35,999 nucleotides of DNA. It comes from Nitrospinota bacterium (GTDB lineage Bacteria > Nitrospinota > Nitrospinia > Nitrospinales > JACRGP01). The stretch lies in NCBI GenBank assembly GCA_016217765.1, contig JACRGP010000148.1, forward strand, positions 1-35,999, in the 5' to 3' direction. The notes under the pieces were generated by a model. It ran no database searches, was not told the origin of the DNA, and saw only the letters and a program-made list of their open reading frames with translations. Position 1 is the first letter of the stretch, and each line of letters starts with the position of its first letter. Below, one piece after another: positions 1 through 35,999 of this stretch. Made by a program: the position numbers and the translations under genes.

Positions 1-1
1 C

Positions 2-610
2 GTCGGCCAGACGGACCTTGACCCCAGCCGTAACATCATCCTGCTGGTGGGTTTTCACGGGGCGGATTCCACGCCCGAAAACATGCTGGTGCACGGCGCC
101 AGGCTCAAGCTGGACAACGCGGTGACGGTCTATCCGGAAGGGCCGGTCGACGCCGGGAAAGGGCTCTGGAGCTGGTGGCAGGACGGCCCGCGCCAGGCCG
201 AAACCGTTTCGTCTTTCCTGGACTACGCCGCGCGCATGATCGACGCCGCCCGGGCGCACATCGAGCTGTTCCTCCCGTCGGCGCCTGTCCGGACCTGCCT
301 GTGGGGTTTTTCGCAGGGCGGGGCCGCCTCCCTGGCCTACGCGCTCCTCGGCCCGCATCCCATCCACAAGGCGGCCTCCATTTGCGGATTCCTCCCCGAA
401 CTGCCGGTCGCCGCTCCGGCGGAGAAAACTCCGGCGGAAGTCCTGGGGATTTACGGGCTCAACGACGGAGTGGTGCCCTCGTTCCTCGCGGGATTTGCGC
501 TGGACGAAATGAAGAACCGCGGACACCAAACGACCGTCAAGGAGACTCCGCAGGGGCACGAATTGACCGCCGATAACCTGCGCGATATCGGCGATTTTTT
601 CAAGCCCTGA
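2..610 (+). CDS. alpha/beta hydrolase, phospholipase/carboxylesterase-like; 5' end outside the window
   Basis: Frame is open from base 2 (VGQTDLDPSRNIILLVGFHGADSTPENML...); GFSQGG nucleophile elbow, C-terminal D and H (GLNDGVVP, QGHEL). Confidence 0.8.
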   Translation, partial: VGQTDLDPSRNIILLVGFHGADSTPENMLVHGARLKLDNAVTVYPEGPVDAGKGLWSWWQDGPRQAETVSSFLDYAARMIDAARAHIELFLPSAPVRTCLWGFSQGGAASLAYALLGPHPIHKAASICGFLPELPVAAPAEKTPAEVLGIYGLNDGVVPSFLAGFALDEMKNRGHQTTVKETPQGHELTADNLRDIGDFFKP

Positions 611-681
611 TCCCTGCCTGAAGCGGCTTGGCCTCCATCATTGACAATATCGGATTATTTGCTATTCTTGCATCGACACTG

Positions 682-830
682 TTTATTCGAACAAGGGAAG
701 ACGGTTGAATACCGTCGCGGTCCCGCCGCTGTAACCGGGGACGAAACCCGCAACTCGCCACTGTTTGGGATCAAATGGGAAGGCGCGGGAAGTAGGACGA
801 TCCGGGAGCCAGAAGACCTGTTCGAAATAA
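682..830 (+). promoter_or_regulatory. Adenosylcobalamin (B12) riboswitch
   Basis: Core reads GGTCCCGCCGCTGTAACCGGGGACGAAACCCGC...GCCACTG...GGGAAGGCGCGGGAAGTAGGACGATCCGGGAGCCAGAAGACCTG, including the B12 box; P1-like pairing TTATTCGAAC/GTTCGAAATAA; directly upstream of B12 transport genes. Confidence 0.93.
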
Positions 831-890
831 TACGTTTTTCACTCGCTCTTCGGGGATAAAGAGGTGAAAGTCCTTTCGCTCAAACTCGTT

Positions 891-918
891 CCATTCCCCC
901 CGGGAATGGATTTTTTTT
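891..918 (+). terminator. Rho-independent terminator, probable riboswitch expression platform
   Basis: CCATTCCC-CCC-GGGAATGG-A-TTTTTTTT, about 60 nt after the riboswitch aptamer. Confidence 0.85.
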
Positions 919-947
919 GCTCATTTCCGCGTTTTTCAGTCCGCGTC

Positions 948-1868
948 TTGCGGCGCGTCGCGGAAGTTTTCCCCTGGGCCGCCGTCCTGTTTGTAATGGC
1001 CCTGTCGGTCCGCGCCGAGCCGGTTTTCGCCGGTCCTCCTCCGCGGATCGTCTCCATGTCCCCTTCCATCACGGAGATCCTCTTTGCGATCGACGCCGGA
1101 CCGCGCGTGGTCGGCGTGTCCGATTTTTGCAGATATCCCCCGGCGGTGGCGTCTCTCCAACGGGTGGGCGGACTCCTCAACCCCAGTTTCGAGACCATCG
1201 TTTCCTTGAAACCGGACCTGGTCATCCACCAGCACGACAGTTTGAGAGTCCAGCAGAGCCTGCGCGAACTCGGCATCAAAACGCTCCCGGTCAACCTGGT
1301 GAACCTGGAGAACATCCTCAAGTCGATTTTAATCATCGGGGAGGCGCTGGACGACCGCGGCCCGGCCCAACGGCTCCATGACAAACTGGAGCGGGAAATC
1401 GCGTCTTACAAGACCCGGCTCGCGGGGCATAGGCGCAAATCGGTCCTGATGATCCTTGGCGACTCCCAGGACCCTTTGCGGGACTTGTACGCCGTGGGCA
1501 AGGGGACGTTCCTGGACGAACTCCTGACCCTGGCGGGCGGCGAAAACATACTCGACCGGTCCCTGGCGGTCTACCCGAAAGTTTCCAAGGAATTTATCCT
1601 GCGCCGCTCGCCCGAGGCGATCGTCGAGGCCATCCCCCGCTCGAACTTTTCGGAGGCGGAGCGCCTGGCCCATATAGCGGAATGGCGGCGGTTCCCCGCC
1701 ATCCAGGCGGTAAAAAACGACGCCGTCCATTTTCTGGCGGCGGACTATATTTTGATACCGGGTCCGCGCCTTCTGTCGATCGTCGATCAACTGGCCCGGG
1801 CGATCCACCCCGAGCTGTTCGACGACGAAAAAAAACCCGCCGGTCAAACGAAAGACGCCCGCCCATGA
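948..1868 (+). CDS. btuF: Cobalamin ABC transporter substrate-binding protein (BtuF-like); start uncertain (864 in the ORF track, 948 TTG or 996 ATG possible)
   Basis: PPRIVSMSPSITEILFAIDAGPRVVGVSDFCRYPP...LKPDLVI periplasmic binding protein signature; signal-peptide-like N-terminus; downstream of B12 riboswitch. Confidence 0.85.
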   Translation: MRRVAEVFPWAAVLFVMALSVRAEPVFAGPPPRIVSMSPSITEILFAIDAGPRVVGVSDFCRYPPAVASLQRVGGLLNPSFETIVSLKPDLVIHQHDSLRVQQSLRELGIKTLPVNLVNLENILKSILIIGEALDDRGPAQRLHDKLEREIASYKTRLAGHRRKSVLMILGDSQDPLRDLYAVGKGTFLDELLTLAGGENILDRSLAVYPKVSKEFILRRSPEAIVEAIPRSNFSEAERLAHIAEWRRFPAIQAVKNDAVHFLAADYILIPGPRLLSIVDQLARAIHPELFDDEKKPAGQTKDARP

Positions 1869-2686
1869 ATGCCCCATCCGCCGAATCCAGCGTCCTCGAC
1901 TCAGCCGCGCAGACCTTGATGCAAATATCGGACGCGACTTTCGCCTATGCGGAACAACCCGTGCTGTCCGGCATTTCATTTGAACTCCGGACCGGGGAAA
2001 TCCTTGGCGTTATCGGGCCGAACGGCTCCGGCAAATCCACACTTCTGAAACTCATGGGGGGCATATTGGCCCCGGATTCGGGCTCCGTCGCCTTCAAGGG
2101 AAAGGACCTCGGCTCCTTTAAAAGAAGAGCGCTGGCGCAATCCGTCTCCTGGATACCGCAGGAGCATCCGATGGTATTTCCCTTCAAGGTGTCGGAGATC
2201 GTGTTGATGGGACGGCATCCCTATCTCTCCCCGTGGGCGTTCGAGGGCGAGGAGGATTTTCGCATCGCCCGCCAGGCGATGGAGTTGACGGAAACCCTCC
2301 AGTTTGCCGAGCGGGGATTCAACGAGATCAGCGGCGGCGAAAAACAACGGGTGATGATCGCCGGGGCCATCGCGCAGGAACCGGAGTTGATGCTCCTCGA
2401 CGAACCCACGGCGTCGCTCGACATGAAATACCAGATGGAAATACTCGATATCCTGAAAAAATTGAACCATGCCAAACGGCTGACGCTGGCCCTGTCGATC
2501 CACGACCTGCACCTGGCCTCGAAATTCTGCGACCGCGTGGTCCTCCTGAAAAACGGCCGGATCGTCAAGGACGCTTCCCCGGAAGAAGCGTTCCAGAAGG
2601 AAATCCTGGAAACCGTGTACGAAGTGAAGGTTAAAATCTTTCGCGATCATGACGACGGAAGCGTCCTGATCTCTCCCGAACTGTGA
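1865..2686 (+). CDS. btuD: ABC transporter ATP-binding protein, cobalamin/Fe-siderophore type
   Basis: Walker A GPNGSGKST, signature ISGGEKQR, Walker B LMLLDEPTASLD; ATG at 1865 overlaps the btuF stop. Confidence 0.93.
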   Translation: MNAPSAESSVLDSAAQTLMQISDATFAYAEQPVLSGISFELRTGEILGVIGPNGSGKSTLLKLMGGILAPDSGSVAFKGKDLGSFKRRALAQSVSWIPQEHPMVFPFKVSEIVLMGRHPYLSPWAFEGEEDFRIARQAMELTETLQFAERGFNEISGGEKQRVMIAGAIAQEPELMLLDEPTASLDMKYQMEILDILKKLNHAKRLTLALSIHDLHLASKFCDRVVLLKNGRIVKDASPEEAFQKEILETVYEVKVKIFRDHDDGSVLISPEL

Positions 2687-3708
2687 TGGAAACGCGGACC
2701 TTTCCTCATTTGAACCGAAAACGCTATATCGCCGCGGTCGGCGCGTTTTTCCTCGTTTTAACGGCCGTGATGGCCGCCGCCCCCCTGATCGGCTCGACCC
2801 GGATCGATCTCGCGAAAGCTTTGTCCGGCGGTCCGGGCTTCGCCGAAAACGTGGACGCGAACATTCTTTTCCTGATCCGCCTGCCGCGGATATTCATGGC
2901 CGCCCTGGCGGGAGCGGCGCTCGCCGTTTCGGGGGCCGTCTTTCAGGCGATCCTGCGCAACGACCTCGCGGCCCCGATCACCCTGGGGGTGTCGGGCGGC
3001 GCCTCCCTGGGCGCCGTGATCGCCATCCGCGCGGGGTTTAACTTCACGTTCATGGGGTTCTCCTCCGTCCCCCTTGCGTCGTTCCTCGGCGCCCTCGGCG
3101 CCCTGGCGCTCGTTTTCAGTTTCGCGCGCATGCGCGGACGCGAACTGCCGACTTCGTACCTGTTGCTGGCCGGGGTCACCGTGAACTTCTTTTTCGCCTC
3201 GATGGTGATGCTGGTCAATTACTTCTCGAACATCACCCAGTCGTTTCAGATCGTCCGCTGGCTCATGGGCGGGCTGGATATAACGGACTACAAGACGCTA
3301 TTGTCGATCGCCCCGCCGGTATTTTTCGGCATCGCCGTATTGATCTACCTGGCGCGCGACTTGAACCTGGTCAGCGGCGGCGTGGAATCGGCCCTGGCGC
3401 GCGGGGTGGACGTCGCCCGGGTCCAACTCCTGGGACTGCTGGCCGCGTCGCTGGTCACCGGCGCGGTGGTGGCCAACACCGGGCCCATCGGGTTTGTCGG
3501 ACTCATCGTGCCGCACATCGTGCGCCTGATCGTCGGCCCGGACCACCGGTTGCTGGTCCCCGCCTCGGTATTCTTCGGCGCCAGTTTCTTGATCCTGTGC
3601 GACACGGCGGCCCGGATCCTGCTGGCGCCCACCGAAATCCCCGTGGGGGTGATCACCGCGATCCTCGGCGGGCCGTTCTTCTTCTGGTTGCTCAGGAGGA
3701 AGCATTGA
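2683..3708 (+). CDS. btuC: FecCD/BtuC-family ABC transporter permease
   Basis: Multi-TM; RLPRIFMAALAGAALAVSGAVFQAILRNDLAAPITLGVSGGASLGAV and GFVGLIVPHIVRLIVGPDHR motifs. Confidence 0.93.
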   Translation: MMETRTFPHLNRKRYIAAVGAFFLVLTAVMAAAPLIGSTRIDLAKALSGGPGFAENVDANILFLIRLPRIFMAALAGAALAVSGAVFQAILRNDLAAPITLGVSGGASLGAVIAIRAGFNFTFMGFSSVPLASFLGALGALALVFSFARMRGRELPTSYLLLAGVTVNFFFASMVMLVNYFSNITQSFQIVRWLMGGLDITDYKTLLSIAPPVFFGIAVLIYLARDLNLVSGGVESALARGVDVARVQLLGLLAASLVTGAVVANTGPIGFVGLIVPHIVRLIVGPDHRLLVPASVFFGASFLILCDTAARILLAPTEIPVGVITAILGGPFFFWLLRRKH

Positions 3709-3733
3709 GACCGGCGGACGGGAGGAACCCATC

Positions 3734-5266
3734 ATGACGGACAAAGCGAAGACCCTGATGGTCCAGGGGACCGGCTCGGGCGTCGGCAAAAGCGTGATAA
3801 CCGCGGGGTTGTGCAGACGCTTGTACCGCGACGGCTGGCGCGTGGCCCCGTTCAAGGCCCAGAACATGTCGCTGAACTCGTTCGTCACCCCGGAGGGCGG
3901 GGAGATGGGGAGGGCCCAGGCGTACCAGGCGGAGGCGTGCGGCATCCCCCCGCACGTGGCGATGAACCCCGTCCTGCTCAAACCCTCCGCCGACAACCTC
4001 TCGCAGGTGATCGTGATGGGCAAGGTGGCGGAGACGCGCAACGCCAGGGACTATTACGCCGGCCGCGGGAAATACATCGAGGAGGTCCGGAACGCCTTCG
4101 ACTACTTGCGGAAGACCTACGAGATCGTGGTCCTCGAAGGCGCGGGGAGCCCCGCCGAAATCAACTTGCGGGATTTCGATTTCGTCAACATGCCCATGGC
4201 AAAAATGGCCGGCGCGCCCGTCCTGATCGTCGGCGACATCGACCGGGGCGGCGTGTTCGCCTGGATGAAGGGGACTTACGACCTGCTGACCGAGGACGAA
4301 AAACAACGCGTGGGGGGATTCGTCATCAACAAATTCCGCGGCGACATCGACCTGTTGAAACCGGGGATCGCCATGTTCGAGGACATGGTCGGCAAACCCG
4401 TGCTGGGCGTCGTCCCGTTTTACCTGGACCTGTTTGTGGACGAGGAAGACGCCATTCCCTCATGGCCGAGCCAGCCGCCTCCGGGCAGTTGCCCCGCCTT
4501 GCTGGACGTGGCCGTCGTGCGTTTGCCGCGCATTTCCAACTTCACCGACGTCTCGCCCCTGTTCCACGAACCGTCCGTCTCCGTCCGCTACGTCTGGCAT
4601 CCCTCGCAAATCAAGGATCCCGACCTGATCGTCATACCGGGAAGCAAAAACACGATTGACGATCTGGAGTTCATGCACGCCCAGGGGTTGTCCGAGGCCG
4701 TGACGGAACGCTACCGTTCGGGAGCGGTCCTGCTGGGGATTTGCGGCGGATTTCAGATTCTCGGCAATAAGGTCCGCGACCCGGACCATATCGAGAGCCG
4801 GAAAAGCGAGATCGCCGGTTTAGGCCTTCTGGATATGGAGACGACCCTCCTTCCGGAAAAAGTCACGCGGCAAGTCCGCCGTCCGACGCGCGCCAGCCCC
4901 ATATTCCCGGAAGGGTTCGAGATCGAAGGTTATGAAATCCACATGGGAAACAGCCGGTTAGAATCGCCGTATGTTCCACTGTTCCGCGGCGAGCCCGGAG
5001 ACGATGAGATGTCCCTGGGATTGACCGACGAGCGCGGAAATATCGTCGGCGCCTACATCCACGGATTTCTGGATAACGACCGACTGCGCGGCCAATTTCT
5101 CCGGCATGTCCGCGCGAAAAGAGGGATACCGGAACCGGCGACGGCATTCGATTACCGGGCGTTCAGGGAGAAGCAACTCGACCGCCTTGGCGACATGGTG
5201 GGGGATAATCTCGACATGGGCAGGATCTACGCCTTGATCGAAGACAAGACAGAAAAAACAAAATAA
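3734..5266 (+). CDS. cobQ: Cobyric acid synthase
   Basis: MVQGTGSGVGKSVITAGLCRRLYRDGWRVAPFKAQNMSLNSFVT; GDIDRGGVFA; GICGGFQILG GATase motif. Confidence 0.95.
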   Translation: MTDKAKTLMVQGTGSGVGKSVITAGLCRRLYRDGWRVAPFKAQNMSLNSFVTPEGGEMGRAQAYQAEACGIPPHVAMNPVLLKPSADNLSQVIVMGKVAETRNARDYYAGRGKYIEEVRNAFDYLRKTYEIVVLEGAGSPAEINLRDFDFVNMPMAKMAGAPVLIVGDIDRGGVFAWMKGTYDLLTEDEKQRVGGFVINKFRGDIDLLKPGIAMFEDMVGKPVLGVVPFYLDLFVDEEDAIPSWPSQPPPGSCPALLDVAVVRLPRISNFTDVSPLFHEPSVSVRYVWHPSQIKDPDLIVIPGSKNTIDDLEFMHAQGLSEAVTERYRSGAVLLGICGGFQILGNKVRDPDHIESRKSEIAGLGLLDMETTLLPEKVTRQVRRPTRASPIFPEGFEIEGYEIHMGNSRLESPYVPLFRGEPGDDEMSLGLTDERGNIVGAYIHGFLDNDRLRGQFLRHVRAKRGIPEPATAFDYRAFREKQLDRLGDMVGDNLDMGRIYALIEDKTEKTK

Positions 5267-5380
5267 ATACTCAGCCAGGATATCCTTTCTGGAGAATTAT
5301 CGCCATTCATTCCCGAAGAAGGGTTTGTCAATGCGCAACAAATTTACGGATGCGTCACAACGCATCTTGATTTCTTCAAT

Positions 5381-6811
5381 ATGAAAAATCGATGCAAATC
5401 GCCTCGCGGACTGGTCGTCTCCGGGACCCACAGCTCGGTGGGCAAGTCCTCCATCTCCGCGGGGCTCATGCGCCTGCTGACGAGAAAAGGGTTCTTGGTG
5501 AAACCATTCAAAGTCGGCCCGGACTACATCGATCCCGGACATCACGCGCGCGCCTGCGGCCAGCCCAGCTACAACCTGGACTCCTGGATGTGCCCGCGCG
5601 AATACGTCAAACGGCTTTATGCCGACATCGCCGGGGCGGGAGACATTGCCGTCGTCGAAGGCGTCATGGGATTGTTTGACGGGGCGTATTCGAAGCGGCC
5701 CGACGGCTCCACCGCCGAGATCGCCAAGCTTCTTGGCCTCCCCGTCATTCTGGCGATCGACGGTTCGGCGATGGCGCGTTCTTCGGCGGCGCTGGTCGAT
5801 GGGTTTTCCCGGTTCGACGACGGTCTGAATATTTTTGGCGTGATCGCCAACCGCGTCTCCGGACCGGGCCACGCCAAAATCCTGAAGGACGCGATCGAGC
5901 ATTACACCCCGGCGAAGTTTTTAGGTCATCTGCCGCCGGACCAACGGCTGGAAATCCCCAGCCGGCATCTCGGACTGCTGACGGGCCGCGAACAGACGGA
6001 CGCGTTGTATGAGCGGTGGGCCGACCATATCGCGAGGCACATCGATGTGGACGCGATCCTGAAATCCCTTGCGCCACAACGCCGGGCGCCCTCTCGGAAC
6101 GAATCGCGGGAAATGGACCGTTGGGACCTCAAGGCGCCCGGTTACCATTTCAGAGTTGCCGTCGCCCGCGACGCGGCGTTCCAATTTATATATCAGGACA
6201 CGCTGGACCTGATCGAGCGGCTCGGCGGGCAAATCGAATGGTTCTCGCCTATCAAGGACCGTCGTCTGCCTCCAAACGCCGATCTTCTTTACCTTCCCGG
6301 CGGCTACCCGGAACTTCACGGCAGAACGTTGAGCGCCAACAAGTCCATGCTGGCCGGTATCCGCGAGTACGTGGAGTCCGGCAAGGCGGCGGTGGCCGAA
6401 TGCGGCGGCTTGATGTACCTGGGAAAATCGATCGTCGACGAGGCGGGGCGAAGCCGTCCGATGGCAGGGATATTTGACTTTTCCACCACGCTGAAAAACA
6501 AACGGATGACCCTGGGCTACCGGAAATTGTCTTTCAACCCTTCCTCGATCGCCCGCAAAAAAATCCTTCTGAGAGGACACGAATTCCATTTCTCCGTTTT
6601 CCAGGACAACCGGGAAACGCCCATTATGACTCAAAATGCTGACGGCAAAATTCCCGCCGTCAAGGACGGATACCGGCATAGGAATTGTTTTGCGTTGTAT
6701 TCGCATATTTATTGGGGATCGTCGCCGGACTGGCTCCAATTCGTCCTTCGTCAGACGCCAGGGACGTCCCCGGAAAATAGAACGCCTCATCGCAGGCAGT
6801 TCAAAGGTTAA
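5381..6811 (+). CDS. cobB: Cobyrinic acid a,c-diamide synthase (CobB/CbiA)
   Basis: GTHSSVGKSSISAGLMRLL; KPFKVGPDYIDPGHH; LYLPGGYPELHGRTLSANKSM; AECGGLMYLG. Confidence 0.94.
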   Translation: MKNRCKSPRGLVVSGTHSSVGKSSISAGLMRLLTRKGFLVKPFKVGPDYIDPGHHARACGQPSYNLDSWMCPREYVKRLYADIAGAGDIAVVEGVMGLFDGAYSKRPDGSTAEIAKLLGLPVILAIDGSAMARSSAALVDGFSRFDDGLNIFGVIANRVSGPGHAKILKDAIEHYTPAKFLGHLPPDQRLEIPSRHLGLLTGREQTDALYERWADHIARHIDVDAILKSLAPQRRAPSRNESREMDRWDLKAPGYHFRVAVARDAAFQFIYQDTLDLIERLGGQIEWFSPIKDRRLPPNADLLYLPGGYPELHGRTLSANKSMLAGIREYVESGKAAVAECGGLMYLGKSIVDEAGRSRPMAGIFDFSTTLKNKRMTLGYRKLSFNPSSIARKKILLRGHEFHFSVFQDNRETPIMTQNADGKIPAVKDGYRHRNCFALYSHIYWGSSPDWLQFVLRQTPGTSPENRTPHRRQFKG

Positions 6812-6814
6812 TGC

Positions 6815-8107
6815 ATGGAAAGCGTAAAAACCATGGGAAATAGAAGGCAAGGCTCATTGTCCCTGCCGCTCTCGATTTCCGTCGCGATCCATCTGCTGGG
6901 ACTTGGCCTGTTGGGGTCCGTAGCCTTCGAATACAAAAGAGAGGATTCTCCACGACCGATCAAAATCAGGAATGTTATAATCGAATCCAAACCCGTCGCG
7001 ATGGAGAAGCCTCCGGCGGCTTCGCCGCCAGTCGAAGCCCTAAAACCCATCGCCGCCGCGAAGTCTCCGGCCAACGTGCCGTTGGATCCGATGGGCTTGA
7101 CCGGGATGGCGAACCAGCGTCATCGAGGGCAATCCGAGTCTGGCCAGTTCGCTCCGGCGCGGTCGCCGGCAAACGCCGATTATCATCCGCCCATCTCCGC
7201 AAGGAGCCTCGCGGATTTATCAAACGGGACCATCGAGCCGACGACCCTGGTCAGGGCAAGTTTTCAGAGCCTCCTTGGGGCCAAGGAGCCGAAACCCCTT
7301 GCCATGCCGTCATCGCCGCCGATTGAACGGGTCTCCGCGGCAACGCCGGCCCCGGCGGCGCCGGATACACGGCAGACGCGCGAGGCGGCGCCCAACTCCC
7401 GCCCGTCCATCGTCGCGGTCAAAACGGAGGGGACCTCCAAGGCATTTTATCCGAGCGCGGTTTCCGCGCCCAGGTCTTCCGGAACGCCCGCCAGAACGTC
7501 TCCGGATGGCTCCATAAAAACCAAGTCTCCCTCGGAGACCGTACTTGCGTTCAGTCCGGCCGCGATCCAATCGTCCTCCGGCGGACGGGAGACCCCAAGA
7601 ATGACCGGGATGTCCCCCCTGCCCTTGCAACCCAGAGACGAGCCGGACCGGACGGCGGGCCTGGAAAATAAAGCGGCCGCCGTTTCGGCCTCCGATCATC
7701 GGAATCCTCCGGCGATAACGGCGGAAAGAATTGCCGCCGTAAAAGCAACCGACTTCTCCGTGAACCCGGCGGCGTTCTCCGGCGACGGCCCGTCGGGCCA
7801 TGAACTCGACAAGATTCGCGGCGGGTTTCTATCCTCCGTTTGGGAGAAACTCGCCAGGGCAAAGTATTATCCGAAAATCGCCCGCGACCGGGGATACGAA
7901 GGCGAGCCGGTCGTCGCCTTCACGATCGGGAAAGACGGTTCCCTCATCGAGCTCAGGCTCGACAAACCGTCCTCCTTCGAGCTTTTGAACGAGGCGGCCT
8001 TGCAAACCGTGCGAGACGCGTCGCCCTATCCCTCGATCCCCGATCCGATGAACGAACAGACGATCAAGTTGAAACTTCCCATATCCTTTGTTCTGGAGCG
8101 ACCATGA
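6815..8107 (+). CDS. TonB-family energy transducer protein
   Basis: N-terminal TM helix, long Pro/Ala-rich linker, C-terminal YYPKIARDRGYEGEPVVAFTIGKDGSLIELRLDKPSSFELLNEAALQTVRDASPYP TonB_C pattern. Confidence 0.88.
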   Translation: MESVKTMGNRRQGSLSLPLSISVAIHLLGLGLLGSVAFEYKREDSPRPIKIRNVIIESKPVAMEKPPAASPPVEALKPIAAAKSPANVPLDPMGLTGMANQRHRGQSESGQFAPARSPANADYHPPISARSLADLSNGTIEPTTLVRASFQSLLGAKEPKPLAMPSSPPIERVSAATPAPAAPDTRQTREAAPNSRPSIVAVKTEGTSKAFYPSAVSAPRSSGTPARTSPDGSIKTKSPSETVLAFSPAAIQSSSGGRETPRMTGMSPLPLQPRDEPDRTAGLENKAAAVSASDHRNPPAITAERIAAVKATDFSVNPAAFSGDGPSGHELDKIRGGFLSSVWEKLARAKYYPKIARDRGYEGEPVVAFTIGKDGSLIELRLDKPSSFELLNEAALQTVRDASPYPSIPDPMNEQTIKLKLPISFVLERP

Positions 8108-8841
8108 AATCAAAGACCATCGGCATCATCCTGGCGGCCGTAGTTTTACAAGCGTATGCGCCCGACGCCTGGTCCGAGGTACGGAAAATCGATAGCAACT
8201 TCGACGGAAAAATCGATCAATGGCAGTATTTTTCGGACGGGCCGGGCAAGGAAATCCTCAAGGTCGAATTCGACAAGAACGGCGACGGTCTGATCGACCA
8301 AAGGGACCTGTACGACGGCAACAAGCTCCCGATGCGCGCCGAACTGGACCGGAACTTCGACGGGAAAATGGACCAGATCCAGCGCTACACGAAGGAAGGG
8401 AAATTGACGCAGGTCGAAAAAGACACAAAATTCAACGGTAAGATCGACTGGAAGGAATTTTACGACGCCAACGGCAGATTGAATAAAATCGAAATCGACG
8501 AAAACCAGGACGGCAAAACGGACGTCTGGCAGTTTTACGACGAAAACGAAAAACTGATCCGCAGGGAATTCGATTCCAGGCAAACGGGGAAGGTCGACCG
8601 CTGGGAACATTTCAATTCCGGCGGTCAATTGGAGTCGGTCGATTTCGACACCAACGGAGATCAAAAACCGGACCAGTGGCAATATTTCAAAAACTCAAGT
8701 ATCCTCGAGAAAGTGACGTTCGACGCCAATTTCGACGGCAAAGTCGACCGGTGGGAAACCTACGATCCATCGGGGAAACTCGTCCGTGTCGAACTGGATA
8801 GAAACCACGACGGAAAAGTCGATGAAATCCATGAAAAATGA
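8104..8841 (+). CDS. Secreted protein with tandem 25-aa EF-hand-like (DxNxDGxxD) repeats
   Basis: Signal peptide-like start, then about 9 repeats such as DRNFDGKMDQIQRYTKEGKLTQVEK; ATG at 8104 overlaps the tonB-like stop. Confidence 0.85.
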   Translation: MKSKTIGIILAAVVLQAYAPDAWSEVRKIDSNFDGKIDQWQYFSDGPGKEILKVEFDKNGDGLIDQRDLYDGNKLPMRAELDRNFDGKMDQIQRYTKEGKLTQVEKDTKFNGKIDWKEFYDANGRLNKIEIDENQDGKTDVWQFYDENEKLIRREFDSRQTGKVDRWEHFNSGGQLESVDFDTNGDQKPDQWQYFKNSSILEKVTFDANFDGKVDRWETYDPSGKLVRVELDRNHDGKVDEIHEK

Positions 8842-9281
8842 CGAGAGAGCCATTCATGCGTCCAAGCAATCGCTGGGGTTCGATCGCCCTGCTGGTCCTG
8901 TTTCTGTGCTCCTGCGCCCCGCAACCCCAAAAGGAAGTCCCGGCGGAGTACAAAAGCGGACAAAAATATTTTCATCAAATCTGCTCCAACTGCCATAATT
9001 CCGACGCCATGGGCGGCCTGACCAAGGCCCCCAAACTCATTGACGGCGATTACGCGCCCGACGGTTTCAGCGATGGAGACATACGCGACACCGTCCTCAA
9101 CGGGACCAAAAAGATGCCCCCGCAGAAGGGGAAACTCAGCGAGGAACAGATCTCGGAAATCATCAAATACCTGAGGTATTCCCAGAAGGCGGCGGGATTG
9201 ATACCGGACGAAAAAAGCGCGGAACAGGACGATGACGACGAGGCAGACGGCGAGGAGGAGGACCCCGCCGCCAAATCCTGA
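8838..9281 (+). CDS. Lipoprotein c-type cytochrome
   Basis: Lipobox-like LFLCSCAP; haem site CSNCH; distal Met region KKMPPQKGKLSEEQISEIIKYLR. Confidence 0.88.
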   Translation: MTREPFMRPSNRWGSIALLVLFLCSCAPQPQKEVPAEYKSGQKYFHQICSNCHNSDAMGGLTKAPKLIDGDYAPDGFSDGDIRDTVLNGTKKMPPQKGKLSEEQISEIIKYLRYSQKAAGLIPDEKSAEQDDDDEADGEEEDPAAKS

Positions 9282-9333
9282 GAAACGGATAACGCGCCCG
9301 GCGGCCGCGCCGGATTTCCGTCCATCCGAACGC

Positions 9334-9362
9334 TTGACAGGGTTCCGGATTTTGATTAGATT
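9334..9362 (+). promoter_or_regulatory. Predicted sigma70-type promoter upstream of the aminotransferase
   Basis: TTGACA - 17 nt - TAGATT. Confidence 0.5.
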
Positions 9363-9427
9363 AATCGATCCAACCGAGCGCCCAACGCGCGTTTGATCAG
9401 ATCAATGAAATATTGGAGCGTGTTTTT

Positions 9428-10669
9428 ATGTCCGCAAGAGAAGCCTATATACAAAAACTCTTTGCCAACCGTCTAGGCGGTAGCCAGTTTGGCAAAGACA
9501 CTAAAATCTATAAATTCGAGAAGATTAAAAGGGCCAAACGGGCCGCCCTGGAGGCCAACCCCGGCAAGGAGTTGATCGACCTGGGGGTCGGCGAACCGGA
9601 TGAGATGGCGTACCCGGGAATCGTGAAGTGCCTGCAATTGGAGGCGGAGAAGCCGGAAAACCGCGGTTACACCGATAACGGGATCGAGGACTTCAAAAAA
9701 GCCGCGGTGAAATACATGGAGAAGGTTTACAACGTGACGGGATTGGACCCCGCCAAGCACGTGAACCACACCATCGGATCCAAACCCGGCCTGGCGATGG
9801 TCCCCTCGCTATTCATCAATCCCGGCGACGTGGCGCTGATGACCGTTCCGGGTTACCCGGTCTTGGGCACGCACACCCAGTATCTCGGCGGCGAAGCGCA
9901 CAACCTCCCCTTGACGGAGGAAAACCATTTCCTGCCGGACTTGAAAAAAATCGATCCCAAGATCCTTAAAAGGGCCAAGCTACTCTGCTTGAACTATCCC
10001 AACAACCCCACGGGGGCGAACGCCACCCACGAATTTTACGAAGAGGCCGTCGAGTTCGCCAAAGCCCACAATATCGTCGTCATCCAGGACGCCCCGTATG
10101 CGGCGTTGACGTACAACGGGCAACCCTTGAGTTTTCTTTCCGTTCCCGGGGCCATCGACGTCGGGGCCGAGTTCCATTCCCTTTCCAAGGCGTACAACAT
10201 GACCGGCTGGCGCCTGGCCTTCATCGCCGGCAACGAATTGGTGGTCAAGGGGCTGGCCCACGTGAAGGACAACATCGACTCCGGCCAGTTCGCGGCCATC
10301 CAGAAAGCCGGGATCTACGCTCTGGAACATCCCGAAATCAGCAAGGAAATCGCGGAAAAATACAAACGGCGCCTGACCCTGATGGTCGATACCCTCAACT
10401 CGCTCGGGTTCTCGGCGAAAATGCCCGGCGGTTCCTTTTTCCTGTACGTCAAAGCTCCCAAGGGCATCGCGGAAGGACGCCGGTTCGAGTCCGCCGAGGA
10501 CTTCTCGCAATACTTGATCGTCGAGCATCTGATCTCCTCCGTCCCCTGGGACGATGTCGGCCATTTCGCGCGGTTCTCCGCGACGTTTTCCGCGAAGGAC
10601 AAAAAGGACGAAATCCGCATCATGGAGGAAATCAAGAAACGGCTGTCGACGGTCAGGTTCGAATTCTGA
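9428..10669 (+). CDS. dapL: LL-diaminopimelate aminotransferase-type class I/II aminotransferase (ORF track start 9413)
   Basis: ELIDLGVGEPDEMAYPGIV; GYTDNGIEDFKKA; LNYPNNPTGA; SLSKAYNMTGWRLAF (PLP lysine). Confidence 0.85.
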   Translation: MSAREAYIQKLFANRLGGSQFGKDTKIYKFEKIKRAKRAALEANPGKELIDLGVGEPDEMAYPGIVKCLQLEAEKPENRGYTDNGIEDFKKAAVKYMEKVYNVTGLDPAKHVNHTIGSKPGLAMVPSLFINPGDVALMTVPGYPVLGTHTQYLGGEAHNLPLTEENHFLPDLKKIDPKILKRAKLLCLNYPNNPTGANATHEFYEEAVEFAKAHNIVVIQDAPYAALTYNGQPLSFLSVPGAIDVGAEFHSLSKAYNMTGWRLAFIAGNELVVKGLAHVKDNIDSGQFAAIQKAGIYALEHPEISKEIAEKYKRRLTLMVDTLNSLGFSAKMPGGSFFLYVKAPKGIAEGRRFESAEDFSQYLIVEHLISSVPWDDVGHFARFSATFSAKDKKDEIRIMEEIKKRLSTVRFEF

Positions 10670-10692
10670 CCCGCGGGGAGCCTTCCGGCCGG

Positions 10693-11190
10693 ATGTCGAA
10701 AACCGCTTACATCGGCATAGGGTCCAACCTCGAAAATCCGCTGAAGAATTGCAAGGAAGCGATCGGCAGGCTGTCGGCGCGAAAGGGCATAACCCTCACG
10801 GCCCGTTCTTCGTTTTATAAAACGGAGCCCGTGGGCATCACGGACCAGGATTGGTTCGTCAACGCCGTCGTGGAAGTCAGGACGACGCTCGATCCCCCGG
10901 CCCTGCTGGAAGCGTTATTGGAAATCGAACGCGGTATGGGAAGAATCCGCGGAAAGAAATGGGGCCCGCGGTCGATCGACCTGGACCTGTTGTTCCATGA
11001 GGACGCGGTCCTGGACCTGCCCGGACTGACCCTTCCCCATCCGGAAATCCCCCGCAGAAGATTCATACTCGCCCCCATGAGCGAAATTGCCGGCGGGTTC
11101 CAGCATCCGGTCTTGAAAAGGACGGTCAACGATCTTCTGGCGGAACTTCCGGAATCTCCACATGCCATCCGGATCGCCGACTCGTCATGA
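10693..11190 (+). CDS. folK: 2-amino-4-hydroxy-6-hydroxymethyldihydropteridine pyrophosphokinase
   Basis: IGIGSNLENPLKNCKEAI; SSFYKTEPVG; KWGPRSIDLDLL; LPHPEIPRRRFILAPM. Confidence 0.95.
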   Translation: MSKTAYIGIGSNLENPLKNCKEAIGRLSARKGITLTARSSFYKTEPVGITDQDWFVNAVVEVRTTLDPPALLEALLEIERGMGRIRGKKWGPRSIDLDLLFHEDAVLDLPGLTLPHPEIPRRRFILAPMSEIAGGFQHPVLKRTVNDLLAELPESPHAIRIADSS

Positions 11191-12372
11191 CCGGTCCAGA
11201 TCGAAGACCTGCATGTTCTCGATGGCTTCCCGCATAAGGTCCTTCCAGGGATACCGCTCCTCGTCGGCCTCCAATTGGTCCACCTTGCTCCGGATCGCCG
11301 GGTTGGGCGGCATGAATACGGAACAGCAGTCGGGATGGGGTTCTATGCTGACGTCGTAGGTCCCGATTTTTTTGGCCTCGTCGATGATGTCTTTTTTGTC
11401 CATCCCGATCAAGGGCCGGAACACGCTGAGCGGGACCGTGCAAGAGACGGCGGCCAGGTTCTCCAAAGTCTGCGAGGCCACCTGCCCTATCGACTCCCCG
11501 GTCACCAGCGCCAGGCACCCGTATTTTTCGGCAAGCGCGTGGGCGATGCGGTACATCATCCGGCGGTACAGGACGACGCGATGGGCCGGAGTGCACAAGT
11601 CCCGTATGGCGGTCTGCAGATTTCCGAAAGGGACGACGCAAAGCCGCCCGCCCCACTGGTACCGGTTGACGATCTTCGCCAGGCGATGCGTCTTATCGAA
11701 TCCGCCGCGCCCCAAAAAAGCCTGGTTGTCGAAAAAGACGAAATGCGACCGGCATCCCCGGCGGATGACCATGAACGCCGCGACGGGACTGTCGATGCCC
11801 CCCGATAGCAACGTCAAAACCTCTCCGCCGGAGCTTACCGGCAGTCCGCGAATGCCGGGAACGCGGCCTTGGAACGCCACCGTCTCCTCGTGACCGATCT
11901 CGATCTCCAATACGAATTCCGGAGTCTTGAACTCCGCGGACAGGCCCTTGTCATGGAGCTTTTGCAGGATTTTCGCGCCCACCTGGTAACTGAAATCGGG
12001 CGAAGTAATTGGAAAGGTTTTGTCCGACCTCTGCGTCCGCGCGTAAAACGTCAGGGGCTTCCCGGACGCCAACAGAGGCTCGATCCACTGGATGCCCAGC
12101 TCGGCGATCGAATCGACATCCGGCCGGATGGGAACTCCCACGCTGAAGGAAACAATCCCCGGTATCATGCGCAGTCGGCGGACGCACTCGTCGACCTGGG
12201 TTTCGTCGATATCGACCAGGATCCGTCCGCGAGGACGGCGGTAGCGGACTCCCTCCATGTCCGCCAGCTTCCTCCGGATATGGTCGATCAGGCGGCTTTC
12301 GAAAAAACTCCGGTTTTTTCCCTTGAGTCCGATTTCATCGTAGCGGACGAGGACGATTCTGGGCCGGCTCAT
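11185..12372 (-). CDS. thiI: tRNA 4-thiouridine synthase ThiI (no rhodanese extension)
   Basis: LVRYDEIGLKGKNRSFFE; THUMP region; LLSGGIDSPVAAFMVIRRGC PP-loop; ends CCSVFMP... without a rhodanese domain. Confidence 0.93.
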   Translation of the reverse strand: MSRPRIVLVRYDEIGLKGKNRSFFESRLIDHIRRKLADMEGVRYRRPRGRILVDIDETQVDECVRRLRMIPGIVSFSVGVPIRPDVDSIAELGIQWIEPLLASGKPLTFYARTQRSDKTFPITSPDFSYQVGAKILQKLHDKGLSAEFKTPEFVLEIEIGHEETVAFQGRVPGIRGLPVSSGGEVLTLLSGGIDSPVAAFMVIRRGCRSHFVFFDNQAFLGRGGFDKTHRLAKIVNRYQWGGRLCVVPFGNLQTAIRDLCTPAHRVVLYRRMMYRIAHALAEKYGCLALVTGESIGQVASQTLENLAAVSCTVPLSVFRPLIGMDKKDIIDEAKKIGTYDVSIEPHPDCCSVFMPPNPAIRSKVDQLEADEERYPWKDLMREAIENMQVFDLDRS

Positions 12373-13553
12373 TTTTCGGCGTGTTTGTGTTGGAAGGTTG
12401 GGTACAGGGTTTGATGGGCGCGCGCGAACTCCCGCAGGAAGACCTCTATTTCATCCTCCGTATTCTGGCGCCCGAAAGAAACCCGCAAACTGCAACGGGC
12501 CTCGTCCTCCGTCAGCCCGATGCCGGTGAGGATTTTCGAAGGCTCTCGGGAATGGGCGCTACAAGCGCTTCCCAGTCCCACGAAGACGTCTCGTTCCTCC
12601 AGGTGGTGCAGAAGGACCTCTCCCTCCACCGGAGGAAAACTGAAGTTGACGATGGCGGGAGACTGGATTTCGACATCGTCCAGGGTCGAGGAATTAAAGC
12701 GTATGTCCAAATTGTCCAACCGGCCGGAAAGGTCCCGCAACCCCTCGATCAGGCGCCGGCGGAGTTTCCGCAGATGCTCCTGGGTCTCTTTCAGCCTCTC
12801 AATGGAAAGGCGCATGGATTTCGCCATCCCCAGGATCAACGGGACGGGCAAGGTGCCGGAGCGCAGTCCGGATTGCTGTTTACCCCCGTGGATCAGCGGG
12901 GTCAACGTCAGGCGCGAATCGTATACGAGCAGGCCGATCCCCTTGGGGCCGTTGATCTTGTGCGCGGAAATCGAATAACCGGCAAGCCCGTTCCAAAATT
13001 CCGGCTTGATGGACAGCTTGCCGACCGCCTGCACGCCGTCGAGAAACAATCGCGTCTGGGGCGACCCCACAGCCAGCGCGGAGAGTATCCGCGCGGGATC
13101 GTTGACGGCGCCCAGCTCGTTGTTGACATGAGAAAGGCACAACAACCGGACGCGGTTTTCCTTGAGAATGGGGATGGAATCCAGGTCCAACCGCCCTTCC
13201 CGGTTCGCCAACCGCGGGCCGTCGTTTCCCAGGCTCTTGAAGTAATCCAGAATTTCCGTGACACTGGGATGTTCCAACCCCAGGCAGGCGGTTTTTTTAT
13301 CGGGGAAACACAATCCCTTGATGAATAGATTGTTCGATTCGCTCCCGCCGCTGGTGAATACGGTCCGGAATTGGGAAGGCAACCGAAGCAGGCTGGCGAT
13401 CTCCTCGCGGGCGGCCTCGACCCTGTTTTTCGCGTCCAGGCCGAGCCGGTAGACGGCCCCGGAATTGGCGAAATCCCTGCGCATGGACTCGTTCACAACC
13501 TCCAAAACCTGAGGGTCCACCGGAGTGGTGGCGGCATTATCCAAATAAATCAT
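12369..13553 (-). CDS. Cysteine desulfurase (NifS/IscS family)
   Basis: MIYLDNAATTPVDPQVLEVV; SAHKINGPKGIGLL (PLP Lys); GSACSAH active-site Cys; 4-nt overlap with thiI. Confidence 0.93.
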   Translation of the reverse strand: MIYLDNAATTPVDPQVLEVVNESMRRDFANSGAVYRLGLDAKNRVEAAREEIASLLRLPSQFRTVFTSGGSESNNLFIKGLCFPDKKTACLGLEHPSVTEILDYFKSLGNDGPRLANREGRLDLDSIPILKENRVRLLCLSHVNNELGAVNDPARILSALAVGSPQTRLFLDGVQAVGKLSIKPEFWNGLAGYSISAHKINGPKGIGLLVYDSRLTLTPLIHGGKQQSGLRSGTLPVPLILGMAKSMRLSIERLKETQEHLRKLRRRLIEGLRDLSGRLDNLDIRFNSSTLDDVEIQSPAIVNFSFPPVEGEVLLHHLEERDVFVGLGSACSAHSREPSKILTGIGLTEDEARCSLRVSFGRQNTEDEIEVFLREFARAHQTLYPTFQHKHAEK

Positions 13554-13647
13554 GTTTTCGTCCGAGAATAAAAAACGTTGGCGCGCCTAACAAAGGGAGG
13601 GGAGTAATTTGAGCGTCGAGCCAAATGGTTCATTTTGTTACACGCTC

Positions 13648-14202
13648 TCAGGGCCGGTAGGGGGGAAGCAGGTCGTGTTCCACGCCGAGTTGGCTCAGGA
13701 TTCGGGCGACGACGAAATCCACCAGGTCGTCCACGGTCTTCGGCCCCTGATAGAACGCGGGCGAAGCGGGCAGGATGACGGCTCCCGCCTGGTCGAGGGC
13801 CAGGAGATTCTTCAAGTGGATGGCGCTCAACGGGGTCTCCCGGGGGACCAGGACCAACTTCTTTTTTTCCTTCAACATCACGTCGGCCGCGCGCTCGATC
13901 AGGGAACCCGAAACCCCGCCGGCGATCCTCCCGATAGTCCCCATGCTGGCGGGAACGATCGCCATGCCGTCGACCGGGAAAGACCCGCTGGCAATGGGCG
14001 AATTCATTTTGGAGTTCTTGTACACGGTCACGTTTTCCCTGGCGAAATAACCGGACCCGATGTCCAGCTCGATATTGCACAGCTCGGCGCCCCGTTCGGA
14101 AAGGATGACGTGCAACTCGGCCTTCGGTTGCAAATAATCGAACAGGCGCTTGCCGTAACAGACACCGCTCGCCCCGGTAATCGCCAGGATAAATCGCTTC
14201 AT
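13648..14202 (-). CDS. ubiX: UbiX-type flavin prenyltransferase
   Basis: AITGASGVCYGKRLFDYL; SFPVDGMAIVPASMGTIGRIAGGVSGSLIERAADVMLKEKKKLVLVPRETPLSAIHLKNLL. Confidence 0.94.
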   Translation of the reverse strand: MKRFILAITGASGVCYGKRLFDYLQPKAELHVILSERGAELCNIELDIGSGYFARENVTVYKNSKMNSPIASGSFPVDGMAIVPASMGTIGRIAGGVSGSLIERAADVMLKEKKKLVLVPRETPLSAIHLKNLLALDQAGAVILPASPAFYQGPKTVDDLVDFVVARILSQLGVEHDLLPPYRP

Positions 14203-14206
14203 GAAT

Positions 14207-14860
14207 TCACGTCAGTTTGAACAGATCGTCCACCTCCCGGCGTATCCGGGCATGGACGACTTCCCTGGCCGGCTGGCTGTCGATCCGACGGACCCGCGGG
14301 CCGGAAAAACGCCTGAACAGGCTCTCCACCTTTTTCAGGTATTCCAGTTGCTCGAATGCGCTCAGGCCGCCGTTCCGGCCTTCCTTGATGCGTTGGAGGC
14401 ACTTCTCCGGCGGCGCCTCGAAGATGAAAACCAGGTCCGGCTTGGGAGCGAAGGATTCGTTCTCCCGGCATATCCTGTCCGGGTCGAGTCCCAAGGCGCC
14501 CTGGTACGCGGCCGTGGAATAATAATAGCGGTCGATCAGGACCGCCTTTTTCATCTCCAGGGCGGGTTTTATATTGAGGGCGACGTCCTCCTTCCGGTCG
14601 TTGACGAACAAGGCCAATTCGTCCTCGGGAGAAATCCCAAGGCGTCCTTCGCTGAGAATTTTCCTGATCTCCATCCCCCAACGGCCCCGCGTCGGCTCGC
14701 TAAGGCAGACCGCGGGTATCCCCCGGCTTTCCAGGTAACCGGCCAACATCCGGCAATGAGTTGACTTGCCCGTCCCGTCGATGCCCTCGAACACAATCAG
14801 ATATCCCCGGTCCAGTTCCACGGCGTCGCCCTTCGGCGGAAATTCAGGTTCAGCGTCCAT
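14207..14860 (-). CDS. tmk: Thymidylate kinase
   Basis: YLIVFEGIDGTGKSTHCRMLAGYLESRG; DRYYYSTAAYQGA. Confidence 0.94.
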   Translation of the reverse strand: MDAEPEFPPKGDAVELDRGYLIVFEGIDGTGKSTHCRMLAGYLESRGIPAVCLSEPTRGRWGMEIRKILSEGRLGISPEDELALFVNDRKEDVALNIKPALEMKKAVLIDRYYYSTAAYQGALGLDPDRICRENESFAPKPDLVFIFEAPPEKCLQRIKEGRNGGLSAFEQLEYLKKVESLFRRFSGPRVRRIDSQPAREVVHARIRREVDDLFKLT

Positions 14861-14889
14861 TAACGATTATACATCCATCGGCGAATCAG

Positions 14890-15111
14890 TCATAAATCGC
14901 GAAACCGATCGCCCCGCCCAGCTCTCCCAGTGGATTGATTCGGTTTGGGGAGTTCTTTCCCGGCGGTTTTGCGAAAAACTTTCTTTGCCTCGCAAATCAC
15001 GACGTCGGCCGTCAAACCCTTATCGCCCTTCGCGGGATCGTTTATCAATTTCTGGTTCGTGGCGACGATCGTCCTCGCGGCCCGGAATAACTCAGTGGCT
15101 TCAAATGCGAT
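14890..15111 (-). pseudogene. Remnant of a DUF3365 (Tll0287-like)-type domain
   Basis: Reading frame between stops: IAFEATELFRAARTIVATNQKLINDPAKGDKGLTADVVICEAKKVFRKTAGKELPKPNQ...*; no start codon and a stop immediately upstream. Confidence 0.45.
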
Positions 15112-15374
15112 TTAGCCCATATCGTAAAAGGAATCCATTTACAAGTCCATGGCAAAAACGCCAAGGACCCGGCCGCGCGGACGCCGTGAACATCCCGCCG
15201 GGGGAAATGCGCGCGCGGAACCCGCGATCTTCGCGTCATCTGGCGCGGTTGCATTTGGACCGGTTTTGCCTCATAATCGATAAACAGGCTATCAATCAAT
15301 CTTTGTAAGAAGTTACGCTCCATTGACTCCCCAATCCAACCTCGTATTTTTACAGTAGAGACGGCGACGGATAA

Positions 15375-15908
15375 GTGAAAAAACACTTCAAGATTTTCGG
15401 ATGGATATGCCTTGGAATTTTATTGCAATTCAAGTTCGACGTTTTGTACCGGATCGTTGTCCTTGAAAACCTGAGTTTTCACGAGCGCGGGTATTTCGTA
15501 AAAATGCGTCTTTTCCCCGCGTCCGAAAACCTTAGCGTCCTCCACGTGGAGACCGTTGTCCATCATTCGTTGGGGCCGGATTATTTCGCGAACGTTTACA
15601 TCCCCGAATGGTATAAAGTGATCAATAAAACACCTTACCTGGGCGCCGAAGCCATACCGGGTTACCAGGCGTATCAAATGAACATGCGGCGGAAATACCG
15701 CCACGTCCTGGCGGCGGAGGATTTGATCATCGCTCCCAAGGAACCGGACAAGGACGTCGAGGCGGCGCCGGTCCTGGTCCATTTTGAAAATCAGAAACAA
15801 CGTCTCCACGACGACAAGACTTACCGTTTGACCACGAAGAACAAGGACACCCAATTGGAAGGGCCGGAAATGGTCGAGGCCAAATACCGCCAGCATGTGG
15901 GTCTATAA
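15375..15908 (+). CDS. Uncharacterised protein with N-terminal hydrophobic segment
   Basis: ORF of 177 aa with codon-like composition; [47 protein letters not shown]. No family recognised. Confidence 0.7.
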
Positions 15909-15934
15909 CCCCGGAGAGAGACGACGCAGGGACC

Positions 15935-16789
15935 ATGAAAACCGCCACGAAGGACTATTACAAAATCCTGGGGGTGCCCAAAAACGCCGCGGACCGGGAG
16001 ATCAAGAAGGCTTTCCGCAAACTGGCCATGGAGCATCATCCGGACCACAACCGGGACGATCCCGAGGCGGAAGAGAAATTCAAGGAGATCACCGAAGCCT
16101 ACGGGGTATTGATGGACCCGGTCAAACGCCGCGAATACGACAATTTCCGCTCCGATTATTTCACCGGCCGCCAGGACGCCTCCTCGCGGTTCAATTATTC
16201 GCAACAGGACATTTTCGAAAATATGTTCCGGCAAGCCTTCGGACGGGACATTTTCGAGGAGTTGAACAAGGAGTTTTCCCGGTCCGGCTACCGCGCCGGC
16301 AATTCGTTTTTCGAGACGCTCCTGTTCGGCGGCATGGCGGGAAACCTGGGAAGGCTCCTGGGGATGATACCGGGTCCGATCGGCAAACTGGGATACGGGC
16401 TCCGCGTTTTGCAGGCCCTCGGTTCCTCCCTGATCGCGCTCAACCAGTTGCGGAAGGCAGGTACGGCGGAACGGGACCGGACCGGCGAAATCAAACCGGG
16501 ACCTTCCGTGCTGGATTCGCTCAAGGGCCTTTTTGGACACGGCGGGAGTCCCGTAACCGGGCAACGGGACCTGAACATCCACATGCAAATCTCGATTCTG
16601 CCGGAAGAAGCGCGGTTGGGGACTAAAAAAAAGATCTCGTATAAGGCGGACGACGGGACCGAACAATTGGCGATCCAAATCCCTCCCGGAATTCGATCGG
16701 GAGGTAAACTGCGGTTGAAAGAAAAAGGTTTGAAGAAAAACGATCGCCGGGGAGACTTGATCCTGTCCGTCAAGGTGGAAAGCCCTTGA
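15935..16789 (+). CDS. DnaJ-domain protein (CbpA-like, no zinc-finger region)
   Basis: [34 protein letters not shown]-domain with HPD; C-terminal DnaJ_C-like strands; no CxxCxGxG repeats. Confidence 0.9.
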
Positions 16790-16930
16790 CCCTCGCTCTT
16801 CTCCGGCAGTCGCGGTTGTTTGTCGAGCAAAACACCCCAACCCTCGGGCCAACCGCCCGCCTGAAACATAAAACCAGGGGCATTCCTCATTCCATTGCGC
16901 CGTCGCGAAAACTTGAATTTCACGGGACCC

Positions 16931-18232
16931 ATGAACCTATCTGAACTCAGGAATTTATCAGGACAAGCGGTCATCGTCGCCGGCCTTCTCATGTTTTTAG
17001 GAAGCGCGCCGGCCCGCGCCGAACCCCTGAAAAAACCGGGACCGGAAAAACCGGTCCCCGTGGTCGTCGCCAAAGCCGTGTCCCTCCCGGCGGACACGAA
17101 GATCGAGTTGCCGGGGACCGTTCTTCCCTGGGCCGTCACCCGTCTCGCCTCGGAGGTGAATGCCCGCGTGGAATCGCTATCGTTCAACGAAGGGCAGTAC
17201 GTGAAAAAAGGGACGCCCCTGGTCCAACTCCGCACGCACCCCTTAAAACTTCAGCGCGACCTCGCGATGGCCGAGAAAATACGCGTGGCCGCCAAACTTG
17301 AAGAGTTGCGGACGGGCACGCGGGCGGAAACCATCGAGGCGGCCAAGGCCTCTCTGGAACAGGCCCGGGCCCGCGTAAAGGTCACCCAAAACGAACTGCT
17401 CCGCGCCAGCAGGCTATACGCGGACAAGGTCCTGAGCCTGCACGACTTCGACCGGGCCAAGGCCGAGGCCGACGAAGCCAAGGCCCTCGCGGAGCAAAGG
17501 CAGGCGGTGTTGAAGGAGTTGGAGGCCGGCCCGAGGATCGAGGAAATACGCCAGGAGGAAGCGAACCTGCAAGCCGCCGAGGCCCGCATCGCCATCATCG
17601 AGGACGACATTCACCGTTCCACGATCCATGCCCCCTTCAACGGCTACGTGGTGAAAAAGGAGACCGAGACGGGGCAGTGGCTGGAAAAAGGCGACCCAGC
17701 CGTCTCCATGATCGCCGTGGACGCCTTGAAGGCGGAAATCAACCTGCCGCAGTTTCACTTCAACAAAATCGAGATCGGGACGCCCGCCAAAATCATCCTC
17801 GAAGGCCGCGGGGCCGATCGCGCGAACGAGGAATTCAAGGGCGAGGCGATCGAAAAGATCTACTCGGGCGACCCCGCTTCGCGCACTTTTCCGGTGCGGG
17901 TCAAAGTGATCAACCCCAATTCGCGGATCGCGGCCGGCATGCTCGTCCGCGTCGAGCTTTATCCGGAGGAGAAAAGGAAAAACACGCTTTACGTCCCCAA
18001 GGACGCCGTGGTCCGCACCCCCAGGGAAACGTCCGTCTGGGTGGTCCGGGAGGACAAGGACAATAATTTCACCGCCATGAAAGTGGCGGTGGAAACCGGC
18101 GACAACGTGGAAAAACTCGTGGCCGTCAAAGCCGACCCCAAAAAACTCAAGGTGGGCGAATGGGTGGTCGTCCAAGGCAACGAGCGGCTTCCTCCGGAGG
18201 TTAAAGTCACCGTGATCGACAAGCGCGAATGA
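16931..18232 (+). CDS. RND efflux periplasmic adaptor (HlyD/MFP family); ORF track start 16895
   Basis: Signal region, VESLSFNEGQYVKKGTPLVQL lipoyl half, coiled coil, STIHAPFNGYVVKKETETGQWLEKGDP. Confidence 0.9.
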   Translation: MNLSELRNLSGQAVIVAGLLMFLGSAPARAEPLKKPGPEKPVPVVVAKAVSLPADTKIELPGTVLPWAVTRLASEVNARVESLSFNEGQYVKKGTPLVQLRTHPLKLQRDLAMAEKIRVAAKLEELRTGTRAETIEAAKASLEQARARVKVTQNELLRASRLYADKVLSLHDFDRAKAEADEAKALAEQRQAVLKELEAGPRIEEIRQEEANLQAAEARIAIIEDDIHRSTIHAPFNGYVVKKETETGQWLEKGDPAVSMIAVDALKAEINLPQFHFNKIEIGTPAKIILEGRGADRANEEFKGEAIEKIYSGDPASRTFPVRVKVINPNSRIAAGMLVRVELYPEEKRKNTLYVPKDAVVRTPRETSVWVVREDKDNNFTAMKVAVETGDNVEKLVAVKADPKKLKVGEWVVVQGNERLPPEVKVTVIDKRE

Positions 18233-18239
18233 GTTTTCC

Positions 18240-21200
18240 ATGAAGTTGATCGAACACTCGCTTAAATACGGCGTGACGGTGGCGGTCGGGGTCATCCTGG
18301 TCCTCATGTTCGGGATCCTGTCGCTCCTGCGGGTCCCCATTCAATTGACGCCCGACGTCACCCAGCCGGAATTGACGGTCACCACCACATGGCCCGGAGC
18401 CAGCCCGGAGGAAGTGGAGCGGGACATCGTCGATCAGCAGGAGAAATATCTGAAATCGGTGCCCGGGCTAACGGAAATACGTAGCACGGCGCAGACCGGC
18501 CTTTCCGAGATCAACCTGCGGTTCCAAGTCGGTTCGGACATCCGCGAGGACATGCTCCGCACCTTGACCGCCATCAAACAGGTCCCCTCCTATCCCGAAA
18601 ACGTCGACGAGCCGGTCATCCAGACGGTCAACGTGTCCGACCGCCCGATCGGTTGGTTCGTCCTTCAGCCGCTCCCGGGGCATGAGGGCAAGATCGACGT
18701 CTACCACTACCGGGACTTCGCGACGGACAACATCAAGTCGCGGTTCGAGCGCGTGGCCGGGGTTTCGCAAAGCTCCGTGTTTGGCGGTAGCGAGTTGGAA
18801 GTCCGCGTGACGTTCGACCCAAACGCCCTCGCCGAACGCGCCATCAGCATCTACGACCTCAGGGAAGCCCTGCGCCGGCAGAACCAAAACGTCAGCGGCG
18901 GCGATTTCGACGAGGGGAAACGGCGCTACATCATCCGGACCACGGGGGAATTCACGTCGCCGGAAGACATCGAGAAAACCATCGTCTCTCATGTGAACGG
19001 CCGCCCCGTATACGTGAAGGACGTGGCCCGGGTCCACATGGATTACGCGGAACTGCGCTCCTACGTGCGCCACAACGGATTGCCGGGGATCGCCGTCAAC
19101 GCGCAGAGGGAACTGGGATCGAACATCCTGCAGGTCATGAAGGACCTGCAGGAGACGCAGAGGGACCTCAACGAGAACCTGCTCCACCCCATGGGGCTCC
19201 ACCTCGTGCAAACCGCCGACGCCACGGAATACATCGCCCTGTCCATCAAAATGGTCCAGACGGACATCGTGATCGGCGGGGCGCTGGCGATCGTCATCCT
19301 CCTGATTTTCCTGAGGAGCTGGTTCAGCACGCTGGTCATCGCCCTGGCCATCCCCATCAGCGTCGTCGGCTCCTTCCTGATCGTCACGCTGATGGGCCGG
19401 AGCATCAACGTGATCATGCTGGCCGGGATGGCCTTTTCGGTGGGCATGGTGGTGGACGCCTCCATCGTGGTGCTGGAGAACATACACCGCCACCGGCACA
19501 TGGGAAAGAACTCCCACGACGCGGCGCTGGACGCCACGACCGAGGTCTGGGGCGCCATCCTCGCCAGCACGTTGACGCACCTGACGGTATTCATCCCCAT
19601 TTTGTTCATCCAGGAGGAAGTCGGCCAGATGTTCCGCGACATCGCCGTGGCCGTCAGCGCGACCATTTTCCTGTCGATGATCGTCAGCGTCCTGGTCATC
19701 CCTCCCCTGAGCGCCAGGCTGTTGCGTTACGAGGAAATCCACGCCCATGACCGCCATTCCCGCATCTACAAGATGTTCCTGAACATGTTCGGCCTGGTCC
19801 CCTTCGGGCAGAAATTCAACCAATGGGTGACGGATTCGCTACGCTCGCTTTTCCGGTCGTTGAAATCGCAAGCGATGGTGATCGTCCTCTTGACCGTCGT
19901 GCCTCTCGGGATCGCATGGAAAATTCTGCCCAAGGCCGAGTATCTCCCCGAGGGCGACCAGAACGTCATATTCGGAATGATGATCCCCCCCCAGGGATAC
20001 AACATCCAGGAGATGACGCGCATCGGCAACCAGATGGAGGAATTCTACCGCCCCTACTGGTTGGCCGAGCCCGGCAGTCCCGAGGAGGCGCGACTCAAGG
20101 GGCCGGCGGTGCGCAACTTCCTGTACATCGGCAGGGAAGGAAACCTGTTCACCGTGGTGAAGGCCAGGGACCCCGAACGCGCCAAGGACCTGGTCCCGGT
20201 CTTGAAGCAGGAGCTTGGTAAAGTCCCGGGGATGATTTCCGTGACCCGCCAGTTATCGCTGTTCACCAGCGCCTTCCGGGGATCGCGCGGCATCGAAATC
20301 AACATCATGGGACCCGACATGTCCAAGCTGTCGTCCATCACCCAGAACGCGTTTTTCAAGCTCAAGAAATTGATGCCGGAGGCGCAGATCCGTCCCGTGC
20401 CGGGAATGGAACTCGGTCAGCCGCAAATCAAGATTTTTCCCAGGATGAAGGAAATCGCGGAAACGGACGCGACCGTTTACGAGCTGGGTTATTCCGTGGC
20501 CGCCCTGGTCGACGGGGTTTACGCGGACAAGGTTTACATGGACCCCGAAAAAGTCGACGCGCCCTATGTCCCGCGCTACGGCGTGGACCTCGTCCTGAAA
20601 AGCCGGGAGCATTCCGTCGACCGCACGCAGGACATCTCCTCCCTGGTCGTGCACACCCGGAAGGGCAACGCCCTGCCCCTGGCCAGCGTCGCGGAATTGA
20701 AGGAAACCGTGACCGCCGAGCAAATCCAGCACTTCGAGCGCAGACGGGCCATCACCCTGGAAGTGGTCCCCCCGCCCCAAATGCCGCTCGAGGAAGGCAT
20801 CGACCTCGTGAAAAAGGAAATCATCCAACCGCTCAAGGACGACGAGACGATTTCCGGGCAATACGCCGTCCAGTTGACGGGCAACGCCGACAAACTCGAC
20901 CGGATGAAGGGAGTCATGTCGGGCAACCTCCTGCTGGCGGTCGTCATCACCTATCTTTTCCTGGCGGTCCTGCTCCAACACTGGGGTTACCCGTTCATCA
21001 TCATGCTCAGCGTGCCCACGGCGGCGGTCGGCGGGGTCGTCGGGCTGTGGTTCCTGAACCTGTTCGTTCTGCAACCTCTGGACGTGTTGACCATGCTCGG
21101 ATTCGTCATCCTCGTCGGCGTGGTGGCCAACAACGCCATCCTGATCGTGTATCAAAGCCTCAACAACGTGAGGTACGGCCTGCCCGTCCAGGAGGCGATC

Positions 21201-21458
21201 CTGGAAAGCGTCCGGACCCGCATACGGCCGATTTTCATGACCTCGCTGACCAGCATCTTCGGCCTTCTGCCCCTGGTGGCGATCCCCGGCGCGGGGAGCG
21301 AGATCTACCGCGGCATCGGCGTGGTGCTTTTGTCCGGCCTGCTGTTCAGCGCCGTGTTCACCTTGTTCCTCATCCCGTGCCTGATGAACCTTGCGATGCT
21401 CTATTTCGCCAACCGGCGGGCGCCCGCGACCGGGCCCAGCCTGCAAATTGGCGAATAG
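18240..21458 (+). CDS. RND efflux transporter permease (AcrB/HAE1-like)
   Basis: 1072 aa; TWPGASPEEVERDIVDQQEKYLKSVPGL; GMAFSVGMVVDASIVVLENIHRHR; C-terminal TMs with GVVANNAILIVYQSLN. Confidence 0.94.
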   Translation: MKLIEHSLKYGVTVAVGVILVLMFGILSLLRVPIQLTPDVTQPELTVTTTWPGASPEEVERDIVDQQEKYLKSVPGLTEIRSTAQTGLSEINLRFQVGSDIREDMLRTLTAIKQVPSYPENVDEPVIQTVNVSDRPIGWFVLQPLPGHEGKIDVYHYRDFATDNIKSRFERVAGVSQSSVFGGSELEVRVTFDPNALAERAISIYDLREALRRQNQNVSGGDFDEGKRRYIIRTTGEFTSPEDIEKTIVSHVNGRPVYVKDVARVHMDYAELRSYVRHNGLPGIAVNAQRELGSNILQVMKDLQETQRDLNENLLHPMGLHLVQTADATEYIALSIKMVQTDIVIGGALAIVILLIFLRSWFSTLVIALAIPISVVGSFLIVTLMGRSINVIMLAGMAFSVGMVVDASIVVLENIHRHRHMGKNSHDAALDATTEVWGAILASTLTHLTVFIPILFIQEEVGQMFRDIAVAVSATIFLSMIVSVLVIPPLSARLLRYEEIHAHDRHSRIYKMFLNMFGLVPFGQKFNQWVTDSLRSLFRSLKSQAMVIVLLTVVPLGIAWKILPKAEYLPEGDQNVIFGMMIPPQGYNIQEMTRIGNQMEEFYRPYWLAEPGSPEEARLKGPAVRNFLYIGREGNLFTVVKARDPERAKDLVPVLKQELGKVPGMISVTRQLSLFTSAFRGSRGIEINIMGPDMSKLSSITQNAFFKLKKLMPEAQIRPVPGMELGQPQIKIFPRMKEIAETDATVYELGYSVAALVDGVYADKVYMDPEKVDAPYVPRYGVDLVLKSREHSVDRTQDISSLVVHTRKGNALPLASVAELKETVTAEQIQHFERRRAITLEVVPPPQMPLEEGIDLVKKEIIQPLKDDETISGQYAVQLTGNADKLDRMKGVMSGNLLLAVVITYLFLAVLLQHWGYPFIIMLSVPTAAVGGVVGLWFLNLFVLQPLDVLTMLGFVILVGVVANNAILIVYQSLNNVRYGLPVQEAILESVRTRIRPIFMTSLTSIFGLLPLVAIPGAGSEIYRGIGVVLLSGLLFSAVFTLFLIPCLMNLAMLYFANRRAPATGPSLQIGE

Positions 21459-21492
21459 TTCTTCAACTCTCCCTCGAGTGGGCCGCGAGCAC

Positions 21493-22188
21493 ATGGAAAA
21501 ATCCGGCGTCGTCGCATACTGGAAAAACTTTTTTTCCGACCTCCTGACGGGTACGTTCAAAAACCTGTTCATTTACTGCGCCGGAGGTCTGGCCCTGGGA
21601 ATGGCGGCGGTTTACGTCCTGTATCGATTTTTCATGGAACCCGCCGGGTGGAACGCATTCTTGCAATGGACGGCGGTCCTGCTGAGCCTGGCTTGGTATG
21701 GCGCCTGGGGATTGTTCCACGGCCTGGCCGCCTGCGCCGTCTCCACGATCGAAAGAAAACTCTCCGAGATGGTCGACGGACTGCACGGCCTTCTGGACCT
21801 TTTGTCGCGCGAGGTTTTGGGGAGATTTCCAAAGCTCGACAACCGCATCCCCAGGGAGGACTTGGAAAGGAAGTTCGACGAAATCGGCAAAAGCTACCTC
21901 GACGAATTGCGGCTCAAAAGGGGGCCGATGGGCCTTTTGTACCGCATCGTCTTTGCGACCATCCTCAAAAGCCTGAAGTTCTTTTTTCTGGACGAGGTCG
22001 CGGAGAAACTGAAGGGCAAAACCGCGGGGGCCGTAACGCCCGCCGATATCGAAAGCGCCTTGCGCCGGGCGGGCGCCGAGATGGTCCTTTCGCCCATCCT
22101 GGATAATTTTTTATTGCTGAAAATTTTCAATTATGCTTTTATGATCGTTACGTTTGGAATTCCATTTGGAATCCTCTGGAAATTTTGA
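21493..22188 (+). CDS. Uncharacterised membrane protein
   Basis: ATG 21493; N-terminal and C-terminal hydrophobic helices; follows RND permease on the same strand. Confidence 0.7.
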   Translation: MEKSGVVAYWKNFFSDLLTGTFKNLFIYCAGGLALGMAAVYVLYRFFMEPAGWNAFLQWTAVLLSLAWYGAWGLFHGLAACAVSTIERKLSEMVDGLHGLLDLLSREVLGRFPKLDNRIPREDLERKFDEIGKSYLDELRLKRGPMGLLYRIVFATILKSLKFFFLDEVAEKLKGKTAGAVTPADIESALRRAGAEMVLSPILDNFLLLKIFNYAFMIVTFGIPFGILWKF

Positions 22189-22221
22189 GCATCTAAAGGG
22201 GCGAATCTTCCCGGAGAAATT

Positions 22222-22521
22222 GTGCATCCTCTTCAAATCCGCAAACCCTCGACCCGGCTCCTGGCAATAATCCTATTGCTGGGTTTCGGTCTGCTGACCG
22301 GATTTTCCTCCGTCCTGCACAGCCACGAGCTGGATTTCGGCCCCACTCACAAGGATTGCGCGCCGTGCCATTGGTCGCAATCCAGCGCCGGCGACAAGTC
22401 CCATGCCGCCGACGTCCCCGTCTCCCAGGTTTTCCAGATTTTCCAAATCTCCGTCAGCCTGATATTTCCGCTGAGGTTCTTCTCCGACACCCTCAGCCGA
22501 AGCCCGCCGTTCCTTTCGTAA
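22222..22521 (+). CDS. Small membrane/exported protein with His/Cys motif (HSHELDFGPTHKDCAPCHW)
   Basis: GTG start with GGAG upstream; TM/signal segment; potential metal ligands; next to metal-uptake genes. Confidence 0.6.
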   Translation: MHPLQIRKPSTRLLAIILLLGFGLLTGFSSVLHSHELDFGPTHKDCAPCHWSQSSAGDKSHAADVPVSQVFQIFQISVSLIFPLRFFSDTLSRSPPFLS

Positions 22522-22641
22522 ATCCCAACTCCAATAGTCTGGCTTAAAAACGGCATTGCCGCCGCGGGCGCCCGATTTCCATCGTCCGCCGGTCGCGCGC
22601 GCCGGAAGACCCATTACATTTTCATGCTGGAGACGGAATTT

Positions 22642-23856
22642 ATGAAATTCGCCGGATATATCCTGTCCATCGTCTCATTTCTCGTTTTACCCGTATTTGC
22701 GTTGGCGGAGGACGGCCGCGCCCCGAAACGTCTGGAGGACCTCGAAAGACGAATAAAAATCCTGGAGGAGAAAAACGCCGCGCAAAAGCCGGAACCGGCG
22801 CCCTCCCCCGCAGTCCCCGCCCTGCCGTCCTCGGCCACGGGGATTTCGCGGGCGTTCAACCCGGCGTTCAGCGTCAACGGCCTGTTTCTCGGGGCCTACC
22901 GGTCCGAAAAGAACAAGGACCAGACCGCCGACGTGAAAACGGGGCTGAATGTCCAGGAACTCGAACTGCAAGCCACGGCGTATATCGACACGTACCTCAG
23001 AGGCGACATTGTCCTTTCCCTGCCGACGGCGGAATCCATCGAAATCGAGGAGGCCATCGTGGATTTTGTCCCCATGCGCAACCTCTCGGCAAGGGCCGGG
23101 AAATTCCTCGCCGCCTTCGGCAAGCACAACCAACTGCATACGCACCAGTTCCCATTCATCGATGCGCCGCTGGCCAACAAGGAAATATTCGGCGATAGTT
23201 TGAACGAGAAAGGGTTGGGTCTGAACTGGATCGCTCCGTCGCCCTGGTATTCCGAGGTCAACTTTCAACTTCTGGAGGGTGAAAACGCCGCCGCGCTGAA
23301 CTCGCGTTTCAACGACGATTTTGGCTACCTGCTTCATAACAAGAACCTGTGGGACCTGAACGAGGACGCCACGGCGGAACTGGGCGGCTCGTATTTATAC
23401 GGGAAGAACCATGCCGAGACCCACAACGCGACGCGCGCCGTTGGCGGCAACCTGACGGTGAAATGGAAACCGGTCCGCCGGGCCATCTACAATACGTTGA
23501 TCTGGCAGACGGAATACCTCGCCGCGTTCAAGGAGAACGGCATCGACCCCGATACCGGCGTCAAACTTTACGACGACAAGGGCGGCGTCTATACCTCCCT
23601 GCAGTATCAGTTCGCGCGCCGGTGGTGGGTCCAAGGCCGCTACGACTATTTCGGCCTGCATACGGCGAACGACGCCAACGACAAACAACGGTGGAGCGGT
23701 TTGCTCGTTTTCGCGCCGTCCGAGTTCTCCGCCGTCCGCTTGCAATACAATCGTCTGGATTACGCGAACAGCGCCACGCTGGGGTTGCAAAACGAGCATC
23801 AGGTCCTGCTTCAGCTCAATTTCACCATGGGCTCTCATCCCGCCCATAAATATTGA
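22642..23856 (+). CDS. Predicted outer-membrane beta-barrel (porin-like) protein
   Basis: Signal peptide, short coiled coil (RLEDLERRIKILEEKN), alternating beta pattern, C-terminal LQLNFTMGSHPAHKY; upstream of znuA-like gene. Confidence 0.75.
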   Translation: MKFAGYILSIVSFLVLPVFALAEDGRAPKRLEDLERRIKILEEKNAAQKPEPAPSPAVPALPSSATGISRAFNPAFSVNGLFLGAYRSEKNKDQTADVKTGLNVQELELQATAYIDTYLRGDIVLSLPTAESIEIEEAIVDFVPMRNLSARAGKFLAAFGKHNQLHTHQFPFIDAPLANKEIFGDSLNEKGLGLNWIAPSPWYSEVNFQLLEGENAAALNSRFNDDFGYLLHNKNLWDLNEDATAELGGSYLYGKNHAETHNATRAVGGNLTVKWKPVRRAIYNTLIWQTEYLAAFKENGIDPDTGVKLYDDKGGVYTSLQYQFARRWWVQGRYDYFGLHTANDANDKQRWSGLLVFAPSEFSAVRLQYNRLDYANSATLGLQNEHQVLLQLNFTMGSHPAHKY

Positions 23857-23891
23857 ACCCCAATGAACCTGCGACTTGGAGCGCGCAAAAT

Positions 23892-24833
23892 ATGCCAATC
23901 CATATAAAATTTTCTTATTCATCCTATAGCCGTAATCTGCTCCTCGCTCTTACTTTCCTTTTCCTGGGTACATCCTCCGCCTTCGCGGGTTTAAATGTCG
24001 TGACCACCACCGAGGATATCGCGTCTCTCGTCAAGGAAGTCGGAGGGAACTCCGTTTCCGCGACCAGTATCGCCAAGGGATACCAGGACCCGCATTACGT
24101 GGAAGCCAAGCCCAGTTACATGCTCAAGATCAACCGCGCCGACCTGCTGATCTATATCGGTATGGAACTGGAGATCGGTTATCTGCCGTTGTTGATCGAA
24201 GGAGGGCGGAATCCCAATATCCGGCTAGGGCAACCGGGCCTGCTCGACCTTTCCTCATCCATCGCCCCCATCGAGATCCCCGTCGGCGAGGTGGACCGGT
24301 CGATGGGCGATATCCATCCCTATGGCAACCCGCATTACCATCTGGACCCCGCAAACGGTCCGTTGATGGCCGGACTGATTGCCGACCGCCTGAGCCTTCT
24401 CGACCCGGACAACTCCGCTCAATACAAAACCAACCTGGAAAGTTTCCGCAAACGCATGGAGAGCAAACTCAAGGAATGGTCCGCGCGGATGGAGAAGTTC
24501 AAGGGGACCAGGATAGTGACCTATCATCTCCTGTGGAGCTATTTCATGAAACGCTTCGGTCTGGAATACGCGGGCGTCGTGGAAAACAAAGCGGGGATAT
24601 CCCCCTCGCCCAAACATTTATTGGAGTTGGCGGACACCATGAAACGCCAGAAAATAAAATTGATCCTGACCAACAATTACACGGACCCGAATTTCCCCAA
24701 CCTCCTGAAAGAAAAAACGGGGGCTGGGGTCCTGGTCCTGCCCGGTTCCGTGGGCGGGGTCCCGGAAGCCAAAGACTACATCGGCCTGTTCGACTACCTG
24801 ATCGCCAAAGTGGAACAGGCGCTGTCCCATTAA
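23892..24833 (+). CDS. Metal (Zn/Mn) ABC transporter substrate-binding protein
   Basis: LNVVTTTEDIASLVKEVGG; DPHYVEAKPSYMLKINRADLLIYIG; HPYGNPHYHLDP; NNYTDPNFPNLL. No obvious His-rich loop. Confidence 0.9.
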   Translation: MPIHIKFSYSSYSRNLLLALTFLFLGTSSAFAGLNVVTTTEDIASLVKEVGGNSVSATSIAKGYQDPHYVEAKPSYMLKINRADLLIYIGMELEIGYLPLLIEGGRNPNIRLGQPGLLDLSSSIAPIEIPVGEVDRSMGDIHPYGNPHYHLDPANGPLMAGLIADRLSLLDPDNSAQYKTNLESFRKRMESKLKEWSARMEKFKGTRIVTYHLLWSYFMKRFGLEYAGVVENKAGISPSPKHLLELADTMKRQKIKLILTNNYTDPNFPNLLKEKTGAGVLVLPGSVGGVPEAKDYIGLFDYLIAKVEQALSH

Positions 24834-24844
24834 AGGAAACGCCT

Positions 24845-25672
24845 ATGAGCGAACTCGCCACATTCATGGCCGCCCCCGCGGCGGCCTGCATCATTTTAGC
24901 CGTCGTGTTTTCCTATTTTGGCGTTCACGTGTTGAAACGGGAGATCGTTTTCGTGGACCTGTCGCTGGCGCAGTTGGCGGCGCTGGGGACGACGGTCGCC
25001 TACGTCATGGAAATCGAACTGGACACCGGCGGTTCGCAGGCCCTGTCGCTGGCGTTCGTGGCGGCGGGAGCGATCTTTTTCGCCTACATCCGTTTCCTTC
25101 AATCCAAGGTCCCGCACGAAGCGATCATCGGCATCGTCTACGTGGTAGGCGCGTCGCTGGCGATACTGATCGTCAACCGCGCTCCCCACGGCGCCGAGCA
25201 TTTGAAGAACCTGCTGGACGGCTCGATCCTGTGGATCAACTGGAAGGGATTGCTCCAACTGACCGTCGTGGTCGCCATGGTCTCGCTGGTCCACTGGCGG
25301 TTCCGCGAGCGGTTTTTCAAACTATCGCGGGAGTACAAAAACTCGAAGGGTCCGGGAAACTCGCAGACCCTTTGGGACTTTGTATTTTATCTGAGCCTGG
25401 GGCTGGTGATCGTCTCTTCAGTGAGGACGGCGGGGGTGTTCCTGATCTTCACCCTGCTCATTGTCCCGGCGGTTTGCGGGGCGCTGTTCTTCGACACCAT
25501 GACCCGGCAGTTCGCGGCGGGGGCGGTCCTCTCGGTCTTGGTTTCGGTATCCGGGCTGGTTGTTTCCTACCTGTTCGACCAGCCCACGGGGGCCGTCGTC
25601 GTGAGTTGTTTCGGCCTGGCGTTCCTCGCCGCCCTGATCGCCCGGCGATTCATGGCCTTCGGAAATCGATGA
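24845..25672 (+). CDS. Metal ABC transporter permease (ZnuB/MntB family)
   Basis: FSYFGVHVLKREIVFVDLSLAQLAALGTTVAYVM; multi-TM; HEAIIGIVYVVGASLAILIVNRAPHGAEHLKNLLDGSILWI. Confidence 0.9.
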   Translation: MSELATFMAAPAAACIILAVVFSYFGVHVLKREIVFVDLSLAQLAALGTTVAYVMEIELDTGGSQALSLAFVAAGAIFFAYIRFLQSKVPHEAIIGIVYVVGASLAILIVNRAPHGAEHLKNLLDGSILWINWKGLLQLTVVVAMVSLVHWRFRERFFKLSREYKNSKGPGNSQTLWDFVFYLSLGLVIVSSVRTAGVFLIFTLLIVPAVCGALFFDTMTRQFAAGAVLSVLVSVSGLVVSYLFDQPTGAVVVSCFGLAFLAALIARRFMAFGNR

Positions 25673-25758
25673 AAAGGCGCCGGGCAATCTCTCCGATATT
25701 GCATAATCCGGCGCGGTTTGGGATACTTGGGGAAATTAGAAGAAGGAGAAATGAGTTT

Positions 25759-25974
25759 ATGACCCTATCCATTCGCCTGGCCCCGGAAACCGAAAAGAAA
25801 CTTACCCGGCTGGCCAAGGAAACCGGCAAATCGAAAAGCGTCTGCGCCCGCGAAGCCATTGACGAATATCTGGAGGAGCGGGAGGATTTTCGCATTGCCC
25901 TTGACCGGCTGAAAAAAGAAAAAGGGGAAATCGACCTCCGTTCAGCGAGAAAAAGACTTGGCCTGGCAGATTAA
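25759..25974 (+). CDS. Ribbon-helix-helix antitoxin (RelB/CopG-like)
   Basis: MTLSIRLAPETEKKLTRLAKETGKSKSVCAREAIDEYLEEREDF; overlaps toxin gene start. Confidence 0.85.
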   Translation: MTLSIRLAPETEKKLTRLAKETGKSKSVCAREAIDEYLEEREDFRIALDRLKKEKGEIDLRSARKRLGLAD

Positions 25975-26232
25975 GTTCCGCCCTTCGGCTTTGAAAGAGT
26001 TGTCCAAGCTGGCCCGTCCATTACAATCCCGCATCCTGAACAACCTGGAGTCGCTCTGTCCTCATCCCCCCGCGACAAAGGTAAACAAATCCGATTTGGC
26101 GAGAACGGGCCGGTTTTATGGCGCTACCGCGTCGGAGATTACCGGGTCGTCTGTTTCTTGCGGGATGAAGATCAAACCGTTCTCGTTCTCCGCGTCGGAC
26201 ACAGAAAAGAAGTTTACAGACGAAGAAAATAA
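25958..26232 (+). pseudogene. RelE/ParE-family toxin, frameshifted at a C6 tract
   Basis: N-term in frame 2 (MAWQIKFRPSALKELSKLARPLQSRILNNLESLCPHP); C-term in another frame (RDKGKQIRFGENGPVLWRYRVGDYRVVCFLRDEDQTVLVLRVGHRKEVYRRRK*). Confidence 0.85.
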
Positions 26233-26302
26233 TGTTCCCAAGCCCCTTCTCCTTCGTTACGAATTTAAAACTCCATAAAACGCCAAATTTGTGTAATGAA
26301 AA

Positions 26303-26336
26303 AAGGGCTTGCAGGTTTTTTCCTGCAAGCCCTTTC
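26303..26336. terminator. Strong bidirectional-type hairpin terminator
   Basis: AAAAAA GGGCTTGCAGG-TTTTTT-CCTGCAAGCCC TTT, perfect 11-bp stem; lies just outside the left att repeat. Confidence 0.85.
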
Positions 26337-26345
26337 TGCTTTTCA

Positions 26346-26390
26346 TGCCCCCGACACGATTCGAACGTGCGACCTGCGGATTAGGAATCC
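26346..26390 (-). repeat. att direct repeat, left copy (displaced tRNA-Arg 3' fragment)
   Basis: TGCCCCCGACACGATTCGAACGTGCGACCTGCGGATTAGGAATCC, identical to 34537-34581. Confidence 0.95.
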
Positions 26391-26406
26391 CCGGATTCCA
26401 TGTTCC

Positions 26407-26434
26407 TTGACATTCCCAATCCTTCCTGTACAAT
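26407..26434 (+). promoter_or_regulatory. Predicted integrase promoter
   Basis: TTGACA - 16 nt - TACAAT, upstream of the integrase. Confidence 0.6.
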
Positions 26435-26487
26435 GGTTTAGCCCGCCAATACTGGGGATGCGGTGTTCCCGGGTTTTCCCCGCAAAG

Positions 26488-26520
26488 GTGGGACAGGAGT
26501 GGGACAAAAGTGGGACAGAA
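26488..26520 (+). repeat. Three tandem 11-bp iterons GTGGGACARRA (candidate integrase arm sites)
   Basis: GTGGGACAGGA GTGGGACAAAA GTGGGACAGAA; two matching copies at 34455-34476. Confidence 0.8.
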
Positions 26521-26534
26521 GAAAAGGAGACACT

Positions 26535-27785
26535 ATGGGCGAATGGAGGCGGACGAGTTTTCCGGGGGTAAGGTCGAGGCATCACGAAACGCGGAAGTTC
26601 AATGGAAGACCGGACCAGTACTTCGTGATCCGGTATGGAAGGCATGGGAAAAAGGTCGAGGAGACCGTTGGTTGGGCAAGCGAGGGAGTCACGCCCCAAT
26701 ACGCGGCGCAAATACGCGGTCAAATCGTCTCCAACATCCGGGTAGGGCATGACTTCCAATCCCTGAAGGAGAAACGCGAATTGGAGCAGGCTCGGCGGCA
26801 AGAGGAAGCGGCGCGGAGGGAAATCCTCGAAAAGGAAAACACGCCCTTCCGCGTTTTGGCCGAAAGATATCTCGCATGGGCGGAGACCTCCAAAAAAACG
26901 TCGAGGAACGACATGAGCCGGTGGAAGTTTCACATTGCCCCCGTGCTGGCGGATGTCCCGATCAAGGACATTTCTGTGATCCACCTTGAGCGGTTGAAGC
27001 GGGAAACGGTAAAGAAGAAGCTGGCCCCGGCAACCGTGAAGCACGTTCTCGTATTGACGCGGCAAATGTTCAACAAGGCCATCGGTTGGGGGCTGTACGA
27101 CAAGGAAAACCCCATCCGCTCCGTCCTGGCCGTCGATAAAAAGTTTTTGAAGACCCCGGACAACCGGCGGGCGCGTTTTCTTTCCCGCGACGAAGCGGAC
27201 ACCTTGCTTTACGCCCTGGCCGCCAAAAGCGTCCATGTCCACGATATCGCCCTGCTGTCCCTTTACACCGGCCTTAGGCTGGGCGAAATCTTCAACCTGA
27301 AATGGGCGGACATCGACCGCGAACACGGGATCATCCACGTCAAGGACGCGAAGAGCGGGGAAAGCCGGACAGCCTATATCACGGAACCGGTCAAGGAAAT
27401 GCTCCGGCGGCGAATGGCCGAAGGCCCCGGAAGGGACGAGCTGGTTTTCAAGGACCGCAAAGGCAGGAAAATTCTCGAACTGTCCAACACCTTCCAGCAC
27501 ACCGTTGACCGGCTGGGGTTCAATAAGGGCATAACCGACCGGCGGGACAAGGTGATTGGCCACACCTTGCGCCATACGTTCGCGTCCTGGCTGGCTATGG
27601 AGGGTGTCCCTGTCATCACCATTCAAAAACTGATGGGACACCGTTCGATTGAAATGACCTTGCGGTACGCGCATTTGTCCCCAAGCCATGAAAGGGAGGC
27701 GGCGGCGAAACTGGCGGAGCGGAAAAGCGGGAATCTTTTGAGATTCCAAATTGGAATGTCGAAAGAAGCCGGTATCGCCGAATGA
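26535..27785 (+). CDS. Tyrosine recombinase/site-specific integrase (ORF track start 26463)
   Basis: LYTGLRLGEIFNLKWADID (Arg I), HTLRHTFASWLAMEGVPVITIQKLMGHRSIEMTLRYAHLSP (H-x-x-R, H, Y). Confidence 0.95.
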   Translation: MGEWRRTSFPGVRSRHHETRKFNGRPDQYFVIRYGRHGKKVEETVGWASEGVTPQYAAQIRGQIVSNIRVGHDFQSLKEKRELEQARRQEEAARREILEKENTPFRVLAERYLAWAETSKKTSRNDMSRWKFHIAPVLADVPIKDISVIHLERLKRETVKKKLAPATVKHVLVLTRQMFNKAIGWGLYDKENPIRSVLAVDKKFLKTPDNRRARFLSRDEADTLLYALAAKSVHVHDIALLSLYTGLRLGEIFNLKWADIDREHGIIHVKDAKSGESRTAYITEPVKEMLRRRMAEGPGRDELVFKDRKGRKILELSNTFQHTVDRLGFNKGITDRRDKVIGHTLRHTFASWLAMEGVPVITIQKLMGHRSIEMTLRYAHLSPSHEREAAAKLAERKSGNLLRFQIGMSKEAGIAE

Positions 27786-28357
27786 AAAAAATTCCCGGCC
27801 AAACAGAAGCCGTTGTCCCCGTCCAGGACGTTGCGCGTAGGATATTTCTGATTCGCGGTCACCGGGTGATGATCGACCGCGATCTTGCCGAATTGTATGG
27901 GGTTGTCACAAAGGCCCTGAATCAAGCTGTAAAACGGAACATCAGGCGGTTTCCCTCCGATTTCATGTTCCGGTTGACCCCGGAGGAAACAAAACAACTG
28001 GTCACAAATTGTGACCGGTTCGCTTCCTTAAAACACGCGGCCACAACCCCGCATGCGTTTACGGAGCAAGGCGTAGCCATGTTGTCCAGCGTGCTCAAAA
28101 GCGAACGCGCTATCGATGTGAACGTCAACATCATGCGGGCGTTTGTGCGAATCCGGGAACTGGCGTTGACCCACAAAACCATTTTACGGAAACTGGAAGA
28201 CCTCGAACGCAAATACGTTTCCCACGACGTAAAAATAGAGACGATCTTCGAGGCCATCAAGGAACTCATGATCCAACCCGACAAACCGGCCCGGCGGATC
28301 GGGTTCAAACCCGGCGATGCCGGCGGGGGAACCAAGGGGCGCAATTCAAAACCTTAA
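27782..28357 (+). CDS. ORF6N domain-containing protein
   Basis: RRIFLIRGHRVMIDRDLAELYGVVTKALNQAVKRNIRRFPSDFMFRLTPEE...TPHAFTEQGVAMLSSVLKSERAIDVNVNIMRAFVRIRE. Confidence 0.93.
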   Translation: MKKIPGQTEAVVPVQDVARRIFLIRGHRVMIDRDLAELYGVVTKALNQAVKRNIRRFPSDFMFRLTPEETKQLVTNCDRFASLKHAATTPHAFTEQGVAMLSSVLKSERAIDVNVNIMRAFVRIRELALTHKTILRKLEDLERKYVSHDVKIETIFEAIKELMIQPDKPARRIGFKPGDAGGGTKGRNSKP

Positions 28358-28373
28358 CCGTGGAGGAGAAATT

Positions 28374-28529
28374 ATGAAGCTGAATGATGTCGAGATTTTT
28401 GACCTGGCAATTGAGAAGATGATCTTGGCCCGTCGGAATGCGCTCAAGGCGGAGGACGCTGGAGCAGAAATCCCGGTGATTATGGCCTCCGACGATGACA
28501 AACTGGAAACCGGTTTTCGGGTTTGCTGA
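28374..28529 (+). CDS. Small hypothetical protein
   Basis: ATG with GGAGGAG upstream; MKLNDVEIFDLAIEKMILARRNALKAEDAG... Confidence 0.55.
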   Translation: MKLNDVEIFDLAIEKMILARRNALKAEDAGAEIPVIMASDDDKLETGFRVC

Positions 28530-28635
28530 CTGGAGTATGGTTTGAGAAAACCGCGTCTAGGGTAGCTCCCGAAAGGCCGGACACCTTCACCGGCTTGACG
28601 CGGTTCTCTTTTGAAGGCGCTGGAAGGGGCGCGAA

Positions 28636-29040
28636 ATGGCGGATAAAAAAAACAGGTCTTCAAAGAGCAAACCAGGGGCAAAACCGCCCGATCCCAATCG
28701 CGAAGCCTATGACGAGTTTCGGGGGGGCTTTGAGGAGTTTGTAGGGGGCGCGGAAAAGGACAAATCTGGAGAGACCGAAGATGAATTGTCCCGGCGTTTG
28801 TCGGATCCGTCGTTACCACTTTATGACCAGTTACAAGCCGCAAATGCCCTTTTGTTGCGCTTGTATGCTGGCTATGTCGCCCCGCTTGCGCTATTAAAGT
28901 GCCGCCTTCGGCAAGAGAAAGAAAAAACCGGTAAGAGAAAACTCATATCAATGTATCTTTCGGCAATGGGGGTAGTGAACCTTGCCAAAGGAAAAAAAAA
29001 ACAGCCACTCCCCCGAAGAAGTCTCCCGGTTCTATCGTAG
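28636..29040 (+). CDS. Hypothetical protein
   Basis: 134-aa ORF MADKKNRSSKSKPGAKPPDPNREAYDEFRGGFEEF...; A9 tract near the 3' end overlaps the next ORF. Confidence 0.6.
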   Translation: MADKKNRSSKSKPGAKPPDPNREAYDEFRGGFEEFVGGAEKDKSGETEDELSRRLSDPSLPLYDQLQAANALLLRLYAGYVAPLALLKCRLRQEKEKTGKRKLISMYLSAMGVVNLAKGKKKQPLPRRSLPVLS

Positions 29041-29311
29041 TAAAATAACCGGGATCAGCCTGCCAGTCCTGTGGATGCAAGACGCCCCAGCGCATGCCGG
29101 CCTCGAAAAGATAGTTGTCGATCAAATGGCAAGGGGTTTAAACAACAAGTACCCGCCATCACTTGCGATACCCCCCAAGGAAGCCGTCAAGGAAACAAAG
29201 GCGTTCTTCGGGTTTCAATCCCTCAACTCATGCGCCCGGTATCTCCGTGGGACATGTAAGTTGAAAAATATCCCCGATTTTGGACACGCCCGACCCCCTC
29301 TAGTCCCTTAA
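28982..29311 (+). CDS. Hypothetical protein, possibly the frameshifted continuation of the preceding ORF
   Basis: TTG start, 109 aa; overlaps the previous ORF at the A9 tract. Confidence 0.45.
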   Translation: MPKEKKNSHSPEEVSRFYRSKITGISLPVLWMQDAPAHAGLEKIVVDQMARGLNNKYPPSLAIPPKEAVKETKAFFGFQSLNSCARYLRGTCKLKNIPDFGHARPPLVP

Positions 29312-29330
29312 AAAACGCCAGTTAGTCCCC

Positions 29331-29359
29331 CGTCGTTTTAGGGAGTCCCTATAACGACG
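29331..29359. repeat. 29-bp near-perfect palindrome
   Basis: CGTCGTTTTAGGGA-G-TCCCTATAACGACG; 13 of 14 positions pair. Confidence 0.9.
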
Positions 29360-29456
29360 TAGACACCCTCGCATCCTTGTCATAAGTTTCCCCTCGTGAA
29401 CAACGGGAACCCTGAGAGGCTCCCCGGATTAAAAATTTTTCATGAAGGGATGCCGC

Positions 29457-29675
29457 ATGACAACGGACCAAAAACCGCTTTTTGTTTCACGAACCGAAGT
29501 TGACAAGCTTTTTCAGGGGTTGAATCGAAAGACGTTGGCGAACCTGCTTTCCGAGGGACGCGGCCCAAGGGCCTACAAGAATGGCCGTAAGGTGTTTTAC
29601 AAGGTTGCGGACATCGAAGCCTGGCTGACCCAGCGGCCCGTTCTGACCGTCGATCGGGGGAGCGAAGCGAAATGA
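29457..29675 (+). CDS. AlpA/MerR-like helix-turn-helix protein (excisionase family)
   Basis: FVSRTEVDKLFQGLNRKTLANLLSEGRGPRAYKNGRKVFYKVADIEAWL HTH_17 pattern. Confidence 0.8.
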   Translation: MTTDQKPLFVSRTEVDKLFQGLNRKTLANLLSEGRGPRAYKNGRKVFYKVADIEAWLTQRPVLTVDRGSEAK

Positions 29676-30025
29676 CGAACGCGCAAACAAGAACGCCCGG
29701 CGGGAACCGGGCGCGGGGAAGAACCAAATATTACGAGAAACATTCTACCGCGAAATCCCCCCGGTATCAACGTCAAAATGCCATCCCAACCCCGGAAGCG
29801 TTTTACCGGCGCCAGTTCCCCGGCCTCCGGGCGCGGAACGGATGGGCGTTGGTCAGATGTTGTTTCCACAACGACCGCAACCCCAGCCTGTCGATCAACT
29901 TGAGCGGGGGCCACTTCAAATGCCATGCTTGCGGCGCGAAGGGCGGCGGGATCGTGGACTTCCGCATAAAGCAGACCGGCTTTTCCTTTCGCGATGTTAT
30001 CCGAGAGTTGGAGGGCGGGCGATGA
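29672..30025 (+). CDS. CHC2 zinc-finger (primase N-terminal-like) protein
   Basis: VRCCFHNDRNPSLSINLSGGHFKCHACGAKGGGIVDF. Confidence 0.87.
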   Translation: MTNAQTRTPGGNRARGRTKYYEKHSTAKSPRYQRQNAIPTPEAFYRRQFPGLRARNGWALVRCCFHNDRNPSLSINLSGGHFKCHACGAKGGGIVDFRIKQTGFSFRDVIRELEGGR

Positions 30026-32202
30026 TGGCAACCCTCCCAACACACGAAGACGCGAAGGCGGCGGCCAGGAAGTTGACCGCTTCCCTGGTCGATAAGGGCT
30101 ATCGCCCATCCGGGCTGTACGTTTACGAGGACGCGGAAGGAATTCCGTTATTTTGGCGTATCCGGCTTGACCATCCCAAAAGCGGTAAATGGGTCCGCCC
30201 CCTGTCGTTCAACGGCAACGGCTGGGAGTTGAAGGAGCCGGATTTCCAGAACGGGAAACCGCTTTATGGGTTGTCAACAATCGTGAAAAATCCCGATGCT
30301 CCGGTTTGGGTAGTCGAAGGGGAAAAGTGCGCGGACACACTGGCGAAGCGTGGCTTTGCCTCTACAACAAGCGGATCGTCAACATCGGCGGACAAAGCGA
30401 ACTGGAAGCCCCTGGCCGGGCGAAACGTTATCTTGTGGCCGGACAATGACGAGCCGGGCAAGCGATACATGGCCGAAGTATCCGCGAAACTGCTCCAACT
30501 GGGTTGCCATGTGCAGACCGTCGATATCGCCCGCCTGAACCTCCCGGAAGGCGGCGATTGCGTTGATTGGTTGGCGGCCCGTCCCGGCGCGGGGGGCAAG
30601 GACGTTGAGACCTTGCCGCTGGTCGAAGCGCAAAATCCCGTTGACGACGAACCTTTATCCGCCATCTTGGGCCAATGCGGATTTGATGACCTTTCGGACA
30701 AATCGCCCGTCGAGGACATTCACCAAGCGGTCAAGGGGTTCGCGTCTGCCATCGAGGGGCGCGATCCTGTATGGTTGAAGCTGGCCCATGGCGAAATTGT
30801 CAAGCGGCTTGAGGACATCGGCGTTAAAGGCGCGGCAAAAGTCGTAAGCTCCGCGTTCAAGCCCCCAGTTGGCGAAGCAAGCAAAGCGCGGGGCTCGAAA
30901 CCCGTTCTCTTCGAGGACGTGGAACCCTGGCCGGAACCGGCGGACGGAGCGGGGCTTTTGGACGAAATCACCGCGATTTTGAAGCGATTCGTCATCATGC
31001 CAGAAATGGCGAATGTCGCAAACTCCCTCTGGATTCTCCATGCTTGGGCTATCGATTCCTTCCAGGTCTCTCCGCTCCTTCGGATCGAAAGCCCGGCCAA
31101 GGGATGCGGTAAATCAACTCTGTTGATGGTCAACGGCGAACTCCTTCCCCGGAATCTTTCGACCGCCAATATCACGACCGCCAGTTTGTTCCGCCTGGTC
31201 GATTCGCACGGTGTTTCTTTGTGCATCGACGAGACAGACACAAGCTTCCGCGAAAATCAGGATTTGATCGGGTTGGTCAATGCTGGGTATCTTGGGTATC
31301 TGAAGAAAACCGCGATAGCTCCCAGGTGCGACGGAGATTCCCACGAGGTCAAACTATTTTCGAGCTGGTGTCCCAAGGTCCTGGCGGGGATCGGGCGGCT
31401 TTCGGACACGACGGAAAGCCGGTGTATCCGAATAAGGCTTGAACGCAAGTTGCCCGGTGAAAAAACCGAACCGTTTTCGCTTTGCAAGACGGAAATTTTC
31501 GCCCCCATCAAAGAGAAACTGGCCCGGTGGAGCGCGGACAACCTGGGGGCATTGGCGGAAGCGACCCCGGACATCCCGAAAGGTTTGGGAGACCGGGCGG
31601 CGGACAACTGGAGACCATTGTTGGCGGTTGCCGATCTTGCGGGCGGGCCTTGGCCGGAGCAAGCAAGAAAGGCGGCCTTGGAACTTTCGGGGAACGATGC
31701 CCAGGACGACGATTCGCCGGGCATGGCGCTCTTTGAGGACATCAAGGAATTTTTCGAGCATGGGCACACCGATACAGTTTCAAGTGAAACGCTGGTCAAT
31801 CACCTTGTAGGGTTAGAAAGTCGTCCCTGGGCCGAATGGCGGCAAGGGAAACCTATCTCAAAAAACGGACTGGCCCGGCTTCTTAAAAAGTTTGGGATCG
31901 GCCCAAGGCAATTCAAGGAAAACGGCGATAAGACACGCGGGTACTTTCTTGACGACTTCTGGGAAGTTTTTTCAAGATATTTACAGGCCCCCGGTAATCC
32001 AACCGGTACAACCGGTACCGTGCGAGAAAGTAAGGACTTATCCGGTTTTTCAAACGGTACCGAAAAAAAGTTGGTACCGGATGGAAATAACGATAACCTC
32101 TTTGAAAACAGGCGGGTACCGGTTGTACCGGATGGAATCCCCGGTATGAGCGAAAAAAAAGAAATTGGCGGTCTTTTTGAGGCGGAGGAGTTTCAAGTAT
32201 GA
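30022..32202 (+). CDS. TOPRIM-DUF3631 primase/helicase-like protein
   Basis: VWVVEGEKCADTLAKRGF...NVILWPDNDEPGKRYM (TOPRIM); SPAKGCGKSTLL Walker A; SLCIDETDTSF; start ATG 30022 within ORF 29842..32202. Confidence 0.9.
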   Translation: MMATLPTHEDAKAAARKLTASLVDKGYRPSGLYVYEDAEGIPLFWRIRLDHPKSGKWVRPLSFNGNGWELKEPDFQNGKPLYGLSTIVKNPDAPVWVVEGEKCADTLAKRGFASTTSGSSTSADKANWKPLAGRNVILWPDNDEPGKRYMAEVSAKLLQLGCHVQTVDIARLNLPEGGDCVDWLAARPGAGGKDVETLPLVEAQNPVDDEPLSAILGQCGFDDLSDKSPVEDIHQAVKGFASAIEGRDPVWLKLAHGEIVKRLEDIGVKGAAKVVSSAFKPPVGEASKARGSKPVLFEDVEPWPEPADGAGLLDEITAILKRFVIMPEMANVANSLWILHAWAIDSFQVSPLLRIESPAKGCGKSTLLMVNGELLPRNLSTANITTASLFRLVDSHGVSLCIDETDTSFRENQDLIGLVNAGYLGYLKKTAIAPRCDGDSHEVKLFSSWCPKVLAGIGRLSDTTESRCIRIRLERKLPGEKTEPFSLCKTEIFAPIKEKLARWSADNLGALAEATPDIPKGLGDRAADNWRPLLAVADLAGGPWPEQARKAALELSGNDAQDDDSPGMALFEDIKEFFEHGHTDTVSSETLVNHLVGLESRPWAEWRQGKPISKNGLARLLKKFGIGPRQFKENGDKTRGYFLDDFWEVFSRYLQAPGNPTGTTGTVRESKDLSGFSNGTEKKLVPDGNNDNLFENRRVPVVPDGIPGMSEKKEIGGLFEAEEFQV
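32003..32137. repeat. Cluster of GTACCGG/CCGGTAC iterons
   Basis: CCGGTAC at 32003 and 32012; GTACCGG at 32074, 32116 and 32125; ACGGTACCGA near 32054; 13-mer GTACCGGATGGAA repeated at 32074 and 32125. Confidence 0.75.
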
Positions 32203-32606
32203 CGGGCCAAACGTTGATCGAGGTTCTCAATGGGAAGCGTGTCCGCTTGACGGTTGATGGGGGAATTTTAAGAGCCGTTGCCCCGCCGGGCGTTTTGACG
32301 GACGACTTGAAGACGGCCTTGAAAGAACACAAGCAGGAAATAATCCAAGCCCTCTACCTGTCCGGGTTGACCAAAATCGAACGCCAGGCTTACGACGAAT
32401 GGTTTGCAACAATGGTTGGGGAGCCGTTCGGCATGACCCCCGAAGAGGCGCATCGGAAAACGCGGGAGCTTCTTGAGGCTTCCCGGAAATTCCTTGAGGC
32501 CAACCCTCATTTGAAGGCCGATCCATGCCGGCAATCCAAAAGGGAGGAAGGTGATTCATGCCCAGGAAGTGCACGGTATGCGGCCATCCGAAACGGCGGG
32601 AGATAG
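32199..32606 (+). CDS. Protein with TubC N-terminal docking-like domain
   Basis: LRAVAPPGVLTDDLKTALKEHKQEIIQAL. Confidence 0.65.
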   Translation: MTGQTLIEVLNGKRVRLTVDGGILRAVAPPGVLTDDLKTALKEHKQEIIQALYLSGLTKIERQAYDEWFATMVGEPFGMTPEEAHRKTRELLEASRKFLEANPHLKADPCRQSKREEGDSCPGSARYAAIRNGGR

Positions 32607-32845
32607 ACCGGCTCTTGATTCAAGGCGGCACGATCCGGGGCATAGCGAAACAATTCCGGTTGAACTCAAACGCGGTTCACCGGCACAAGCAGGGACACTT
32701 GCCCGTTAAATTAAAGGAGGGCGCGAAAATGGAAGAGGACAAGCAATCCGGCAATTTGTGGGGGGAGTTGACCGGCCTCCGGGCGCGGGCTTACGCCATC
32801 CGGCATTATGAAGCGACGATGCCGGAACTTTTCGAGGCGGAATAA
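32558..32845 (+). CDS. Small Zn-binding/HTH-like protein
   Basis: CTVCGHPKRREIDRLLIQGGTIRGIAKQFRLNSNAVHRHKQGHL; good SD. Confidence 0.7.
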   Translation: MPRKCTVCGHPKRREIDRLLIQGGTIRGIAKQFRLNSNAVHRHKQGHLPVKLKEGAKMEEDKQSGNLWGELTGLRARAYAIRHYEATMPELFEAE

Positions 32846-32860
32846 AGAAGGGATCAACCA

Positions 32861-33232
32861 ATGAGAAAGATGACGAATCTAAAACCTTTCAAGAAGGGGC
32901 AATCCGGGAACCCGAAAGGGCGGCCCAAGGGAGCCAGGGACGGCCTCCGGGCGCATTTGAACCGGGTCTTGCAAAAGACTCCCGATAAAACGGCGGTCGA
33001 GATTCTCAAGGAACTTGGGGTATCTCTGGACGACGAGTCCAACGCGGAGGGCGTTGCCTACGTCCTCCTGCGAAAGGCCCTGCAAGGGGACATTCAGGCG
33101 ATCAAGCTGATATTCGATCAGACCGAACAGCCATTAAAGCAAAACATCAGCCTCGAAACCAAGGACCCAGTCCAAATCTACCTCCCGGACAACGGAAGAT
33201 CGGCGGAAAGCGGCCCGGAGGTTTATGAATGA
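32861..33232 (+). CDS. DUF5681 domain protein
   Basis: FKKGQSGNPKGRPKGARDG motif at the N-terminus. Confidence 0.85.
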   Translation: MRKMTNLKPFKKGQSGNPKGRPKGARDGLRAHLNRVLQKTPDKTAVEILKELGVSLDDESNAEGVAYVLLRKALQGDIQAIKLIFDQTEQPLKQNISLETKDPVQIYLPDNGRSAESGPEVYE

Positions 33233-33254
33233 ACCGTGGAGGAACAGTGAGGGG

Positions 33255-33482
33255 TCAACCGAGGAGTTTGACGACGGCAACCACGATGCCCGTCAAGGCG
33301 ATTATCGAGGAGACATTCCACATGATGAGCGTTCGGCCCATGCGTTCGATTTCAGCCCGCAAATCGCCCTTGACCGCTTCCAAGTCGGCCTTGGTGGCGA
33401 AGTGTTTCATTTCCGCCTTGATACTGGCGATGTCTTCCTTGATCCGGTGGATGTCCTGTTCGAGGGTTACGGTGTCCGCCAT
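33255..33482 (-). CDS. Small coiled-coil protein with C-terminal TM helix
   Basis: DIHRIKEDIASIKAEMKHFATKADLEAVKGDLRAEIERMGRTLIMWNVSSIIALTGIVVAVVKLLG; antisense to neighbouring genes. Confidence 0.7.
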   Translation of the reverse strand: MADTVTLEQDIHRIKEDIASIKAEMKHFATKADLEAVKGDLRAEIERMGRTLIMWNVSSIIALTGIVVAVVKLLG

Positions 33483-33527
33483 GATGGATTCCTTGAAGTT
33501 CCCTTATGATACTTCCCGGAACGGAGT

Positions 33528-33995
33528 TTGGCAAGGATGAACGGACGGTTTTCGCGGTCGAAGGGGCAACGCGGGGAGCGGGAATTGTGCGCCATCCTGT
33601 CCGCCAGGTTGGGGGTTGACATCAAGCGCGGGCTGTCCGCTTCCAGGGAAGGCGGGGCGGATACCCTGGACTTGCCCGGCTTTGCCGTCGAGGTGAAGCG
33701 TTGCGAGAAGGAAAACCTGTCCGCCGGGTGGAAACAAACGGTCGAGCAGGCCGGGGACCGGATGCCGGTTTTATTCTTCCGGGCAAGCCGGAAGCCCTGG
33801 GCGGCGGTTGTTCCAATCCGGTTCTTCATGGATCAACTGGACTACCCGGCGGGGGTTGAACCTTATGGCCCGGCCATCCTGGGACTGGACAGCTTTTGCG
33901 CCCTGGTCAAGGCGTTTCACTTGCCGGAAGGGAAACCCGAACCGGTATCCTTGACCGACTACGCCCGCCAGTTGGCGGAAGCCGGGATAAGATGA
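33528..33995 (+). CDS. PD-(D/E)XK-like nuclease/Holliday-junction-resolvase-like protein
   Basis: SKGQRGERELCAILSARLGVDIKRGLSASREGGADTLDLPGFAVEVKR (E...D...EVK arrangement). Confidence 0.7.
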   Translation: MARMNGRFSRSKGQRGERELCAILSARLGVDIKRGLSASREGGADTLDLPGFAVEVKRCEKENLSAGWKQTVEQAGDRMPVLFFRASRKPWAAVVPIRFFMDQLDYPAGVEPYGPAILGLDSFCALVKAFHLPEGKPEPVSLTDYARQLAEAGIR

Positions 33996-34119
33996 CGGGT
34001 ACCCCCAAGGGGGGCTCAAATCTCTACCCCCTGTAAGGGACTAGACCGTTTGCCGAAGGCTTCTTCGTATGCGGCCAAAATTGATTTAAATTTCCAGAAA
34101 ACTTTTCGAGAGGTGGGAC

Positions 34120-34314
34120 ATGAAAGGCAGAAAACCACTACCCACGAAGTTGAAGCTTTTGAAAGGCACGGCCAGGAAACACCGGCGGAACAAGAATGAA
34201 CCACAGCCCGGCCCGGCATCCGTTGAACCCCCGGCTTGGCTTGGCCCCGAATCGCGGCCTTATTGGGATCGGCTGGCCCCCGACGAGCCGGGGGACCCAT
34301 TCAGCCAGTTTTGA
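34120..34314 (+). pseudogene. Truncated P27-family terminase small subunit
   Basis: MKGRKPLPTKLKLLKGTARKHRRNKNEPQPGPASVEPPAWLGPESRPYWDRLAP then stop after 64 aa. Confidence 0.75.
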
Positions 34315-34384
34315 CATTCAGGGGCGTTATTGGTAAAATAAAGTTGTCGCATGGCAAGGCGCGGCAAGGCATGGGTTTCACATA

Positions 34385-34416
34385 ACCGGGAGTCCTTCGG
34401 GGCTTCCGGTTTTTTT
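34385..34416 (+). terminator. Rho-independent terminator at the element right end
   Basis: ACCGGGAGTCC-TTCG-GGGCTTCCGGT-TTTTTT. Confidence 0.8.
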
Positions 34417-34454
34417 GTCTTGAAACCCTATTTTGCCCCCGGAATCCCGCAGAA

Positions 34455-34476
34455 GTGGGACAGGAGTGGGACAAAA
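34455..34476 (+). repeat. Two tandem 11-bp iterons matching 26488-26509
   Basis: GTGGGACAGGA GTGGGACAAAA; 34446-34477 matches 26479-26510 at 30 of 32 bases. Confidence 0.85.
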
Positions 34477-34487
34477 GCCTAAAAAAC

Positions 34488-34527
34488 AACAATGGCCTGA
34501 CGGGACAATATCCGCCAAGCCATTGTT
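34488..34527 (-). terminator. Hairpin, probable tRNA terminator supplied by the element
   Basis: AACAATGGC ... GCCATTGTT, 9-bp stem with flanking A/T runs, immediately 3' of the tRNA on the minus strand. Confidence 0.6.
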
Positions 34528-34533
34528 TTTATT

Positions 34534-34610
34534 TGGTGCCCCCGACACGATTCGAACGTGCGACCTGCGGATTAGGAATCCGTTGCTCTATCCTGCTGAG
34601 CTACGGGGGC
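34534..34610 (-). tRNA. tRNA-Arg(CCU), 74 nt plus encoded CCA
   Basis: Minus strand GCCCCCGTAGCTCAGCAGGATAGAGCAACGGATTCCTAATCCGCAGGTCGCACGTTCGAATCGTGTCGGGGGCA-CCA; cloverleaf fits, anticodon loop TTCCTAA. Confidence 0.95.
34537..34581 (-). repeat. att direct repeat, right copy (within intact tRNA-Arg)
   Basis: Identical 45-mer to 26346-26390. Confidence 0.95.
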
Positions 34611-34793
34611 TCGTTTTCCGTTCCGGCGAAATGAGTTTTGTAGTTATATCATTTCTTCCCGCCATGGGGCAATGCGCTTTTATCCTGCCCCGCTTCTTTG
34701 CGTCCGCCAAGCCAGCCAAAGGGGTTTTTGACTTATCCGCCCCTCCATATTAATATATTTACTATCGTTTACCGTTTCATGGAGGTTTTCGGC

Positions 34794-35675
34794 ATGGTCC
34801 GCGTTCGCGCCAGTCAGATTTTCACGCCGTCCGTCGAGGACGCCGTTTCGGCTAAAAAGGAACTCGACGCGGGCGTCGAGTTCCTGCAATTGGTGGAAAA
34901 GTTCAGCGCCTGTCCGTCCAAAAAAGTTGGCGGCGACCTGGGATGGATGAACGAGGACAGCGCGCTCTCCCTCCTGGGCGAGACGGTGTCGCCACGGGAC
35001 AAGGGCAAGGTGATCGGCCCGATCCATTCGCAATACGGCTACCACATCCTCCTGGTCACCGACGTGCAATTGGAGGCGGCGGAAGCGGTTTTTTCATCCG
35101 GCACAACTATGCAGGATTTGAACGCCCGGTTCCCGGAGGCGCACTCTCTGCTGTTCAAAACGTTCCGCATCGGCCTGCCGGTCGCGGGTCATCAGCCCGG
35201 CGAGACGGTCGGATCGGTCTGTTCAGCGCATGGCAAGCCTGTAGAAACGGTCCTGGCGGCGCTGAACTCGGAGTTCGCCAAAAGAAACGTCTCTACCCTT
35301 TCGCCTCGGGACTTGAAAGCGCGGATCGAGTCGGGGGACAAGAACCTGATCGTCCTGGACATACGGGAGCGGTGGGAGCACGACATCGCCTGCATCGAAG
35401 GGGCGACATTGATCACCCGCGAGAACAACGAAGCCGTCCTCGGCTCCCTGGGCCACGACCGGGAAGTGGTCTTGGTGGACTGGAAAGGCGACCGGTTCCC
35501 CAGCTTCCAGAAATGGCTCAAGCAGAGGGGATTCTCCAACGTCAAAGGTCTGGAGGGCGGCATCGACGCCTGGGCGGCGGCCGTCGATACGCGCATGGCG
35601 CGGTACGACATCGACGAGGACGACGGCTACCGCTACGAGGACATCATCGAGGAACACGACGGGCACGCGCATTAA
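34794..35675 (+). CDS. Parvulin-like PPIase domain fused to a degenerate rhodanese domain
   Basis: VRASQIFTPSVEDAVSAKKELDAGVEFLQLVEKFSACPSKKVGGDLGWM...GPIHSQYGYHILLV; then LIVLDIRERWEHDIACIEGATLI...NVKGLEGGIDAWAA; SD GGAGG upstream of ATG 34794. Confidence 0.82.
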   Translation: MVRVRASQIFTPSVEDAVSAKKELDAGVEFLQLVEKFSACPSKKVGGDLGWMNEDSALSLLGETVSPRDKGKVIGPIHSQYGYHILLVTDVQLEAAEAVFSSGTTMQDLNARFPEAHSLLFKTFRIGLPVAGHQPGETVGSVCSAHGKPVETVLAALNSEFAKRNVSTLSPRDLKARIESGDKNLIVLDIRERWEHDIACIEGATLITRENNEAVLGSLGHDREVVLVDWKGDRFPSFQKWLKQRGFSNVKGLEGGIDAWAAAVDTRMARYDIDEDDGYRYEDIIEEHDGHAH

Positions 35676-35723
35676 AGCGGGCTCTTCGCATTTCGCCAGC
35701 GCCGGACGGCGCAACCTCTCTTC

Positions 35724-35999
35724 ATGCAGTCGCTGTTATCCATCGAAAATCTGACCGTCTCTTTCGACACGGAGGACGGGACGGCGCGGGCCGCGCGCGG
35801 GGTCGATCTGCACGTGGACCGGGGCGAGACCCTGGCCCTGGTGGGGGAATCCGGGTGCGGCAAGTCGGTCACCGCGCTGAGCGCCATGCGTCTGATTTCC
35901 ACGCCGCCGGGACGCTTCGAGTCGGGCCGCATCGCGTTCGGCGGGAAAGACCTGTTGACGTTGCCGGAAACGGAGATGGCGCGGATCCGCGGCAACGAC
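35724..35999 (+). CDS. Oligopeptide-type ABC transporter ATP-binding protein (DppD/OppD-like), 3' end outside the window
   Basis: LLSIENLTVSFDTEDGTARAARGVDLHVDRGETLALVGESGCGKSVTALSAMRL. Confidence 0.9.
   Translation, partial: MQSLLSIENLTVSFDTEDGTARAARGVDLHVDRGETLALVGESGCGKSVTALSAMRLISTPPGRFESGRIAFGGKDLLTLPETEMARIRGND

Follow-up and report, generated by a model that had tools for sequence, protein, structure and literature searches.

Results

In the stretch of DNA that was analysed (the window, 35,999 nucleotides, from an uncultured Nitrospinota bacterium), an integrated element, hereafter element A, spans 8,191 bp (8.2 kb) from the start of one 45-bp repeat to the start of an identical second copy. 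The two copies, at 26346–26390 and 34537–34581, are the exact repeats that a first-pass annotation had described, and identity of this length is far beyond chance. The left copy is the displaced att core, and the right copy forms the 3′ part of an intact tRNA-Arg(CCT) gene on the minus strand (34534–34610; called by ARAGORN and Rfam), which is restored by the insertion. In a genome of the same genus (G005), the tRNA, the terminator and both flanks are continuous and the core occurs once. Given this empty site, the earlier claim of an insertion at tRNA-Arg(CCU) is established. Repeats of the GTGGGACA type (families D1/D2), located by repeat search near the left (26486–26521) and right (34446–34477) ends on the plus strand, with the left-end copy 94%–96% identical to the right-end copy, are likely integrase arm sites.

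Unless stated otherwise, the genes of element A lie on the plus strand. The first encodes a tyrosine integrase (26535–27785; PF00589, E = 7.7e-35; phrog_1, 1.6e-67). Overlapping it by ATGA is a gene for an ORF6N protein (27782–28357; PF10543, 2e-31), which matches both the anti-repressor family phrog_4792 (6e-28) and the PADLOC defence entry PDC-S05 (7e-62) and shares 77% identity with its counterpart in a second element of the same genome, element B. It is likely either an excision/induction co-factor, a role suggested by its position, which is that of iolg in the PICMIs, or a defence gene. Downstream lies the structured int-alpA RNA (RF02996; 28550–28617; 64.6 bits against a gathering threshold of 35.8, E = 5e-12), between the integrase and AlpA genes as is typical of RF02996 elements; within this genome, it occurs only in elements A and B. 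The next gene (28636–29311) is split at an A-run, at about 28990, into two overlapping frames (28636–29040 and 28982–29311), yielded no family match in Pfam and PHROGs profile searches, and may represent a pseudogene, a frameshift or an assembly error. It is followed by an AlpA-like helix-turn-helix regulator, a candidate excisionase (29457–29675; PF12728 (HTH_17), 6.6e-7, above gathering; phrog_66).

The replication module begins with a CHC2 zinc-finger primase part (29672–30025; PF01807, 2.7e-10; 67% identical to that of element B) and continues with a TOPRIM primase–AAA+ helicase containing DUF3631 (30022–32202; PF12307, 1.5e-46). The TOPRIM assignment of the first-pass annotation is evident from PHROGs and the structure model, whereas its Pfam match (4e-4) falls below gathering. 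The predicted structure resembles PriRep1, NrS-1, MCM and DnaG folds at low TM-scores, and the helicase profile had no sequence match in the PDB. Overlapping the helicase gene by ATGA is a gene for a TubC_N β-hairpin docking-domain protein (32199–32606; PF18563, 2e-12), the model of which fits 8aqq to 0.8 Å across 52 columns. Among 77 genomes of the phylum, DUF3631 is present in 2, TubC_N is confined to the same pair, and the two are adjacent in both. In a 103-locus set of DUF3631 relatives, TubC_N is the partner at 55 loci; frequencies in this set are not unbiased, because its 80 kept DUF3631 loci were the best-scoring of 221. In the same best-80-of-221-based set, Leu, Ile, Val or Phe is the last residue in 50 of the 55 helicases that have TubC_N after them and in 10 of the 45 that do not. 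As a control, such an end was seen in just 25 of 245 other ORFs joined by this kind of ATGA/GTGA overlap; the control includes spurious ORFs, and the comparison uses the data in which the pattern was first noticed. The motif as a mere effect of the ATGA overlap is thus unsupported. It is quite possible, if still short of probable, that the disordered C-terminal tail of the DUF3631 helicase, through its short acidic/hydrophobic end motif (e.g. EVEL, EVF or EFQV-COOH), docks onto its TubC_N partner, the product of the following and usually overlapping gene, and that this pairing defines a widespread type of satellite replicon. A Shine–Dalgarno sequence read in frame may form part of the motif and remains a confounder. 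As a protein interaction, the helicase–TubC_N pairing is specific enough to be tested; if true, the docking principle of megasynthases would be reused in phage-satellite DNA replication.

The right part of element A includes candidate packaging genes. A zinc-ribbon/HTH protein, o95 (32558–32845), is a short small-terminase-like candidate by its homologue neighbourhoods, as its homologues lie directly upstream of the large terminase gene (TerL) in phages and viral contigs. Next come a DUF5681 protein (32861–33232; PF18932, 1.9e-16), a family found at 8 of 103 DUF3631 loci (best-80-of-221-based set) and placed after TubC_N in other elements too, and a small coiled-coil/membrane protein on the minus strand (33255–33482; weak coiled-coil matches, conserved in element B). 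A RusA-like/PD-(D/E)XK nuclease (33528–33995; phrog_244, 1.4e-16; PDDEXK_15, 1.2e-5; phage relatives) precedes the last gene, a P27-type small terminase (TerS; 34120–34314; phrog_83, 1.4e-9). The family assignment of this TerS in the first-pass annotation stands, but the protein has only 64 residues, 252 bp (84 codons) being missing internally and in frame compared with element B. A conserved non-coding right end with a terminator-like hairpin (34315–34436) is 94% identical to that of element B across 140 bp. All the other domains named in that annotation were recovered by profile search. Pfam and PHROGs scans detected no structural, large-terminase, relaxase or FtsK gene inside element A, which bears out the reported absence of capsid, portal, large terminase and tail genes.

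Element B, assembled from contigs C22 and C80 via an exact 141-bp overlap, is complete, 9,284 bp long and inserted at tRNA-Pro(CGG) between 50-bp flanking repeats. It shares with element A the ORF6N, CHC2 and TOPRIM (71% identical) genes, a P27-type TerS as the last gene, and the right end; it differs in its integrase, target and helicase (DUF3987), and its AlpA belongs to PF05930 rather than PF12728. Module exchange is therefore seen directly within one genome: regulators and packaging end are the same, and integrase, target and helicase are swapped. Element B has lesions of its own, a frameshift in a G-run of its P27-type TerS and a deletion of about 190 bp in the nuclease gene, and it encodes a second TerS (phrog_57, 1e-30). 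The dN/dS between the two elements is about 0.22–0.34 for ORF6N, CHC2 and TOPRIM, indicating that these genes stayed under selection. Scans of viral contigs with the primase–helicase of element A alone and with the TerS of element B alone found no relative, and thus no helper candidate. A single TerL model (TerL_ATPase, PF03354) had no match in the genome that carries both elements, a MAG that is 71% complete. The int-alpA RNA, the arm-like repeats, o95 and element B had all been absent from the first-pass annotation.

Two further relatives have a similar layout, each with a full-length TerS and with the int-alpA RNA in the position that it occupies in elements A and B. In a Desulfobacterales element (L024; 9.1 kb, bounded by 69-bp repeats at tRNA-His), the order is int–ORF6N–int-alpA–AlpA–DUF3631–TubC_N–TerS (phrog_309, 8e-27). 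In another Nitrospinota family (G041), it is int–int-alpA–HTH–primase–DUF3631–TubC_N–TerS (phrog_1482, 5e-37), followed by defence-like cargo to the contig end; as this element runs off the contig, the absence of structural genes holds for its sequenced part. The TerS families at comparable positions differ (P27, Nu1-like, Sf6-like and phrog_309), and most att-bounded relatives have a size near 8–10 kb.

Discussion

Element A combines precise integration at tRNA-Arg(CCT) with the order int–ORF6N–int-alpA RNA–AlpA–CHC2–TOPRIM/AAA+(DUF3631)–TubC_N–TerS-like and no virion genes. On the evidence of gene content and conservation, it is probably a PICI-like phage satellite of mosaic make-up, in which the gene for an unusual TOPRIM–AAA+(DUF3631) helicase precedes a TubC_N gene. 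The first-pass annotation had proposed a satellite whose family did not clearly correspond to any known one, and this remains the best-supported reading. Two findings that would have refuted it according to that annotation, homologous loci with full structural modules and a lack of co-occurrence elsewhere, were looked for, and neither was borne out: the genes recur together in element B, L024 and G041, with TerS near the end and, for G041 as far as its contig reaches, no virion module.

We propose a putative model for its life cycle. The integrase would keep element A in the tRNA gene, and excision would be aided by the AlpA-like protein and perhaps by the ORF6N protein; int and the ORF6N gene share an ATGA overlap in both elements, the arrangement of int and iolg in PICMIs. 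Excision may be triggered by a helper phage or by the anti-repressor of that phage, with the int-alpA RNA acting as a regulator. The excised circle would then be replicated by CHC2, the TOPRIM–AAA+ helicase and the docking-domain partner, independently of the helper replisome. Finally, one or both satellite small terminases, P27-type and o95, would recognise the DNA of the satellite and act together with the helper large terminase, so that this DNA is taken into helper capsids. Given the 84 codons lost from the P27-type TerS, this packaging step would rest on o95 or DUF5681, or is lost.

For comparison with known systems, the PICI and P4 criteria combine common background with PMC10803314, PMC10690885 and PMC11389934. 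Like satellites in general, element A is integrative and carries replication and regulation genes without a complete virion set. Like SaPI-type PICIs, it has an integrase, an AlpA-type regulator, a primase–helicase replicon and candidate TerS-type genes, lacks its own capsid and is of similar size; it differs in the DUF3631 and docking-partner replicon, in ORF6N in place of known PICI regulators, in the internally deleted TerS and in its Nitrospinota host, and no homologue of ppi, rpp or cpm, which are poorly conserved, was recognised with general Pfam/PHROGs models. PICMIs are minimalist islands of Vibrionaceae, in which int and iolg overlap by ATGA, the insertion site lies downstream of fis, the primase carries DUF3987 or DUF5906, and TerS is missing (PMC10803314). 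Elements A and B resemble them in the ATGA-overlapping second gene, AlpA and small size, and B also in its DUF3987 primase; they differ in the tRNA target, the DUF3631 helicase of A, the TerS-type genes and the host. With P4-like satellites, element A shares int, an AlpA-type protein and a primase–helicase, but it has no recognised alpha protein (D5 family), psu, sid, delta or C4 RNA, the P4/P1-type immunity RNA carried by some DUF3631 relatives.

Under this reading, Nitrospinota host a satellite family; we found no report of phage satellites from this phylum in the literature searched. The combination of int-alpA RNA, AlpA, DUF3631–TubC_N and TerS offers a signature by which further members could be recognised in bacteria distant from the known models.

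A reduced prophage, stripped of its structural genes within this lineage and now decaying where it is inserted, is an unlikely alternative. The first-pass annotation had raised it, and the deletion in TerS, the split gene at 28636–29311 and the deletions in element B would fit decay, as would the ordinary phage character of the RusA-like nuclease, the ORF6N anti-repressor and TerS. Distant DUF3631 relatives also carry capsid (13 loci), large terminase (9) or portal (3) genes among the 103 loci (best-80-of-221-based set), and the replication module is thus not satellite-specific. Decay is nevertheless weakened by the close relatives: the same reduced content with TerS near the end recurs in A and B, which have different integrases and targets, and in L024 from another phylum. 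Moreover, most att-bounded relatives cluster at 8–10 kb, the shared genes are under purifying selection, and no prophage carrying the genes of element A was found in the phylum.

It is more doubtful still that element A is the relic of a capsid-encoding, cfPICI-like satellite that lost its capsid/packaging block. DUF3631–TubC_N modules do precede protease, capsid and TerS in two IMG/VR loci (L103/L105) and a portal–capsid–TerL block in a 14.4-kb locus (L047). However, neither A nor B has any gene of a capsid block (capsid, protease, portal or TerL), and their nuclease–TerS–terminator–att order is intact, leaving no gap for one. None of the DUF3631 loci with int-alpA RNA in the 103-locus set (best-80-of-221-based) matches capsid, portal or TerL, yet a Nitrospinota int-alpA element without DUF3631 (G027) has a capsid-like gene. 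The right-end TerS had also been considered as the mark of a deleted downstream virion block; this idea was abandoned, since element B ends in the same TerS–terminator–att arrangement, with a TerS that is longer than that of element A.

That element A is an AICE-like or mobilisable integrative element, small, dependent on conjugation and unrelated to phages, is highly improbable, and this reading was rejected. DUF3631 does correspond to RepAM, which initiates replication in actinobacterial AICEs (PMC3218068), the sole role for it in the literature searched, and AICEs share the tyrosine integrase at a tRNA, but Pfam scans of element A revealed no transfer gene (FtsK/SpoIIIE TraB, relaxase or oriT-type), and it carries terminase-type genes and the AlpA/int-alpA arrangement instead.

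Element A, the satellite-like element of the window (26346-34581), is an 8,191-bp insertion between two identical copies of a 45-bp repeat, one at 26346-26390 and the other at 34537-34581. The first-pass annotation had reported such repeats and a location in tRNA-Arg(CCU); both observations hold, as the right repeat copy is the 3' portion of an intact tRNA-Arg(CCT) gene (34534-34610, minus strand). In the same-genus genome G005, the stretch from the left to the right flanking gene is uninterrupted, the 45-bp core is present once, and the tRNA and its surroundings are almost identical. The repeats, the tRNA and this empty site thus demonstrate that the insertion is real, precise and missing in the relative. 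Just within both ends of the element are GTGGGACA-type repeats (26486-26521 and 34446-34477), which are putative integrase arm sites. Immediately outside the left repeat lies an RHH antitoxin/RelE-like pair (25759-26278) with an apparently frameshifted toxin; this stretch does not align to G005.

Element A starts with a tyrosine integrase, an ORF6N gene overlapping int by ATGA, an int-alpA RNA (64.6 bits against a gathering threshold of 35.8), a gene with no family match that is split at an A-run into two frames, an AlpA-like HTH gene and CHC2. It continues with a TOPRIM-AAA+ (DUF3631) gene, a TubC_N gene overlapping it by ATGA, o95 (encoding a 95-aa zinc-ribbon/HTH protein) and DUF5681, followed by a small coiled-coil gene on the minus strand, a RusA/PD-(D/E)XK-type nuclease and a P27-type TerS with a terminator-like hairpin 3' of the gene. 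The gene list proposed earlier is correct throughout, except that the TerS is a shortened gene of 64 aa. As had also been claimed, no capsid, portal, large terminase or tail gene was found within the element, nor was a relaxase or FtsK gene. The ORF6N protein (27782-28357) matches the PADLOC candidate defence family PDC-S05 (7e-62), and could be either a regulator or a defence gene.

Searching with the helicase of element A revealed a match in another contig of the same genome, C22 (71% across the first 246 aa). The reverse complement of C22 shares an exact 141-bp end overlap with contig C80, and the joined sequence contains a complete element B: 9,284 bp between the two copies of a 50-bp repeat, ending at tRNA-Pro(CGG). 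Element B carries ORF6N (77% to A), an int-alpA RNA, AlpA (PF05930), CHC2 (67%) and a TOPRIM (71%) fused to DUF3987, where A has DUF3631. These are accompanied by a TubC remnant, an o95 fragment (89% over 46 aa), a Nu1-like TerS (phrog_57, 1e-30), the coiled-coil gene also present in A, a nuclease remnant and a P27-type TerS. The right end is 94% identical to that of A, whereas the integrase and target site differ. Relative to B, the P27 TerS of A misses 252 bp in frame; the nuclease of B misses about 190 bp relative to A, and its P27-type TerS is frameshifted in a G-run. The dN/dS values between A and B are about 0.22 (ORF6N), 0.31 (CHC2) and 0.34 (TOPRIM), indicating purifying selection on the shared genes since the split. 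Within this genome, the int-alpA RNA occurs in A and B only. A further copy of the small coiled-coil/membrane gene directly outside the left repeat of B, on C22 (L004:8336-8620), may be what is left of a third element arranged in tandem.

Of 77 genomes of the phylum Nitrospinota, to which Nitrospinaceae OFTM387 also belongs, two carry DUF3631, and these same two carry TubC_N, each time as its neighbour. The other carrier, G041, encodes int, int-alpA RNA, HTH, primase, DUF3631, TubC_N and an Sf6-like TerS (phrog_1482, 5e-37), followed until the contig end (L013:8197-15059) by a DISARM/IIG-like methyltransferase, a SocA/Panacea-domain protein and an HKD/Snf2 helicase, resembling defence cargo. 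In Desulfobacterales, element L024 repeats this order, with ORF6N, int-alpA RNA and a TerS (phrog_309, 8e-27); it occupies 9.1 kb at tRNA-His and is bounded by 69-bp repeats. A set of 103 DUF3631 loci was drawn from genomes and from viral contigs, and includes the 80 best-scoring of 221. TubC_N adjoins DUF3631 at 55 of these and an integrase match is close at 74; att-bounded elements span 6.6 to 19 kb. Seed-limited searches of these loci matched TerS-like genes at 15, DUF5681 at 8, capsid at 13, large terminase at 9 and portal at 3, with no capsid, portal or large-terminase match at loci bearing int-alpA RNA. Two att-bounded DUF3631 elements of 8-9 kb have a major-capsid-like gene (L025:13501-14601, L033:5820-7241) unaccompanied by other capsid-block genes, with no portal or TerL match. 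A 14.3-kb tRNA-Lys element of a different type in Nitrospinota genome G027 (L167 reverse complement, 1084-15403) contains int, int-alpA RNA, AlpA, a lone gene resembling by eye a major capsid protein, a Nu1-like TerS and a 1,649-aa protein. C4 antisense RNA (P4/P1-type immunity), in some cases with isrK, is present at DUF3631 elements or loci L102, L103, L105, L108, L075, L076, L100 and L032. The public record of Pseudomonas phage Phipami28 (PV029746.1) also holds a DUF3631-TubC_N element; with its ABC transporter, dehydrogenase and Rhs genes, the record resembles a piece of bacterial chromosome.

For element A, integration, gene content, kinship and selection on shared genes are demonstrated. 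It would work like a PICI or PICMI, and may belong to the PICIs, whose poorly conserved interference genes (ppi/rpp/cpm) gave no recognisable match in Pfam and PHROGs scans. It differs from PICMI in the defining fis target and DUF3987/5906, from cfPICI in the capsid block, and from P4 and AICE in their defining features. No paper in the searched literature, itself incompletely covered, tied DUF3631, TubC_N or Nitrospinota to satellites. Excision would be performed by Int with the AlpA-like and ORF6N proteins; PICMI excision requires int, alpA and an ATGA-overlapping iolg (PMC10803314). The excised circle would then replicate autonomously. We read the TOPRIM-AAA+ (DUF3631) protein as a putative primase-helicase, its model showing likeness to PriRep1 (7pds), NrS-1 helicase, MCM and DnaG TOPRIM folds at low TM-scores. 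In the structure model of the TubC_N protein, the first 52 residues form a beta-hairpin docking domain that matches 8aqq at 0.8 A. Helicases with TubC_N directly downstream end in a hydrophobic residue in 50/55 cases versus 10/45 without it, and in an acidic-hydrophobic pattern in 31/55 versus 1/45, the latter being rare in other genes with the same overlap (6/245), although the pattern was defined on the data tested and some of the control ORFs are spurious. For these reasons, and because the acidic codons are partly explained by a Shine-Dalgarno sequence, we regard the helicase-tail pattern as a hypothesis.

In viral contigs L168-L170, homologues of o95 lie directly upstream of the large terminase gene (TerL; matches 4e-104, 5e-65 and 2e-42) and mostly overlap it, with the same adjacency in L030, Thermus phage Riverbug and Caudoviricetes vir515. 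TerS is commonly encoded at this position, immediately before the large terminase. Homologues of o95 conserve the residues of the zinc ribbon and the HTH, and the C-terminus is shorter in the copy of A. Since the Riverbug annotation assigns TerS to another gene, o95 is only a candidate small terminase. Packaging might finally be redirected in the manner of SaPIs (PMC10690885), through TerS proteins of the satellite. Efficient packaging of copy A may have been lost through the internal deletion in its P27 TerS.
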